DNA of 64,000 nucleotides from Streptomyces sp. MMG1121 (GTDB lineage Bacteria > Actinomycetota > Actinomycetes > Streptomycetales > Streptomycetaceae), in NCBI RefSeq assembly GCF_001280015.1, contig NZ_LGDV01000201.1:1-64000 (forward strand). Direction: 5' to 3'. Each line of letters starts with the position of its first letter. Within the stretch, counting starts at the first letter, position 1. This document shows positions 1-64,000 of the stretch, one piece after another. Made by a program: the position numbers and the translations under genes. Under the pieces are notes generated by a model. It searched no databases. It saw only the letters and a list, made by a program, of their open reading frames with translations, and was not told the origin of the DNA.

Positions 1-1740
1 ACCGGCGGTGGCGGTGAGCCGGACTCCGAGGGCGTGGACGGTGCCGGACAGCCCGGTGAGCGGGATCGTCACGGTCTGCCAGCCGTTGACCGACTTCACC
101 CCGGCTTGCCTGTTGACCGAGTTCACAGCCAGATAGGTGTACGGCGGTGTCGCCCCGGGGCCGCCCGGTTCGGCCGTCGCCACCGCCAGCTCCACGTTCA
201 CAGCCCCGGCGTCGGTCCGGGACGTCAGCTCGACAACCGTGTTCACACCGATCGGCAGCCGGGTCGCGTACACATCCAGCACCGCGGGTTGATCCAGTTC
301 ACCGTCCACCAGCACGCTGCTCCCGCCCCGCCAGGCGTCGGCGAAGTCGAAGGAGACCGCCGGCCGCTGCCCCGCCGTACGCACCACCCAGCGCCGGGAC
401 GGCAGCCGGTCCTGGAGCCCGAGATGGTTCCAGGGGGCGTCCGAGGTGACGGCCCCTTCCTCGTACCAGCGCAGCCCGTGCCCGGTGTTGAAGACGCTCG
501 CGAACGGCAGCGCGGTCACCGTCGACCGGTCGGCGACCGACACCGCGGGCGCCCGCCAGGGGTCGCCCGCATCCGGGCGGGACGGGTCCAGCGAGCGTCC
601 GGTCCAGAACCGGTCGTCGGCCGCGTGGAAGTCGCCGGGGGCGCGCTGGTCGGCGGGCAGGTGGTTGCGGGTCCACTCCGGCCGGTAGAAGCCGATCGAG
701 GTGAGGTGCGCCTCGCCGGAGGGGACGATCGCGTCCCAGTCCACGGCCGTACCGGACCCGTCCGACTCGACGTCGACACCCGCCCACAACTGGTAGCGGT
801 CACGGCCCAGCCGATCCGCCCTGGTCGCCGAGGAGGCGAGCGTGGCAGCACTCCACCGGAAGTCCACGAACATGTCGTCGGCGGCCTGGAAGAACGCCTG
901 GTTCTGGCTGTCCAGGGCGCCCTGCCAGCTGACGGAGCCGTTGACCGTCATCGCGTCGTACCAGGTCACCCGCTGCCCGTGCGCCGCCGCGAGCGTCTTC
1001 AGCTCCTTCACGAAGGCGAGCATCGCCTGGCCGAGCGCGCTGTTCCCGCCGCCCGTCTCGGCGTTCACGAACCAGCCGTCGAAGCCGTACGCCGCCGCCA
1101 CCGCGACGAGTTGGGCGGCGAGCGGGAAGTGCCCGGAGGTGTCCTTCTGCACCAGGTCCCGGGTCCACTGGAGCTGTCCGCCGTACGCCGTCGGCGGCAG
1201 GAAGATGTTGCCGAGGACGGGCACGCCGTGCCGGTGGGCCGCGTCGGTGACCGGTGCGTTCGGCGCGAGGATCAGTCCCTCGCCGGCCGAGCCGCCCCAG
1301 AAGACCAGCTCGTCCAGGTAGGCCCAGTGGGTGAGGGCGTAGTAGTCGGCCGTCGCCGCGCCCTGCGAGGGGTTGCCGGAGGTGGGTCCGAAGGAGACCA
1401 GGGCCTGGACGCGGGCCTGGCCGGAGCGGGCGGTGCTGTTCGCCGGGGTCGGGGTGAAACGCGCGGCGAGCGGCACGGACGCGGCGTTGAAGGCGAGGTC
1501 GGGGTCGTCGGCCGCCCGCCAGCTCTTCAGGCCGCACCAGGTGACACCGGTGTCCGGGCTGCCCGCGGGGAGCGAGTCCGGGTACCAGTACGAGGCGTAC
1601 GGCGGGGTCGCGGCGGCCCGGGGACGGACGGGGGCCTGGGGACGGACGGCGGTCCGGGGACGGTCGGCGGCGAAGGCGGGCGGCGGGAACAGGCCCGCGG
1701 CGGCCCCGGCGATCAGGACGGTGCGTCTGCTGGGGTTCAC
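1..1740 (-). CDS. GH85 endo-beta-N-acetylglucosaminidase (C-terminus off window)
   Basis: Secreted enzyme expected to cut the chitobiose core of N-glycans, leaving one GlcNAc on the protein. The frame is open from a GTG at 1740 to the left edge, so 580 residues are visible and the C-terminus is missing. The N-terminus has a twin-arginine-like signal (SRRTVLIAGAAAG) and then a Pro/Arg-rich linker at about residues 28-45. The GH85 active site is visible as GFDGWFVNAE, with Asn226 and Glu228 forming the pair used in substrate-assisted catalysis. GGAGG lies 9 bases before the GTG, and the start overlaps the stop of the upstream GH5 gene as GTGA, so the two are probably translationally coupled. 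It is the last visible gene of the operon read from 6149 towards 1. Confidence 0.9.
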   Translation of the reverse strand, partial: MNPSRRTVLIAGAAAGLFPPPAFAADRPRTAVRPQAPVRPRAAATPPYASYWYPDSLPAGSPDTGVTWCGLKSWRAADDPDLAFNAASVPLAARFTPTPANSTARSGQARVQALVSFGPTSGNPSQGAATADYYALTHWAYLDELVFWGGSAGEGLILAPNAPVTDAAHRHGVPVLGNIFLPPTAYGGQLQWTRDLVQKDTSGHFPLAAQLVAVAAAYGFDGWFVNAETGGGNSALGQAMLAFVKELKTLAAAHGQRVTWYDAMTVNGSVSWQGALDSQNQAFFQAADDMFVDFRWSAATLASSATRADRLGRDRYQLWAGVDVESDGSGTAVDWDAIVPSGEAHLTSIGFYRPEWTRNHLPADQRAPGDFHAADDRFWTGRSLDPSRPDAGDPWRAPAVSVADRSTVTALPFASVFNTGHGLRWYEEGAVTSDAPWNHLGLQDRLPSRRWVVRTAGQRPAVSFDFADAWRGGSSVLVDGELDQPAVLDVYATRLPIGVNTVVELTSRTDAGAVNVELAVATAEPGGPGATPPYTYLAVNSVNRQAGVKSVNGWQTVTIPLTGLSGTVHALGVRLTATAG

Positions 1741-2993
1741 GAGCAAGTGCCTCCGTGTGGGGTGGGGAGTACCTGGTCGGGGCTGACGACCTCGGTGATG
1801 CCGCGCGCGGCGAGATGGTCCTTGTCGTCGGCGCGGGTGTCGAGGACGGTGGTGGGGCGGGCGCCGTCGGCGACGAGCCGGAAGAAGGCGTCGAAGACGT
1901 CTCCGCCCGGCGCACAGCGGGAGCGCACGGCCGGATCGTCGGGGACGACGAGGGCGGTGGCGCGCACGGCGGGGGCCTCCTGGGTGCGCCGCGCCGCCTC
2001 GGCCAGCACGCGCGCGATGTCCTTGGGCTCGCGTCCGTTGGTCAACAGGCCCAGCCCGTATTCGAGTGGGGGGAAGTCGGCGAGGTCGCGGGAGACGTCG
2101 TACGAGCACCACCAGGTGACGCCCCACAGGTCGGGGCAGTCGAGGACGTGGGTGAGCGTCGCCTCGGTGAAGGCGGCGGCGTGCTCGGCGGGGACGAGCG
2201 GTGCGGGTGCGCCGACCTCCTGGAGCCACACCGGCCGGTGCGGTGCGTCGGCCCATGCCTTGCTCAGCTCGACCAGGTAGGCGGCGTGGTGCTCGGCCGG
2301 TACGGAGGTACGGCCATGGCGCTGGGCGGTGCCGTTGAACACCCAGGAGTGCACGGCGGTGACGTCGCCGAGGCGGGCGGAGTGGCCCGGGGTGAAGGGC
2401 TGGTCGTCCTGGTACCAGGCGGCGTCGTAGGAGGCGTGCAGGTGGAGCCGGTCCGGGGCGCCCTCGGCGCACGCGGCGAGCATCCGGACGAGCCAGCGCT
2501 CGGCGTCCTCGGCCGTGATCCGGTCGGGGTCGGGGTGCGGGCCCGCGGCGAACTGGTTGACCTCGTTGCCGACGGTCATGCCGATGAAGCCCGGCCGGTC
2601 GGCGAGGGCCGCGGCGAGGGTGCGCAGATAGCCGGCCTGGGCCTCCACCGCCTCCGGGTCGGTGAAGAGGTTGCGCCGGTGCCAGGTGCGGGTCCACGCG
2701 GGCAGGAAGTCGAAGCTGCTCAAGTGCCCCTGCAGTCCGTCGACGTTGACGTCCATGCCGCGTTCGGCGGCCGCGTCGGCGAGGGCCACGAGCTGCTCGA
2801 CGGCGCGCGGCCGGATCAGGGTGCGGTTGGGCTGGAAGTACGGCCACAGCGGGAAGACCCGGATGTGATCGAGGCCGAGGGCGGCGATCGCGTCGAGGTC
2901 GGCGCGCACGGAGTCGAGGTCGAAGTCGAGCCAGTGGTGGAACCATCCCTGGCTCGGGGTGTAGTTGACGCCGAAGCGGACGGCAGGAGGCAT
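1737..2993 (-). CDS. GH5-family glycosidase, possibly beta-mannosidase of the N-glycan core
   Basis: A (beta/alpha)8 glycosidase of 418 residues without a signal peptide, so probably cytoplasmic. GH5 hallmarks are visible: the acid/base Glu144 in TVGNEVNQ and the nucleophile Glu259 in PVWLQEVGAP. The start follows AAGGA with a 5-base gap. The context (GH85 downstream, sugar ABC transporter upstream, GH29 and GH92 genes nearby) suggests it splits an imported product such as Man-beta-1,4-GlcNAc. GH5 subfamily 18 enzymes of bifidobacteria are known to do this. The subfamily is inferred here from context and not shown by the sequence; a beta-mannanase or other GH5 activity is possible. Confidence 0.85.
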   Translation of the reverse strand: MPPAVRFGVNYTPSQGWFHHWLDFDLDSVRADLDAIAALGLDHIRVFPLWPYFQPNRTLIRPRAVEQLVALADAAAERGMDVNVDGLQGHLSSFDFLPAWTRTWHRRNLFTDPEAVEAQAGYLRTLAAALADRPGFIGMTVGNEVNQFAAGPHPDPDRITAEDAERWLVRMLAACAEGAPDRLHLHASYDAAWYQDDQPFTPGHSARLGDVTAVHSWVFNGTAQRHGRTSVPAEHHAAYLVELSKAWADAPHRPVWLQEVGAPAPLVPAEHAAAFTEATLTHVLDCPDLWGVTWWCSYDVSRDLADFPPLEYGLGLLTNGREPKDIARVLAEAARRTQEAPAVRATALVVPDDPAVRSRCAPGGDVFDAFFRLVADGARPTTVLDTRADDKDHLAARGITEVVSPDQVLPTPHGGTCS

Positions 2994-3024
2994 GGAGGTC
3001 CTTGGGCGATGCGGTTGACGTGGT

Positions 3025-3930
3025 TCAGCCCTTGACGGCGCCCTCGCCGACCCCGCGGAAGAAGTACCGCTGCAGACAGGCGAAGAGGGCGATGAGCGGG
3101 GCCACGGCGATCACGGTGCCTGCGGCGACGATCCGTTCGTCGTTGGCGAAGGTGCCGTGCAGATAGTTGAGGCCGATGGTGAGCGTGAACTTGGACGGGT
3201 CGCTGAGGACGATCAGCGGCCACAGGAAGTCGTCCCAGGCGCCCATGAAGGCGAAGATGGCCACGACGGCCAGCGTCCCCTTCACCGCGGGCAGGGCGAC
3301 GCGCAGGAACCGCTGCCAGACGTTGGCGCCGTCGACATAGGCGGCCTCCTCGATCTCGTAGGGCAGATTGCGGAAGGCGTTGCGCATCAGCAGCACGTTC
3401 ATCGCCCCGATCGCGCCCGGCAGGACGACGCCGACGAGGGTGTTGTTCAGGCCGAGTTCGCGCATGGTGGTGAACTGGGCGATGACGATGCCCTCGACGG
3501 GTACGAGCATCGCCAGCACGAACACCAGCGTGGTGCCGCGCCGGCCGCGGAAGCGCAGCCGGGCCAGGGCGTATCCGGCGAGGGCCGAACCGGCGCAGTT
3601 GGTCACGACGTTGGCGGTGGCGACCTTCAGGGAGTTCAGGGCGTAGTCCCAGACGGGGATGGTGTCGGCGACCCGGGCGTAGTTGTGCAGGGTGGGGTGC
3701 TCGGGCAGGAACGACGGCGGCGAGCCGTAGATGTCCTCGGTGGGGCCCTTGAGGGAGGTGGACAGCTGCCACAGGAACGGGCCGACGGTCAGCGCGAGGA
3801 CGGTGAGGAGCAGCAGATAGCGCACGGTCAGCTCGCCGACGCGGACACGGCGGCCGTGCTCGTCGCTGACGCGCGGCTTCCGGGCCGCGGTGACCGGCTG
3901 CTCGGGCCGTACCTTCTCCAGGATGCTCAC
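3025..3930 (-). CDS. Carbohydrate ABC transporter permease, MalG type
   Basis: Inner-membrane permease of 301 residues with about six transmembrane segments. The cytoplasmic loop EAA motif is visible (EEAAYVDGANVWQRFLRVALP, mid-protein), which docks the ATPase. The GTG at 3930 was chosen because GGGAGGAG precedes it and it overlaps the upstream permease stop as GTGA; a longer open frame upstream runs through the neighbouring gene and is not real. The operon encodes no ATPase, as is usual in Streptomyces, where one MsiK-type ATPase is shared between sugar importers. The substrate is inferred from the neighbours to be an N-glycan fragment. Confidence 0.93.
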   Translation of the reverse strand: MSILEKVRPEQPVTAARKPRVSDEHGRRVRVGELTVRYLLLLTVLALTVGPFLWQLSTSLKGPTEDIYGSPPSFLPEHPTLHNYARVADTIPVWDYALNSLKVATANVVTNCAGSALAGYALARLRFRGRRGTTLVFVLAMLVPVEGIVIAQFTTMRELGLNNTLVGVVLPGAIGAMNVLLMRNAFRNLPYEIEEAAYVDGANVWQRFLRVALPAVKGTLAVVAIFAFMGAWDDFLWPLIVLSDPSKFTLTIGLNYLHGTFANDERIVAAGTVIAVAPLIALFACLQRYFFRGVGEGAVKG

Positions 3931-4856
3931 GACTCCTCCCTGCGGTCGGCGCGCAGCACGAGCAGCATGAGCGCGACGGTGACGACGAACACGACGACGG
4001 AGAGGGCGGAGGCGTAGCCGACGCGGCCGGTCAGGCCGGTACCGGTGCGCTGCACGAGCATGACGAGGGTGGTGTCCTCGCCGGCCGGGCCGCCCGCCGG
4101 GCCCGCCATCAGGTACACCTCGGAGAACACCTTGAACGCGGCGACCGAGGACAGCGCGGCGACCAGCACCATGGTGGAGCGCACGGCGGGCACGGTGACC
4201 GAGAGGAACCGGCGCACCGGCCCGGCGCCGTCCACGGCGGCGGCCTCGTGCAGTTCGCGGGGCACGTTCGCGAGCGCCGCCAGGTAAATGATCATGTAGT
4301 AGCCGAGGCCCTTCCACACCGTGACGGCCATCGCGCTCAGCAGGAGCAGCCACTGGTCGCTCAGGAAGCCGACCCGGCCGATCCCGACGCTCTCCAGCAG
4401 CGAGTTGATCAGACCGCGCTCGTCCAGCAGCCACACCCAGATCAGCCCGACGACCACGATCGAGGCGACGACCGGGGTGTAGAAGGCGGAGCGGAAGAAG
4501 GTGATGCCGGGGATGTTCTTCTGCACCAGCAGTGCGAGCAGCAGCGGCAGGACGACCAGGGCGGGTACGACCACGAGGACGTAGAGCGTGCTGTTGCGCA
4601 GGCCGGTCCAGAACATGTCGTCGTGGAGCAGCTCGCGGAAGTTGGCGAGGCCCACGAAACGGCCCGGGAGCAGGGTGCGGCGGTCGGTGAAGGAGTTCAC
4701 CAGGGTGGAGACGAACGGGTACAGCACGAACGCGCCGGTGACGAGCAGCCCCGGTGCGGCGAACAGCCAGGGGCTGGCGGGCAGTTGGCGCCGGATGCCG
4801 ACCGGCGGTCGGCGCGGCACCCGGGCGGGTGCGGTGGGAGCGGTGGGAGCGGCCAT
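3927..4856 (-). CDS. Carbohydrate ABC transporter permease, MalF type
   Basis: Inner-membrane permease of 309 residues, partner of the MalG-type subunit. After an Ala/Pro/Arg-rich cytoplasmic tail (residues 1-25) the first membrane segment starts at about residue 30 (SPWLFAAPGLLVTGAFVLYP). The EAA loop is HEAAAVDGAGPVRRFLSVTVP. Its stop overlaps the next permease start. Only 6 bases separate it from the binding-protein gene upstream, so the three transporter genes form one unit. Confidence 0.94.
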   Translation of the reverse strand: MAAPTAPTAPARVPRRPPVGIRRQLPASPWLFAAPGLLVTGAFVLYPFVSTLVNSFTDRRTLLPGRFVGLANFRELLHDDMFWTGLRNSTLYVLVVVPALVVLPLLLALLVQKNIPGITFFRSAFYTPVVASIVVVGLIWVWLLDERGLINSLLESVGIGRVGFLSDQWLLLLSAMAVTVWKGLGYYMIIYLAALANVPRELHEAAAVDGAGPVRRFLSVTVPAVRSTMVLVAALSSVAAFKVFSEVYLMAGPAGGPAGEDTTLVMLVQRTGTGLTGRVGYASALSVVVFVVTVALMLLVLRADRREES

Positions 4857-4862
4857 GGCTGG

Positions 4863-6149
4863 TCAGCCCTGCGTCAGGAGGCGGTTCACGGCGTTGACAG
4901 CGTTGTCGAGGGCCTGCTTGGGGCTCTCCTTGCCCTGGAGCGCCTTGGCGACCTCGTTGCGCAGCGCGGTCTTCATCTGGTCACTGAACAGCACGGGCGT
5001 GTAATTGACCGCGTTCTTCAGCGACTTGGCGGCGGCGATGCGGACCCGGGTCTCGTCGGTGCCGTCCTCCTTGGTGAAGTACGGGTCGCCGAGGGAGCCG
5101 GCGGTGCTGGGGAAGATGGCGACCTTCTTCGCGAACGACATCTGGTTCTGCGCGTCGGTCACGAAGTGGGCGAAGGCGACGGCGGCCGGGGTGTGCTTGG
5201 TGCGGGAGTTAACCATCACGCCCATCACGTACATGTTGACGTGCCCGGTGCTGGTGATCTGGTCGGTGATGCCGATGTTCCGGTAGAGGCTGGGCGCGTT
5301 CTTCTTGAAGTTGCCGAGGTCCAGGGCGCTGCCGGGGTTCATGGCGACGGCGCCGGTGAGGAACTTCTTGCCGGAGGACTCGGGCGTCGCGGTCAGCGCC
5401 TGCGGGTCGAGGGCCCCGGCGTCGTACAACTGCTTGTACTTCGTCAGGAGTTCGACCCCCTTGGCGTCGTTGAAGGCGAACGCGGTGCCCTGCCGATTCA
5501 TCAGCGTCACGCCGTAGCGCCCGAAGTCCTCGATGGTGGGGACGTTGGCGAGGGTGGCGACCTTGCCGCCGCTCTTCCCCGCCATCTGCAGGGCGTCGGC
5601 GAAGAGGTCGTCGTACGTCGTCGGCGGCTTGGCCGGGTCGAGGCCGGCCTTCTCGAAGAGGGACTTGTTGTAGAAGAGCGGGCCGGTGTTCAGGTACCAG
5701 GGGAAGGCGTAGGTGCCGCTCATGCCCGGCACTTGATGACTGGCCCAGGCCCCGGCCAGGTACTCGGGCCTGTACTTCGCCGCCGCCTTGTCGAGGTCCA
5801 TGGCCAGTCCCGCCTTGGCGAGCGGGGCGACGAGGTCCGGGGAGACGTTGACGACGTCGGGCAGGGTGCCGCCGGCGGCGTCGGCGCTGAGCTTGTCGGG
5901 GTAGCCCTCGGCGGGCTGGTCGATCCACTTCACATGGGTGCCGGGGTACTTCTTCTCGAAGTCGGCGATCAGACCGTCGAAGTACGACTTGAAGCCGGCG
6001 CGCAGATTCCAGGTCTGGAAGGTGATGTTCCCCTCGACCTTTCCGGAGGCGTCGGTGGAGCCGCCGCCGTCGCCGCCCGAGCCGCAGGCGCTGAGCGGCA
6101 GGACGAGGGCGACGGCAGCGGCGGCGAGGGCTCTGCGAGGCATGGGCAC
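4863..6149 (-). CDS. Sugar ABC transporter substrate-binding lipoprotein
   Basis: Extracytoplasmic solute-binding protein of family 1. A short signal peptide ends in the lipobox LSAC followed by GSGGDGGG, so the mature protein is lipid-anchored. GTG at 6149 is preferred because AAGGGAG lies about 10 bases upstream; a longer start at 6200 has no comparable site, and ATG at 6143 is also possible. It is the first gene of the operon and is divergent from the LacI regulator at 6369. It probably captures the oligosaccharide released by the secreted glycosidases of this region. The ligand is inferred from context. Confidence 0.92.
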   Translation of the reverse strand: MPMPRRALAAAAVALVLPLSACGSGGDGGGSTDASGKVEGNITFQTWNLRAGFKSYFDGLIADFEKKYPGTHVKWIDQPAEGYPDKLSADAAGGTLPDVVNVSPDLVAPLAKAGLAMDLDKAAAKYRPEYLAGAWASHQVPGMSGTYAFPWYLNTGPLFYNKSLFEKAGLDPAKPPTTYDDLFADALQMAGKSGGKVATLANVPTIEDFGRYGVTLMNRQGTAFAFNDAKGVELLTKYKQLYDAGALDPQALTATPESSGKKFLTGAVAMNPGSALDLGNFKKNAPSLYRNIGITDQITSTGHVNMYVMGVMVNSRTKHTPAAVAFAHFVTDAQNQMSFAKKVAIFPSTAGSLGDPYFTKEDGTDETRVRIAAAKSLKNAVNYTPVLFSDQMKTALRNEVAKALQGKESPKQALDNAVNAVNRLLTQG

Positions 6150-6303
6150 GGTGACACGGCTCCCTTGCTGTGTCGGGCTGTTGGCGGCGGAAGAGACCAT
6201 GCACGGGCCGTTCGGAGAAAGTCAACGGATTCGCCAACTAAAGAAAATCAGACGCACATTAGTCCAGGTCGGAGGAGAGAGGACGAGAGCTTGCCACAGA
6301 TCA

Positions 6304-6341
6304 CTAATGCGCTTTAGGGTCTTGACACTCAAGCGCATTAG
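6304..6341. promoter_or_regulatory. Tandem LacI-type operators between binding-protein and lacI genes
   Basis: Two 14-base sites lie 24 bases apart centre to centre: CTAATGCGCTTTAG (6304-6317) and CTCAAGCGCATTAG (6328-6341). Both fit CTAA-N-GCGC-N-TTAG, an imperfect palindrome with a central GCGC as expected for LacI-family operators. Seen together they form a perfect 11-base inverted repeat (CTAATGCGCTT / AAGCGCATTAG). A TTGACA box (6322-6327) sits between them. Weaker matches occur at 6238-6251 and 6249-6262. Position and symmetry suggest repression of both divergent units by the adjacent regulator. Confidence 0.7.
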
Positions 6342-6368
6342 CCAACTTCGCCCGGAAGGGGGAGAAGC

Positions 6369-7478
6369 GTGCCGCCGACCAAACGGACCCCCGCACGCCG
6401 GCCCACGATGAAGGACATCGCCCGGCGGGCCGGGGTCTCCGAGAGTGCCGTCTCCTTCGCGCTGAACGACCGCCCCGGCGTCTCCGAGTCCACCCGCGCA
6501 CGGGTCCGCCGGGTCGCCGAGCAGCTGGGCTGGCGGCCCAGTACGGCCGCCCGCGCCCTGTCCGGCGAGGGAGCGGCCACGGTCGGCTTCGTCCTCGCCC
6601 GCCCCGCGCACACCCTGGGCGTCGACTCGTTCTTCCTCCAACTCGTCTCCGGCATCCAGGAGATGCTCGCGGAGCGCCATCTGGGCCTGCTCTTCCAGGT
6701 GGCCGAGGACGTGGCCGACGAGTGCGCGGTGTACCGGCGCTGGTGGGCCGAGCACCGGGTGGACGGCGTACTGGTGGTCGATCCGCGGGCCGAGGATCCG
6801 CGCCCCGGCCTGCTGGACGAGCTGGGCCTGCCCGCCGTGGTGATCGGCGGCGCGCCCGACGTCCGTCATCCGGGGCTGTCCACGGTCTGGGCGGACGACG
6901 CGGGCGCGATGGCCTCCGTGGTGGACGAGCTGACGGCCCTCGGCCATCGCCGGATCGTGCACATCGCCGGCCTGCCCGGCCTGGCACACACCCAGCGCCG
7001 TATCGCCACGCTGCGCGCGGAGGCGGAGCGGCGCGGGCTCACCGAGGTCCGGTCGGTCACGACCGACTACTCCGACACGGAGGGCGCGGCGGTGACCCGC
7101 CGGGTGCTGGGCGGCTCCCCCGCCCCCTCTGCCACCGCGCTGATCTACGACAACGACGTGATGGCCGTGGCGGGCCTCGCGGCGGCGGCCGAGCTCGGCT
7201 TCCGCGTCCCGCAGGACGTGTCGGTGGTCTCCTGGGAGGACTCGGCCCTGTGCCGCATGGTCACACCGCGGCTGTCCGCGCTGTCCCGGGACAGCGCGGA
7301 GTTCGGCCGGACGGCGGCGCGCGAACTGCTGGCCCTGCTGGACGGCGCCGCGGCCCGCTCGGTCGGGGTGCCGGTGCCGCGGCTGACGGGGCGGGGCAGT
7401 ACGGGGGCGGCGGCCTCTCCCCGGGCGATCAGGAGTGCGGTGGCGCCCCCTCCCCCAGGGCCGCCATCCGTGCGGTGA
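6369..7478 (+). CDS. LacI-family transcriptional regulator
   Basis: A sugar-responsive repressor of 369 residues. The N-terminal helix-turn-helix reads MKDIARRAGVSESAVSFAL (about residues 15-33), followed by the hinge helix near residue 60 and a periplasmic-binding-protein-like effector domain. The GTG at 6369 follows GGGGGAG. It is divergent from the transporter/GH85 operon and two matching operators lie just upstream of its own start, so it probably represses both. Its 3' end overlaps the convergent marR gene by 50 bases. Confidence 0.93.
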   Translation: MPPTKRTPARRPTMKDIARRAGVSESAVSFALNDRPGVSESTRARVRRVAEQLGWRPSTAARALSGEGAATVGFVLARPAHTLGVDSFFLQLVSGIQEMLAERHLGLLFQVAEDVADECAVYRRWWAEHRVDGVLVVDPRAEDPRPGLLDELGLPAVVIGGAPDVRHPGLSTVWADDAGAMASVVDELTALGHRRIVHIAGLPGLAHTQRRIATLRAEAERRGLTEVRSVTTDYSDTEGAAVTRRVLGGSPAPSATALIYDNDVMAVAGLAAAAELGFRVPQDVSVVSWEDSALCRMVTPRLSALSRDSAEFGRTAARELLALLDGAAARSVGVPVPRLTGRGSTGAAASPRAIRSAVAPPPPGPPSVR

Positions 7479-7911
7479 CGTCGTCGGCCAACTTCCCGAG
7501 CAGGCGGCCGAGTTCGCCGCGGTCGCGTTCCGGCCACTCGGCGATGGCGTCCGTGAACCAGCCGATCATGGACTCCGCGTAGCGGTTCGCCGCCGCCGCT
7601 CCGTCGTCCGTCGGCTCGATCAGGCTGGCGCGCCGGTCGTGGGGGTCACTGACGCGGCGCACCAGGGCGCGCCGCTCCAGTCCCTGGACCTGCCGGGTGA
7701 TGTGCGGGCCGACGACCTGCATGCGCTCCGCGATCTCCCCGATGCGCAGCGGCCCGTCGGCCGTGTGCAGTGTCAGGAGGACGCCCAGCGCGGGTCGGTC
7801 CAGGGCGAGGCCGGCCGCCTCTGCCGCCCGCTCGGCCAGCCTTCCCCTGCTGACGGCGTTGCTCAGCTGCATCAGTCGCGGCAGGACCGCCCGCACGTCC
7901 TCTGTGCTCAT
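7429..7911 (-). CDS. MarR-family transcriptional regulator
   Basis: A 160-residue winged-helix regulator. The recognition region reads LRIGEIAERMQVVGPHITRQV and is followed by the wing signature DPHDRRASLIEPTDDG. ATG at 7911 has GGAG 5 bases upstream; the adjacent GTG at 7914 would be too close. It is divergent from the flavin monooxygenase at 8061, and the gap contains a perfect 17-base palindrome beside its own start. A likely model is autorepression and repression of the monooxygenase, relieved by a small aromatic or antibiotic-like ligand. Confidence 0.92.
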   Translation of the reverse strand: MSTEDVRAVLPRLMQLSNAVSRGRLAERAAEAAGLALDRPALGVLLTLHTADGPLRIGEIAERMQVVGPHITRQVQGLERRALVRRVSDPHDRRASLIEPTDDGAAAANRYAESMIGWFTDAIAEWPERDRGELGRLLGKLADDVTARMAALGEGAPPHS

Positions 7912-7926
7912 CACATCTCCACTTGC

Positions 7927-7943
7927 ATACCTAAGTTAGGTAT
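7927..7943. promoter_or_regulatory. MarR operator 1 (perfect palindrome)
   Basis: ATACCTAAGTTAGGTAT is a perfect palindrome with 8-base arms, 15 bases upstream of the marR start codon. It has the size and AT-rich symmetry usual for MarR dimers. Confidence 0.75.
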
Positions 7944-7997
7944 CTATATCCTTCACCCACCGGCGTCACCGGGAAGGGCGCGGCACGCCTTCTCTAA

Positions 7998-8018
7998 AGA
8001 TACCTAAGGTACGCATCT
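7998..8018. promoter_or_regulatory. MarR operator 2 (imperfect)
   Basis: The core ATACCTAAGGTA repeats the first operator and is flanked by AGAT and ATCT. It lies 42 bases before the monooxygenase start, placing one site next to each divergent gene. Confidence 0.6.
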
Positions 8019-8060
8019 TTGGTGGGGCCGACGGACACGCGACCGACGGAAGGAACCCTC

Positions 8061-9257
8061 GTGAACCACTCCGCGCACCGCAAGATCCTCATCTCCGGCG
8101 CGAGCATCGCCGGTCCGTCCCTGGCGTACTGGCTCGACCGCCACGGCTTCGAGGTCACCGTCGTCGAGAAGGCCTCCATGATCCGTGGCGGCGGCTACGC
8201 CATCGACATCCGCGGCACCGCCCGCGAGGTCGTCGACCGCATGGGGCTGCTCCCCCGGCTGCGCACGGCGCACGTCGACACCCGCAGGCTCTCCTTCCTG
8301 GACGCCGAAGGCGCTCTCATCGGGTCCGTGCCACCCGAGGCCCTCACCGGAGGCGCGGCGGGCCAGGACCTCGAAGTGCGCCGCGGTGATCTGGCGGACG
8401 CCCTCCACGAACCGATCCGGGACCGGGTCGAGTTCCTGTTCAACGACTCCATCGCCACCCTGGCCGACCGCGGCGACCGGGTCGAGGTCGCCTTCGACAG
8501 CGGTATCCGTCGCACCTTCGACCTGGTCATCGGCGCCGACGGGCTGCACTCGAACACCCGCCGCCTGGTCTTCGGCCCCGAGGAAGGGTTCCACCGCTAC
8601 CTCGGCCACGTCTTCGCCGGCTTCACCCTGCCCAACGAGTTCGGCCTCGCGCACGAGGGGGCCGTCTGGAACAGTCCGGGCAGGGCGGCCGTCCTGTACG
8701 CCCACGAACCCGCCGACCGGCTGCACGGGTTCCTCGCCTTCGGGCAGCAGGAACCGCCCTACGACGCCTTCCGCTCCCCCGAGGCCCAGTGCGACCTCGT
8801 CGCCGCCACGTTTCCCGAGCAGGCCTGGCACGTCCCGCGCCTGGTGGCCGCCATGCGCGAGGCCGACGACCTGTTCTTCGACGTCGTCAGCCAGATCCAC
8901 ATGCCCGTCTGGTCGCGCGGACGGGTCGCCCTCGCGGGCGACGCCGCCCACGCCACCTCTTTCCTGTCCGGCCAGGGCTCCAGCGTCGCCCTCGTCAGCG
9001 CCTATCTCCTGGCCGGGGAACTGGCCCGGCACGCCGACCACGCGGACGCCTTCGCCGCCTACGAGCGGCAGGCCCGCCCCTTCGCCGAGCGGAACCAGGC
9101 CCTCGCCGCGCCGGGCGGAACCGTGCTCGTACCCGGCACCCAGGAGCTGCTCGACGCCCGCAACGAGGCCCTGCGCGACCCCGCCGCCGTGCACAGCGGG
9201 CAGAAGCAGGCCGCGCACAACGGGCTCGTCCTGCCGGACTACGAGCGCGACGTCTGA
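8061..9257 (+). CDS. FAD-dependent monooxygenase (PHBH/TetX-like)
   Basis: Flavoprotein hydroxylase of 398 residues. The N-terminal FAD dinucleotide-binding site is ILISGASIAGPSLAYWL with the ribose-binding acidic residue in VTVVEKAS. The second FAD motif is GRVALAGDAAHATSFLSGQG near residue 290. GTG at 8061 was chosen because AAGGA precedes it by 6 bases; an upstream in-frame start lies inside the operator. TetX-like enzymes hydroxylate and inactivate aromatic antibiotics, while relatives act in catabolism or secondary metabolism. The substrate is unknown. Pairing with a divergent MarR gene suggests substrate-inducible detoxification. Confidence 0.9.
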   Translation: MNHSAHRKILISGASIAGPSLAYWLDRHGFEVTVVEKASMIRGGGYAIDIRGTAREVVDRMGLLPRLRTAHVDTRRLSFLDAEGALIGSVPPEALTGGAAGQDLEVRRGDLADALHEPIRDRVEFLFNDSIATLADRGDRVEVAFDSGIRRTFDLVIGADGLHSNTRRLVFGPEEGFHRYLGHVFAGFTLPNEFGLAHEGAVWNSPGRAAVLYAHEPADRLHGFLAFGQQEPPYDAFRSPEAQCDLVAATFPEQAWHVPRLVAAMREADDLFFDVVSQIHMPVWSRGRVALAGDAAHATSFLSGQGSSVALVSAYLLAGELARHADHADAFAAYERQARPFAERNQALAAPGGTVLVPGTQELLDARNEALRDPAAVHSGQKQAAHNGLVLPDYERDV

Positions 9258-9279
9258 CGGGTGGGCGGGACCGCGGCGT

Positions 9280-11616
9280 TCAGGACCGCCAGTCGACCTT
9301 GAACACCCACACGTACCGGCCGGCCTTCCGGGCCGCCGCGGGTACGTCGACGACCAGGGACCCGTCCGTGACGGTCCAGGACAGGGGACCGTCGTGGCCG
9401 AGCATCGTCACCCTGTCTCCGGGCCGCACGGGCACCGGCGCCTCGACGACCAGCTTCGCGCCCGGCTCGGCGAGGGAGTGGATGTAGAAGGCCTCGTCCG
9501 GGCGGACCGTGAAGCGCAGGTCGTCGCCGAGCTGGGCCGTCCGCGACCAGTACGTGGTGTCGTACACCGCCTCCCCGTTGACCTTCAGCCACCGGCCCGT
9601 CTCGCGCAGCCGGGTCTGCATGATCTCGGGGATCGTGCCGTCCGCGCGCGGGCCGATGTCCAGCAGGAAGTTGCCGTTCTTCGAGACGATGTCGACCAGG
9701 CTGTGCACGACCTCCTCGGCGGTCATGTACGCGGAGTCGGGCGTCGCCCGGTTGTAGCCGTAGCTGAAGGGGTCGAGGCCCCGGCTGGCCTCCCACTTGG
9801 CGACGACGGTGTTGGCGTACGTCGTGTACTCGGGGGTCGTGAAGTCGTGGAAGCCGATGCCCGAGCGGTTGTTGACGGTCACGTCGATCGGACGGGCGCG
9901 GTTCTTGGCGTGGTCGAAGTACTCGGCCAGCACATGGAGGCTGTCGTTGGCGCCGCCGATGTCGCACCAGATGATCTCCGGGTCGTACCCGTGGATCAGC
10001 TCCAGCATCTGCGGGGCCTGGTAGTCGTGCACGTAGTCCCTGCCCGCGGTGTACCCGGTGTACGGCACGGAGGCGAGCGTGTACGGATTGCGCGGGGCGT
10101 GGCCCATCCAGGGGTTGTCGGGGTTGAACCACTCCGGCATCGAGAAGTACAGGCCCCGGTGCAGCTCGGGGGCGTAGCGACGGCTCGCCTCGAAGAGGTC
10201 CCCGACCAGATCCCGTTTCGGGCCCATCCTGACCGCGTTGCGGTCCGAGACCTTGGTGTCCCACAGGGCGAAGCCCTCGTGGTGCTTGGAGGTCAGCACG
10301 TGGTACTGGGCGCCCGCGTCCCGGAACAGCTCCACCCACGCGCGCGGGTCGAACTTCTCGGCGGTGAAGCGGGGGATGAAGTCGTCGTAGGCGAAGTCCT
10401 CGCCGTAGGTGTCCCGGTGGTAGGCGTACACCGCGTCGGAGGGGTCCTGCATGTGGTCCCAGTACCACTCGGCGTACTCCTTGCCGACCGGCGACCAGGC
10501 GGGCACGGAGTAGACGCCCCAGTGGATGAAGATGCCGAACTTGGCTCCCTGGAACCAGTACGGCGCCTGATGTGCGGACAGGGAGGCCTCGGTGGGGGTG
10601 TAGTCCGCCGTGCCCAGGGTCAACGATGCCTTTCCCGCGGTCACTTGGGTGCCTCGGCCCGTGACGGTCACCGTGCCGTTCCGGCTCGTGCCCGGCACGG
10701 TGCCCGGGCGGTTGCGGATGCCGATGCGGACACGGGCCTGCTCGCCTGGGTCGAGGCGGTGGATACGGGCGGGCGCGACCGTGCGGGCGCCCGGGACGTC
10801 GACCGCCACCGAGACGCCGTCGGCGGCCAGTACGGCGACCGTGCCCGCGTTGACGACGGTCGCCTCCACGCTCTGCGCGCCGGACGGTTCGAGCAGGGAG
10901 GTGGTGGAGTGCGGGGTGCGCAGGGCCAACGCCCGTCCGGTGGCGACCGGCTGGAGGGTGAGGGCGAAGATGTGCAGGGACGCCTTGTTCGCCTCGGCCG
11001 GGTTGGTGACGGGCAGTGTGACGGCGACCGCCGCACGGCGCGGATCGAGCCACACCTCCGCGACACCGATGCCGACGCCGTGCTCGTCCTTGCCGCCGTC
11101 GGGCCGGTAGCGGTACGGCGCCGACAGCGCACCGCCCGCCGCGTACCAGTCGGAGCCGCCGAGGCCGGCGGTCGTGGTCGTGCCGTCGGCGTAGTGGACG
11201 GTGGCCTGCCCGGAGGCGTCGCCGTAGCTCGCGGCGGTGAGGAAGAACGCCGACAGATAGTGCCCCCCGGGCAGGTCGAGGCGCTGACCGAGGGCGACGA
11301 CGTTGTTGCGGGCGCCCGCGGTCGAGGCGGGGAAGAGGAAGGGGACGCCGTCGACCTCGACGCGGCCTGCGGGCAGTTCCTCGCCGGGGAAGGTGTAGCC
11401 GGATCCGTCGAAGTCGCCGCCGCGCGCGGCGGCGGTGTCGATGCCGTCGTTGTCGTAGACGGCGTCCAGCGGGACGGGCACCGGGTCGGGGACGGCGGCC
11501 CACGCGCTGCGGGGTCCGGCGGCGCCCGCGGGGGTGGCCGTGGTGAGCGGAAGGGCGGCCGCGGCGGCCACGCCCGCCGCGGTACCCAGGACCAGTCGTC
11601 TGGGATACGTGCTCAT
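9280..11616 (-). CDS. Secreted GH29 alpha-L-fucosidase
   Basis: A 778-residue secreted glycosidase. The start at 11616 follows GGGAG by 7 bases and gives a Tat-like signal (YPRRLVLGTAAGVAAAAALP). Residues 40 to about 330 form beta-rich modules of no clear family. The GH29 barrel then starts with FGIFIHWGVYSVPAWSPVG, contains HEGFALWDTKVSDRNA, and carries the expected nucleophile Asp in EIIWCDIGG. A C-terminal beta-sandwich completes the family layout. It is monocistronic and divergent from the amidase gene. It would remove fucose from N-glycans or other fucosylated glycans, in line with the GH85 and GH92 genes nearby. Confidence 0.9.
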   Translation of the reverse strand: MSTYPRRLVLGTAAGVAAAAALPLTTATPAGAAGPRSAWAAVPDPVPVPLDAVYDNDGIDTAAARGGDFDGSGYTFPGEELPAGRVEVDGVPFLFPASTAGARNNVVALGQRLDLPGGHYLSAFFLTAASYGDASGQATVHYADGTTTTAGLGGSDWYAAGGALSAPYRYRPDGGKDEHGVGIGVAEVWLDPRRAAVAVTLPVTNPAEANKASLHIFALTLQPVATGRALALRTPHSTTSLLEPSGAQSVEATVVNAGTVAVLAADGVSVAVDVPGARTVAPARIHRLDPGEQARVRIGIRNRPGTVPGTSRNGTVTVTGRGTQVTAGKASLTLGTADYTPTEASLSAHQAPYWFQGAKFGIFIHWGVYSVPAWSPVGKEYAEWYWDHMQDPSDAVYAYHRDTYGEDFAYDDFIPRFTAEKFDPRAWVELFRDAGAQYHVLTSKHHEGFALWDTKVSDRNAVRMGPKRDLVGDLFEASRRYAPELHRGLYFSMPEWFNPDNPWMGHAPRNPYTLASVPYTGYTAGRDYVHDYQAPQMLELIHGYDPEIIWCDIGGANDSLHVLAEYFDHAKNRARPIDVTVNNRSGIGFHDFTTPEYTTYANTVVAKWEASRGLDPFSYGYNRATPDSAYMTAEEVVHSLVDIVSKNGNFLLDIGPRADGTIPEIMQTRLRETGRWLKVNGEAVYDTTYWSRTAQLGDDLRFTVRPDEAFYIHSLAEPGAKLVVEAPVPVRPGDRVTMLGHDGPLSWTVTDGSLVVDVPAAARKAGRYVWVFKVDWRS

Positions 11617-11639
11617 GAGCGGCTCCCATACACTCCGAT

Positions 11640-11657
11640 TCATCGGACGTCTGATGA
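11640..11657. promoter_or_regulatory. Palindromic operator upstream of the fucosidase gene
   Basis: TCATCGGACGTCTGATGA is palindromic at 16 of 18 positions, centred on ACGT, and lies 23 bases upstream of the fucosidase start. It differs from the LacI sites at 6.3 kb, so a different regulator is implied; none is encoded next to it. Confidence 0.55.
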
Positions 11658-11827
11658 TTGAGGTCGAGCCGCTGGACTGTCAACGGGGCTGCGGGGTCGA
11701 GAACTTGAGGCAGAGATCGGATGACCGATCCAGGGGTCGCCCCCGGCCTCTCGACGTGCCGCCCGCGACCGGGCACAGTTCTCCCTGCGCCTTGATTCGT
11801 ACCAGCGAGTAGCCGAGGAGTGTGCCC

Positions 11828-13174
11828 GTGACCGAGTGGGCCGGCCGGACCGCCGCAGAGATCGCCGCCGCCGTACGCGCGAAGGAGGTCACGCCACGGG
11901 AGGTGGTGGCGGAGCACCTCGCCCGGATCGAGCGGATCGACGGGCGGATCGGGGCGTTCCGCAAGGTGCGGGCCCAGGCGGCGCTCGCCGAGGCCGACGA
12001 GCTGGGCGCGCGGACCGATCTGGCCGAACTGCCGCTCGCGGGCGTGCCGTTGGCCGTCAAGGACAATCTGGCGGTGCGCGGCGAGTCCCACCGCGACGGC
12101 TCGGCCGCCACCCCGGACACCCCGGCCGCCCGGGACCACGTCACGGTGGCCCGGCTGCGGGCGGCCGGCGCGGTGGTCGTGGGCCTGACGAACGTGCCCG
12201 AACTGTGCGTCTTCGGCACCACGGAGGGCGCGTACGGCACGACCCGCAATCCATGGGACCTCTCCCGTACGGCGGGCGGCTCCTCGGGCGGCAGCGCGGC
12301 CGCGGTCGCGGCGGGCCTGGTGCCGCTCGCGCTGGGCAACGACGGCATGGGTTCGCTGCGCATCCCGGCCGCGAACTGCGGGCTGGTCACGCTGAAGCCG
12401 GGGCACGGGGTGGTACCGGCCGGGATCGGCAACGGCGACTGGTTCGGCATGTCGGAGAACGGTCCGCTGGCCACCACCGTCGAGGATCTCCGGCTGATGC
12501 TGGACGTGCTCGCGGACGCCGCCCTGCCCCCGGCGCCACGGCCCGTGTCACTGCGGGTCGCCGTGGCCCTGCGCAGCCCGCTCCCCGGGGTGAGCGTGAG
12601 CAGGCCGTATACGACCGCGGTCCGCGAGGCGGCCGGAGCGCTGGCGCGGGCCGGCCATCAGGTGCGGCGGGCCGAGCCGCCGTATCCGCCCTCCCTCGCC
12701 CTGACCGCGATGCGGCACTGGACGGCGGGGACGGCCGTGGACGCCGAGGGCCTGGACCCGGCGCGGCTGGCCCGGCGGACCCGGGTGCACGCGGCGCTGG
12801 GCCGGCGGTTCGTCGCCCCGGTCCGGGCCGGCGACGGACGGGAGCGGCTGCGCGCCCGGCTGACGCCGTTCTTCACCGAGCACGACGTGCTGCTCGGCCC
12901 GGCCCTGGCCCGCCGCTCCCCCACGGCCGGCCCGTGGCACGAGCGCGGCTGGCTGCGCAACATCCTCGCCAACGCGTACACCCCCTTCACCCCGCCCTGG
13001 AACCTGACCGGCTGGCCCGCGATGTCGGTCCCGTTCGGCACCCTGCCCTCGGGCGCCCCCTGCGCGGTACAGCTCGTCGGGCGGCCGGGCACGGAGGACG
13101 TCCTGCTGGGGCTGGCGGCGGAGCTGGAGAAGCGGCACCCCTGGCGGCGGACGGCGCCGATGGCCGGCCTCTGA
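11828..13174 (+). CDS. Amidase-signature family hydrolase
   Basis: A 448-residue amidase. The Ser-cisSer-Lys machinery is visible: Lys in LAVKDNLAV, and the amidase signature GGSSGGSAAAVAAGLVPLAL, in which the cis-Ser and nucleophile Ser follow the Gly-Ser-rich run. The usual GTDTGGS segment reads GNDGMGS, a mild departure. GTG at 11828 lies 7 bases after GAGGAG and is preferred over the GTG at 11822, which is too close. No signal peptide is seen. The substrate is unknown; relatives hydrolyse aliphatic or aryl amides. Confidence 0.88.
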   Translation: MTEWAGRTAAEIAAAVRAKEVTPREVVAEHLARIERIDGRIGAFRKVRAQAALAEADELGARTDLAELPLAGVPLAVKDNLAVRGESHRDGSAATPDTPAARDHVTVARLRAAGAVVVGLTNVPELCVFGTTEGAYGTTRNPWDLSRTAGGSSGGSAAAVAAGLVPLALGNDGMGSLRIPAANCGLVTLKPGHGVVPAGIGNGDWFGMSENGPLATTVEDLRLMLDVLADAALPPAPRPVSLRVAVALRSPLPGVSVSRPYTTAVREAAGALARAGHQVRRAEPPYPPSLALTAMRHWTAGTAVDAEGLDPARLARRTRVHAALGRRFVAPVRAGDGRERLRARLTPFFTEHDVLLGPALARRSPTAGPWHERGWLRNILANAYTPFTPPWNLTGWPAMSVPFGTLPSGAPCAVQLVGRPGTEDVLLGLAAELEKRHPWRRTAPMAGL

Positions 13175-13199
13175 AGCACGCTCCGCTCCTGCGCACCGG

Positions 13200-13685
13200 C
13201 TAGTCGAGTGACCGGTACATGATGTGCAGACCCACCCTGCCGTGCCGGGGGTGGTCGTACGCCTCCGGGACCGTGCCGAGGACGGTGAAGCCGAGGGAGG
13301 CCCACAGGGCGACCGCGGGGTTCGTCTCGACCACGGCGTTGAAGACCATCGCGCGGTAGCCGTGGGCCCGCGCCTCGGCCAGGACGTGTTCGGCGAGGGC
13401 GCGGCCGACACCCTGTCCCGTGTGGGCGGGGTCGACCATGAATCCGGCGTTGGCCACGTGGGCGGCGGGGCCGCCGTAGTTGGGGGTGAGGTAGGCCGAG
13501 CCGACGATCCGTCCGGCCGGGTCCTTGGCGACGTAGACGCGCTTCGGCGGGCTCGTCCAGAGCGCGCGGGCGTCCTCCTCGGTCGTCCCCGGGTCCCAGG
13601 CGTAGGTCTCGGCGGCGGCGACGATCCGGTGCCAGAAAGGCCAGATCCGCGGCCAGTCGTCGGCCGCGGCTTCTCTGATCAGCAT
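13200..13685 (-). CDS. GNAT-family N-acetyltransferase
   Basis: A 161-residue acetyl-CoA-dependent acyltransferase. The acetyl-CoA pyrophosphate loop is GQGVGRALAEHVLAEA after FMVDPAHT, and the motif-B region is VALWASLGFTVLGTVPEA. It resembles phosphinothricin-type acetyltransferases (YAWDPGTTEEDA region), but no substrate can be read from the sequence. It is convergent with the amidase gene. The ribosome binding site is weak. Confidence 0.9.
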   Translation of the reverse strand: MLIREAAADDWPRIWPFWHRIVAAAETYAWDPGTTEEDARALWTSPPKRVYVAKDPAGRIVGSAYLTPNYGGPAAHVANAGFMVDPAHTGQGVGRALAEHVLAEARAHGYRAMVFNAVVETNPAVALWASLGFTVLGTVPEAYDHPRHGRVGLHIMYRSLD

Positions 13686-13748
13686 GGGCGTGAGTCTGTC
13701 AGGTGGTCACGCCCATGCGTACGGCGATCGCGAACGGGTCTGCCCGGC

Positions 13749-13922
13749 TCAGTCGACGCTGGGCAGGATGTGCGGCTCCGCGAGGTCCTCCTCGTAGCCC
13801 GCGAGGCGGATCGGGGCCGACCGGGCCCACACGTCGAGGCTGCCGAGCTCTCCGGGCCGTCGGCCCGTGCGCTCCGTGCGTTCCTTGGGGCGCTGTTCGC
13901 GATTCGTCTTCTCCGGTGTCAC
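13749..13922 (-). CDS. Small hypothetical protein, 57 residues
   Basis: A short gene starting at GTG 13922 with a strong AAGGAG 6 bases upstream and ending at 13749. The N-terminal half is charged (rich in Lys, Arg and Glu); the C-terminal half contains SLDVWARSAPIRLAGYEE and ends in PHILPSVD. The contrast between a charged leader-like half and a hydrophobic, acidic tail resembles ribosomal peptide precursors, but no modification enzyme is adjacent. No signal peptide or membrane segment is seen. Function unknown. Confidence 0.6.
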   Translation of the reverse strand: MTPEKTNREQRPKERTERTGRRPGELGSLDVWARSAPIRLAGYEEDLAEPHILPSVD

Positions 13923-14332
13923 CGCGCACTCCTTATGTGTCGGGTCACCCTCGGGGGCCCTGCCGGAAAGCCTGCGCTCCGGTGCTCGACGCCCGCTCGG
14001 GTCTGGATGGAAGGCCAGTTCGGACGCGGTGGCGCCGGTACGGACGGTGGGTGGGGTAGACCCTGTGTACTGCCGTCCGCCACTTCAGATTAACCAAATG
14101 AGCGACTGCGCGCTCGATCGGGAGTGCAAACAAGGTGTAACTATCGGAAGTCCTGCCCACTCCAATACCCACCAATATGAGGCTATTTGCCACTAAGTGC
14201 ATCACTCGGCTGCCGGAGCGATTCACCCACTCGGCCTACATGCGACGCAGTTCAAGTCCTGTTGGCCGGACCGCAAGGTCGCCATGATCTGCTGGCGTGC
14301 GGGCAACGGCTGACTCGCGGAGGGACTGACGC
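13923..14332. other. Intergenic region, relatively AT-rich, divergent promoters expected
   Basis: About 410 bases without a convincing gene. The stretch 14080-14220 is much poorer in GC than the surroundings. It separates the minus-strand 57-residue gene from the plus-strand HD-like gene, so promoters for both must lie here. No clear -35/-10 pair or strong inverted repeat was found by eye. Confidence 0.5.
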
Positions 14333-14728
14333 ATGGAGCTGCGCAGCGTCGAGGAGCTGATGGATCTGCTGTACGCCGGCCGGCACCAGCACGCGCTGCG
14401 GACCGCCGCGCTGCTGCGCCGCAGCCGCCCCGCCGACAAGGAGCTCCAGGTGGCGGGGCTGGTGCACGGCATCGGGCCGGTGCTGTGCCCGGGCGACGAG
14501 AGGGGCCGGGCCCGCAGCACGGCCGAGGCGGTGCGTGCGCTGCTCGGGGAGCGGGTGTTCCGGCTCGTGCGCGGGGACACGGGCGCCGCCGACGACGATG
14601 TGCAGCGGCTCCGGCTCGCGGACGAAGAGGGTCGTACGGCCGGTTTCGACGCGGGCGTCCTGGAGGACTGGCGCACGGTGCTGGAGCTGGTGGCGGCCCG
14701 GCACTCGCGGCTGGGCGCGGTCGACTGA
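14333..14728 (+). CDS. HD-like domain protein
   Basis: A 131-residue helical protein. It resembles the small HD/inositol-oxygenase-like proteins: HQHALRTAALLRRSRPADKELQVAGLVHGIG is spaced like an HD phosphohydrolase, with the first His followed by the second metal-binding region, but the diagnostic HD pair is HG. The second Asp ligand is therefore missing, and the enzyme may be inactive or differently liganded. ATG at 14333 follows GGAGGG by 8 bases. Substrate unknown. Confidence 0.7.
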   Translation: MELRSVEELMDLLYAGRHQHALRTAALLRRSRPADKELQVAGLVHGIGPVLCPGDERGRARSTAEAVRALLGERVFRLVRGDTGAADDDVQRLRLADEEGRTAGFDAGVLEDWRTVLELVAARHSRLGAVD

Positions 14729-14785
14729 CCGGTGCGGCGGCTCATCCCCCTGTCATCTGACGGCTCGTCATGAGACGGTACGGCG

Positions 14786-15586
14786 ATGACGTCGTCGTAC
14801 GGGCTGAGCGGCAGGGCGGCCGTCGTCACCGGCGGCACGCGGGGCATCGGGCGGGCCGTGGCCGAGGCCCTCGCGGCGGCCGGCGCGCTGGTGTGCGTGA
14901 CCGCGCGGGACGCGGCCGAGGTGCGGCGCACCGCCGCCGGGCTGGGCGGGATCGGGCTGGCCGGGAGCGTGGCCGACCCGGGTCATCCGGAGGCGCTCAC
15001 CGAACTGGTGCTGCGCGAGTTCGGACGACTGGACGTCGTCGTCAACAACGCGGCGACGAACCGGCCGTACGGACCCCTGATGGAGGCCGATCCGGACGCG
15101 TGGCGGGAGGCGTTCGCCGTCAACGTGGAGGCACCGCTGCGGCTGGTGCGCTGTGCGTGGCGGGGCTGGATGCGCGAGCACGGCGGCGCGGTCGTCAACG
15201 TGTGCACCGAGGGCGCCGGTCACGCGGGGCCGAACGTGGGCGCGTACGGCACCACCAAGGCGGCCCTGCTCCATCTCACCGGGCAGCTCGCGGGCGAACT
15301 CGCGCCCCGGGTGCGGGTGAACTCCGTCTCCCCCGGGCTGGTGCGCACCGAGATGGCGCGGTTCGTGTGGGAGCCGGGCGAGCAGGAGGTGGCTGCCGGG
15401 CTGCCGCTCGGGCGGATCGGGGAACCCCAGGACGTGGCACGGGCCGTGCTGTGGCTCGCCTCCGACGCGGCCGAGTGGGTCACCGGCGCGGATCTGCTGG
15501 TGGACGGCGGGACACGGGTGCGTGCCGCGTCCACGGCGGGTCCGTACGCCGTGCACGAGCGCCTGCGCGGGGTGCCCGAGGACTAG
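14786..15586 (+). CDS. Short-chain dehydrogenase/reductase, FabG-like
   Basis: A 266-residue NAD(P)-dependent oxidoreductase. The cofactor motif TGGTRGIG lies at about residues 16-23, NNAA at about 90, and the catalytic pair is YGTTK. The residue 13 positions before the Tyr, normally the catalytic Ser, is Thr (NVCTEGAG), which may still act through its hydroxyl. The C-terminus has the usual GADLLVDGG. Substrate unknown. A hairpin terminator follows 10 bases after the stop. Confidence 0.9.
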   Translation: MTSSYGLSGRAAVVTGGTRGIGRAVAEALAAAGALVCVTARDAAEVRRTAAGLGGIGLAGSVADPGHPEALTELVLREFGRLDVVVNNAATNRPYGPLMEADPDAWREAFAVNVEAPLRLVRCAWRGWMREHGGAVVNVCTEGAGHAGPNVGAYGTTKAALLHLTGQLAGELAPRVRVNSVSPGLVRTEMARFVWEPGEQEVAAGLPLGRIGEPQDVARAVLWLASDAAEWVTGADLLVDGGTRVRAASTAGPYAVHERLRGVPED

Positions 15587-15595
15587 GCGGCGACG

Positions 15596-15626
15596 CGGAC
15601 CGGCCCCCGGAAGGGGCCGCGGTCCG
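15596..15626. terminator. Hairpin terminator between convergent SDR genes
   Basis: CGGACC-GGCCCC pairs with GGGGCC-GC-GGTCCG around a 5-base loop, giving a 12-pair GC-rich stem with one small bulge. It probably stops transcription from both convergent genes. Confidence 0.65.
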
Positions 15627-15691
15627 GCACGACGGCTTCGCGCTGTGGCGAGCCGGCCGCACCGGTCACCCCGTCCATCCGTCCCCCGGTG

Positions 15692-17185
15692 TCACCACTT
15701 GCCGGGCGCGTAGTCCTTCAGGAAGACGCCGTACACGTCCTCGCCCGCCTCGCCGCGCACGATCGGGTCGTAGACGCGGGCGGCGCCGTCGACCAGGTCG
15801 AGCGGTGCGTGGAAGCCGGCCTCGGCGAGGCGCAGCTTGTCGTAGTGCGGGCGCTCGTCGGTGATCCAGCCGGTGTCGACGGAGGTCATGAGGATGCCGT
15901 CCGCCTCGAACATCTCGTCGGCGCTGGTCCGCGTGACCATGTTCATGGCCGCCTTCGCGGCGTTGGTGTTCGGATGCCCGGCGCCCTTGTAACCGCGGCT
16001 GAAGACGCCTTCCATCGCGGAGACGTTGACGACGTAGGCCCGGCCGCTGGAGGCCTTCTTCGCGGCGTCGGCCATCGCCGGGCGCAGGGCGCTGATCAGG
16101 ATGAACGGCGACGTGTAGTTGCACAGCTGGGTCTCCAGCAGCTCGACCGGCGAGATCTGGTCGATGGTCTGCACCCAGGTGTTGGTGTCGACGACGTCGG
16201 GGACGAGGCCGCCGGCGTCGATGGCGGTGCCCTCGATGTGCCGGGCGACGCTGGCGTTGCCCGCGACGAGGGCGAGGTCGGCGACCTTCTGCGCGTCGAG
16301 TCCGCTGGTGCCGACGGGCAGCGCGGCGATGCCGTCGACGGCACCGGAGTTGAAGGCGCCGATGACATGGTGGGCGGGGAGTTCACCGGCGGGCAGCGGG
16401 GCGCTCTCGCCGTCGACCAGGGCCGCGTACGCGGAGGGCAGCCGTCGCACGGTCTGCGTCGCGTTGTTGATCAGGATGTCGAGCGGCCCGGCCTCGGTGA
16501 CCTGCTCGGCCAGCGCCACGGCCTGCGCCGGGTCGCGCAGGTCGATGCCGACGACCTCCAGCCGGTGCAGCCAGTCCGCCGAGTCCTCCATGGCCTTGAA
16601 CCGGCGGATGGCGTCCTTGGGGAAGCGCGTGGTGATGGTGGTGTGCGCGCCGTCGCGCAGCAGCCGCAGCGCGATGTACATACCGATCTTGGCGCGGCCG
16701 CCGGTGAGCAGGGCGCGCTTGCCGGCGAGGTCGGCACGGGCGTCGCGCTTGGCCCGGTTCGTGCGGGCGCAGTCCGGACAGAGCTGGTGGTAGAAGTAGT
16801 CGACCTCGACGTAGCGGCTCTTGCAGGTGTAGCAGGAGCGCGGGCGCTGGAGTATGCCCGCGATCCTGCCCTCCTCGACCTTGGAGGAGGGCAGGATGCC
16901 CTCGGTCTCGTCGTCGATGCGCTCGGCGGAGCCGGTCGCGGTGGCCTCGGTGACGGCGCGGTCGTGCGCGGTCTTGGCGGCCCGGCGCTCCTGGCGGCGG
17001 CGCTGCTTGACCGTCCGGTAGATGGCCGAGGTGGCCCGGCGCACCTTGATCGCGTCGGGGTGGTCGACCTCGATCTCGTCGAGTTCCTCGAGCACGCTCA
17101 GGCAGACGGCCAGCCGCTCGGGGTCGATACCCGGGCCGTAGACCACCTCTTCCGTGGCCATGGAGCCGTCTTCTGTCACCGTCAT
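15692..17185 (-). CDS. Zinc-ribbon SDR-fold protein
   Basis: A 497-residue protein with a helical, charged N-terminus (residues 1-115), a zinc ribbon with two CxxC pairs (CYTC and CPDC, about residues 119-142) and a Rossmann domain (LLTGGRAKIGMYIALRLL, later NNATQ). The YxxxK position of SDR enzymes reads TNAAK, so the catalytic Tyr appears to be missing, and there is a short insertion before it (VSAMEGVFSRGYKGAG). It is therefore probably not a standard SDR oxidoreductase. The start at 17185 has only a weak ribosome binding site. Function unknown. Confidence 0.85.
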   Translation of the reverse strand: MTVTEDGSMATEEVVYGPGIDPERLAVCLSVLEELDEIEVDHPDAIKVRRATSAIYRTVKQRRRQERRAAKTAHDRAVTEATATGSAERIDDETEGILPSSKVEEGRIAGILQRPRSCYTCKSRYVEVDYFYHQLCPDCARTNRAKRDARADLAGKRALLTGGRAKIGMYIALRLLRDGAHTTITTRFPKDAIRRFKAMEDSADWLHRLEVVGIDLRDPAQAVALAEQVTEAGPLDILINNATQTVRRLPSAYAALVDGESAPLPAGELPAHHVIGAFNSGAVDGIAALPVGTSGLDAQKVADLALVAGNASVARHIEGTAIDAGGLVPDVVDTNTWVQTIDQISPVELLETQLCNYTSPFILISALRPAMADAAKKASSGRAYVVNVSAMEGVFSRGYKGAGHPNTNAAKAAMNMVTRTSADEMFEADGILMTSVDTGWITDERPHYDKLRLAEAGFHAPLDLVDGAARVYDPIVRGEAGEDVYGVFLKDYAPGKW

Positions 17186-17355
17186 CGCGCTGCCGTTTCC
17201 CTGATCACCCGCGCAGCGCGCCGACTCGCGCCCGCCTTCGAACAGGGAATTTTACGGAGCACCCGGGCCTGGGACCAAACCGCTCACGGGAACGATCTAC
17301 GGGCCCTCGGACCGCCGACGGCACTGGGGCCCCACAGGAACCACCAGCACCGCCC

Positions 17356-18687
17356 TCACGCCTGGCAGGCCGACAGCAACGTCGCGATCTCGGCCGACAC
17401 CGCGAACGCGAACCGGTCCAGGTCCGGCACGGCCTGCGCGTCGGCGACCAGGCCGTAGTGGACGCGGCCGCGGTACGTCGAGATCGCCACAGCCAGCGAC
17501 TGGCCGGGGGCGAGCGGGGCGAGCGGGTAGACCTCGGTCAGTTCGTGGCCGCCGAGCCGGAGTCCCAGCCCGGGCAGCGGCACGCTGGTGACCAGGATGT
17601 CGAACCAGAGCCGGGCGGCCTGGCCGACGAGGGGGCCGCCGAGCCGGTGGCCGAGGGCCGGGACGTGGTCGGCGAGCAGGGCGACGGCGCCGGCGCCCCG
17701 GTCGGCGCCCGCGTCCTTGTTGCGGACCATCGCGGTGCGCACGGTGTCGAGACGGCCGAGCGGGTCGGGCTCGCCCACGGGAAGCGGTATCAGATAGCCG
17801 GAGAGCCGGTTGCCCTGTGGGTGGGCGGTGCGCGGCCGGCGCCGGGAGACGGGGATGAGGGCGCGGGGCGCCACACCCTTGGTGCCCTCGCCGCGCTCCT
17901 CCAGCCAGCGGCGCAGCGCGCCGGCGACCACGGCGATGAGGACGTCGTTCACGGTGCCGCCGGCGCTCTTGCGCACCCGGTGCACATCGTCGATGTCGAC
18001 GACCACCCCGGCGGTGCGGCGGGTGCCGCTCGGGGCCGACGTCAGCGCGGTGGAGGGTCGCATGCCGAGCGTGGACCGGGCGAGCGAGGCGCCGATGTCC
18101 AGGGCCCGGCCCATGTCGGACAGGGCGCCCCGGACCAGCCCGGGCACGAGCCCCGGCAGCCTGCGCATGTCGGGCAGCAGTCCGCGCGGGGGTTCGATGG
18201 CGCGCGGCGTCCGCTCGGGCAGGTCCATCGGGTCCATGACACCGGCGGCGAGCTTCAGCGCGCGCAGCCCGTCGGCGAGGGCGTGGTGGAACTTGAACAG
18301 CACCGCGAAGGACATCCCGTCCTCGCCGGGCAGCACGTGCGCCTCCCACGGCGGCCGGCCGCGCTCCAGCGGGCGTTCCATCAGCCGGCCGGCGACGGCG
18401 TGGAAGTCGGCGGTCGGGGCGTGCAGTCGTACGTGGTTGAGCGGGTCGAAGTCGGGGTCGGTCTCGCGGATGGCGCCGCCGAAGGCGAACGGCTGCCACA
18501 CGTCGCGGATGCGCAGGCGGAGCCCGGGTACGGCGGCGGCGCGGGCGGCGAGCAGGTCGGCCGCGTGGGCCCCGGCGGTGGGCGAGTGGGCCCCGAAGAC
18601 GCCGAGCGCGCCGAGGTGCATCGGGTGTCGGTCGCACTCGATGTTCCAGAACGCCAGATCGAGCGGAGCGAGCAGATCGGAAGTCAC
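17356..18687 (-). CDS. WS/DGAT-type acyltransferase
   Basis: A 443-residue wax ester synthase/diacylglycerol acyltransferase family member. The condensation-type active site HHxxxDG is present as HHALADG at about residue 136. The N-terminus (LDLAFWNIECDRHPMHLGAL) and the later motif VNDVLIAVVAGALRRW are family-typical. Such enzymes make triacylglycerol or wax esters from acyl-CoA at the membrane. GTG at 18687 has GAGG 7 bases upstream. Three phased TACGNTCA repeats lie 68-96 bases upstream and may control it. Confidence 0.9.
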   Translation of the reverse strand: MTSDLLAPLDLAFWNIECDRHPMHLGALGVFGAHSPTAGAHAADLLAARAAAVPGLRLRIRDVWQPFAFGGAIRETDPDFDPLNHVRLHAPTADFHAVAGRLMERPLERGRPPWEAHVLPGEDGMSFAVLFKFHHALADGLRALKLAAGVMDPMDLPERTPRAIEPPRGLLPDMRRLPGLVPGLVRGALSDMGRALDIGASLARSTLGMRPSTALTSAPSGTRRTAGVVVDIDDVHRVRKSAGGTVNDVLIAVVAGALRRWLEERGEGTKGVAPRALIPVSRRRPRTAHPQGNRLSGYLIPLPVGEPDPLGRLDTVRTAMVRNKDAGADRGAGAVALLADHVPALGHRLGGPLVGQAARLWFDILVTSVPLPGLGLRLGGHELTEVYPLAPLAPGQSLAVAISTYRGRVHYGLVADAQAVPDLDRFAFAVSAEIATLLSACQA

Positions 18688-18754
18688 GGGCGTGCCTCAC
18701 GCGTCGACGACGGGTGGATGTGCAGTCACTCGAAGTCAATCTCCGACATCCGAT

Positions 18755-18783
18755 TACGGTCAAGTACGATCAGACTACGTTCA
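18755..18783. repeat. Three helically phased TACGNTCA direct repeats
   Basis: TACGGTCA (18755), TACGATCA (18765) and TACGTTCA (18776) recur every 10-11 bases, one DNA turn, upstream of the WS/DGAT gene (as TGANCGTA on its strand). Repeats of this kind are typical targets of activators that bind as head-to-tail monomers, such as SARP-type proteins. Regulator unknown. Confidence 0.6.
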
Positions 18784-18799
18784 GTTAACAGCAGATTAA

Positions 18800-18826
18800 G
18801 TCCCGCCCCTCCATCAGGGGCGGGAC
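18800..18826. terminator. Strong hairpin terminator after the GH92 gene
   Basis: GTCCCGCCCCT pairs perfectly with AGGGGCGGGAC around a 5-base loop, 16 bases beyond the GH92 stop. There is no clear U-tract, which is common for Streptomyces terminators. Confidence 0.8.
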
Positions 18827-18842
18827 CACGGGATATGTGAGG

Positions 18843-21164
18843 TCAGTTCAGGACCGGCTGCGCCGCCTTGGGTGACGTACCCCACTCAGACGGGCGCGAG
18901 CCGACCGTGAACGCGAGGGAGCGCAGGGAGCGCAGCGCGCCGTTCGTCAGATAGGTCCGCGTGTGCGGGGCGCCGTCGGTGCGGACGGCCTGGATGTAGC
19001 GGTCGGTGGCGGAGGTCCCGGGCGCGGCGATCGTCAGTGCGCCGCTCGGCCAGTAGCGGCGGTCCAGGGTGAGGTCGACGCGGTCGAAGACGGGCGTGGA
19101 CAGGCCCCAGGTGCCGTAACCGGGCTGGATGGGGAACAGGCCGATGGACGAGAGCACGTTCCAGGCGGACATCGTGCCCAGGTCGTCGTTGCCGGTGATG
19201 CCGGTGGGGCCGTCGGTGAACAGGGTCAGGGCGGCGTGGACCACGTCGGTGGTCTTCCAGGGCTGGCCGGTGGCGAGGTAGGTGTACGGCGCGATGAGGT
19301 CGGGCTCGTTCATCGGGTTGTACTTGTCGGCGTTGTAGTAGTCGTACGCGCTCCCGTGCACCCACACGTCGCGGGCGGTCTTCGCGGGGTCGGCCAGCAG
19401 CCGGTCGTAGGCGAAGAAGGAGTCCAGGCGGTCGTTGGCCGCGTGCTCGCCGCCGATGAGCCGCACCATGCCGGGCACGTCCTGCGGGACGAGCCACTGG
19501 TACTGCCAGGCGGTGCCCTCGTGGAAGCCGGTGCCACGGGCCGGGTCGGCCGGGCCGGTGAAGGCGCCGGAGGCGTCGCGGGCCCGGAAGAAGCCGGTCG
19601 TGGGGTCGAAGACGCTGCGGTAGTTCCGCGCGCGGGCGGCGTACCGGGCGGCGTCCTGGCCGTGGCCGAGACCGCGGGCCATCTGGGCCAGCATGGCGTC
19701 GGCGAGCGCGTACTCCAGGGTGACGGAGGCTCCGTGGTGGTAGTCGGAGTCGCCCATCTTGGCGTACGGGCGCTTCTCGACGAAGGGCGCGAAGCCGTGC
19801 GCGAGGTACTCGGCGTTGGCCTCCCGGCCGATGCCCGGGTACGCGGCGGGCGGGACGCCGTCGGCGTTCTTGCGCAGCGCGCGGTAGGCCCGCTCCTCGA
19901 AGCCCTTGAGCAGGCCCGCCTGATAGGCCGTGGTCAGGAACGGGGTGACCGGGTCACCGCTCATGATGTTCGTCTCGACCGGACCGTAGCCCCACTTGGG
20001 CAGCCAGCCGCCGTCCTCGTCGATCGCCACCACCGAGCGGGCCATGTCCCGTGCCTCGCGCGGTGCGAGCAGGGCGAGGAGCTGGGCCTGGGTGCGGTAG
20101 GTGTCCCACAGCGACCAGTTCTGGTAGTACGTGAACCCGTCGGCGTGGTGGATCCGCCGGTCCCAGCCGGAGTACCGGCCGTCGGTGTCGCCGCCGATGT
20201 TCGGGGCGAGGAACGAGCGGTACAGCGAGGAGTAGAAGGTCCGGCGCAGCGTGCGCGTGCCGCCCTGCACATGGACGCCGGCGAGTCTGTCCTCCCACTT
20301 CTCGCGGGCCCGCTCGCGCACGGCGTCGAAGGACCGGCCGCCCTCCGCGGCCAGGTTGCCGGCCGCGCCGCGCGCGTCGACGTACGACAGTGCGGTGGTC
20401 GCCTCGACCGTGCGGTCCTTGGTGGTGTCGAAGCGGAGGTAGGCGCCGCCGTGTCCGCTGCGCGAGCCCGGGGTGACGCGCCCGCCGTCCCAGGTGCCGT
20501 AGGCGGTGAAGGGCCGGCTGAAGCGGGTGATGGTGTAGACGGTGTAGGGGCCGGTGTCCCGGCAGAAGCCGTGGCCGGTGATCGCGGTGCGCACGGTGTG
20601 GTCGTCGAGGATCTCGACGTTGCTGGAGACCGCCTTGTGCAGCGACTGGGTCGCGTTCAGCAGGACGTTGGCCTTGTCGGTGGCGGGGAAGGTGTAGCGC
20701 TGGACGCCGGTGCGCTCGGTCGCGGTCAGCTCGGCACGGATGCCGGAGGCGAGGCCGACGCGGTAGTAGCCGGGGCCCGCCGACTCGTCCTGGTGCGTGT
20801 AGCCGGCCGCGTATTTGGTGTAGTCCGTCTGTGTCACGTCCCCGGTGGTGGGCAGCACGGGCAGATCGCCGCCGATGCCGCAGCCGACGCCCGAGAGATG
20901 GACCAGGGAGAAGCCGCGGATGCGGTTCTGTGTGTAGTCGTAGCCGGCGAAGTGCCCGGTGTCCGGGGAAAACTGCACCATGCCGAAGGGCACGGCGGCG
21001 CCGGGGAAGGTGTTGCCCTCGTTCTGGCTCCCGATGAAGGGGTTGACCAGATCGGTGAGGTGGCCGTCGGTCCGCTCGGCGGCGCCTGCGGCGGGGGTGG
21101 CGATCAGCGCGGACGCTGCCATCACCCCGGCCAGGCACAGCCGTGTGCGCCGGGTCCCTCTCAT
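18843..21164 (-). CDS. Secreted GH92 alpha-mannosidase
   Basis: A 773-residue secreted exo-alpha-mannosidase. The signal peptide is MRGTRRTRLCLAGVMAASALIATPAAGA. Family 92 hallmarks: VNPFIGSQNEGNTFPGAAVPFG near the start of the mature protein, GGDLPVLP, and in the barrel the segments WSLWDTYRTQAQLL, GDPVTPFLTTAY and TGNDDLGTMSAW. GH92 enzymes are calcium-dependent and remove alpha-1,2/1,3/1,6 mannose with inversion; linkage cannot be told here. ATG at 21164 follows GGAGG by 9 bases. It fits with the GH85 and GH29 enzymes in N-glycan breakdown. An inverted repeat GTTCGAC (21183) / GTCGAAC (21211) lies upstream. Confidence 0.93.
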   Translation of the reverse strand: MRGTRRTRLCLAGVMAASALIATPAAGAAERTDGHLTDLVNPFIGSQNEGNTFPGAAVPFGMVQFSPDTGHFAGYDYTQNRIRGFSLVHLSGVGCGIGGDLPVLPTTGDVTQTDYTKYAAGYTHQDESAGPGYYRVGLASGIRAELTATERTGVQRYTFPATDKANVLLNATQSLHKAVSSNVEILDDHTVRTAITGHGFCRDTGPYTVYTITRFSRPFTAYGTWDGGRVTPGSRSGHGGAYLRFDTTKDRTVEATTALSYVDARGAAGNLAAEGGRSFDAVRERAREKWEDRLAGVHVQGGTRTLRRTFYSSLYRSFLAPNIGGDTDGRYSGWDRRIHHADGFTYYQNWSLWDTYRTQAQLLALLAPREARDMARSVVAIDEDGGWLPKWGYGPVETNIMSGDPVTPFLTTAYQAGLLKGFEERAYRALRKNADGVPPAAYPGIGREANAEYLAHGFAPFVEKRPYAKMGDSDYHHGASVTLEYALADAMLAQMARGLGHGQDAARYAARARNYRSVFDPTTGFFRARDASGAFTGPADPARGTGFHEGTAWQYQWLVPQDVPGMVRLIGGEHAANDRLDSFFAYDRLLADPAKTARDVWVHGSAYDYYNADKYNPMNEPDLIAPYTYLATGQPWKTTDVVHAALTLFTDGPTGITGNDDLGTMSAWNVLSSIGLFPIQPGYGTWGLSTPVFDRVDLTLDRRYWPSGALTIAAPGTSATDRYIQAVRTDGAPHTRTYLTNGALRSLRSLAFTVGSRPSEWGTSPKAAQPVLN

Positions 21165-21292
21165 GTCGGATGACCTCCGGAGGTTCGACATCGTTGTCTG
21201 CATCCTGAAGGTCGAACAGCATAAAACCGGGCATCCCGCGAGGTTTGCGCGCACGCGTCGCGCGCGGCGGGCCGTCGGGCGTGACGCCCAGG

Positions 21293-21586
21293 CTAGACGG
21301 TCGTCCCCGTCCCGTCGGACACCCCGTCCTCCTCCGGCCGCGCGGCCTCGACATCGTCCAGTTCCCCGGCCGTGGCGTCCAGTTGACGGCGGTCGTGGTC
21401 GCGCAGGAAGGGGAACAGCGCTCCGCAGTCGCGGCAGGCCCGCGCGAGGTCGGCCCGGAACGTCGGCTGGGGCTTGAAGAAGCCCGGGCGGCGGAACTTC
21501 AGCAGCAGACGCTCGTACGACCGTTCACCCGAGGTGAGTTCTCCGACCGGGCTCAGCCGGCCGGAGCCGCAGATCGCGCATCGCAT
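21293..21586 (-). CDS. Small zinc-ribbon protein, 97 residues
   Basis: Starts MRCAICGSGRL and has a second Cys pair in ARACRDCGAL, so it likely binds one zinc ion (CxxC with CxxC). The middle is basic (SYERLLLKFRRPGFFKPQ) and the C-terminal 35 residues are acidic and disordered-looking. A role in nucleic acid or protein binding is possible. It ends the glgA-glgC direction run but is 26 bases beyond the glgC stop, so co-transcription is possible. Confidence 0.75.
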   Translation of the reverse strand: MRCAICGSGRLSPVGELTSGERSYERLLLKFRRPGFFKPQPTFRADLARACRDCGALFPFLRDHDRRQLDATAGELDDVEAARPEEDGVSDGTGTTV

Positions 21587-21612
21587 ACCGGGAAGCCTAG
21601 CCCGGCCGGCCC

Positions 21613-22833
21613 CTACGACACCCGCTGTCCCTTGCCCAGCGCGATCACCCCGCCCGCGGAGACCGTGTACAGTTCGGCGTCCCGCTCCGGGTTGACGCCG
21701 ATCGTCGCGCCGGGCGGGACCTCCACGTTCTTGTCGAGGACGGCACCGCGGACCACCGCGCCCCGGCCGACGCGCACGTTGTCGTGGAGCACCGAGCCCT
21801 GCACCACCGCCCCCGGGTCGACCCGGACGCCGGGCGACAGCACGGACCGGGTGACCTGACCCCGGATCAGGCAGCCCGCGCTGATGATGGACTCGCCCGC
21901 GATACCGCCCGCGCTGAAGCGGGCCGGGGACAGCTGGCCCGAGTGGGTGTAGATCGGCCACTGCCGGTTGTACAGATTGAAGGCGGGGCGCTCGGCGATG
22001 AGGTCCATGTGCGCCTCGTAGTAGGCGTCCAGGGTGCCCACGTCCCGCCAGTAGCCCTGGTCGCGGGTGGTCTCGCCGGGCACGTGGTTGTCGCCGAAGT
22101 CGTACAGCTGCGCCTCGCCGCGCGTGGTGAGCTGGGGCAGGATCGAGCCGCCCATGTCGTGCACGGACTGCCCGTCCTCGGCATCCCGTTGCAACGCCTC
22201 GACGAGGGCCTTGGTGGTGAAGACGTAGTTGCCCATCGAGGCGAAGACGGTCTCCGGGTCGTCCTTCAGGCCCGGAGGATCGGCGGGCTTCTCCAGGAAG
22301 CGCCGGATCGTCAGGCCGTCGGAGCCCGGCGTGATCACCCCGAAGGCCGAGGACTCCGCGCGCGGCACCCGGATGCCGGCCACCGTCACGCCCGCGCCGC
22401 CCTCGATGTGCTGCCGGAGCATCTGCCGCGGGTCCATGCGGTAGACGTGGTCGGCACCGAACACGGCCACGTACTCGGGCTGTTCGTCGTGGACCAGGTT
22501 CAGGGACTGCAGGATCGCGTCGGCGCTGCCCAGGTACCAGCGCGGGCCGAGGCGCTGCTGGGCCGGGACCGGGGTGACGTAGTTGCCGAGCAGGCTGGAC
22601 ATCCGCCAGGTGGTGGTGATGTGCCGGTCCAGCGAGTGCGACTTGTACTGGGTCAGCACACAGACACGCAGGACGTCGGCGTTGACGAGGTTGGACAGGA
22701 CGAAGTCGACGAGGCGGTAGGTGCCGCCGAAGGTGACGGCCGGTTTGGCGCGGTCCGCGGTGAGCGGCAGCAGGCGCTTGCCCTCCCCGCCCGCCAGCAC
22801 GATCCCGAGTACGGAAGGCCCTCCACGACGCAT
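21613..22833 (-). CDS. glgC: Glucose-1-phosphate adenylyltransferase
   Basis: Makes ADP-glucose from ATP and glucose 1-phosphate for glycogen/alpha-glucan synthesis. 406 residues from the ATG at 22833, which follows GGGGAG. The nucleotidyltransferase signature is [37 protein letters not shown] and [10 protein letters not shown] carry the sugar-phosphate site; the C-terminal left-handed beta-helix runs from about residue 290. It lies 51 bases downstream of the glycogen synthase gene on the same strand, so the enzyme and the user of its product are probably co-expressed. Confidence 0.96.
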
Positions 22834-22884
22834 GGCCGCTCCCCTCACCCTGGTTGAACCATGGCTGCCCTCAGCCTGCGCGGA

Positions 22885-24036
22885 CTAAGCCTGCTCCAGG
22901 ACCTCCGCGTACAGCCCGGCCGTACGCCGGGCCACCGCGTCCCAGCCGAACTCCCCCGCCGCGCGCACCCGTCCGGCCTCCCCCAGCCGCCGGGCCGCCG
23001 CCGGGTCGCCGAGGACCTCGTCCAGCGCCCGGGCGAGGCCCGGCTCGAAACCGTCGTCCACGTCCACCAGCAGGCCGGTCCCGCCGTCCGCCACCACTTC
23101 CGGGATCCCCCCGACCCGGGAGGCCACGACCGGGGTCCCGCACGCCATCGCCTCCAGATTGACGATGCCGAGCGGCTCGTACACCGACGGGCAGACGAAC
23201 ACCGCGGCGCGCGTGAGGAGTTGGACCACCTCCGCGCGCGGCAGCATCTGCGGGATCCAGAACACACCGGCGCGGACCCGGCTCAGCTCCTCGAACAGCG
23301 CCCGGAACTCACGGTCGATCTCCGGGGTGTCGGGCGTGCCCGCGCACAGGACGACCTGGGCACCCGGGTCGATGTCCCGTACCGCGCGCAGCAGATGGGG
23401 CACGCCCTTCTGGCGGGTGATCCGGCCGACGAACAGGACGTACGGGCGGTCGGGGTCGATGCCGTGCCGCAGGAGGGCGTCGGTGCCGTGGTCCGGGCGG
23501 TACAGACGGGTGTCGATGCCGTTGTGCACGACGTGGACCTTCGCCGGGTCCAGCGCCGGATAACAGGTGAGGATGTCCTCGCGCATGGCGCCCGACACGG
23601 CGATCACCGCGTCGGCGGCCTCCACGGCGGTGCGCTCGGCCCAGCCCGACAGGGCGTACCCGCCGCCCAGTTGCTCCGCCTTCCAGGGGCGCAGCGGTTC
23701 CAGGGAGTGGGCGGTGACCACGTGCGGGATGCCGTACTGCAGCTTGCCGAGGTGGCCGGCGAGGTTGGCGTACCAGGTGTGGGAGTGCACGAGTTCGCGA
23801 CCGGCCAGGGCGGCGGCCATCGACAGGTCCACGGAGAAGGTGCGCAGCGCGTCGCCCGCACCGTCGAGCACGGACCAGGGCCGGTGGCGGACGACGCCGA
23901 CCCCGCGCCCCTCGCCCCAGCAGTGCACCTCCAGGTCCACCAGGGAGGTCAACTCCCGTGCCAGGAACTCCACATGGACACCGGCCCCGCCGTACACGTC
24001 CGGGGGGTACTCCCGGGTCAGCAGTCCCACTCGCAC
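22885..24036 (-). CDS. glgA: GT4 glycogen synthase / maltose-1-phosphate synthase
   Basis: A 383-residue GT4 glycosyltransferase of the actinobacterial GlgA type. Visible motifs: LLTREYPPDVYGGAGVHVEFL at the N-terminus (acceptor side), FVGRITRQKGVPHLL, and the C-terminal EPLGIVNLEAMACGTPVVAS with the E-x7-E donor site. In mycobacteria this protein type (GlgM) makes alpha-maltose 1-phosphate from ADP-glucose and glucose 1-phosphate, so the same activity is likely here. GTG at 24036 follows AGGGGG by about 8 bases. Confidence 0.9.
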   Translation of the reverse strand: MRVGLLTREYPPDVYGGAGVHVEFLARELTSLVDLEVHCWGEGRGVGVVRHRPWSVLDGAGDALRTFSVDLSMAAALAGRELVHSHTWYANLAGHLGKLQYGIPHVVTAHSLEPLRPWKAEQLGGGYALSGWAERTAVEAADAVIAVSGAMREDILTCYPALDPAKVHVVHNGIDTRLYRPDHGTDALLRHGIDPDRPYVLFVGRITRQKGVPHLLRAVRDIDPGAQVVLCAGTPDTPEIDREFRALFEELSRVRAGVFWIPQMLPRAEVVQLLTRAAVFVCPSVYEPLGIVNLEAMACGTPVVASRVGGIPEVVADGGTGLLVDVDDGFEPGLARALDEVLGDPAAARRLGEAGRVRAAGEFGWDAVARRTAGLYAEVLEQA

Positions 24037-24071
24037 CCGGCAACCCCCTGGGATTCGGTGGCAGGTTCTCC

Positions 24072-24914
24072 TCATGGTCGCCCGGATGCGGCTCCCGGGG
24101 AAGAGCGCGGCGGCCGCGTGAAGCAGCAGTCTCCGCAGAGCCCGCCCCCGGGGACCCGGTAGTACAGACAGCAGCTGCGGCGGCGGAACGCGGTGCCGGT
24201 GCGGGTGCCGGTGGTGCGCAGGAGGGGGTGGGCGAAGAGGCCGTCCGTCAGCGCGCGGGCCCGCCCCGCCAGGTCGGTACGGCCGTGCGTCCGGGCCCAG
24301 CGGTCCAGTTCCCGGGCCGCGCCCGCGAGCGCGGAGCCCGCGTTGCCCCACAGCAGCCCGGAGGCGACACCGTAACGGGCCGTCAGGGTCTCCCCCAGGG
24401 GTACGAGATGTCCCTGGAGCACGCGGGCGGCGAGGTCGGGTTCGCCCGGCAGCAGGCGGACCTCGGTCAGCCACAGGTCGTCGGGAGCGCCCGCCAGGGG
24501 GTCCCAGCGCAGCAGGCGGGGAGCGAGGTCGGGCAACCGGCCGTACAGGACGGCGCAGCCGAGGGCCGCCGACCACAGCCGGGCGGCCAGCCCCTGCTGC
24601 GCGATGGAGGCGGCGACCCGTGACTCGGGGGCGCGCAGCCGCTCCGCGACCAGGTCGACACGCACGGCCAGGGCGTCACGGGGACCGTCAGGGAGCGGTG
24701 TCGCGTACGACTCGGCGAGCGTCGCAAGCGACGCGGACACCGGCGCCGCCGCTCCCTCGGTGCGCAGGACGAAGAAGCCGCCGAGCGGGCGGAGGGCGGC
24801 GAGTTCGGGGTCGAGGTCCACGACAGGCAGTAGTACCAGGCGGGTCCAGGGGGTGTGACCGCGGACCGGTGCCGGGTGTCCGCGTCCTGCGGCACCCGTC
24901 CCAAGGATGATCAC
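24072..24914 (-). CDS. FhuF-like (2Fe-2S) protein
   Basis: About 280 residues. The C-terminus has the FhuF-type iron-sulfur motif CC-x10-C-x2-C (RRSCCLYYRVPGGGLCGDCC). FhuF-like proteins reduce ferric siderophores after import. The remainder is a helical FhuF-like domain. The assigned GTG at 24914 has no good ribosome binding site, and the true start may lie some 30 codons downstream. The gene stands alone, without siderophore genes beside it. Confidence 0.85.
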   Translation of the reverse strand: MIILGTGAAGRGHPAPVRGHTPWTRLVLLPVVDLDPELAALRPLGGFFVLRTEGAAAPVSASLATLAESYATPLPDGPRDALAVRVDLVAERLRAPESRVAASIAQQGLAARLWSAALGCAVLYGRLPDLAPRLLRWDPLAGAPDDLWLTEVRLLPGEPDLAARVLQGHLVPLGETLTARYGVASGLLWGNAGSALAGAARELDRWARTHGRTDLAGRARALTDGLFAHPLLRTTGTRTGTAFRRRSCCLYYRVPGGGLCGDCCFTRPPRSSPGAASGRP

Positions 24915-25062
24915 AGAACGGCTCTACTCCATCGGTAGTAGGACGCATTGCGTGCTCAGGGACGACGACGGGAAGAGCGCGGGCGGGCAGAGTGTTCGGC
25001 ATGGATGCCGTCCGTACGCCGCGCCGGGCTCAGGGCCCCCGCCTCACGCAGAGGAGACGCTG

Positions 25063-27532
<2,470 letters not shown>

Positions 27533-27638
27533 TCAAGCCCGGCGGGCCGGATGTGCGCTCGCCGTAGCGGCACGTCAGGATGGGCGAGGACCCGTACTGA
27601 CGGAGCCGTAGTCACGAGGCAACCAGGGAGCAGGCGGC

Positions 27639-29078
27639 ATGAGCACTTCAGCGCAGATCGGTGTCACGGGCCTCGCGGTCATGGGCCGCAACCTCGCCCG
27701 GAACTTCGCCCGCAACGGCTACACCGTCGCCGTGCACAACCGTACGGCGTCACGGACCAAGGCGCTGGTGGACGAGTTCGGTGGCGAGGGGGACTTCATC
27801 GGGACGGAGACCGCCGAGGAGTTCGTGGCGGCCCTGGAGCGCCCGCGCCGACTGGTGATCATGGTCAAGGCCGGTGATCCGACGGACGCGGTGATCCAGG
27901 AGTTCGCACCGTTGCTGGAGCCCGGCGACATGATCATCGACGGTGGCAACGCGCACTTCGCGGACACCCGCCGCCGGGAGAAGGCACTGCGCGAGCAGGG
28001 CATCCACTTCGTCGGCATGGGCGTGTCCGGCGGTGAGGAGGGCGCGCTGCACGGGCCGAGCATCATGCCGGGCGGTCCGAAGGAGTCGTACGACTCGCTG
28101 GGCCCGATGCTGGAGAAGATCTCGGCGAAGGCGAAGGACGGCGCGCCCTGCGTGACGCATGTGGGCCCCGACGGCGCCGGGCATTTCGTGAAGATGGTCC
28201 ACAACGGCATCGAGTACGCCGACATGCAGCTGATCGGCGAGGCCTACCAGCTGCTGCGCGATGTCGCCGGGTACTCCCCCGCGCAGATCGCGGACATCTT
28301 CCGCAGCTGGAACCAGGGCCGGCTGGACTCGTACCTGATCGAGATCACCGCCGAGGTGCTGTCCCACGTGGACACGGCGAGCGGTCAGCCGTTCGTGGAC
28401 GTCGTGGTCGACCAGGCCGAGCAGAAGGGCACCGGCCGCTGGACGGTGCAGATCGCGCTCGACCTGGGCGTTCCGGTGTCGGGCATCGCCGAGGCGGTCT
28501 TCGCTCGCTCGCTGTCCGGGCACGCCGGCCTGCGGGCCGCTTCGCGGGGTCTGGCCGGGCCGAAGCCGGTCGCGCTCGGCGAGTCGGAGGCGGCGGCGTT
28601 CGCCGACCGGGTGGAGCAGGCGCTGTACGCGTCCAAGATCGTCTCGTACACCCAGGGCTTCCACGAGATCACCGCGGGCAGCGAGGAGTACGGCTGGGAC
28701 ATCGATCTGGGCAAGGTCGCCTCGATCTGGCGGGGCGGCTGCATCATCCGGGCAGCCTTCCTGGACCGCATCCGCGCCGCCTACGACGCCCGCCCCGACC
28801 TGCCCAGCCTGCTGTCGGACGAGACGTTCGCGCGCGAGATCGCCGGCGCTCAGGACGACTGGCGCGAGGTGGTGATCGCGGCGGTGCGGCAGGGCGTGCC
28901 GACGCCGGGGTTCGCGGCGGCGCTGGCGTACTACGACGCGTTGCGGGCGGCTCGCCTGCCGGCGGCTCTGACGCAGGGGCAGCGGGACTTCTTCGGGGCG
29001 CACACGTATCGGCGGGTGGACCGGGAGGGGACGTTCCACACGCTGTGGGGCGGGGACCGGAGTGAGATCTCGGCTTAG
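27639..29078 (+). CDS. gnd: 6-phosphogluconate dehydrogenase, decarboxylating
   Basis: Converts 6-phosphogluconate to ribulose 5-phosphate and CO2 with NADP+ in the pentose phosphate pathway. 479 residues, the long homodimeric form. Motifs: GVTGLAVMGRNLARNFARNG for the cofactor, IIDGGNAHFADTRRR, GVSGGEEGALHGPSIMPGG for substrate, and FVKMVHNGIEYADMQLIGEAY with the catalytic Lys. The C-terminal tail HTYRRVDREGTFHTLW is present, so the gene is intact. GGGAGCAGG precedes the ATG. Confidence 0.97.
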   Translation: MSTSAQIGVTGLAVMGRNLARNFARNGYTVAVHNRTASRTKALVDEFGGEGDFIGTETAEEFVAALERPRRLVIMVKAGDPTDAVIQEFAPLLEPGDMIIDGGNAHFADTRRREKALREQGIHFVGMGVSGGEEGALHGPSIMPGGPKESYDSLGPMLEKISAKAKDGAPCVTHVGPDGAGHFVKMVHNGIEYADMQLIGEAYQLLRDVAGYSPAQIADIFRSWNQGRLDSYLIEITAEVLSHVDTASGQPFVDVVVDQAEQKGTGRWTVQIALDLGVPVSGIAEAVFARSLSGHAGLRAASRGLAGPKPVALGESEAAAFADRVEQALYASKIVSYTQGFHEITAGSEEYGWDIDLGKVASIWRGGCIIRAAFLDRIRAAYDARPDLPSLLSDETFAREIAGAQDDWREVVIAAVRQGVPTPGFAAALAYYDALRAARLPAALTQGQRDFFGAHTYRRVDREGTFHTLWGGDRSEISA

Positions 29079-29163
29079 TCGAGGGTGCGCCCGAGCAGGT
29101 GGGGGCGACCGTTGCGTTTGCGGCCGTGGGTACCTTTCGGCTGATCGCGCGGTGCCCCGCGCC

Positions 29164-29198
29164 CCTGAGAGCGGGCGCTTCGCGCCCTGCTCCTCAGG
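29164..29198. terminator. Bidirectional hairpin terminator after gnd
   Basis: GAGC-GGGCGC pairs with GCGCCC-T-GCTC around a TTC loop, with an outer CCTGA/TCAGG extension. It overlaps the last codons of the convergent Pro-rich gene. Confidence 0.65.
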
Positions 29199-29391
29199 TC
29201 AGTGGCGGGCCGGGCTCCGGGTTCGGTACGGGTTCCGGGCCCGGCGGGATCGGGGACGGTGAGGGTCCCGGCGGTACCGGAGCCGGGGGTGGCGGGGGTG
29301 GTGAAGGCTGTGGCCCCGGATCGGGCGGTACGGGCCGGGGTGGGGGCTCCGGGGGTGGGACCGGAGTGGGATAGGGGTCCGGCGTTGTCAT
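29194..29391 (-). CDS. Pro-rich small protein, 65 residues
   Basis: A low-complexity protein, over half Pro, with the rest mainly Pro/Gly/Glu/Val. ATG at 29391 has an ideal GGAGG 6 bases upstream, the main reason to call it. It has no signal peptide. It may be a disordered adaptor, or a chance frame in GC-rich DNA; the strong ribosome binding site favours the first. Confidence 0.5.
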   Translation of the reverse strand: MTTPDPYPTPVPPPEPPPRPVPPDPGPQPSPPPPPPAPVPPGPSPSPIPPGPEPVPNPEPGPPLT

Positions 29392-29501
29392 GGGGTGCCT
29401 CCGGGCAGTCGCTGGACGGCGTCGCTCTCCGCCTCTGTGGACTCATCCCCCGCCTGCCCGGCGGCCCCTCGGTCACTCACCCGACAGGGCGAGCCGCGCG
29501 C

Positions 29502-29846
29502 TCAGAAACGGCCGGGGTGTGCCCGCAGCCAGTCTTTCGCGGCCGACAGCAGCTCCGGGTCGGCCGACGGGGCGACCTCGGGGTGGCGTGCGGCCCAGGC
29601 GACGACGTACGGGCACAGCGGGGCCACCGGGACGCCCTCGCGCTGGGCGAGGGCGTACAGCTCGCGGGCGAGGGAACCGGCGATGCCCTTGCCCTCGTGT
29701 GCGGGCTCGACGATGGTGTGGACCGGGACCAGGGCACGCGCGGGCGACTCCAGGACGAAGTACTCGACGTGGCCGACGACCTCGCCCTCGCCGACGGCTT
29801 CCAGGCGGCCCGCCGCCCGGTCGTCCCGGATCTCGATCTCGCTCAT
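29502..29846 (-). CDS. YjdJ-type GNAT-like acetyltransferase
   Basis: A 114-residue minimal GNAT. EIRDDRAAGRLEAVGEGEVVGHVEYFV forms the opening strands, and VHTIVEPAHEGKGIAGSLARE holds the acetyl-CoA loop, with HEGKGIAG as the pyrophosphate-binding turn. PLCPYVVAWAARHPE is the family-typical end. Substrate unknown. It is 40 bases downstream of panD on the same strand. Confidence 0.88.
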   Translation of the reverse strand: MSEIEIRDDRAAGRLEAVGEGEVVGHVEYFVLESPARALVPVHTIVEPAHEGKGIAGSLARELYALAQREGVPVAPLCPYVVAWAARHPEVAPSADPELLSAAKDWLRAHPGRF

Positions 29847-29886
29847 GGGCACACGCTCCTGGTCCGGTCCTGATCCGGCGCTCCCG

Positions 29887-30306
29887 TCAGGCCGGGCGGG
29901 CCTGGGGGCTGCGCTGCTGGTCCGAGCCGGGCACCGGCTCCGACGGGTCGGCACCGAGGGACACGATCCGGTTGCCTCCGTCGACGTGCACCACCCGTGG
30001 CCGCAGCTGCCGCGCCTCGGCGTCGGTGGCCTGAGCGTAACTGATGATGATCACCAGGTCTCCGGGATGCACGAGATGGGCGGCCGCCCCGTTGATCCCG
30101 ACGACCCCGGACCCGCGCTCGCCCTCGATGACGTAGGTCTCGAGCCGGGCGCCGTTGGTGACGTCGACGATGTGCACGAGCTCGCCCGGCAGCAGATCGG
30201 CGGCGTCGAGGAGGTCGGCGTCGATGGTCACCGATCCCACGTAGTGCAGGTCGGCCTGGGTGACGGTGGCCCGGTGGATCTTGGATTTGAATACTGTACG
30301 AAGCAC
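29887..30306 (-). CDS. panD: Aspartate 1-decarboxylase
   Basis: Forms beta-alanine from L-aspartate for pantothenate/coenzyme A synthesis. 139 residues, synthesised as a proenzyme that cleaves itself between Gly24 and Ser25 (YVGSVTID) to make the pyruvoyl cofactor. The catalytic region [17 protein letters not shown] follows. GTG at 30306 lies 7 bases after GGGAG. The C-terminal 20 residues are a disordered extension. Confidence 0.96.
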
Positions 30307-30871
30307 GAAGAAACTCCCGATTCGTCTGCTCCCTGCCTGCTTCCGCAGGTCAAGGGCGGTCTCTGGAGGCTACATCGCTTCGTGTCCGCTCGGACACATC
30401 GACCGGGTAACCCCGCCCCGGCGTCCGCCACGTGATCGCCCAGCTCCCCGAGGACGACGCAGCACCTCGCCTGTGGACCAGCCCGGCGGGCGGACCCCGC
30501 ATGCGCCCGGGGGGACGCGCGGGGCGCACCGCACTGACGCGGGGAGCGAGCGCCGTGCGCACGTCGCTCCGCCGGTCACGACGGGCACCGTGCCGTGGCC
30601 CGCGGCGCGCAGGTCCTCGGCGGGACGTCGGCCACCCGGCGCCCGGCGCCGCTGTCGGCCACTGGCCTCAACCCGCCTTCCGCGGCGCCGAGTCGGTGGG
30701 CGGGGGCACGCCGACCCGCGTCGGCCGCGGCCCCTCCCGGGCGAGCGCCGGCACCGGTGCGGCGAACGTGCCGGTGCCGCGGCGATGCCGGGCAGCAGGT
30801 ACCCTCGCGTTCTCGTCCGTTCACCGGCCCGGCGACTGCCCGCCGTGCACGCAACGCAGCTGGGGCAGGCG
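30307..30871. other. Intergenic region, no convincing gene
   Basis: About 565 bases between panD and the GntR gene. Long open frames exist on both strands but give Arg/Pro-rich products without recognisable domains or ribosome binding sites. The only clear element is a palindrome at 30381-30396. A decayed gene is possible but not shown. Confidence 0.5.
30381..30396. promoter_or_regulatory. Palindrome upstream of panD
   Basis: GTGTCCG-CT-CGGACAC, with perfect 7-base arms, 75 bases upstream of the panD start. It could be an operator or a short hairpin in the leader. Confidence 0.4.
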
Positions 30872-31525
30872 TCAGATGACGCTGCGAATCGCCGTCTCGA
30901 ACCCTGCCACGTGTCCCGCGGCAAGGGCGGCAGCCTTCTCCGCGTCGCCGTCGATGATGGCGCGCAGCAGGGGCCCGTGCTCGTGCACATGGCCCGCCAG
31001 GCCCGGCAGCCGGTCGAGGAACAGGCACCAGATCCGCGTGGCCAGATTGTCGTACCTGATCAGGGTGTCCTCGAGGTACGGATTCCGGGTCGCGGCGTAG
31101 ATCGCACGGTGCACGGCCATGTCGAGCCGTATGAGGTCCGTGCCGGCGAGGGACGCGTCCGCCAGCCGTGTCAGCAACCGGTCGAGGCCGGCGCGGTCGT
31201 CCTCGCCGGCGCGTTGGGCCGCCAGGCCCGCGGCCAGCGGCTCAAGCTGCTTGCGGACCTCTGAGACGTGTCCGAGATCGGCGATCTGTACCTCGGTCGC
31301 AAAGGTTCCGCGCCGGGGATAGGCGACGATCAGGCGTTCGCGCTCCAGTCGCTTGAGGGCCTCCCGGACCGGGGTCCGCCCGAAGCCGAGCTCGGCGGCG
31401 ATCCGCTCGTCGTTGAGGGGCTCACCGGGGCGGATCCGGAGGGTCACCAGACGGTCCGAGATGGCGCGATAAGCCTGATCAGCCAGCGTTCCATCGTCCT
31501 GACCAGCGACGGTCGACGCAGTCAC
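30872..31525 (-). CDS. GntR-family (FCD) regulator of the sox operon
   Basis: A 217-residue regulator. The winged helix lies at about residues 10-75, including LNDERIAAELGFGRTPVREA; the all-helical FCD effector domain follows, with metal-binding-type residues in LDMAVHRAIYAAT and AGHVHEHGPLLRAI. GTG at 31525 was chosen because GGGAGG precedes it; a longer frame to 31576 would cover the promoter. It is divergent from glyA-soxBDAG-purU and probably controls it in response to sarcosine, glycine or a related metabolite. Confidence 0.9.
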   Translation of the reverse strand: MTASTVAGQDDGTLADQAYRAISDRLVTLRIRPGEPLNDERIAAELGFGRTPVREALKRLERERLIVAYPRRGTFATEVQIADLGHVSEVRKQLEPLAAGLAAQRAGEDDRAGLDRLLTRLADASLAGTDLIRLDMAVHRAIYAATRNPYLEDTLIRYDNLATRIWCLFLDRLPGLAGHVHEHGPLLRAIIDGDAEKAAALAAGHVAGFETAIRSVI

Positions 31526-31584
31526 CCGAGAGTCCTCCCTTGACGCGGCCCGATCCGTCCTTTTAGCGTAACGCAACAGCAGGT

Positions 31585-31609
31585 TGATATATCAGTCGGC
31601 TATCAGTCG
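31585..31609. promoter_or_regulatory. Probable GntR operator before glyA
   Basis: TGATATATCA (31585-31594) is a perfect palindrome. TATCAGTCG occurs twice (31590-31598 and 31601-31609), one helical turn apart. The site lies between the divergent GntR gene and glyA. Confidence 0.55.
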
Positions 31610-31626
31610 CTTCCCAGGGAGTTCTC

Positions 31627-32961
31627 ATGACTTCCCACACCCCCGAGCAGCGAGCGGCCCGAGCCGCGGTCCTCAGCGCTCCGCTCGACGAGTTCGACCC
31701 GGAGATCGCCACGGCGATCGGGGCCGAGCTGGCTCGGCAGCGCGGCACCCTGGAGATGATCGCGAGCGAGAACTCCGCGCCGCTCGCGGTCATGCAGGCC
31801 CAGGGATCGGTGCTGACCAACAAGTACGCCGAGGGCTACCCCGGACGCCGCTACTACGGCGGCTGCGAGCACGTCGACGCGGTCGAGCAGATCGCGATCG
31901 ACCGCGTCAAGCGGTTGTTCGGTGCCGAGGCCGCCAATGTGCAGCCCCACTCCGGCGCACAGGCCAACGCGGCGGTCATGGCCGCCCTCCTCCAGCCCGG
32001 CGACACGATCCTGGGACTGGACCTGGCACACGGCGGCCACCTCACCCACGGCATGCGGATCAACTTCTCCGGGCGCCTGTACAAGGCCGTGGCCTACCAG
32101 GTCGGCGAGGACGACCACCGCATCGACATGGAGCAGGTCCGCCAACTCGCCCGCGAGCACCGGCCGAAGCTCGTCGTGGCCGGCTGGTCGGCCTACCCCC
32201 GCCACCTCGACTTCGCGGAGTTCCGCCGTATCGCGGACGAGGTCGGCGCCTGTCTGATGGTCGACATGGCCCACTTCGCGGGCCTGGTCGCCGCCGGACT
32301 GCACCCTTCGCCGGTGCCGCACGCGCAGGTGGTGACCACCACCACGCACAAGACGCTCGGCGGTCCCCGCGGCGGGGTGATCCTGTCCACCGCCGACCTC
32401 GCCAAGAAGATCAACTCCGCGGTCTTCCCGGGCCAGCAGGGCGGCCCCCTCGAACACGTCATCGCGGCGAAGGCCGTCGCCTTCAAGATGGCCGCACGGC
32501 CGGAGTTCGCGGACCGACAGCGCCGCACCCTGCAAGGAGCGGCGATCCTGGCCGGGCGGCTGCTGGCCGACGACACGAGGGCGGCCGGGGTCAGTGTGCT
32601 GACCGGTGGCACCGATGTGCACCTGGTGCTGGTGGACCTGCGCCACGGCGAACTCGACGGCAGGCAGGCGGAGGACCGGCTGCACCGGGTCGGCATCACC
32701 GTCAACCGCAACGCCGTCCCCTTCGACCCCCGTCCGCCGATGGTCAGCTCCGGCGTCCGCATCGGCACCCCTGCCCTGGCCGCCCGCGGCTTCGGGGCCG
32801 AGGAGTTCACGGAGGTCGCCGACATCGTCGCCACGGCCTTCCTGCCCGGCTTCGACGACCGGGTCGCCGCCGCGCTGCGCCGGCGCGTGCAGGTTCTGAC
32901 CGACCGATTCCCGCTGTATCCCGTCGATCCGCAGCTCGTGGCCCGGGAGGCTGCCCAGTGA
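31627..32961 (+). CDS. glyA: Serine hydroxymethyltransferase
   Basis: A pyridoxal-phosphate enzyme interconverting serine/THF and glycine/5,10-methylene-THF. 444 residues, a little longer than usual at the N-terminus. The PLP lysine lies in [33 protein letters not shown] carries the conserved Asp and His. It is probably a catabolic second copy: it opens the sox operon and is coupled to soxB (GTGA). It would use the glycine and methylene-THF made by sarcosine oxidase to give serine. Confidence 0.95.
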
Positions 32962-34208
32962 CGCACCCACGCGGCAACGCATCCGCCACGCCCGGCGACG
33001 CCCTGCCCGACCACCCCGACTTCCTGTGGCGCAACCCCGAGCCCAAGCGGTCCTACGACGTCGTCATCGTCGGCGGCGGCGGACACGGCCTGGCCACCGC
33101 CTACTACCTGGCCAAGAACCACGGCATCACCAATGTCGCCGTGCTGGAGAAAAGCTGGCTCGCGGGCGGCAACATGGCCCGCAACACCACGATCATCCGC
33201 TCCAACTACCTCTGGGACGAGAGCTCCGGCATCTACGAGCACGCGCTCAAGCTGTGGGAGACCCTCGAAGAGGATCTCGACTACCCCATCCTCTTCAGCC
33301 AGCGCGGCGTGCTCAACCTCGCCCACAGCCTCCAGGACGTCCGCGACAGCAAGCGCCGTGTCTATGCCAACCAGCTCAACGGCATCGACGCCGAGTGGCT
33401 GGAGCCGGACGAGGTCGCCAAGGTCTGTCCCATCGTCAACGTCTCTCCTGACGTGCGTTATCCGGTGCTCGGCGCCACCTACCAGCCGCGCGCGGGCATC
33501 GCCAAGCACGACTACGTGGCGTGGGGCTTCGCCCGCAGGGCCGACGCCTACGGCATCGACCTGATCCAGGACTGCGAGGTCACCGGCCTCGACATCCGGG
33601 ACGGCCGCGTCCGCGGCGTGCGGACCACGCGCGGCCCCGTCGCCGCGGGGAAGGTCGCCCTCGCGGGCGCGGGGCACTCCTCCGTGCTGGCCTCCATGGC
33701 AGGCCTGCGGCTGCCGCTCCAGAGCCACCCGTTGCAGGCGCTGGTCTCGGAGCTGCTCGAACCGGTGCACCCGACCGTGGTGATGTCGAACGCCGTGCAC
33801 GTGTACGTCTCCCAGGCCCACAAGGGCGAGCTGGTCATGGGCGCCGGCATCGACAGCTACAACGGCTACGGGCAGCGGGGCGCGTTCCACATCCTGGAGC
33901 GCCAGATGGCCGCCGCGCTGGAGCTCTTCCCCGTCTTCGCGCGCGCCCACATGCTGCGCACCTGGGCCGGCATCGTCGATGTCACTCCGGACGCCTCACC
34001 CATCGTCGGTCTGACCCCCGTCGAGGACCTCTATCTCAACTGCGGCTGGGGCACCGGCGGTTTCAAGGCCACCCCGGGCGTCGGCTGGGCCTACGCGCAC
34101 ACCATCGCCACCGGCGAACCGCACCCCTACAACGCGCCGTTCACCCTCTCCCGCTTCACCACCGGCGCCCTGGTCGACGAGCACGGCGCAGCCGCCGTCG
34201 CCCACTGA
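32958..34208 (+). CDS. soxB: Sarcosine oxidase beta subunit
   Basis: Catalytic flavin subunit of heterotetrameric sarcosine oxidase, which demethylates sarcosine to glycine and forms 5,10-methylene-THF and H2O2. 416 residues. FAD site [18 protein letters not shown] at about 35-52. His184 in AKHDYVAWG is in the region where the covalent FMN is attached in characterised enzymes. The C-terminus has [14 protein letters not shown]. The GTG overlaps the glyA stop. Confidence 0.95.
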
Positions 34209-34234
34209 CCGCCACCCCGGCCAAGGAGATCCAC

Positions 34235-34558
34235 ATGCAGCTCATAGCCTGCCCCTGGTGCGGCGAGCGCGAGGAAGTCGAATTCCACTACGGCGGCCAG
34301 GCACACGTCGCCCACCCCGACGACCCCTACGCGCTCGACGACGAGCAGTGGGCCCAGTACGTCTTCTTCCGCGACAACCCCAAGGGACCGTTCGCCGAGC
34401 GGTGGATGCACGCGGCCGGCTGCCGGCGCTGGTTCAACGCCGTGCGCGACACCGTCACCCACGAGTTCCTCGCGGTCTACGGCATCCGTGCCGAGCGCCC
34501 CCTCCCCATGAGCACCGCACCCGCCGCGCGGCAGCGCGAGGGCATGGAGGCCAGCTGA
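34235..34558 (+). CDS. soxD: Sarcosine oxidase delta subunit
   Basis: A 107-residue zinc-binding subunit. The N-terminus MQLIACPWCGEREEVEF supplies the CxxC pair, and AAGCRRWFNAVRDTVTHEF supplies a third Cys, as in the known complex. AAGGAG precedes the ATG, and its stop shares one base with the soxA start. Confidence 0.95.
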   Translation: MQLIACPWCGEREEVEFHYGGQAHVAHPDDPYALDDEQWAQYVFFRDNPKGPFAERWMHAAGCRRWFNAVRDTVTHEFLAVYGIRAERPLPMSTAPAARQREGMEAS

Positions 34559-37419
34559 TGAACACCCCGTTCCGTGCCCACGGCCACGGCCACATCGACC
34601 GCGACACCACGCTCTCCTTCACCTTCGACGGCACCACCTACACCGGGCACCCCGGCGACACCCTCGCCTCGGCCCTGCTGGCGGGCGGCGTGCACCACGT
34701 GGCCGACAGCATCAAGTACGGCCGGCCACGCGGTGTCCTGGCCGCCGGAGCCGAAGAGCCCAACGCGCTCGTGCAGATCGAAGCGCCTTTCCCCGAGCCC
34801 ATGCTCACCGCCACGACCGTGGAGCTGTACGACGGCCTGGTCGCACGGGGTCTGTCCGGCCGGGGCCGGCTCGGCAGCCGGCCGGACCCGGCCCGCTACG
34901 ACACCATGCACGCCCACTGCGACCTGCTGGTGGTCGGTGCCGGCCCGGCGGGACTGGCCGGCACGCTGACGGCCGCCCGGGCCGGGGCCCGCGTGATCCT
35001 CGTCGACGAACTCCCGCAGCCCGGCGGGTCGTTGCTCGGCTGCCAGGAACTCCTCGACGGCGCACCGGCGACCGCGTGGGCCCGCGACGTCGCCGCCGAA
35101 CTCGCCGCCTGTGCCGACGTCCGGGTACTGCACCGCACCACCGCGTTCGGCCACTACGACGACGGGCTCGTCCTGGCCCTGGAGAAGCGCACGGACCACC
35201 TCGGTGCCGCGGCTCCCGCCCACCTCTCCCGGCAGCGGATCTGGCGCGTCCGCGCCCGGCAGGTCGTGTACGCCACCGGCGCCCACGAGCGTCCGGTCGC
35301 CTTCGACGACAACGACCGCCCCGGCATCATGCTGGCCGGCTCGGCCCGCACCTACCTCAACCGCTTCGGCGTCCTTCCCGGGCGACGGGCCGTCGTGTTC
35401 ACCACGAACGACAGCGCCTATCCGGCAGCGCTCGAACTGGCCGACGCGGGCGTGCGGATCGCCGCGGTGATCGACGCCCGCGAGGAGGTGCCGGCGCACT
35501 GGCGCACCGCCTGCGCCGACCGCGGTATCGACCTTCGCACGGGCCACGTCGTCACCGGCACCAGCGGCACCGTGCGCGTCTCCCGTGCCCACGTCGCCGC
35601 CTTCGGCCAGGGACGCCTCGGCGACCGACAGGGCGTCGACTGCGATCTGCTGCTGGTGTCCGGCGGCTGGAACCCCGCGGTGGCCCTGTTCAGCCAGGCC
35701 CGCGGCACGCTGCGCTACGACGCCGCGACCGGCGCCTTCGTCCCCGCACACGGGCCTGACGACGTCCGTACGGCGGGATCGGCCGGCGGCACCTTCACCC
35801 TGGCCGGCTGCCTCGCCGACGGCGTCGACGCCGCGCGGCGGGCCCTGTCGGCCATCGGCAGGACCGGCCGGGCGATCGCCCTGCCGGCTCCCGCCCCGCT
35901 CCCGGACGGCGCACCCACCCGGGTGCTCTGGCGCGTCCCGAGCCCGCGGGACACCCAGGACGGCTCCCACCAGTTCGTCGACCTCCAGCGTGACGCCCTC
36001 GTGTCCGACGTGCTGCGTGCGACCGGGGCCGGCCTGCGGTCGGTGGAGCACGTCAAGCGCTACACCACGATCGGCACCGCCCACGACCAGGGCCGCACCT
36101 CGGGCGTGATGGCCTCGGGCATCGTCGCCGAGGCACTCGGGGTGGACGTCGCCGACCTCGGCACCACCCGCTACCGTCCGCCCGCCGTGCCGGTCGCCTT
36201 CGCCGCCCTCGCGGGCCGCAACCGCGGGGAACTGTTCGACCCGGTCCGGGTGACCGCACTGCACCCGTGGCACGTCGAGCACGGCGCCCTGTTCGAGGAC
36301 GTCGGCCAGTGGAAGCGCCCCTGGTACTACCCCCGGCCGGGCGAGACCATGGAGGAGGCCGTGCTGCGCGAATGCCGGTCCGCCCGCACCGGCGTCGCCA
36401 TGATGGACGGCTCCACGCTCGGCAAGATCACCGTGCAGGGCCCGGACGCCGGCGTCCTGCTGGACAGGCTCTACACGAACCTGATGAGCACCCTCAAGGT
36501 GGGCCGGATCCGCTACGGCGTGATGTGCGGCGTGGACGGGATGGCCCTCGACGACGGCACCGTGATCCGGGTGGCCGAGCGGGAGTTCCTGCTGACCACG
36601 ACCACCGGCAACGCGGCCAGGGTCCTCGAATGGATGGAGGAATGGCTGCAGACGGAGTGGCCCGACCTGCGCGTGCACCTCACCTCCGTCACCGAGCACT
36701 GGGTGACGATCCCCCTGGTCGGCCCCCGCTCCCGCGATGTACTGGCCCTGGTGGCCCCGGGCCTGGACGTCGGCAACGACGCCTTCCCGTTCATGTCCTG
36801 GCAGGACACCACGGTCGCCGGCGTGCCGGCGCGCGTGTGCCGCATCAGCTTCTCCGGCGAGCTCGCCTACGAGGTCAACGTGCCCGCCTGGTACGGCATC
36901 ACGGTGTGGAAGGCCCTCCGCACGGCCGGCTCCGCCTTCGGCATCACCCCGTACGGCACCGAGGCGATGCACGTGCTGCGGGCCGAGAAGGCCTACCCGA
37001 TCATCGGGCAGGACACCGACGGCACCGTCACCCCGCAGGATCTGGGCATGTCGTGGGTCGTGTCCGGGAAGAAGCGGGACTTCGTCGGCAAGCGCTCCTT
37101 CACCCGTGCGGAGAACCAGCGCGGCGACCGCAAGCAACTGGTGGGCCTGCTGCCCGCCGACGAGCGGGTCCTGCTGCCCGAAGGCGCCCAGATCATCGCC
37201 ACCAGCGGCATTCCGGAGCCACCGGTACCCATGCTGGGCCACGTCACGTCCAGCTACCGCAGCGACGCCCTGCAACGGACGTTCGCCCTCGCCCTGGTGC
37301 GTTCGGGAACCGAGCGCATCGGTGAGACCCTCTACGTCCCGCTGGACGGCCGGACCGTCCCCGTGACGGTGACCGACCCCGTGCTCTTCGACAAGGAGGG
37401 AGCCCGCCGTGACGGTTGA
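34558..37419 (+). CDS. soxA: Sarcosine oxidase alpha subunit
   Basis: A 953-residue subunit. A ferredoxin-like beta-grasp domain (residues 1-110) lacks cluster cysteines, as in known SoxA. A dinucleotide-binding domain follows (LLVVGAGPAGLAGTLTAARAG, about 123-143), which binds NAD+. The C-terminal third (about 560-953) is GcvT-like and binds folate (SGELAYEVNVPAWYG; FVGKRSFTRAENQRG). It accepts the one-carbon unit channelled from the beta subunit. Intact. Confidence 0.95.
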   Translation: MNTPFRAHGHGHIDRDTTLSFTFDGTTYTGHPGDTLASALLAGGVHHVADSIKYGRPRGVLAAGAEEPNALVQIEAPFPEPMLTATTVELYDGLVARGLSGRGRLGSRPDPARYDTMHAHCDLLVVGAGPAGLAGTLTAARAGARVILVDELPQPGGSLLGCQELLDGAPATAWARDVAAELAACADVRVLHRTTAFGHYDDGLVLALEKRTDHLGAAAPAHLSRQRIWRVRARQVVYATGAHERPVAFDDNDRPGIMLAGSARTYLNRFGVLPGRRAVVFTTNDSAYPAALELADAGVRIAAVIDAREEVPAHWRTACADRGIDLRTGHVVTGTSGTVRVSRAHVAAFGQGRLGDRQGVDCDLLLVSGGWNPAVALFSQARGTLRYDAATGAFVPAHGPDDVRTAGSAGGTFTLAGCLADGVDAARRALSAIGRTGRAIALPAPAPLPDGAPTRVLWRVPSPRDTQDGSHQFVDLQRDALVSDVLRATGAGLRSVEHVKRYTTIGTAHDQGRTSGVMASGIVAEALGVDVADLGTTRYRPPAVPVAFAALAGRNRGELFDPVRVTALHPWHVEHGALFEDVGQWKRPWYYPRPGETMEEAVLRECRSARTGVAMMDGSTLGKITVQGPDAGVLLDRLYTNLMSTLKVGRIRYGVMCGVDGMALDDGTVIRVAEREFLLTTTTGNAARVLEWMEEWLQTEWPDLRVHLTSVTEHWVTIPLVGPRSRDVLALVAPGLDVGNDAFPFMSWQDTTVAGVPARVCRISFSGELAYEVNVPAWYGITVWKALRTAGSAFGITPYGTEAMHVLRAEKAYPIIGQDTDGTVTPQDLGMSWVVSGKKRDFVGKRSFTRAENQRGDRKQLVGLLPADERVLLPEGAQIIATSGIPEPPVPMLGHVTSSYRSDALQRTFALALVRSGTERIGETLYVPLDGRTVPVTVTDPVLFDKEGARRDG

Positions 37420-38005
37420 GACGCCCGCCCGTTTCAGTCCGCTGTCCGCGTGGCAGGACAGGTTCGCGCGGCTGCCGGCCGGGCTCCAGGTACGGGAACT
37501 GCCCTTCCTGACCCAGCTCACCCTGCGGGCGGAGCCCGGCGGTCCGGCGGCCAGGGCCGTCGAGGCCTGCCTGGGCATCACGCTGCCCGGCCCCGTGCGC
37601 GCCGAGACGTCGGGCGACGTCGAGGCGCTGTGGATGGGCCCGGACGAATGGCTGCTCGTGGCCGCCGACGGCCGGCAGCACGACCTCCTCGCACGCCTGC
37701 GGCCGGCGATCGGCGACGACGACTTCGCCACGGTCACCGACGTCTCGGCGCAGCGCACCACGCTGGCCCTGACGGGTCACCTCGTCCGCGAGGTGCTGGC
37801 CCAGGGCTGTGCCATCGACCTGGATCCCCGGGTGACCCCCGTCGGCTCCTGCCCGACCACGCTCCTTGCGCAGGCCCCGGTCACCCTCGTGGTGCGGGGC
37901 GAGGCCGCCTCCGGCATCCGGCTGCTGGTCCGCGCGTCGTTCGCGTCCTATCTGGCCACCTGGCTGCTCGACGCCTGCACGGAATACCGGGGAAGCACCG
38001 GATGA
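37409..38005 (+). CDS. soxG: Sarcosine oxidase gamma subunit
   Basis: A 198-residue GcvT/YgfZ-like subunit. WMGPDEWLLVA and TDVSAQRTTLALTG are typical of the family. GTG at 37409 follows AAGGAGGGAG and overlaps the soxA end by 11 bases. The stop overlaps a following 27-codon ORF as ATGA. Confidence 0.93.
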   Translation: MTVETPARFSPLSAWQDRFARLPAGLQVRELPFLTQLTLRAEPGGPAARAVEACLGITLPGPVRAETSGDVEALWMGPDEWLLVAADGRQHDLLARLRPAIGDDDFATVTDVSAQRTTLALTGHLVREVLAQGCAIDLDPRVTPVGSCPTTLLAQAPVTLVVRGEAASGIRLLVRASFASYLATWLLDACTEYRGSTG

Positions 38006-38085
38006 GCATCCGCGTCCGGTACGCGCCGGCCGTCAGCGAGAAGACCGCGCGCGGCGGTCTCGCCCTCAAGTCCGTCGAGTGCTGA
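38002..38085 (+). CDS. Short ORF of 27 residues between soxG and purU
   Basis: ATG overlaps the soxG stop as ATGA, and the ORF ends 10 bases before purU. The product starts MSIRVRYAPAVSEKTARGG and ends in SVEC. It is basic in the middle, with a single C-terminal Cys. It could be a real micro-subunit, a coupling ORF that carries ribosomes to purU, or a relic. No homologue is recalled. Confidence 0.4.
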   Translation: MSIRVRYAPAVSEKTARGGLALKSVEC

Positions 38086-38095
38086 GGAGCCCCCC

Positions 38096-38950
38096 ATGAA
38101 GAGCGAGTTCGTCCTCACCCTCAGCTGCCGCGAACGTCCCGGCATCCTCCATGCCGTGACGTCGTTCCTCCTCGGGCACGGATGCGACATCACCGAGCAC
38201 CAGCAGTTCGACGACACCGACAACGGCATCGTGTTCCTGCGCACCGGCTTTGCCGCCTCCGACACCAGGGTCGGCCTGGGCGGCCTGCGGGACACCTTCG
38301 CTCCCGTTGCGGCCGAGTTCGGCATGGAATGGCAGCTCAGGGACGCCGCGCACAGGCCGCGTGTGCTGGTCTTGGTGTCGAGGTTCGACCACTGCCTGGC
38401 CGACCTGCTCTATCGCTGGCGCAGCGACGCACTGGACGCCGAGATCGTCCTGGTGGTCTCCAACCATCCCGACCTGGAGCCGCTCGCCGCGGCCGAAGGC
38501 GTACCGTTCGAGCACATACCGGTGACGGTCGGCACCAAGGCGCAGGCAGAAGCGCGACTGCTGGCTCTGGTGACGGAACACCGCATCGATCTCGTCGTCC
38601 TCGCCCGCTACATGCAGGTGCTCTCGGACGACCTGTGCAAGCGGCTGGAAGGCCGGGCCATCAACATCCACCACTCCTTCCTGCCGAGCTTCGCCGGAGC
38701 CAAGCCGTACCACCAGGCCCACCGCCGTGGAGTGAAACTCGTCGGCGCGACCGCCCACTACGTCACCGCGGATCTGGACGAGGGACCGATCATCGAGCAG
38801 GAGATCATCCGGGTCGATCACCGAGCCGGCCCCGGCCGGCTCGTCACCGTCGGCCGCGACGCCGAACGCCTGGCGCTGGCCCGCGCCGTCAACTGGCACT
38901 GCCAGGGCCGCGTCCTGATCCACGGCAACCGAACCGTGGTCTTCAGCTGA
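38096..38950 (+). CDS. purU: Formyltetrahydrofolate deformylase
   Basis: Hydrolyses 10-formyl-THF to formate and THF, freeing folate during sarcosine oxidation. 284 residues: an N-terminal ACT domain (LTLSCRERPGILHAVTSFL) and a formyltransferase domain with the catalytic Asn/His/Asp set in INIHHSFLPSFAGAKPYHQA and TAHYVTADLDEGPII. GAGGAG precedes the ATG. It is the last gene of the sox operon. Confidence 0.95.
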   Translation: MKSEFVLTLSCRERPGILHAVTSFLLGHGCDITEHQQFDDTDNGIVFLRTGFAASDTRVGLGGLRDTFAPVAAEFGMEWQLRDAAHRPRVLVLVSRFDHCLADLLYRWRSDALDAEIVLVVSNHPDLEPLAAAEGVPFEHIPVTVGTKAQAEARLLALVTEHRIDLVVLARYMQVLSDDLCKRLEGRAINIHHSFLPSFAGAKPYHQAHRRGVKLVGATAHYVTADLDEGPIIEQEIIRVDHRAGPGRLVTVGRDAERLALARAVNWHCQGRVLIHGNRTVVFS

Positions 38951-39076
38951 CCCTGACGCATCACGAGGACGGCTTCGGGCGCAGCCCCCTGCGCCAAAAC
39001 CCGCTTCCAGGCCCGGATCGTGGCGGAGTCGGCATCGGCTTCGTACTGCGACAGCCGGTAGGTCTAAGCTCGGCGG

Positions 39077-39430
39077 ATGAGCTTGGAATGGGAACAGGTA
39101 ATTGTCCACTCGGTGGATCCGGCGGCCCTGGGTCAGTGGTGGGCCACGGCTCTCGGCTGGGTCGTGGTCTATTCCTCTGATGACGAGTTCGAGATCCGCC
39201 CGGAGCCGGATCGCATGCCGGGGTTGGACTTCGTCCGGATTGACGAGACCAAGAAGGCCAAGAGCCGACTGCATCTCGACTTCAGGCCGGATGACCAGGA
39301 CGCCGAGGTGGCCCGTCTGCTGGCCCATGGCGCACAGCGTGTCGATATCGGCCAGGGTGATCAGTCGTGGGTCGTACTGGCGGATCCCGAGGGCAACGAG
39401 TTCTGTGTCCTGGGCCCGCGGCGTCCTTGA
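39077..39430 (+). CDS. VOC-family (glyoxalase-like) protein
   Basis: A 117-residue vicinal-oxygen-chelate protein. The two beta-alpha-beta modules start at VIVHSVDPAALGQWWATALGW and LHLDFRPDDQDAEVARLL, and SWVVLADPEGNEFCVLGP is the usual ending. Metal ligands look incomplete, and many relatives are non-enzymatic binding proteins. No clear ribosome binding site. Function unknown. Confidence 0.85.
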   Translation: MSLEWEQVIVHSVDPAALGQWWATALGWVVVYSSDDEFEIRPEPDRMPGLDFVRIDETKKAKSRLHLDFRPDDQDAEVARLLAHGAQRVDIGQGDQSWVVLADPEGNEFCVLGPRRP

Positions 39431-39464
39431 GGGTCACGCCCGAGATTCCTGCGGACGGAGTTCC

Positions 39465-40385
39465 ATGACGACCATCAGCCTCGGCGAGCGGGAGGTCCGT
39501 GAGGCCGTCTCGATGCGGGAGGCCATCGACGCCGTGCGCCGTGGCTTCCTCGGCCTGGCGGCCGGCGAGTTCGACATGCCCACGCGCACCGCACTGCGCG
39601 ACGGCCAGTTCCTGGTCATGTCGGCCCACCACCGGCCGACGGAATCCGCCATGGTCAAAACCCTGAGCGTGAACTTCGACCGGGCACCCGCCATCACCGG
39701 CACCGTCGTATGGAGCACCCTGGACCGGCTCGACCATCTGATCGCCGACGCCGGTGCCGTCACCACCCTGCGCACCGGCGCGGCCGTCGGGGTCGCCACC
39801 GACCTCCTCGCCGCGCCCGACGCCGACCGGCTCACTCTGATCGGCACCGGCGGCCAGGCCGCCGACCAGGTCCGCGCCGTGCACACCGTCCGCCCGCTGC
39901 GCCGCCTCACCATCGTCGGCACCACCGGGGAACGCGCCCGGTCCCTGGCCGACACCCTCCGGGCCGAACTCGACGGCACCGAGATCCGTACCGCCACCGA
40001 CCCCGTCGCCGCCGTCGGCGACGCCCGCATCGTGTGCTGCGCGACCCCCGCGACCAGCCCGCTCTTCCCCGCATCGGCCCTGGCCGCCGAGGTGCACGTC
40101 AACGCCATCGGTGCCTTCCGCCCCACCATGCGCGAACTGCCGGACGAGCTGCTGGCCGACGCCACCGTGGTCATCGACGAACTCGGCGCCGTCCTCGAGG
40201 AGTCCGGCGAGATCATCCATGCCCTTCGGGCCGGCGCCATCACCCGGGATCGCCTCACCGAACTGGGCACCGCCCTGGCCTCCGCCCCCGCCGGCCACGG
40301 CAAGCGCACGGTGTTCAAGAGCGTCGGCGTCGCCATGCAGGACTGGGCCGTCGCACGGCTGCTGGCCGACAAGTTCCTCGGCTGA
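39465..40385 (+). CDS. Ornithine cyclodeaminase/mu-crystallin family protein
   Basis: A 306-residue NAD(P)-binding enzyme. The Lys of the substrate site is in AMVKTLSVNF, and the Rossmann motif is LTLIGTGGQAADQVRAV (about residues 123-139). Family members include ornithine cyclodeaminase, alanine dehydrogenase and ketimine reductases, and the sequence does not decide between them. ATG at 39465 follows GGAG. It stands alone between the VOC gene and a convergent kinase gene. Confidence 0.88.
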   Translation: MTTISLGEREVREAVSMREAIDAVRRGFLGLAAGEFDMPTRTALRDGQFLVMSAHHRPTESAMVKTLSVNFDRAPAITGTVVWSTLDRLDHLIADAGAVTTLRTGAAVGVATDLLAAPDADRLTLIGTGGQAADQVRAVHTVRPLRRLTIVGTTGERARSLADTLRAELDGTEIRTATDPVAAVGDARIVCCATPATSPLFPASALAAEVHVNAIGAFRPTMRELPDELLADATVVIDELGAVLEESGEIIHALRAGAITRDRLTELGTALASAPAGHGKRTVFKSVGVAMQDWAVARLLADKFLG

Positions 40386-40507
40386 TCCTCACCGCGGGTG
40401 GGTGTGGCGGCGCCGGGCCCAGCGGTGGGCCGTGGGCCACGGGTCGCATGCCGAAGTCCGGTGACGTGCACACGAGTTGAGTCCGGCGAGGGTGGCGTGC
40501 GGGTCCC

Positions 40508-41764
40508 TCATACGGTGCGCGGCGGTGCGCTGTGGACTCCGGTCCGGTACTTGGGGATCCGGGTCGTGATCTTCATCCCGGCTCCGGCGGCGGTCTCGAT
40601 CACCAGGCCGTGCTCGTCCCCGTAGACCTGCCGGAGCCGCTCGTCCACGTTGCGCAGCCCGATGCCCGTCGACGGGCCGGCCTCGCCGCGCAGGATCGTG
40701 CGGAGCCGGTCCGGCTCCATGCCGACCCCGTTGTCCTCGATGACGATACGGGCGAGCGCTCCCTCGTCCTGCGCGGTGATGGTGATACGGCTGCGCTCGA
40801 CGCTCTCCTCCAGACCGTGCTTGACCGCGTTCTCGACCAGGGGTTGCAGGCACAGGAACGGCACCGCCACCGGCAGCACCTCGGGGGCGATCTGCAAGGT
40901 GACCTCCAGCCGCTGCCCGAAGCGGGCGCGGACCAGCTCCAGGAACTGCTCGATGGAGCGCAGTTCCTCGGCCAGGGTGGTGAACTCGCCGTGCCGGCGG
41001 AACGAGTAGCGGGTGAAGTCGGCGAACTCCAGCAGGAGTTCGCGGGCCCGCTCGGGGTCGGTGCGGACGAACGAGGCGATCGTCGCGAGGGAGTTGTAGA
41101 TGAAGTGCGGGGAGATCTGTGCGCGCAGGGCCCGGATCTCCGCCTCGATGAGCCCGGTGCGGGTCCGGTCGAGTTCCGCGAGTTCGAGCTGTACGGAGAT
41201 CCAGTGGGCCACCTCCTCGGTGGCCCGTACCGCGGATGCCGGCTCCCCCGCGCCGGCCACGACGAGGGCGCCGAGCACACGCCCGTCGACGGTGAGCGGT
41301 GCGACGGCGCCCCAGCGCACCGGGCAGTCCGCGGACCGGCAGTCGACGGCGAAGGTCTGGGTGCGGCCGGTGTCGAGTACCTGCCGGACCCGGTCCAGGG
41401 CGGTGTCCTCGTGGTGTCGGCCGGGCCCGGCCCAGGCCAGCAGCGTGTCCTCGTCCGTGAGGCCGAGCGCGGCCGTGCCGAACAGCGGGCGCAGGCGCCG
41501 TACCGCCTTGCGGGCCGTGTCCTCGGTGAGTCCGGCGCGCAGCGGGGGCGCGGCCAGCGAGGCGGTGTGCAGGGTGTGGAAGGTGGCGCGTTCCACGGGG
41601 GTGCCGCGGTCGGTGCCGTCCTTGGCGGCGGCCCGGCGGGCGAGGAGCCCTCCCGCGGCGAGGCCCGCGGCGAACAGCAGGGCTCCGCCGACGCCGAGAC
41701 CCACGGCGAGGTCCACGGTCAACGGCGGGACGCCTGCGGCGGTGATGGCGGCGAGCTTGCTCAT
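40508..41764 (-). CDS. LytS-type sensor histidine kinase
   Basis: A 418-residue kinase. One membrane segment (about residues 18-40), a GAF-like sensor region (about 70-195), then the LytS/YehU kinase core with the phospho-acceptor His in QISPHFIYNSLATIASFVRTD, the N box PLVENAVKHGLEE and the G box GIGLRNVDERL. It is the last gene of the DUF485-like/SSS operon and no response regulator follows it. It may sense the transported acid or work with a regulator encoded elsewhere. Confidence 0.9.
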   Translation of the reverse strand: MSKLAAITAAGVPPLTVDLAVGLGVGGALLFAAGLAAGGLLARRAAAKDGTDRGTPVERATFHTLHTASLAAPPLRAGLTEDTARKAVRRLRPLFGTAALGLTDEDTLLAWAGPGRHHEDTALDRVRQVLDTGRTQTFAVDCRSADCPVRWGAVAPLTVDGRVLGALVVAGAGEPASAVRATEEVAHWISVQLELAELDRTRTGLIEAEIRALRAQISPHFIYNSLATIASFVRTDPERARELLLEFADFTRYSFRRHGEFTTLAEELRSIEQFLELVRARFGQRLEVTLQIAPEVLPVAVPFLCLQPLVENAVKHGLEESVERSRITITAQDEGALARIVIEDNGVGMEPDRLRTILRGEAGPSTGIGLRNVDERLRQVYGDEHGLVIETAAGAGMKITTRIPKYRTGVHSAPPRTV

Positions 41765-41795
41765 GCGCGGGTCCGGGCGGTGGGCCGGCGGGGCG

Positions 41796-43553
41796 TCATG
41801 AGGTCGTCACTCCTCGGCGGGTGGTGGGCGCGCCCTGACCGCCCGCCGGGCGTTCGGGCAGGTGGAGGCGGGCCATGACGGCCTCCGTGCCGGCCGGGAC
41901 CCGGTCCCGGGTGGCGAGGGAGACCAGCACCATGGTCAGGAAGCCGAGCGGCACCGTCCATACGGCGGGCCAGGCGAGCAGGGTGTGCGCCCAGCCGTTC
42001 TCCAGCGGTCCGGCGAGGGTGAGGGAGACCGCGACGAACGCGCTGCCACCGCCGGTGAGGAGCCCGGCGATCGCGCCGGGCGCGGTGAGGCCGCGCCACC
42101 AGATGCCGAGCACCAGCAGCGGGCAGAAGGACGAGGCGGCCACCGCGAAGGCGAGTCCCACGGCGTTGGCGACGGGCAGCCCGCTGACGGCCGCGCTCAC
42201 CGTGGCGGGTACGGCGATCGCGAGGAGGGTCGCCAGCCGGAAGTGCCGGACGCCGAGCGAGGGCAGGACGTCCTGGCTGAGCACCCCCGCGACGGACAGG
42301 GTGAGTCCGCAGGCCGTGGACAGGAACGCGGCACAGGCACCGGCGGCGATCAGAGCGCCGAGCAACTGGCCGCCGACTCCGCCGACGAGCCGGTCGGGCA
42401 GCACGAGGACGGCGGCGTCCGTGTTGCCGGTGAGCAGCAGATCGGGGGCGTAGAGCCGGCCGAGGAGGCCGTAGAGGGGCGGCAGCAGGTAGAAGCCGCC
42501 GATCAGCGCGAGGACGATGAGGGTGGTACGGCGGGCGGCACGGCCGTCGGGGTTGGTGTAGAAGCGGACGAGTACATGGGGCAGCCCCATGGTGCCGAGG
42601 AACGTGGCGACGATCAGCCCGTACGTCGTGTACAGGGGGTGCTCGTCCCGGCCGCCGGACAGGGGGGTGGCCCAGCTGGAGGCACCGGTGTGCGGGCCGG
42701 GGGCGCTCTCCCGTTCGGGCACCGGTGCGTTCGGCGGGAACCGCAGGACCGTACCGGCGCGGATCTCGTGCACGCCGGGGTCCAGCGCGACGCGGCCCTC
42801 GGCGTAGCGCTGTCCGTCGACGGCGCCGGTCGCGGTGACGGTCAGCGGCTCGTGGATCCTGATGCGGAGGGTGTTGTCGACGGTGACCTGGGTGTACTGC
42901 CGGAACGTCGGCGGCTCGTCCAGGGCGGCGGCCGGACGCGGGTCGCCGTGCCAGGCGACGGCGAGGAAGATCGCGGGCACGAGCAGCGCGGTCAGTTTCA
43001 GGCAGTACTGGAAGGCCTGGACGAAGGTGATGCTGCGCATGCCGCCGGCCGCCACGGCCAGGGTGACGACGACCGCGACGAGCACGCCGCCGAGCCAGCG
43101 CGGTGCGCTCGTGACGAGGCCCAGGGTGAGGCCCGCGCCCTGGAGCTGGGGCAGCAGATAGAGCCAGCCGACGCCGACGACGAGCACGCTGGCGACACGC
43201 CGGGCGGCCCGGGACCGAAGCCGCGACTCGGCGAAGTCGGGCAGTGTGTAGGCGCCGGAGCGGCGCAGGGGCGCGGCGACGAACACGAGCAGGACGAGAT
43301 AGCCGGCCGTGTAGCCGACGGGGAACCAGAGCATGTCGACGCCCTGGGCGGCGACGAGTCCGGCGATGCCGAGGAACGAGGCCGCCGAGAGGTACTCGCC
43401 GCTGATCGCCATGGCGTTGAGGTACGGCGGAACGGTGCGGGAGGCGACGTAGAAGTCCGAGGTGGTGCGGGAGATGCGCAGTCCCGTCGAACCGATCACG
43501 AGGGTCGCGACGATCGCGGCGGACACGGCCACGATGCCGTACGTCTGGCTCAC
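41796..43553 (-). CDS. Sodium:solute symporter, ActP-like
   Basis: A 585-residue SSS transporter with about 13 membrane segments. Family marks: AMAISGEYLSAASFLGIAG near the start, GGMRSITFVQAFQYCLKL, and LPHVLVRFYTNPDGRAARR. A 100-residue extracytoplasmic loop (about 215-315) with beta-rich sequence interrupts the membrane part; such loops occur in some actinobacterial members. Likely substrate is acetate or another monocarboxylate. GTG at 43553 has a GGGGG stretch upstream. Confidence 0.9.
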   Translation of the reverse strand: MSQTYGIVAVSAAIVATLVIGSTGLRISRTTSDFYVASRTVPPYLNAMAISGEYLSAASFLGIAGLVAAQGVDMLWFPVGYTAGYLVLLVFVAAPLRRSGAYTLPDFAESRLRSRAARRVASVLVVGVGWLYLLPQLQGAGLTLGLVTSAPRWLGGVLVAVVVTLAVAAGGMRSITFVQAFQYCLKLTALLVPAIFLAVAWHGDPRPAAALDEPPTFRQYTQVTVDNTLRIRIHEPLTVTATGAVDGQRYAEGRVALDPGVHEIRAGTVLRFPPNAPVPERESAPGPHTGASSWATPLSGGRDEHPLYTTYGLIVATFLGTMGLPHVLVRFYTNPDGRAARRTTLIVLALIGGFYLLPPLYGLLGRLYAPDLLLTGNTDAAVLVLPDRLVGGVGGQLLGALIAAGACAAFLSTACGLTLSVAGVLSQDVLPSLGVRHFRLATLLAIAVPATVSAAVSGLPVANAVGLAFAVAASSFCPLLVLGIWWRGLTAPGAIAGLLTGGGSAFVAVSLTLAGPLENGWAHTLLAWPAVWTVPLGFLTMVLVSLATRDRVPAGTEAVMARLHLPERPAGGQGAPTTRRGVTTS

Positions 43554-43596
43554 CCGGCCGCCCCCGGTGTGCGGTCGGCGCGCTGCCGGGCGTCGG

Positions 43597-43968
43597 TCAC
43601 CGTCGGGCCCTTTCCGCGTGGTCCGCCGCGTCCCGTTCGTTGCGTTCGGCGCGGACGACGTACCACCGGCCGAGGAGCAGGAGCGCGGGATAGGCGGCGA
43701 CGCCGAGGACGGCCCAGACGACGAGGGCGCCGACGGGCCGGGTCCCGGGATCGGGCAGCGCCCGGAAGGCGAGGGGCAGCAACCCGAGCAGGGCGACGAG
43801 CAGGCCGAACATCGAAAGAGCCAGGCGCAGTTGACGGCGCATCAGTGATCTGTGGGCGGTGGCGCCGACCGTCGGGGGATCGTCGTACGCGCGGACCGGG
43901 CGGGCGGGGCGGGACGTCGCCGGGGTTCCCGTGACCACTTCACGCCGAGGAGTCCCGGGTGCACCCAT
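43597..43968 (-). CDS. DUF485-like small membrane protein
   Basis: A 123-residue protein with two transmembrane segments (LALSMFGLLVALLGLLPLAF and VGALVVWAVLGVAAYPALLLL) and a basic C-terminus. It sits directly upstream of the symporter, the usual position of DUF485 proteins next to ActP. ATG at 43968 follows GGAGG by 7 bases. A perfect inverted repeat lies 14 bases upstream. Confidence 0.85.
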   Translation of the reverse strand: MGAPGTPRREVVTGTPATSRPARPVRAYDDPPTVGATAHRSLMRRQLRLALSMFGLLVALLGLLPLAFRALPDPGTRPVGALVVWAVLGVAAYPALLLLGRWYVVRAERNERDAADHAERARR

Positions 43969-43981
43969 GTCACGTCCTCCG

Positions 43982-44005
43982 ACTGCGAAGATCACGCTTC
44001 GCAGT
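43982..44005. promoter_or_regulatory. Inverted repeat just upstream of the symporter operon
   Basis: Perfect 8-base arms ACTGCGAA and TTCGCAGT with an 8-base spacer, ending 14 bases before the start codon of the DUF485-like gene. A TACACT box (44013-44008, minus strand) lies beside it. It may be a repressor site over the transcription start or a leader hairpin. Confidence 0.55.
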
Positions 44006-44116
44006 GGAGTGTACGCACCGGGAAACCCATGGGACAGGTTCCGTTCACACCCCGAGCGGCGATCCGCGGGCGCCGGCGGCGGTCCGGACCTCGGCGCCGG
44101 ATGGTATGCATGCCGG

Positions 44117-44677
44117 ATGGACAGTGAACAGGCGGATCCCGCGGAGCTGGCGGCGCTTCGGGCGGCGTTCGGCGTCGGCGTCGGTGCCGAGTCGGCGCTC
44201 GGCTGGGAGGCGGTCCGCGCCTTCGAGGCGGACCACGGGATCGTGCTGCCCGAGCCGTATCGGACGTTTGTCGCCGAGATGAGGGACGGTTCACCGGCGG
44301 GGCCGCCGGAGTACGGGCTGCTGCCGGTGGCGGAGCTGCCGGACGACTGGGGCGGGGCCGAGCGGGAACGCGATCTGGGCAAGCCCTTCCCGTTGACCCG
44401 GGCATGGGTGTGGGAGGGAGACTCGGACCCCTCCGAGGACTGCGACGAGATCCTCGAACAGGTCTACGACCACGGCTCCGTCGTGCTGGGCACGGACGGC
44501 TGCGCGATGAACTGGCACCTCGTCGTCACCGGCCCGCACCGAGGACATGTGTGGCAGATCAGCGACGTCGGTGCCGCTCCCTTCGGTGCGCCGTTCGGGT
44601 TCACCACCGGTGAGCCCGGCTTCGCCGGCTGGGTCCGGCACTGGGCGGCGAACAGACCCTGGTTCGACGCCGTGTGA
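44117..44677 (+). CDS. SMI1/KNR4 (SUKH) family protein
   Basis: A 186-residue SUKH-fold protein. WEAVRAFEADHGIVLPEPYRTFVAEMRDG is the typical opening, and the acidic, aromatic core continues to VWQISDVGAAPFG. SUKH proteins often act as immunity proteins against polymorphic toxins, but no toxin gene is adjacent and many Streptomyces members are orphans. Confidence 0.85.
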   Translation: MDSEQADPAELAALRAAFGVGVGAESALGWEAVRAFEADHGIVLPEPYRTFVAEMRDGSPAGPPEYGLLPVAELPDDWGGAERERDLGKPFPLTRAWVWEGDSDPSEDCDEILEQVYDHGSVVLGTDGCAMNWHLVVTGPHRGHVWQISDVGAAPFGAPFGFTTGEPGFAGWVRHWAANRPWFDAV

Positions 44678-44708
44678 CCCTCCGCCGGCGCGGCCAGCCG
44701 CAGGCCGG

Positions 44709-44996
44709 TCAGGCCGGGTCCGCCCCGGCGACGACCTCTCGCAGCCGCTCCACCGACGGCAGGCCGCCCACCCGGCACGACAGGCTCGGTTCCTGGCCCG
44801 GGCGGGCGAACGGGTCGGCACCGTCGACCAGCAGGGTCGGTGAGCCGTGCATCCCGAGGCGCTCGGCCTGCTCCGGGTCCGCCACCTCGCGCCAGGTCAC
44901 GGTGACGTCGTCACGGCCCTGAAGGGCGAGAGCCAGCCGCTCGCCCAGCGGCGCGGCGTGGGGGCACTCGGGCACCACCAGGACGGTCAGTTCCAT
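44709..44996 (-). CDS. Thioredoxin-like small protein
   Basis: A 95-residue thioredoxin-fold protein. VVPECPHAAPLGERLALAL has a single Cys at the redox position, so it is a monothiol or non-redox member. WREVADPEQAERLGMHGSPTLLVDG holds the cis-Pro turn, and a second Cys occurs in SLSCRVGG. Relatives accompany mercury or thiol metabolism genes. Function unknown. Confidence 0.8.
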   Translation of the reverse strand: MELTVLVVPECPHAAPLGERLALALQGRDDVTVTWREVADPEQAERLGMHGSPTLLVDGADPFARPGQEPSLSCRVGGLPSVERLREVVAGADPA

Positions 44997-45028
44997 GGGT
45001 GCAGCGTAGCTCCGCGCGGGGACGCCGC

Positions 45029-45673
45029 TCACGGACGCACGCCCGGCCCCTGATACACGCCGCCGATCCGGCGCGGGCGTATCAGGGGGATCAGGGCCGG
45101 GACCTCCGCGCGGTAGGCGGCGTAGGCGGCGCCGAACTGTCCGGCCATCATGCCGTCCTCGACCCGGACCCGGCGCAGCAGCCAGGGGACGGCGACCACG
45201 AGATACGCCGTCCAGACGCCGAAGCCGCAGGCCAGCATGGCGCCGATGAGGAGGCCCAGCAGCCCGGTGTAGATGGGGTGGCGGACCAGGCGGTAGGGCC
45301 CGTCCGTGCGCAGCTCGTGGTGTTCCTGGACCATCGGGACGCTGGCCCACATCGTGCCCAGCACCCAGCGGGCCCACAGCAGCAGGCCGGTCGAGGCGAG
45401 GGCGAGCAGGGTGCCCAGCACCGCCAGCTCCGGCTGCCAGTACTCCAGATGACGCCACAAGCCCCGGGAGTGCCCGACCAGCACCGAGAACACGTACACC
45501 CCCGCGATCAGCAGCAGCCGGCGCGGCAGGGAGCGGCGCAGCCCGCGCAGCCAGCCGCGCGGACCGGACTCGCTCCTGAGTCCGAAATAGAGCGCGCCGG
45601 CGATCCAGGCCGCGAGGAAGACCACGAGGCAGACGACGGTGATCAGGACCAGTGCCGAGTGAAGAGTGCCCAT
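45029..45673 (-). CDS. Isoprenylcysteine methyltransferase-like membrane protein
   Basis: A 214-residue membrane protein with about five transmembrane segments. The ICMT/PEMT signature is GPYRLVRHPIYTGLL, which forms the S-adenosylmethionine site, followed by a conserved E in VRVEDGMMAGQFG. Bacterial relatives methylate lipids or small molecules. Substrate unknown. Palindromes at 45725-45765 lie just upstream. Confidence 0.85.
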   Translation of the reverse strand: MGTLHSALVLITVVCLVVFLAAWIAGALYFGLRSESGPRGWLRGLRRSLPRRLLLIAGVYVFSVLVGHSRGLWRHLEYWQPELAVLGTLLALASTGLLLWARWVLGTMWASVPMVQEHHELRTDGPYRLVRHPIYTGLLGLLIGAMLACGFGVWTAYLVVAVPWLLRRVRVEDGMMAGQFGAAYAAYRAEVPALIPLIRPRRIGGVYQGPGVRP

Positions 45674-45724
45674 GTCCCAAGGCTGCTCCGCGGATCCGGT
45701 CGATCACCACCACCCGCGGGTCGA

Positions 45725-45765
45725 TGGAGAGCTCTCCACCGGTCTCCATCCACGGATGGAGAACC
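45725..45765. promoter_or_regulatory. Two adjacent palindromes with TGGAGA half-sites
   Basis: TGGAGAGCTCTCCA (45725-45738) is perfect. GGTCTCCATCC and GGATGGAGAACC flank AC (45741-45765). All four half-sites share TGGAGA/TCTCCA. They lie in the divergent gap between the ICMT-like gene and the 45890 gene and look like MerR- or TetR-type operators. No regulator is adjacent. Confidence 0.6.
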
Positions 45766-45889
45766 CTGAGGCGACCCCGGAGGCGAACGTCAACTGCCAA
45801 GCAGAACAAGGCGGTTCTGGCGTGTCCCGGTGATGCCGCTGCTAGCCTGCGCGCAGATGCCCGGGTCGGACAGGGAGGAGCTGAGCGCC

Positions 45890-46723
45890 ATGGTCCAAGC
45901 GTTCGCCGTGTACCGGGACGCCCTGCGCGAGGCGTGGGGCGACTGGTGGCTGACCTGGCCCCTGATCCAGAGCGTCGCCGTGGGGGACGTGCTGCACGAC
46001 GCCCGGGGAGCCGTCCGCGCGGCCGGGACGCTCGGCGACCGGCGGATCGCGTTCACGCAGACCGCGCCCGCGGCCCGGGGCGCGTTCGTGCACGACGCCG
46101 GGGGCGGGATCGACGTCCGGTTCAAGGTGTCCGGCGCCACGGACCCGCTGTTCTCCGCCCTCGTCGACGCGGACGCCGGTGTGCTGCTGCGGTTCGCCCG
46201 GGAGCGGGCCGCGCTGGTGGCGTACCGCGGCATGACCGGCAGCGGGATGGCCGACACCCGCGATCTGGCCGCCTCGCTCGTGCGCCGCTACTGGGAGGGC
46301 CGGTGGGACGCCGGTCTGCTCGCCGTGACGGAGGTGGTCCGGGCCGAGGCCGCCGCCGTGCTCGTGGCGGCCTCGGCGGGCGCGGCCGTCGAACTGCGCC
46401 TGGCCACGTCCGTCGGCGCCGGGCCGCTGTCCCTGCTCGACCTGGCGGGCTCGGCGCGGGTCGCGGGCAGCCGGCACCTGGGCTTCCAGTGGATCGGCGA
46501 GGCCGTCACGCCTCTCTTCCGGGTCGTTCGGCTGCGGAGCACCTGGCTGGGCGGGGTGCGCGAGGAGTTCGGGCCCGTCCAGCCCGGGCGCGGCCTGGAC
46601 GCCGAGCCGGTACCGCCCGTGCTGCTGGAGCAGGCCGGCGACGACCCCCGCGCCGTACTCGAGTCCCCGCCGCAGCCGGTCGAGCCCCTCACGGCGGCCG
46701 AGTCCGTCGAGGACGTGTCCTGA
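45890..46723 (+). CDS. Hypothetical protein with gasdermin-like pattern
   Basis: A 277-residue protein without Cys, signal or membrane helix. The order of features (VGDVLHDARGAVRAAGTLGDRR, FKVSGATD, AVTEVVRAEAAAVLVAASAG, then TPLFRVVRLRSTWLGG and a roughly 45-residue acidic, Pro-rich tail) resembles by eye the N-terminal pore domain of bacterial gasdermins with a short inhibitory tail. This is an impression, not an alignment. ATG at 45890 follows GGGAGGAG. The next gene is a predicted metalloprotease whose start overlaps its stop; gasdermins are often encoded with an activating protease. Confidence 0.7.
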   Translation: MVQAFAVYRDALREAWGDWWLTWPLIQSVAVGDVLHDARGAVRAAGTLGDRRIAFTQTAPAARGAFVHDAGGGIDVRFKVSGATDPLFSALVDADAGVLLRFARERAALVAYRGMTGSGMADTRDLAASLVRRYWEGRWDAGLLAVTEVVRAEAAAVLVAASAGAAVELRLATSVGAGPLSLLDLAGSARVAGSRHLGFQWIGEAVTPLFRVVRLRSTWLGGVREEFGPVQPGRGLDAEPVPPVLLEQAGDDPRAVLESPPQPVEPLTAAESVEDVS

Positions 46724-48021
46724 CCTCCCCGGCCCCGCTCTCCGACCGGCGCGCCGCCGCCCGCGAGCACGCCGTCGCCGGGCTGGAGGAGGAACTGCGC
46801 CAGTGGGCGGCCGTGAGCCGCGCGGGCGGGCCGCTGGAGAAGCACCGCAGTCAACTCGACGCGGTCGGCGCGCTGCTGGGCGCCGTCCTGGTCGACGTGC
46901 GGGCCCGGCTCGCGGACGGGCGCGGCGCCGAGGTACCCGGCCGGGTCCTGGATCTGCACCACGTGTGGGACTTCTACCGCACCCGGTTCCTGCTGCGCCG
47001 CGTGCGTGAGTACCGACGCTGCCTGGACGTCGCCGACGAACTGGCCTGGGAGTGCTACGGCCCGGTCCTCGGGCTCGCCGGGTCCCCGCCGAAGGAGCCG
47101 CCGCTGGTCGGCTTCAGCCGGGCGGCCTCACCACGGGCCCACCGGCGGGGCAGCGCCTACCACGATCTGCTGCCCCGGGGCGGCATCCACACCCGCGAGG
47201 GCCGTCAGGCGGCCGCACGGCTGCCGTTCCCGGTGATCGACGTGCCCTGGTCCTTCGGCTCGCACCTGCCCGCCCTGCTGACCGTGGCGCACGAGGCCGC
47301 CCACCACATCGACGACGACTGCGGCCTCGGTCCCGGGATCCGCGACCGGATCGCCGCCGCCGGCCTGCCCCCGGACCGCGTCGTGCACTGGACGCGCTGG
47401 TCGGGCGAGGCGTTCGCCGACGTGTGCGCCGCCGTGCTGTGCGGGCCCGCCTACGCCGCCGTACTCGCCGAACTGCTCGAAGACACCGGGGACGGTGTGG
47501 ACGAGCGGGACTTCGACGGCCCGCACCCGCCGCCCCCGGCCCGGGTACGGCTCGCCGCTGCCGCCGCCCGTCTGGCCGGACACGCGGACGCGCGGGACGA
47601 CGGGGGTGGCCGTGAAGCAGACCTCGTGGCTGGGGCGTTGGTGACGGGCGGCTGGTCCGGGCTGCGCGGGCTCTCGCTCGCCCAACTGCTCGCCCCGGCC
47701 CGTGCATCCGGTGGCCCGGACGCCTCAGCGGGGGCCCGGCGGCTGCTGGCCGGGGGCCCGTCCCGGTGCTCCTCGGCGGCCGGGGTGCTGGCCGCGGCCG
47801 CCCTCGCCTTCCAGCGCGACCCGGCCGCGTACGACCGGCAGGACGTCGGCGAGCGGGCCGTGGCCGAGGTGCTGCGGCTACGGACCGCCGGCACCCGCGC
47901 CGGAGCCGCGCCGGACCCGGGCGACGAGGAGCCGCGCCGTCGCGCCCACACCGAGGCGGGCCATGCCGTCCTCGCCGCACTCGACGCCACGGCTGGGTCA
48001 ACTCATCCGATTTCTCCGTGA
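46720..48021 (+). CDS. HExxH metalloprotease-like protein, probable CTG start
   Basis: A 433-residue protein. A zinc site is visible as HEAAH in LLTVAHEAAHHIDDD (about residue 192), with a third ligand candidate Glu in WSGEAFADV about 50 residues later, the layout of gluzincin peptidases. No ATG or GTG exists near the beginning of the coding region; a CTG at 46720 overlaps the upstream stop as CTGA and has GAGGA 6 bases before it. The first in-frame GTG is at 46813 without a good ribosome binding site. Cytoplasmic. It probably acts with the upstream gene. Confidence 0.75.
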   Translation: MTSPAPLSDRRAAAREHAVAGLEEELRQWAAVSRAGGPLEKHRSQLDAVGALLGAVLVDVRARLADGRGAEVPGRVLDLHHVWDFYRTRFLLRRVREYRRCLDVADELAWECYGPVLGLAGSPPKEPPLVGFSRAASPRAHRRGSAYHDLLPRGGIHTREGRQAAARLPFPVIDVPWSFGSHLPALLTVAHEAAHHIDDDCGLGPGIRDRIAAAGLPPDRVVHWTRWSGEAFADVCAAVLCGPAYAAVLAELLEDTGDGVDERDFDGPHPPPPARVRLAAAAARLAGHADARDDGGGREADLVAGALVTGGWSGLRGLSLAQLLAPARASGGPDASAGARRLLAGGPSRCSSAAGVLAAAALAFQRDPAAYDRQDVGERAVAEVLRLRTAGTRAGAAPDPGDEEPRRRAHTEAGHAVLAALDATAGSTHPISP

Positions 48022-48079
48022 GTTGGCAGGAGCTGAAGGTACGCTGGGGCGAGCGCGCCGACCGGACGGGGGACGGCAG

Positions 48080-49093
48080 ATGGGGATGCGGTGGACACCG
48101 GCGGTCCTGCACCGGGAGCGGCACGGGCGGATGCAGTGCGTGCTGTGTCCCTTCCGGTGTTCGCTGAAGGACGGCGAGACGGGTCTGTGCGGGGTGCGCC
48201 GGCGGTCCGGTGACCGGCTGGAGACGGCGACGTTCGCGTCGTCCGTACGGCACTGGGACACCGTCGAGCGCAAGCCGCTCTACCACTACCGGCCGGGCAC
48301 CCCCTGTCTCACCCTCGCCGCGCCCGGCTGCACCTTCGCCTGTGACTACTGCATCAACCACCGTATGTCCCAGTACGGCCGTGAGGACTCCGTCCGCTGG
48401 GACGCCGAGCCGGTGGACCCCGAGGACGTGACCGCCCAGGCCGCCGCGCGCGCGGGCTGTGTCGCGATCTCCTACACCGAGCCCTCGCTCGCCATCGAAC
48501 TCACCGCCGCCCTCGCCGAGTCGGGCCGCCCGCTCGGGGTGGACGTGGTCTGGAAGAGCAACGGCTTCCTCACCCCCGAGGCCGTCGACCTCGCGGCACG
48601 CCATGTCGCCGCGGTCAACATCGACGTGAAGACCCTCGACGAACGCGACCACCGCGAACTCACCGGGGCCCGGCCGGGTCCCGTGCTCGACACGCTGGCC
48701 GGGCTGCGCGAACGAGGGGTCTGGGTGGAGGTGTCGACCCCGCTGATCCCCGGACTCACCGCCGGGCCCGGCACCCTGCGGCCGATCGCCCGCGCGCTGG
48801 CCGCGCTGGACCCGGCGATCCCCTGGCACCTGGTCCGGGCCACCCCCGCCCACCGGCGCACCGGCCACGCGCCCACACCGGTGGCCGATCTCGCGGCCGG
48901 GGTGCGGATCGGGCACGAGGCGGGGCTGCGGCACGTGTATGTGGAACGGGCCCTGGGCGCGGACGGCCGGGCCACCCGGTGCTCGGGGTGCGGTACGACC
49001 GTGGTGGCCCGGGCGATCTGGGCGCTGGGCGGGAACGTTCTCGAGGGCGACAGGTGTCCGCGGTGCGGCACCGCGGTGGAGGGACGCTGGTGA
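48080..49093 (+). CDS. AmmeMemoRadiSam-type radical SAM protein
   Basis: A 337-residue radical SAM enzyme. The N-terminal CVLCPFRCSLKDGETGLCGV is a Cys-rich motif typical of this family. The 4Fe-4S site is CTFACDYC (CxxxCxxC). The C-terminus has two CxxC pairs (CSGC and CPRC), probably a zinc ribbon. Usual partners (AMMECR1 and Memo) are absent here; instead a 69-residue protein follows after 4 bases. ATG at 48080 follows GGGGGA. Confidence 0.88.
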   Translation: MGMRWTPAVLHRERHGRMQCVLCPFRCSLKDGETGLCGVRRRSGDRLETATFASSVRHWDTVERKPLYHYRPGTPCLTLAAPGCTFACDYCINHRMSQYGREDSVRWDAEPVDPEDVTAQAAARAGCVAISYTEPSLAIELTAALAESGRPLGVDVVWKSNGFLTPEAVDLAARHVAAVNIDVKTLDERDHRELTGARPGPVLDTLAGLRERGVWVEVSTPLIPGLTAGPGTLRPIARALAALDPAIPWHLVRATPAHRRTGHAPTPVADLAAGVRIGHEAGLRHVYVERALGADGRATRCSGCGTTVVARAIWALGGNVLEGDRCPRCGTAVEGRW

Positions 49094-49097
49094 CACG

Positions 49098-49307
49098 ATG
49101 ACCGAGTACCGGATGGTCGAGGACATCCCCGACCTGATCCAGCCCGAGGAGTACGAGGAGCATCCCGAAGGGCGGCTGGTGCGGATCAGCATCCGTGTCG
49201 ACGGCGGCGGGGTCCAGGTGCTCGGCGACGCCTTCCGGCCCGAGGTGCTGGAGCAGTTGCTGGAGACGCTGGGTCCCGACGCGATCGAGCAGATGCTCTG
49301 CGGCTGA
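49098..49307 (+). CDS. Small acidic protein coupled to the radical SAM gene
   Basis: A 69-residue acidic protein. The centre RLVRISIRVDGGGVQVLGD looks like a beta-hairpin; the C-terminal half is a helix that ends in IEQMLCG. It may be a regulator of, or substrate for, the preceding radical SAM enzyme. The Cys two residues from the end is notable. Function unknown. Confidence 0.65.
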   Translation: MTEYRMVEDIPDLIQPEEYEEHPEGRLVRISIRVDGGGVQVLGDAFRPEVLEQLLETLGPDAIEQMLCG

Positions 49308-49320
49308 CCGGCCCGCCGAC

Positions 49321-49369
49321 AGCCGTCAGCCATCAGACGTCAGTCGTCAGTCGTCAGCCGTCAGTCGTC
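49321..49369. repeat. Seven tandem copies of a 7-base unit AGYCGTC
   Basis: Units read AGCCGTC, AGCCATC, AGACGTC, AGTCGTC, AGTCGTC, AGCCGTC, AGTCGTC without gaps. The array fills the space between two convergent genes and covers the last codons of the WD40/vWA gene. Confidence 0.8.
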
Positions 49370-52300
49370 CGACAGCAGCGCCGTCAGCGCCGCCCGCAGT
49401 TCCTCCGGCGAGGGCTCCGGCGGCAGCACCTGGCGGTGCCGGGCGGGCTCGCGCCACGGGACGTGCGGGTAGTGCACGCGCAGTTCCCGCAGACCCGGCC
49501 GGGGCACGGGCCGCAGGTAGGGATGCGACAGCAGCACCATCCGGGGCGGCCCCGACAGGTCCGCGGTGAGCCGGGCGGCGACCACCTCGGCCTCCCGGAA
49601 CGCCGTCGGCACGTCGCCCTCCGCCAGCGGGCCCGCGGCCCACACGTGGACCAGGTCCTCCGGGCCCAGCAGGGTCCGCGACCGCCATGGCTCGCCGAGC
49701 GGCACCAGGGCGCACGGACGCCCCAGCCGGAGCACGGTGACGGCCATCAGATGGGCGGCCAGCCGCAGGACGGAGCCGACCTTGCCGTGGGTGGCGGGCG
49801 TGTCGTCCAGCACCAGCACCAGCCCGTGCGGATCGCGCGGCAGCCGGCCGCTGCTGGTGCGGTAGAGCAGCTCGTCCCGGGCGTGCCGAGCCCGCAACAG
49901 ATCGGTGGGCAGGGCGAGTTGGGTGGGCAGCAGCCGGTTGGCCGAGCCGTGCCGGGCGAGCCCCGAACGGCCGGTGCCGCCGGCCCCGCCCATGGCCAGC
50001 CCGGTGTCGCCGTCCAGCAGTCTGAGGCCCAGCAGGGCGCGCTGGGCGGGGCCGGGCGGGGTGAGGGAGAGCGGCAGCCGGCGCATCCGGGCCGGCAGGG
50101 TGGGATCGACGGCCACCGCCTCGGGGCCGAGGATGCGCAGGAGCGCCACCAGCCGGTCGTCCACCGTGCCCAGCGCGGCGGTCAGTTCGGTGAGGGCCGG
50201 CGCGGACCCGCGGGCGGGGATCGAGGAGCCGGCCAGCGCCCGGCCCAGGGCCTGGGCGAGGTCGGCGGGGGTGACCTCGGGCGGGGCGAGATAGGCCGGG
50301 GCGGCGGGCAGGTCGGCGACCAGCAACAGTGCCAGTCCCGCCAACGCGGGTCCCGGCCAGCCCAGTTCGCGCAGGGCGTGCAGACCCCGGTGGTCGGCCA
50401 GGGTGCGCAGCCGGGGCGGGGTGCTGCCGCGCAGCAGTGACAGTACGTCGCCGAGCTGGTCCAGCGGCACGCCGAAGCCGTGGGCGGCCGTGAGCACGCC
50501 GAGGCGGACCAGTTCCTCCTGGCCGCTCGGCGGGACCGGTGCCGCGGCGGTGCGGTGGCCGCCGGTGAACAGTTCCCACAGGACCGCGGCGCCCGAGTTG
50601 TAGGTGGCCGCGAGCTGGTCGCCGACCGGTGACCAGCGCAGGGTCCACAGATGTCCGCCGGCCCCGTCCGGCGGGACGAGCAGCCGGATGCGGCGGGGCT
50701 CGTCCGTGTCCCAGACCTCGGCCACGGAGTCCTGTCCGGCGGCGGGAAAGGCCAGCAGCCGGGAATCGGCGCACCAGGACAGCGCCGGTGCCCAGTCCCG
50801 GCCGCCGGCCTCGCCGAACGTCTTCCGGCGCTGCCAGCCGCCGGTGTCCCAGACCACGACCGGGCCGCCGGCGCTGCCCCCGGTCGCGGCGAGCCGGCTG
50901 CCGTCCGGGGACCAGGCCACCCGGCACACCATGGCCTGTGGATCGGGCCAGTCCAGTACCCGTACGCGTCGGCAGCGGCCGGTGGCGCCGGCGCTCCAGA
51001 CGATCACCCGGCCGCGGGTGCCGGCCGCGAGGAGACGGCCGTCCGGGGACCAGGCGGGCCGGCGCACCCCGTCCTCCACGGGCAGCCGCTGCGGCCCGCC
51101 GCTGTCCCGCGCGAGGTCGTGCACCAGCAGTTGGCGGGGGTCCGGGCCGGGCTCGGGCACCGCCCAGCGCAGGGGGCGCACCGGGTCGGCGGCGACCGCC
51201 TGGCCCGCCGTGCGCTCGGCGAGCACGGCACCGCCGTGCGGGTCCACCAGCCGGTTGACGCCCTGTTCGCAGTGGGCGGCCAGCACCAGCACCGGGCGGT
51301 CTCCGGCCAGACAGGCGGCGTCGTAGCAGCCGTGCGGGAAGCTCGGCACCGGGGTCTGGCCGAGCGGTTCGGTGGCGTCGGCGGCGTACTCCAGGAGGCG
51401 GCCGGGGCCGGACTCGCACCAGTGCCCCGCGCCGTCGGGCGACCAGACGAGGACGGGTGCGACACAGCCGAGCCCGGCCGCCGACAGCCGCAGTGCGCGC
51501 AGCACGCCCGGGGGCCGTTCGCCGGTGCGGGTGTGGACCTTGCCGACGGTGACGCCCATCGCGTTGGCCCAGCGGTGCAGTGCGGCCGGGTCCCGGCGCC
51601 GGTGTGCCCGTGGCACCGCGCCGGACGGCTCCCACACCGCCACGGTGTCCGCGTCGAGCCGGGCGGCGAACAGTCCGCTCGCCGACAGACTCAGCTCGCC
51701 GGGGCCGGTGACCCGGCCGGACAGCCGGCCCAGCAGGTCCAGGCGCGGGCCGAGGACCCGCAGTCCTTCCAGCGCGGAGCCGGCGATCAGCAGCGAGCCG
51801 TCGTGGCTGAACGTCAGCGCGTTCATGCGGTACGGCACGAACTCCCGCGCCAGTTCCCGGCCGGAGCCCGGATCCAGCAGCCGCAGTCCCGCGTAGTCCT
51901 CCACCGCGATCACCCGCCCCTCCGGGGAGCACGCCACCCGGCGCAGCCCCTCGAACAGCCCGCCGAGCGTGCCGGTCATGGTGGCGCCGTGCGGTTCCCA
52001 CAGCTGCGCGGAGGTCGCCGTGGCCACGCAGAGGGTGTCCTGCCGGCCCGGGATCCAGCTCACGTCGACCACCGGGTCCACCCCGCGCAGCCGGGTCACC
52101 GTGCCGTCGGCGCGATACAGCAGGAGGACGTCGCCCGAAGCGAGCCCGGCCGCGAGGTGCCGGGCGTCGGGCGAGAGGGCCAGGGCCGTGATGCCGGCCT
52201 CGGCGTCCAGGGCCGGGGGGAGTTCGACGGGCTCTCCGGTGTCGGCGTCGAGGAGGACCAGCCGGCCGGCGCCGAGCAGGAACAGCCGGTCGCCCTCGGG

Positions 52301-52528
52301 GCTCCACACCGCCGCGTCGGTGTCCGGGTGCCCCGCGGTGCCGGGCGTCGGGCCGGGCCAGGGCAGCCGCCACACGACGCGTCCCTCGTCGTCGTAGCGC
52401 ACGACGTCGTCGCCGTGCGGCACGACCAGTCCGGTGCCGTCGGGCGACAGGCACAGGCAGCGGGCGTCCGGCGCGGGCACGGTGAGGATCTGCTGGGCGC
52501 TCCAGGCGCCCGCGGCCGGTGTGCTCAC
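49361..52528 (-). CDS. WD40 beta-propeller / vWA-like fusion protein
   Basis: A 1055-residue protein that ends the conflict-type operon. Residues 1 to about 700 are WD40-like repeats (recurring SPDGRLLAAG, WSPDGSRLAA and VWD motifs). A helical part follows, and about residues 870-1030 look like a von Willebrand A domain: HGLVLVLDDTPATHGK at 901 takes the MIDAS position but departs from DxSxS. It matches the beta-propeller/vWA component that accompanies MoxR ATPases in predicted ternary conflict systems. GTG at 52528 overlaps the upstream stop as GTGA. Confidence 0.85.
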   Translation of the reverse strand: MSTPAAGAWSAQQILTVPAPDARCLCLSPDGTGLVVPHGDDVVRYDDEGRVVWRLPWPGPTPGTAGHPDTDAAVWSPEGDRLFLLGAGRLVLLDADTGEPVELPPALDAEAGITALALSPDARHLAAGLASGDVLLLYRADGTVTRLRGVDPVVDVSWIPGRQDTLCVATATSAQLWEPHGATMTGTLGGLFEGLRRVACSPEGRVIAVEDYAGLRLLDPGSGRELAREFVPYRMNALTFSHDGSLLIAGSALEGLRVLGPRLDLLGRLSGRVTGPGELSLSASGLFAARLDADTVAVWEPSGAVPRAHRRRDPAALHRWANAMGVTVGKVHTRTGERPPGVLRALRLSAAGLGCVAPVLVWSPDGAGHWCESGPGRLLEYAADATEPLGQTPVPSFPHGCYDAACLAGDRPVLVLAAHCEQGVNRLVDPHGGAVLAERTAGQAVAADPVRPLRWAVPEPGPDPRQLLVHDLARDSGGPQRLPVEDGVRRPAWSPDGRLLAAGTRGRVIVWSAGATGRCRRVRVLDWPDPQAMVCRVAWSPDGSRLAATGGSAGGPVVVWDTGGWQRRKTFGEAGGRDWAPALSWCADSRLLAFPAAGQDSVAEVWDTDEPRRIRLLVPPDGAGGHLWTLRWSPVGDQLAATYNSGAAVLWELFTGGHRTAAAPVPPSGQEELVRLGVLTAAHGFGVPLDQLGDVLSLLRGSTPPRLRTLADHRGLHALRELGWPGPALAGLALLLVADLPAAPAYLAPPEVTPADLAQALGRALAGSSIPARGSAPALTELTAALGTVDDRLVALLRILGPEAVAVDPTLPARMRRLPLSLTPPGPAQRALLGLRLLDGDTGLAMGGAGGTGRSGLARHGSANRLLPTQLALPTDLLRARHARDELLYRTSSGRLPRDPHGLVLVLDDTPATHGKVGSVLRLAAHLMAVTVLRLGRPCALVPLGEPWRSRTLLGPEDLVHVWAAGPLAEGDVPTAFREAEVVAARLTADLSGPPRMVLLSHPYLRPVPRPGLRELRVHYPHVPWREPARHRQVLPPEPSPEELRAALTALLSDD

Positions 52529-54189
52529 AGGTCCTCGCCCAGGTCGGCGGCGGCCCGCTCGTACATCTGGGCGGCGCGCTGGAAGTGGCCCGCCTGTTCC
52601 AGCAGTTCGGCGGCCTTGCGATACTCGCCGCGCAGGGAGTGCTCCATGGCGGCCTGGTTGAGCCGCCGCCGTTCGGCCTCGGGGGTGCGGGGCGCGGTGG
52701 GTGCGCTGGGCTCCGGTTCGGGTACGACGGCGGCGAGCCGCTCCAGCGCCTCCTGCGCGGGGTGGGACAGCCCGGTGGCGAAGACGGGCGGCTCGGGCAC
52801 CCACAGATGCCAGGCGGGCCGTACGTCCTCCAGGCGCAGCCGCCAGGCTCCGTCCCGGCACAGCACCGTGATCACGTCCGGGCCGAGGCCGAGCACCTCG
52901 TCGCGGGCGGTGTCCGGCAGCGGCGGGTTGAGGACGCAGCCGCTCTCCAGATAGAGGGCGCCGGGTCCGGCCTGGTGGACGGGTACGCCGAAGGGCAGGG
53001 CCTGGCACAGTCCGGGCGGCTCGGTCACCAGATGCCGGCCCGGTCCGAAGGCGACCACGGCGGTCTCGTGCAGCGGCCGGGAGCGCAGGAAGCGGCGCAG
53101 CAGGTCGAGTTCGCCGTCCGCGACCAGTACGGCGTCGACCCGGTGGGGCGCCCGCGCGCTGGTGACCAGGCGGACCGGCAGCGCGGGCCCGAGGGCGGGC
53201 ACGGGCACCGGGGTGCGCACGGGCACGGCGGGGCTCAACACCGGCCGTGCGTCGAGGAGTTCGCTCGCGGCCTGGTCGCCGAGCGGCCGCCACTCCCAGG
53301 GCGGACCGGACACGGCGCGCTCCACGACGAGGTGCCGGCCGGGGGGGATGTCCTCCAGAAGCACCGCGTCGTCCAGGGGCAACCGCAGCCGCAGGTCGAT
53401 GAGGAGCCGGCCGTCCGGGTCCGCTGCCCGGCAGGCCACCGTCCCCGGGAGCCGGCCGCACGCCTCGACCAGTCCGGCGGGTACGGCGCCGGACGCGGCG
53501 TCCAGCCGGAGCAGCAGCCAGCCCCGGTCGGCGCGGCCGTCCGCGTCGAGGCGTTCGACGGGCTGGAAGGTGGTCGCCACCCCGGTGGCCAGGCAGCGGC
53601 GCAGCAGCCAGCGGGCGAGGGCGCCCGGCGCGAGGACGGCGATCTCCTTCAGGCCCGGGGGCGGGGTGTCCTCGGGGCTGTACGCGGTGAGTTCGGCGAG
53701 GGACACCGGGTCCCATCGGGCCAGGGCGGAGAGGGTTCCGAAGGCCTGCGGGACCTGCCCGCGGGGCGGGTCGGGCCACAACAGGCCGTCGGTGTCCGCG
53801 TGGAAGACGAGACCGCCGTATGCGGGAACGAGCGGCAGGCCCGGCTGGTGTTCGGGGCTGAGCAGGGTCCACAGGGACTGGTCGTGGGGCGATCTGCGCA
53901 GGGCGCGCGGACCCAGTTCCACCGTCGCCGCGACATGCCCGAGGGCGGCCCGGACGGAGGGGAAGCGGACCGCGGCCGACCAGCCGGGCGGCCCGCCCAC
54001 CTCTCCGGGATCGGGGGCCGGTGGTTCGTCGGGCGGCCCGGGCGGCGTGCCGTGGCCGGGCGGGGGCAGCTTGACCGCGGTGAAGCGGGGCAGCGGCTCG
54101 GCGGGCGGGGGCGGAACGGGCGGAGCGGGTGGCTGGGCGGGAAACACGAACGGGAACGGCCGCTTCTTGCGCCGCCAAGGAGTGGTCAT
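52525..54189 (-). CDS. Pro-rich protein of unknown function, conflict operon
   Basis: 554 residues. Residues 1-75 are Pro-rich and probably disordered (FVFPAQPPAPPVPPPPAEP). The core (80-470) shows no known family; several segments end in VLLEDIPPGRHLVVER-like strands. The C-terminus (490-554) is a coiled/TPR-like helical hairpin, RRRLNQAAMEHSLRGEYRKA. Tight coupling to the WD40/vWA gene suggests it belongs to the accessory components of MoxR/vWA systems. ATG at 54189 has GGGGG 3 bases upstream. Confidence 0.75.
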   Translation of the reverse strand: MTTPWRRKKRPFPFVFPAQPPAPPVPPPPAEPLPRFTAVKLPPPGHGTPPGPPDEPPAPDPGEVGGPPGWSAAVRFPSVRAALGHVAATVELGPRALRRSPHDQSLWTLLSPEHQPGLPLVPAYGGLVFHADTDGLLWPDPPRGQVPQAFGTLSALARWDPVSLAELTAYSPEDTPPPGLKEIAVLAPGALARWLLRRCLATGVATTFQPVERLDADGRADRGWLLLRLDAASGAVPAGLVEACGRLPGTVACRAADPDGRLLIDLRLRLPLDDAVLLEDIPPGRHLVVERAVSGPPWEWRPLGDQAASELLDARPVLSPAVPVRTPVPVPALGPALPVRLVTSARAPHRVDAVLVADGELDLLRRFLRSRPLHETAVVAFGPGRHLVTEPPGLCQALPFGVPVHQAGPGALYLESGCVLNPPLPDTARDEVLGLGPDVITVLCRDGAWRLRLEDVRPAWHLWVPEPPVFATGLSHPAQEALERLAAVVPEPEPSAPTAPRTPEAERRRLNQAAMEHSLRGEYRKAAELLEQAGHFQRAAQMYERAAADLGEDL

Positions 54190-54226
54190 GGGTCCCCCGA
54201 TGGACGGATCTGGTGGTACCGCTCGC

Positions 54227-54901
54227 CTAGGCCGGGGCCGCACCTGGCGGGGCGGGCCCGGCGGGCACGCCGGTGGTGTCGCCCAGGTTCCGGGCGGCCC
54301 AGTGCTGCCAGCGGTCGGCACAGCCGCCGACGCCGGCCCGGTAGGAGGCGGCGAAGACGAGGGCGCCGAGGTCCGGGCGGTGCATGTGGTCGGCCGCGGT
54401 GACCGCCCACAGCTCGACCTCGGCCCGCTCCCGGGCCGGGGCGAGCGAGCCGATACGGTCCGGTACGCCCGTGATGGTGCGCAGCAGCGGGGCGCTCTCG
54501 CCGTAGGCCCGGGCGGTGGCCAGTTGCCGGCCGATCCGGCGTCGCAGCCCTTCACCCGGTGTCTGCGCCCGTGCGGCCGCGAACAGTTGCTCGGCGGTGG
54601 CGAAGGACCGGGTGCGGGTGACCAGGGTCCAGCCGGCGCGCAGCAGATCGCCGCCCTCCTCGAAGCACACGGCGGCCGCCTCGAACCGGCGCGCGGACAA
54701 CAGGCATTCGCCGGCCCGGCTCGGCCGGCGGGCGCGCGTCCAGCAGTCGGCGGCGCGCGCCGGGTCGCCCGCCTGCTCCCACAGTTCGGCCGCCTTCAGC
54801 GGGTGGCCGGCCTCGTCGTGGCAGCGGGCGGCCTGGGCGTAGTCGCCGGTCTGCTCGTAGCAGTGGGCGGCGCGCACCAGGAGGTCGGGCGGCCGCGTCA
54901 T
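54227..54901 (-). CDS. Helical-repeat (TPR-like) protein
   Basis: 224 residues. The first 130 consist of short repeats, each with an AA-C-x-E-x-AG-like core (RAAHCYEQTGDYAQAARCHD; KAAELWEQAGDPARAADCW; AAVCFEEGGDLLRAG), forming a TPR-like superhelix for protein binding. The rest is helical with no family. ATG overlaps the stop of the DUF2997-like gene (ATGA). Confidence 0.8.
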   Translation of the reverse strand: MTRPPDLLVRAAHCYEQTGDYAQAARCHDEAGHPLKAAELWEQAGDPARAADCWTRARRPSRAGECLLSARRFEAAAVCFEEGGDLLRAGWTLVTRTRSFATAEQLFAAARAQTPGEGLRRRIGRQLATARAYGESAPLLRTITGVPDRIGSLAPARERAEVELWAVTAADHMHRPDLGALVFAASYRAGVGGCADRWQHWAARNLGDTTGVPAGPAPPGAAPA

Positions 54902-55164
54902 TCGTGGGCGCGTTCCCGCTCGGGGCGCTCGCTCGCCGGCTGTTCGGACTGCGCGTGCAGCCCCGGGGCCGGCTCCCGCTCGCGGTCCGGGACGGCCTCG
55001 TCCACCCCCGGCCGGCGGTCCAGCACCCGGCCGATGCCGTAGGCGATCTCGTCGTGGGTGGCGTCGTGGTCGCCGATCCGGGTGGTGCGGCCGATGTCGT
55101 CCACCCGGAACAGCTCGACCTCGCCGGTCTCGGCGTTGTACCGGAACTCGACCCTGACCCGCAT
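54898..55164 (-). CDS. DUF2997-like small protein
   Basis: 88 residues. Residues 1-55 resemble DUF2997: VRVEFRYNAETGEVELFR gives a beta-hairpin, followed by a helix (IAYGIGRVLD). The remaining 30 residues are charged and disordered. DUF2997 proteins accompany AAA-linked systems of unknown function. The start is 3 bases beyond the stop of the upstream gene. Assignment is tentative. Confidence 0.65.
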   Translation of the reverse strand: MRVRVEFRYNAETGEVELFRVDDIGRTTRIGDHDATHDEIAYGIGRVLDRRPGVDEAVPDREREPAPGLHAQSEQPASERPERERAHE

Positions 55165-55167
55165 CGC

Positions 55168-55962
55168 TCAGGCCTCCATCTCGAACTGGATGTTGAGCAT
55201 CCCGTCCGTCTCGTCGACGCGCAGGTCCTGTACGCCGTGCTCGCGGGCGTACGCCACGATGGCGTCGCGGTAGGCCACGGCCAGGATCTCGTGGACCGGG
55301 CGCAGGAAGGCGGTCCGGGCGTCCCGCAGCCGGGCCTCGGCGTCGCGTTCGAGTTCTTCGCGGCGCCGGCCCGCGTCCGCGACGGCCCGGCGTTCGGCCT
55401 CCGCGTGGGCCTCGGCGTCGATCTCGTCACGCTGGTCCGCCAGCCGGCGCTGTCCGGCCAGCCGCTCCCGTTCCTCCTCGCGGGCGATCTGCTCCGCCGC
55501 CTCGCGCTCCGCGCGCTCCTTGGCCCCGGCGTGAGCGGTGCGTTCGGCCACCGACCTGCTCAGGCCGGCCCAGTTGTCGTCGAAGTACTTCGCGGTCTCC
55601 TCGGCGGTGGCGTTCACCTCCACCGTGCCGTGCAGGGTGCGGGTGACCTCGGCCTCGGCGGTGACGACGTCGGTGAGCCGGGCGGTCATCTCGATCTCAC
55701 CGCTGTCGAGGTGGTAGACGATCGCGCCGCCGTCCATCTCGAGCCGGTAGCCGCCGTCCTGCCAGGCCCACCGGGTGTCGGTGCCGAGTGCGGACTCGAA
55801 GGCCCGGCGGGCCGGGGCGCCGAGCAGGGACCCGAACTCCTGGCGCAGGGTGGCCTCCGCGGCCACCTCGGTGCTGGCCTGGGCCGTGCGGCTGAGCTCT
55901 TCCTGCCACATGCGGGTGAGCCGGCTGGAGGCCCGGACGCGGACGCGTCGGGGATTGCACAT
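55168..55962 (-). CDS. Coiled-coil protein with MCNPRRV start
   Basis: 264 residues. The N-terminal segment MCNPRRVRVRASSRLTRMWQ is followed by a mixed alpha/beta part (to about 125), a long charged coiled coil (about 130-225; runs of Glu, Arg and Ala) and a C-terminal alpha/beta cap that ends LNIQFEMEA. The terminal parts may pack together around the coil. No known enzyme motif. It lies between the MoxR gene and the DUF2997-like gene and is probably a structural component. Confidence 0.75.
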   Translation of the reverse strand: MCNPRRVRVRASSRLTRMWQEELSRTAQASTEVAAEATLRQEFGSLLGAPARRAFESALGTDTRWAWQDGGYRLEMDGGAIVYHLDSGEIEMTARLTDVVTAEAEVTRTLHGTVEVNATAEETAKYFDDNWAGLSRSVAERTAHAGAKERAEREAAEQIAREEERERLAGQRRLADQRDEIDAEAHAEAERRAVADAGRRREELERDAEARLRDARTAFLRPVHEILAVAYRDAIVAYAREHGVQDLRVDETDGMLNIQFEMEA

Positions 55963-55992
55963 GGTGGGATACCCCCTCGTATGTTCCCGCCC

Positions 55993-57198
55993 TCACTCGA
56001 ACTGGTCGAGCAGTGCGTTCACTTCGGCAATGATACGAGACAGCTCTGCCTCGGTCCCGGTGTTCACCGGTGGATGTTCCCTCAACTCCCGTGACAGGTC
56101 GGCGAGTTTGTGCAGACCTTCGACGACGCTCCATTCGCTGGGCTGCCGTTCGGGCCGCAGTGGCGCGCCGATCTCCCGGGCGTCGAGCAGGATCTCGTGG
56201 TCGGAGCGGCGTCGCCGGGCCGGTTCGCCTCCGTGTTTCTCCACGACGGCCTGTACGGCCTCCTCGACCGTGGTGCGGTCGGCCGGGTCGGTCCAGATGT
56301 GGGCCAGCGGCCACAGGTCGACCGGCTCGGCGGTACGGGACTCGCGCAGCAGCGCGGCCGCGGCGACCAGTTTCAGGCTGCGCACCAGCCGGCGGTCCGA
56401 GAGCCGTACGCCTTGGATCAGCAACTGCCGTACCAGTTCCCGGTGTTCGCCGAGCACGGGGTCCAGGCCGACGTCCTTCAGCAGCAGGGTGAGCCGGCCC
56501 AGCCGCTCGACGGTCACCGTGCCCGTGGTGCGGTCCGCGGCGGCCGGAGCGGGGGCGCCCGTGCCCCGCGCCTGCTCGGCCGCGTGCACGGCCTCGGTGA
56601 ACCGGCGGGTCTCGTGGCCCCAGCCGACCTGGAGCAGCCGCTCCAGGTCGGTGCCGCCCACCGGTTCCACCTGGAGGCGGAGCAGGAAGCGGTCGGAGAA
56701 GGCGGTCAGGCCCGGGTCGTCGGGTATCTCGTTGGTGGCGCCCAGCAGACTGATCAGCGGGGCGTTCTCGGCGGCTGCGCCGTTGTGGTAGCGGCGTTCG
56801 TTGAGCAGGGTCAGCAGGGTGTTGAGGATGGCACTGCTGCCCTGGAACACCTCGTCCAGGAAGACGAGTTCGGCCGTCGGCAGCATGCCCTCGGTGCGCA
56901 CCTGGTAGGTGCCCTGCCTGAACCGCTCGAAGTCGAGCGCGCCGAAGATCTCCGACGGCTCGGTGAACCTGGTGAGCAGATAGCTGAACCGGCGTGCCTC
57001 GATGTACCGGGCGAGGGCGGAGATCAGCTCGCTCTTGGCGGTGCCGGTCGGGCCGAGCAGCAGCGCGTGTTCCCGGCAGACCACGGCGAGTTGCAGCAGC
57101 CGTACGGCGCGTTCGCGGCCGACGAACTCGTCGCCGAGCCGTCGTCGTACGTACTCCAGGTCCCTGATGGTGTCGACGGTGTCCTGGCCCCAGCTCAC
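55993..57198 (-). CDS. MoxR-family AAA+ ATPase
   Basis: 401 residues. Walker A GPTGTAKS at 49-56 and Walker B ELVFLDEVFQG at about 110-120, followed by the MoxR/RavA-type SSAILNTLLTLLNER and the sensor GATNEIP. MoxR ATPases remodel or load partner proteins, often with vWA proteins; a WD40/vWA protein is encoded downstream. GGAGG lies 4 bases before the GTG at 57198. Confidence 0.95.
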   Translation of the reverse strand: MSWGQDTVDTIRDLEYVRRRLGDEFVGRERAVRLLQLAVVCREHALLLGPTGTAKSELISALARYIEARRFSYLLTRFTEPSEIFGALDFERFRQGTYQVRTEGMLPTAELVFLDEVFQGSSAILNTLLTLLNERRYHNGAAAENAPLISLLGATNEIPDDPGLTAFSDRFLLRLQVEPVGGTDLERLLQVGWGHETRRFTEAVHAAEQARGTGAPAPAAADRTTGTVTVERLGRLTLLLKDVGLDPVLGEHRELVRQLLIQGVRLSDRRLVRSLKLVAAAALLRESRTAEPVDLWPLAHIWTDPADRTTVEEAVQAVVEKHGGEPARRRRSDHEILLDAREIGAPLRPERQPSEWSVVEGLHKLADLSRELREHPPVNTGTEAELSRIIAEVNALLDQFE

Positions 57199-57237
57199 CG
57201 CGCCTCCTGCCTCGTGTCCCTCGTGTCCGCCACGGTG

Positions 57238-59153
<1,916 letters not shown>

Positions 59154-59157
<4 letters not shown>

Positions 59158-60023
59158 GCGGGACTTCCCCCTCTGGCTTCGAGCCGTTCGACCTGCCGGT
59201 ACAGGCGCACGCCCGCCAGATACTCCTTGCCGATGCCGGAGCGGGCGCGCAGCAGCGGCCGGTGCGAGCGCTCCAGCCGGGCGAGCGCGGCCCACCAGGA
59301 GGCGACCGGGCGGGCCGCGGCCAGGTCGGGCGGCGCGGTCAGGCCGACGCGGGCCCGGCGGATCAGCGCCAGGTGCGCCGCGGTATGGCGCAGCAGCGCC
59401 GCCTCGTACACGTCGATCACCAGCTCCCGTTCACTCATCCGGAGCTGGTCGAGCAGCCGGCCGCGCCACAGGGCCTGGGCCGGGGAGGCGGGGGCCTCGC
59501 AGTAGACCGTGGTGATCAGCCGACGTCCCTGATGATGTGTCAGCAGTACGTCCTCCAGGAGGAGTTCGGCGTCGCTCTCGCCGACCGGGTCGGGCCGGTC
59601 GAGGAGCGCGGTGAGCGGTGAGGCGGCGCGCAGCCGGCCGGCCAGTGTCCGGTCGCCGATGTGCGCCAGCGCGGGCGCGACCACCGCGTGGTGGGCGAGC
59701 ACGTCCCACAGCGAGCGGGCGGGCGGCACCGCACGGACCGTCTCGGCCGCGAGCAGGGCCTGGGCGCGGCCGCCGACGGCGGCGGCGAGCAGGAGCGCGC
59801 CGGCGCCGACCGGCCGCCGCTCGCCGGACGCCAGCGCGTCGAGCCGCAGCCGGGCGGCGGACTGTGCCGCCAGCCGGACGACGGCCGCGCTGACGTCGGC
59901 CGGCGGCACGGCCAGTTGCTGCGGGTCCGTCAGTTCGCCCTCGGGCGGGGGCGGGCCCGCCCCCGCGCCGCCGTCAGTCGTCGACCACAGCAGCACGCGT
60001 AAGGCGGTATCGACCGCGGTCAT
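59154..60023 (-). CDS. Helical protein of unknown function, conjugation operon
   Basis: 289 residues, almost entirely helical, rich in Ala and Leu. No signal, membrane segment or known motif. It starts 50 bases inside the 3' end of the JAB gene and has a weak ribosome binding site, so its translation probably depends on the JAB gene. It could be an adaptor between the JAB protein and the AAA ATPase. Confidence 0.75.
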
Positions 60024-61080
60024 CTTTCACCCACTGTTCGCATTCGCGTACGGAGTCGCCGGAACGGGCGTAGAAGCGCAGGAGCCGCTCGTCGCCGGTG
60101 AGATTGATCAGTCCGGCCACCTGCCAGGGCTGCCGGAAGGTGCCGAGGTGCAGATCGACGTCGATGCTGGACAGGCCCGAGTCGTTCCCCGAGAACAGAT
60201 GGGTGTGGTACCAGCCCATCAGCTGCCGGTCCTGTCCGGAGGCGGTGATGCGCTGGTTCACCTCGCGGAAGGAGTCTCCGGTGAAGGTGAAGTGCAGGGC
60301 TCCGGCTCCCGAGTGCTCGGCGGGCGTGACCTCGTTGATCTCCACCAGGTAGCGCTCGGCCGGCGCGTCGCTGTCGCCGTTCTCCCCGTCCGGGCGCTCC
60401 GAGCGGCCGGGTCGGTCGGGGCCGAGGACCCTGAGGACCCGGCCGAGCAGGAAGCCGCCCTCCTCCAGCCGGCGGGAGAGCTTCATCTCGTGCAGATGGC
60501 CGTGGATGTCGCCGGAGAGCAGGACCGTCACGGGGCCGAGCCCGGCCGCGTCGATGCCCAGCTCCCCCGGGTCCACCCCGGGCACGGGGGGCTCGGCCAC
60601 CTTGCGTACGGTGAAACTTCGCCTGCTCTCGCGGAGGTTGAGGTCCATGGCGCCCTCGACCTCGGGGGTGGAGCGCCCGAGGGCCAGACCGCTGAGCGAG
60701 GGATGGTCGAGGCAGAAGCCCCACACCTCCTCGTCGGCATCGATCTGCTGGACCACGTGCTGCAGGACCGGTCCGAGCAGTTCCCGTACCGGGAACTCGC
60801 CGTCGACCACCTTCTCCGAGCCGCGCGAGACGGTGACCCCCAGTCGGCCGATCTGGCTGCGCAGGTTGTGGAGGGTGCGCGGGCCGTCCGCCAGCCGTGG
60901 GTCCGGCCGGCGCACATAGCGCATCTCCAGGATCAGTTGCTCGTCCGGGTCGCCGCCGGCCAGTTCCCGGCGCACCGCCTCGATGATCAGCGAGGAGAGG
61001 GAGATCTTGCCGACCAGCTCGAAGCTCGTGCCCTTGTAGAGCAGCACCATGGCGCCGCCGGCGCGGCTTTCGTCACTCAT
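59974..61080 (-). CDS. JAB/JAMM-domain isopeptidase
   Basis: 368 residues. The C-terminal JAB fold (about 195-350) carries the catalytic Glu in EEGGFLLGR (Glu206) and the zinc site HTH-x9-SxxD (His292, His294, Asp307), two residues longer than the common HxH-x7-SxxD. Residues 1-190 are an extra domain of no known family. JAMM enzymes remove ubiquitin-like modifiers. Adjacent E1-like and E2-like genes support that role. The ATG overlaps the E2 stop by 8 bases. Confidence 0.9.
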   Translation of the reverse strand: MSDESRAGGAMVLLYKGTSFELVGKISLSSLIIEAVRRELAGGDPDEQLILEMRYVRRPDPRLADGPRTLHNLRSQIGRLGVTVSRGSEKVVDGEFPVRELLGPVLQHVVQQIDADEEVWGFCLDHPSLSGLALGRSTPEVEGAMDLNLRESRRSFTVRKVAEPPVPGVDPGELGIDAAGLGPVTVLLSGDIHGHLHEMKLSRRLEEGGFLLGRVLRVLGPDRPGRSERPDGENGDSDAPAERYLVEINEVTPAEHSGAGALHFTFTGDSFREVNQRITASGQDRQLMGWYHTHLFSGNDSGLSSIDVDLHLGTFRQPWQVAGLINLTGDERLLRFYARSGDSVRECEQWVKDDRGRYRLTRAAVVDD

Positions 61081-62572
61081 CCGGGCTCGCTTCCACGCGC
61101 TCGACCGTCAGGAATCGGGAGCGGTCGGCCCGCTCGGTCAGACCGGCCCGGGTCAGCCAGGGGGTGCCGCCGATCTCCTTGATGCGTTCCTGGCCCTCCC
61201 AGGAGAACGCCCAGGCGGCGGCGTCCCCGTCGAGGTACTCGCCGCGCTGGATGATGTCCTGCACCAGGCTTTCGTAGTCCATGGCCATCCGGTAGTCGTG
61301 CGGCAGGATCTCGTAGTTTCGGTAGCGGACCATGTCGATGAGCATCTGGCACAGGGACTCCATGCTCAGGTCGGGTGTGTAGTCGGTCATCAGCGGGCCG
61401 AGACACACCGCGCCCTTGTTGTCCTGGCCGCGGGCGATGTTCGGGTGGAACACGTCCGAGCGCCAGCGCACGCGCGGCGCCTGGATGGGGAACTCGGCCG
61501 GCATCCAGATCACCAGCTCGTGCCGGTCGATGCGCCGCGGGTCCGGCGGCCAGGCCTCCAGGTCCTGCGGCGGGGCGAAGCCGGGCACGTGCAGCTCCAC
61601 CGTGTACTCCAGCGGCAGCCGGTCGTCGTCCATCTCGACCAGGGTGAACTCGGGGTGCTCCGCGGCGAAGTCCACGAGGTCGTCGCGGGCCCGGGCGAGT
61701 GCCTCCAGGCGCAGCCAGCTGTCGACGCCGGCGGTGGACTCGGCGGACATCTGCAACTGACCGCCGTCCCGGACTCCTTGGTTGTGCAGTGGTTCCTCGG
61801 GATCGAGCCGGTGGGCCTCGCCGTTCTCGTCACGGTAGTCGACCACGGCCCGCAGCAAATGCCCGTTGGCGTCCTGGGCCACCTCGGGCCGGTACTGCGC
61901 CCAGACGGCCGGGACGAGTTCGCTCGGCAGGGTCGTGTTGGGTACGTAGGGGATCTCGAACTGCTGGCCGTCGGGGCCCATGACCTCCAGGCGTGTGTAC
62001 AGGGTGGGCCGGAACTCGTACTCGCCGTAGAGCACTTCAACTCCGGGGGCGATGCGCGCGGCCCGCTCCCGCAGTTCCTCCACCCGGTCCGGGGGCAGCC
62101 CGGTGACCCGGAAGGCGGCCTGCCGGTGGCCGGCGTAGAGCTGGACGGCGTCCGCGTCGACCAGTTCGCGCACCAGTCTCAGCAGCTCGGGGTAGGCCTC
62201 GCTGCCCACGAACTCCACGGTGCGGTAGAGGGTTTCGGCGTTGTCGGCGGACTGTGCGCGTTCCTGCTCCTCCTCGCTGAGGAAGCGCAGGATCTTCTTC
62301 AGGACCTCGTTGCCCGGCCAGCGCCGCAGTACGGTGTCCAGCAGCTGCCGCACGCCGTCGCGCTGGACGGCGCCCAGTTCCAGGGCGCGCACCACCTGCC
62401 GCCAGTACGCGGTGACTTCCTGGCTCCCGTCCCAGCGGGGCCGGGCCTGCGGCGGGAAGTCCATGTCCTCCAGGAGTTCCTCGGCCTGGATCTGGGTGCG
62501 GTAGATGTCGGCCAGCGTGTCGATCAGCTCGCGTTTGATCTCGGTGGGCAGCTTGCCCGCTTCATAGCTCAT
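61073..62572 (-). CDS. E2-like conjugating protein with EAD-like and ubiquitin-like domains
   Basis: 499 residues in three parts. Residues 5-95 resemble an effector-associated (EAD) death-like helical domain (YWRQVVRALELG, LLDTVLRRWPGNEVL). Residues 193-278 look like a beta-grasp ubiquitin-like domain (LEVMGPDGQQFEIPYV, LDPEEPLHNQGVRDGGQLQ). Residues 285-465 are a UBC fold: the HPN motif at 376-378 in FHPNIARG and the catalytic Cys390 in GAVCLGP, spaced as in eukaryotic E2 enzymes. It would take a modifier from the E1-like protein next door. The ubiquitin-like part has no C-terminal GG and may not be conjugated. Confidence 0.93.
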   Translation of the reverse strand: MSYEAGKLPTEIKRELIDTLADIYRTQIQAEELLEDMDFPPQARPRWDGSQEVTAYWRQVVRALELGAVQRDGVRQLLDTVLRRWPGNEVLKKILRFLSEEEQERAQSADNAETLYRTVEFVGSEAYPELLRLVRELVDADAVQLYAGHRQAAFRVTGLPPDRVEELRERAARIAPGVEVLYGEYEFRPTLYTRLEVMGPDGQQFEIPYVPNTTLPSELVPAVWAQYRPEVAQDANGHLLRAVVDYRDENGEAHRLDPEEPLHNQGVRDGGQLQMSAESTAGVDSWLRLEALARARDDLVDFAAEHPEFTLVEMDDDRLPLEYTVELHVPGFAPPQDLEAWPPDPRRIDRHELVIWMPAEFPIQAPRVRWRSDVFHPNIARGQDNKGAVCLGPLMTDYTPDLSMESLCQMLIDMVRYRNYEILPHDYRMAMDYESLVQDIIQRGEYLDGDAAAWAFSWEGQERIKEIGGTPWLTRAGLTERADRSRFLTVERVEASPDE

Positions 62573-63582
62573 CGGGGCGTTCCTTTCCCGCCGGCCTCGG
62601 AGAGTTCCAGGTAGCGGATTCCGCGGGTGCGGCCGGTCGTGAGGACCGGCAGGATCTCGCGCGGTGCCACGCCGAGATCGGCGAGCCGGGCGCCCGGCGG
62701 CGCGTCCGCGAGCCGGGTGGATGCGCGCGTGGGCGCTGATCCGGGCAACGGCGCCCAGGTCATCACGGTCTCCTCGGGGGCGAGATGGTCGGTCAGATCG
62801 GCCGGGGTGGACAGCACCGTGTGCGGGACGGGGGCCACCAGGCCGGCGGGGATGGGGGTGTGCAGCGGGCAGTCGGGGTCGCGGCGCGGGGTGACCGGGG
62901 CCGCCGTACCGCCGGCGGCGTCCACCCGGACCACGCCGGGGCCGCTGCCCGCTCCGCACAGCAGCCGTACCGCGGTGACCGCCAGCCAGGAGCCGACCAG
63001 CGCGGAGACGGGCGCCGAGGCGCCGGCCTCGGGTACGACGGCGTCCGCGCAGGCCCACGGGTCGTCCTGGGCGGCGCGGTCGCGGGCGGTCAGGCCGCAG
63101 CCGAAGCAGGGGCCGGACGGCTCGTACAGCCGTATCTCGCCGCCCCAGGCGCTGGTGCCGCCGTCCAGCAGCGGTGCGCCGGTCTGCAGGCAGCGGCCGG
63201 CGAGCTGGAGCCGGGCGGCCAGGCTGTCCAGACAGCTGACGACGAGGGAGGCGTCCCGCAGTTCCGCGAGGCCCACCCCGCTGACCAGGGGCGCGGTGCG
63301 GGCGTCGACGCGGGTCACCGGGGACAGCTTGGTGAGCCGGCGGGCCGCGACGGTCGCCTTGGGCCGGCCGATGTCGGCGGCGCGGAACAGCGGGGCGCGG
63401 CTGAGGTTCGACTCCGAGACCTCGTCGGGGTCGCACAGCACCAGCCGGCCGACGCCGGCCAGGGCGAGCGCCTGGGCGCACTGGTTGCCCAGGGCGCCCA
63501 CCCCGCACAGCACGACGGTGGACTCGGCGAGCCGCCGCTGGTCCCAGCCGGCGATCAGGGCGTGCCGGTCGAAGCGGCCCAT
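62569..63582 (-). CDS. ThiF/E1-like adenylyltransferase
   Basis: 337 residues. The ATP site is VVLCGVGALGNQ (27-32), with D51 and N59 in DPDEVSESNLSR, and the Asp that contacts the adenylate in VSCLDS (119). Two Cys at 159/162 (CFGC) with Cys238 (DPDCPLH) and another may bind zinc. Cys178 (DDPWACADAVVP) lies in the loop that often holds the thioester Cys of E1 enzymes. A 90-residue C-terminal domain may position the E2. ATGA coupling to the E2 gene. Confidence 0.93.
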   Translation of the reverse strand: MGRFDRHALIAGWDQRRLAESTVVLCGVGALGNQCAQALALAGVGRLVLCDPDEVSESNLSRAPLFRAADIGRPKATVAARRLTKLSPVTRVDARTAPLVSGVGLAELRDASLVVSCLDSLAARLQLAGRCLQTGAPLLDGGTSAWGGEIRLYEPSGPCFGCGLTARDRAAQDDPWACADAVVPEAGASAPVSALVGSWLAVTAVRLLCGAGSGPGVVRVDAAGGTAAPVTPRRDPDCPLHTPIPAGLVAPVPHTVLSTPADLTDHLAPEETVMTWAPLPGSAPTRASTRLADAPPGARLADLGVAPREILPVLTTGRTRGIRYLELSEAGGKGTPR

Positions 63583-63583
63583 G

Positions 63584-64000
63584 TCAGTCCCGCCTCAGCG
63601 TGCGGAAGTTCATGGGGCACTGTTTGACGGTCAGTTCGCTGCGCCACTGCTCGAAGCAGCCGAGGCCGCGCGCCGGGTCCTGGTGGACGGCCTTGCGGCA
63701 GCCGGGTGCCTCGGGCGAGCAGGGGCAGACGACGACCGTCTCGAACAGCCGGAAGGTGTGGGTGCACACGAAACAGGCGTTGCGCCGCTGGGGTTGTCCG
63801 AGCACCGGGTCGCCGGGCATCAGCCGTGCGGTGTGCAGCGTGTCCGGCGGGGGGTCGGTGAGGTCGACGCCACGGAAGAAGGCGGCCTGCGCGGTCGGGT
63901 CGGGCGGCCCGGCGGCGGGCGGTGCCTCGCCGCTGCACGGCAGGTTGCGCAGATGGTGGGTGACGTCGGCCAGCTTGCCGTCCTCCGCGTGGCGCAGATA
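63584..64000 (-). CDS. Cys-rich zinc-binding protein (N-terminus off window)
   Basis: The frame is open to the right edge, so only the last 138 residues are visible. Near the C-terminus are at least seven Cys: CFVC, CPCS, PGCRKA, LGCFEQ and KQCPM, with several His, enough for one or two zinc sites of treble-clef or RING-like type. It ends 1 base before the E1-like gene. It may be an E3-like or adaptor protein, but the pattern does not match a canonical RING and no function can be claimed. Confidence 0.75.
   Translation of the reverse strand, partial: YLRHAEDGKLADVTHHLRNLPCSGEAPPAAGPPDPTAQAAFFRGVDLTDPPPDTLHTARLMPGDPVLGQPQRRNACFVCTHTFRLFETVVVCPCSPEAPGCRKAVHQDPARGLGCFEQWRSELTVKQCPMNFRTLRRD

What the first reader, a model, noticed from the sequence alone, without database searches (positions are those of the whole stretch)
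49361..64000. Ubiquitin-like conjugation module embedded in a MoxR/vWA/beta-propeller operon
Twelve minus-strand genes, most overlapping or a few bases apart, encode a Cys-rich protein, an E1-like enzyme, an E2 with Ubl and EAD-like domains, a JAB isopeptidase, a Cdc48-like AAA protein, a MoxR ATPase, scaffold-like proteins and a WD40/vWA fusion. Each of the two halves resembles a class predicted by comparative genomics (bacterial E1-E2-JAB systems; MoxR-vWA-propeller ternary conflict systems). Their union in one operon would give tagging, untagging, unfolding and sensing in one machine. I know of no experimental description of this combination.
Basis: partly seen in the sequence, partly recalled or inferred. 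Interest (0 to 1): 0.92.

Follow-up and report, generated by a model that had tools for sequence, protein, structure and literature searches.

The report
Ubiquitin-like conflict operon in Streptomyces
This Streptomyces operon looks like a bacterial immune machine that tags proteins with a ubiquitin-like label carrying a docking domain for a protease; the gene set was predicted by computer in 2020, and here its label is found to end in a conserved, ubiquitin-style glycine tail that makes the idea directly testable.

Summary
Twelve close-packed minus-strand genes run from 64000 to 49361: RING-like, E1, EAD1-Ubl-E2, JAB, fvmX1, an AAA protein, bpMoxR, fvmX2, fvmX3, a TPR protein, fvmX7-TPR and WD40-(vWA-like). 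The novelty claim is not correct. This union is the 'complex' FtsH-ternary system that Kaur et al. 2020 (eLife, PMC7159879) predicted by comparative genomics. I found no experiment on it in the papers searched.

An EAD1-CHAT/caspase-like effector lies just past the window edge (64222-65076). A radical-SAM gene and a 69-aa peptide ending in ...QMLCG lie at 48080-49307, converging on the operon. E1, E2, JAB, the AAA protein and MoxR occur together in 36 of 43 loci. Markers of the two halves occur in the same 5 of 392 genomes of the genus.

New here is mechanistic evidence. The Ubl ends in Ala-Gly at the ubiquitin Gly76 position, in a predicted flexible linker (60 of 65 distinct Ubl-E2 sequences). 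The motif persists when other domains replace E2, and is lost in Ubl copies that look permanently fused.

Best model: JAB cuts after Gly282, and E1, E2 and RING attach EAD1-Ubl to targets. EAD1 then recruits the EAD1-protease. New member of a known kind.

The parts
63584..64000 (-). RING-like E3 candidate, 213 aa; the gene continues past the window to 64225. N-terminal Zn knuckle (C56, C59, H84, C91, in the numbering) and C-terminal RING-like module
   Evidence: eight ligands C145 C148 C161 C163 C170 H175 C184 C197 in 39 of 39 loci with a hit; model pLDDT 82; the top 17 PDB hits are all RING domains, individually weak
62569..63582 (-). E1-like ThiF/MoeB enzyme, 337 aa
   Evidence: ThiF 5e-45; C178, C159, C162, C238, H241 in 40 of 40 loci with a hit
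61073..62572 (-). EAD1 - YukD-like N domain - Ubl - E2 fusion, 499 aa; Ubl tail S-T-A281-G282, E2 catalytic C390 with HPN 376-378
59974..61080 (-). fvmJAB_N + JAB/JAMM metallopeptidase, 368 aa
   Evidence: E206, H292, H294, S304, D307 in 34 of 34 aligned homologues
59154..60023 (-). fvmX1, system-specific protein, 289 aa
   Evidence: PF19998 5e-80
57238..59157 (-). AAA ATPase (FtsH/Cdc48-like), degenerate first AAA and intact second AAA, no peptidase domain seen
   Evidence: AAA 1e-39; CDC48 186 bits, FtsH 164 bits, both below cut-off; Walker A K428 in 41 of 41 loci with a hit
55993..57198 (-). bpMoxR ATPase with GPTGTAKS P-loop
   Evidence: PF20030 8e-74; K55 in 37 of 37 loci with a hit
55168..55962 (-). 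fvmX2, 264 aa
   Evidence: PF20000 3e-67
54898..55164 (-). fvmX3, 88 aa
   Evidence: PF19999 1e-28
54227..54901 (-). TPR-like scaffold, 224 aa
   Evidence: TPR_2 2e-5, below cut-off; TPR-profile hit in 37 of 43 loci, some of which may be generic TPRs
52525..54189 (-). fvmX7 + TPR
   Evidence: PF20005 2e-86
49361..52528 (-). WD40 beta-propeller with divergent vWA-like C-terminal region
   Evidence: WD40 2e-13; vWA not confirmed by profile; D-x-[ST]-P type motif
48080..49093 (+). Radical-SAM enzyme of the AmmeMemo type, converging on the operon; not in the finding
   Evidence: PF04055 4e-16; TIGR04337 213.7 bits, cut-off 220; homologues in 11 other loci
49098..49307 (+). 69-aa peptide ending EQMLCG; not in the finding
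   Evidence: homologues in 13 other loci and in 25 of 32 distinct genomes, this one included; 24 of 24 ORFs found by the pattern end LCG-stop

Best explanation
It is a complex-type FtsH-ternary conflict system. Inferred action: JAB cuts the EAD1-Ubl-E2 precursor after Ala281-Gly282, freeing EAD1-Ubl with a C-terminal glycine and a separate E2. E1 (C178) activates that glycine and passes it to E2 (C390), and the RING protein directs its attachment to a target, probably a product of infection. The attached EAD1 recruits the CHAT/caspase-like protease through its own EAD1, and JAB can reverse the tag. The AAA and MoxR chaperones with the propeller, X and TPR proteins set the threshold or remodel the complex. 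Shown here by computation: the domains, the catalytic residues, the co-inheritance and the conserved tail. Not shown: cleavage, conjugation, EAD1-EAD1 binding, any antiviral effect, and the roles of the radical-SAM gene, the peptide and the X proteins.
For: Identity: six fvm families plus bpMoxR and EAD1 match above their cut-offs, and the literature description matches part by part except for the unconfirmed vWA. Conservation: 36 of 43 loci (42 fetched plus the window) have E1, E2, JAB, AAA and MoxR, and 30 of 43 have the uninterrupted order RING-E1-EAD1-Ubl-E2-JAB-X1-AAA-MoxR-X2-X3. X2 and JAB_N occur in the same 5 of 392 genomes of the genus, 5.1-5.6 kb apart.
Catalysis: key residues kept.
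Processing: A281 in 44 of 44 and G282 in 39 of 44 aligned proteins. Residues 279-283 have pLDDT below 50 between the last Ubl strand (272-277) and the first E2 helix (285), and matched E2 folds start at model residue 282-289. A weak profile match to an archaeal-type ubiquitin-like protein (2mqj, sequence E 0.017, aligned stretch E 0.71) puts A281-G282 without gaps on its Gly-Gly. Tails after removal of identical segments, many still from close relatives: AG in 60 of 65 before E2; AG also before EAD1 (P0143), a Roc-COR protein (L047), a Hint-like region (P0152) and a short tail (L019); AG absent in an EAD1-Ubl-TIR protein (P0149), a Ubl-TIR protein (L024) and the first of two adjacent Ubls (P0145).
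EAD pairing: only two EAD1 matches in this genome, both here; EAD1 followed by the caspase domain in 30 of 43 loci. In L047 the effector carries EAD11, and the Ubl-Roc-COR protein has a weak, sub-threshold EAD11 match (E 0.007).
Against: Five of 44 aligned Ubls lack the glycine: Ala-Ala in L032, L034, L041 and L044; Val-Ala or Ala-Ser, depending on the alignment, in L046. Yet their JAB motif is kept and E1 C178 and E2 Cys are kept in all loci with a hit, so either another residue can be used or conjugation is not universal. L019 keeps JAB and a Ubl tail without E1, E2 or RING nearby; L033 has the operon from Ubl-E2 onward but no E1 or RING in the 4.6 kb upstream on its contig. No promoter, expression or biochemical data. 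The vWA and the RING are supported only weakly by profile methods. In L047 a cut after the Ubl would separate the Ubl from its EAD11 instead of leaving them together. Target and trigger are unknown.
Confidence: 0.65

Rival explanations
1. The tag marks targets for unfolding and destruction: EAD1-Ubl conjugates are pulled by the Cdc48/FtsH-like AAA, possibly with the host proteasome, and the EAD1-protease is an accessory.
For: The second AAA is intact and closest to CDC48 and proteasome-activating families (186 and 181 bits, below cut-offs); Kaur et al. also allow routing to proteasomal degradation. Bacteroidota loci L044, L046 and L047 keep the Ubl genes plus the AAA gene but no MoxR was found.
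Against: The conserved EAD on the Ubl and on the effector (30 of 43 loci EAD1-caspase; EAD1-TIR in L044 and L046) would be unexplained; no peptidase domain seen on the AAA protein.
Confidence: 0.2
2. The Ubl-E2 fusion works uncut and without covalent transfer, as a scaffold; the Ala-Gly is a structural linker.
For: Ubl and E2 lie in one ORF in each of the 41 loci with an E2 hit; five of 44 lack Gly; YukD-type Ubls need not be conjugated (recalled).
Against: E1, E2 and JAB catalytic residues are conserved; the AG motif also occurs before EAD1, Roc-COR and Hint-like regions and is lost in internal Ubls.
Confidence: 0.12
3. It is a house-keeping complex-assembly or stress machine, not an immune system.
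For: MoxR/RavA relatives assemble complexes (recalled); of eight proteins scanned against the defence library PADLOC only the E1, AAA and caspase-like proteins match anything.
Against: Sporadic presence (5 of 392 genomes of the genus; 1 of 396 of the phylum above the X2 cut-off), swapped effectors (CHAT, TIR, Roc-COR, phosphoesterase) and EAD adaptors are marks of conflict systems.
Confidence: 0.15

Closest known systems
Complex-type FtsH-ternary system (Kaur, Burroughs, Iyer, Aravind 2020, PMC7159879; sections 21, 22, 24 and part 1 of 36 read, other passages by term search)
   Same: Propeller-vWA, MoxR with GxxxTAKS, two-AAA protein, JAB, E1, RING, EAD1-Ubl-E2, EAD1-caspase, private helical proteins, radical-SAM with peptide
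   Different: Nothing essential seen in gene content. No zincin metallopeptidase was recognised next to the peptide here, though none was searched for by profile. The main text does not discuss the Ubl glycine (the word 'glycine' occurs once, for another protein); supplementary data were not seen
BilABCD (seen only as passages of a review, PMC11354881)
   Same: Four-part Ubl, E1, E2, JAB chemistry; JAB first exposes the Ubl glycine
   Different: Four-gene operon with a separate two-Ubl protein and an E2 with a CEHH motif; here a fused EAD1-Ubl-E2 with HPN...C, plus RING, EAD, AAA, MoxR and effector genes
CBASS Cap2/Cap3 (Jenson et al. 2023, PMC10097602; outline and abstract seen)
   Same: E1/E2/deconjugase chemistry used in phage defence; the C-terminal glycine of a defence protein is attached to targets
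   Different: There the nucleotide-making enzyme itself is attached; here a Ubl carrying an adaptor
Ubiquitin-like protein 2mqj (archaeal origin and JAMM processing recalled)
   Same: Ubl tail Gly-Gly followed by an extension; aligns without gaps on A281-G282
   Different: No fused EAD1 or E2; weak profile match, E 0.017
TERNS3 systems (PMC8195603, passages)
   Same: Ubl and E2 components fused to EAD1, with an E1
   Different: No FtsH, JAB or RING mentioned in the passage seen

Membership tests
Complex FtsH-ternary system | AAA protein with inactive first and active second AAA domain | tested here: met
   second AAA GPPGTGKT, K428 in 41 of 41 loci with a hit; the window protein has AEKPVVP where the first P-loop would be (by eye, not counted across loci)
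Complex FtsH-ternary system | MoxR with GxxxTAKS P-loop | tested here: met
   GPTGTAKS, PF20030 8e-74
Complex FtsH-ternary system | beta-propeller N-terminal to a vWA domain | tested here: inconclusive
   propeller clear; vWA not detected by profiles, only a D-x-[ST]-P type motif; Kaur et al. call this vWA highly divergent
Complex FtsH-ternary system | E1, JAB and EAD1-Ubl-E2 genes | tested here: met
Complex FtsH-ternary system | RING-type E3 | tested here: met
Complex FtsH-ternary system | EAD1-fused caspase-like effector | tested here: met
   64222-65076, EAD1 9e-9 and CHAT 7e-13; catalytic H 31 of 32, C 32 of 32 loci with a hit
Complex FtsH-ternary system | private helical proteins | tested here: met
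   fvmX1, X2, X3, X7 families match; their folds were not predicted
Complex FtsH-ternary system | radical-SAM peptide module (associated with most such systems) | tested here: met
   no zincin peptidase recognised, not searched by profile
MoxR-vWA-propeller ternary (subsystem 4) | no FtsH component; propeller C-terminal to vWA | tested here: not met
   AAA/FtsH-like gene present and propeller at the N-terminus; definition
BilABCD | E2 with CEHH motif and separate double Ubl | tested here: not met
   HPN-C E2 in 41 of 41 loci with a hit, Ubl fused to E2; definition from review passages
Antiviral defence system | protects against phage | not testable with these tools
   needs an infection experiment

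The most novel reading that the evidence does not exclude
The operon is a two-tag machine. Besides EAD1-Ubl, the 69-aa peptide, matured by the radical-SAM enzyme, is a second modifier: its strictly conserved C-terminal Leu-Cys-Gly is handed through the same E1-E2-RING chain, so that radical-modified peptides and effector-recruiting adaptors are both attached to infection targets.
Probability: 0.1. Interest if true: 0.88.

Novelty: new member of a known kind. Interest (0 to 1): 0.52.

Why it matters
If the model holds, some multicellular bacteria use ubiquitin-style chemistry to attach an immune adaptor to a target and so bring a caspase-like protease to it, a bacterial parallel of ubiquitin- and death-domain signalling in animal immunity. 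The conserved Ala-Gly tail, the tandem precursor P0143 and the contrasting cases that lose it turn a genomic prediction of 2020 into a one-residue test.

Tried and rejected
Rejected: the union as a new combination. Rejected: subsystem 4 membership. Rejected: the peptide as a relative of fvmX3 or of the Ubl by profile comparison (probabilities 4.7 and 0.4); no convincing relative among solved structures (best E 0.23). Plasmid searches: the tandem protein gave none; P0152 gave 9 records, matching only over its TIR region. Search with the Hint-like region in the ORFs of the 43 loci: none. vWA profile search: one hit, not a vWA. RING profile search in PDB: best E 0.47, not a RING; a RING chain appears fifth at E 3.1. 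The resemblance of X2 and X3 to DUF1257/DUF2997 that came to mind was not pursued. The Hint-like reading of P0152 is sub-threshold (Pfam Hint 3e-4, 20.9 bits against 29.7; intein 0.055 and bacterial intein-like domain 0.96), and its expected His of the T-x-x-H motif (motif recalled) is Gln, so self-cleavage is uncertain.

Limits: the 42 loci were anchored on JAB, so they cannot count clusters without JAB; the genus survey with X2 is the check that does not depend on JAB, but only 5 genomes are positive, and one sub-threshold X2 match elsewhere in the phylum was not examined. Seven of 43 loci lack the full joint set: two are cut by contig ends (L037, L042), three are Bacteroidota without MoxR (L044, L046, L047), one is reduced (L019), and one (L033) has no E1 or RING in the 4.6 kb present upstream. 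Loci reach at most 10 kb beyond JAB, so vWA, radical-SAM and peptide counts from loci alone are lower bounds. One search was given 29 of the 42 loci plus five genome handles; two pairs were the same genome. The tail count removes only identical segments.


Full report
1. The observation. The minus strand from 64000 to 49361 carries twelve genes in one direction, with junctions that overlap or are at most 39 bp apart. The window is bases 1-64000 of a 385,349-base contig. The genus is Streptomyces by inference: a genome listed as same genus (G687) gives the same places as the S. monashensis record behind L010. Pfam names almost every gene: ThiF; EAD1, fvmYukDl_N and UQ_con in one protein; fvmJAB_N; fvmX1; AAA; bpMoxR; fvmX2; fvmX3; TPR (below cut-off); fvmX7; WD40. 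The fvmX families are described in Pfam as FtsH ternary system domains.

2. Upstream of the window edge lies 64222-65076 (minus), an EAD1-CHAT/caspase-like protein (EAD1 9e-9, CHAT 7e-13) whose stop overlaps the start of the RING gene. It and the Ubl-E2 protein hold the only two EAD1 matches of the genome. Downstream, on the plus strand and converging on the operon, lie a radical-SAM gene (48080-49093; PF04055 4e-16; AmmeMemoRadiSam 213.7 bits against a cut-off of 220) and a 69-aa peptide (49098-49307) ending EQMLCG. Kaur et al. report a peptide module with that kind of radical-SAM enzyme beside most FtsH-ternary systems that carry the Ubl ligases.

3. It is a known kind. Section 21 of Kaur et al. 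2020 describes the same union. So the combination is not new, but it is a prediction. Searches for an experiment showed none among the papers listed (one search returned nothing at all). Papers were seen as listings, plus passages of PMC8195603 and PMC11354881, the outline and abstract of PMC10097602, and named sections and passages of PMC7159879.

4. Conservation. A JAB alignment (A1) pulled 42 loci from actinobacteria, acidobacteria, gammaproteobacteria, Bacteroidota and a Nostoc (some phyla assigned from the organism name). Iterated profile searches with the window included (43 loci) give hits to E1 in 40, RING in 39, Ubl in 42, E2 in 41, AAA in 41, X1 in 39, MoxR in 37, X2 in 36 and X3 in 35. 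E1, E2, JAB, AAA and MoxR occur together in 36 of 43, and the exact order RING-E1-EAD1-Ubl-E2-JAB-X1-AAA-MoxR-X2-X3 in 30 of 43. Since these loci were chosen by JAB, I also asked the reverse question: fvmX2, a marker of the MoxR half, and fvmJAB_N occur in exactly the same 5 of 392 genomes of the genus, own genome included, 5.1-5.6 kb apart. In 396 genomes of the phylum only the own genome passes the X2 cut-off. The system is rare but was always seen as a unit in that genus sample. Three Bacteroidota loci (L044, L046, L047) have the Ubl genes and the AAA gene but no MoxR, X2, X3 or X7 hit, and no LCG peptide in their genomes. The Ubl half can therefore exist without the MoxR half; the MoxR half without JAB was not seen in the genus sample. 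L033 has the operon from Ubl-E2 onward but no E1 or RING in the 4.6 kb upstream on its contig.

7. Contrasts among Ubl copies. After removal of identical segments the tail before E2 is AG in 60, AA in 4 and VA in 1; many of these come from related Streptomyces. AG also stands before a second EAD1 in a tandem precursor, EAD1-Ubl-AG-EAD1-Ubl-AG-E2 (P0143, essentially the L024 protein); before a Roc-COR GTPase (L047); before a short tail (L019); and directly before a cysteine that begins a Hint/intein-like region in a TIR-Ubl protein (P0152). It is missing where the Ubl looks permanently fused: EAD1-Ubl-TIR (P0149, essentially L024 5114-7717), Ubl-TIR (L024 3234-4316, its TIR match just below cut-off) and the first of two adjacent Ubls (P0145). 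P0018 and P0020 end before the tail. So the motif is not a property of the E2 junction. Against the model: five of 44 lack the glycine, each contrasting context rests on one protein, and P0152 has Gln where the Hint T-x-x-H His (recalled) is expected.

8. How it probably works. JAB releases EAD1-Ubl; E1, E2 and RING attach it; EAD1 draws the EAD1-protease; AAA and MoxR with the propeller gate or remodel the complex; JAB resets. Effectors are swapped while the adaptor logic stays: EAD1-TIR in L044 and L046, EAD11-CHAT in L047 beside a Ubl-Roc-COR protein with a sub-threshold EAD11 match at E 0.007, a phosphoesterase fused to EAD1-Ubl-E2 in P0150. The steps after domain identification are inference, and the recruitment and release steps are those proposed by Kaur et al..

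9. The LCG peptide. It is found in 25 of 32 distinct genomes searched (all chosen for having JAB), in 23 of these on the JAB contig within 20 kb, and 24 of 24 peptide ORFs found by pattern in the loci end in Leu-Cys-Gly-stop (one pair is the same genome). In L032, L034, L041 and L043 it is encoded on the operon strand between the propeller-vWA gene and the RING gene. A free C-terminal glycine beside an E1 invites the two-tag reading in the section on the most novel reading, for which there is no direct evidence.

10. Verdict. Observation confirmed; union already predicted; new member of a known kind, with fresh mechanistic support and a one-residue test.

Noticed in passing
L003:4986-11296 (contig 64986-71296), plus strand, divergent from the effector gene: Protein kinase (Pkinase 3e-11) and a double-GTPase 2 like protein (PF19993 3e-6, 27.3 bits at a cut-off of 27), followed further on by two genes without Pfam match: perhaps a neighbouring GTPase-centred conflict system.
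   Followed up: partly
L019:7635-11074: Streptosporangium locus with EAD1-caspase, EAD1-Ubl ending VTAG plus a short tail, and JAB (start/stop overlap kept); no E1, E2 or RING found nearby. Reduced system or decay.
   Followed up: partly
L024:3234-9969: Acidobacterial locus with EAD1-TIR, EAD1-Ubl-TIR and Ubl-TIR proteins next to a tandem EAD1-Ubl-EAD1-Ubl-E2 precursor, recalling polyubiquitin.
   Followed up: partly
L047:2553-13361: Flavitalea variant with EAD11 in place of EAD1: EAD11-CHAT, Ubl(AIAG)-Roc-COR with a weak EAD11 match, Ubl(AVAG)-E2.
   Followed up: partly
L020:5913-9990: Dactylosporangium aurantiacum locus with two E1 and two EAD1-Ubl-E2 genes in tandem.
   Followed up: no
L033:1-4700: Frankia locus with the operon from Ubl-E2 onward but no E1 or RING match in the 4.6 kb upstream: loss, relocation or assembly join not distinguished.
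   Followed up: partly
window 31627-43553: SHMT, sarcosine-oxidase alpha-like protein, ornithine cyclodeaminase-like protein, histidine kinase and sodium:solute symporter: ordinary catabolic neighbours.
   Followed up: no
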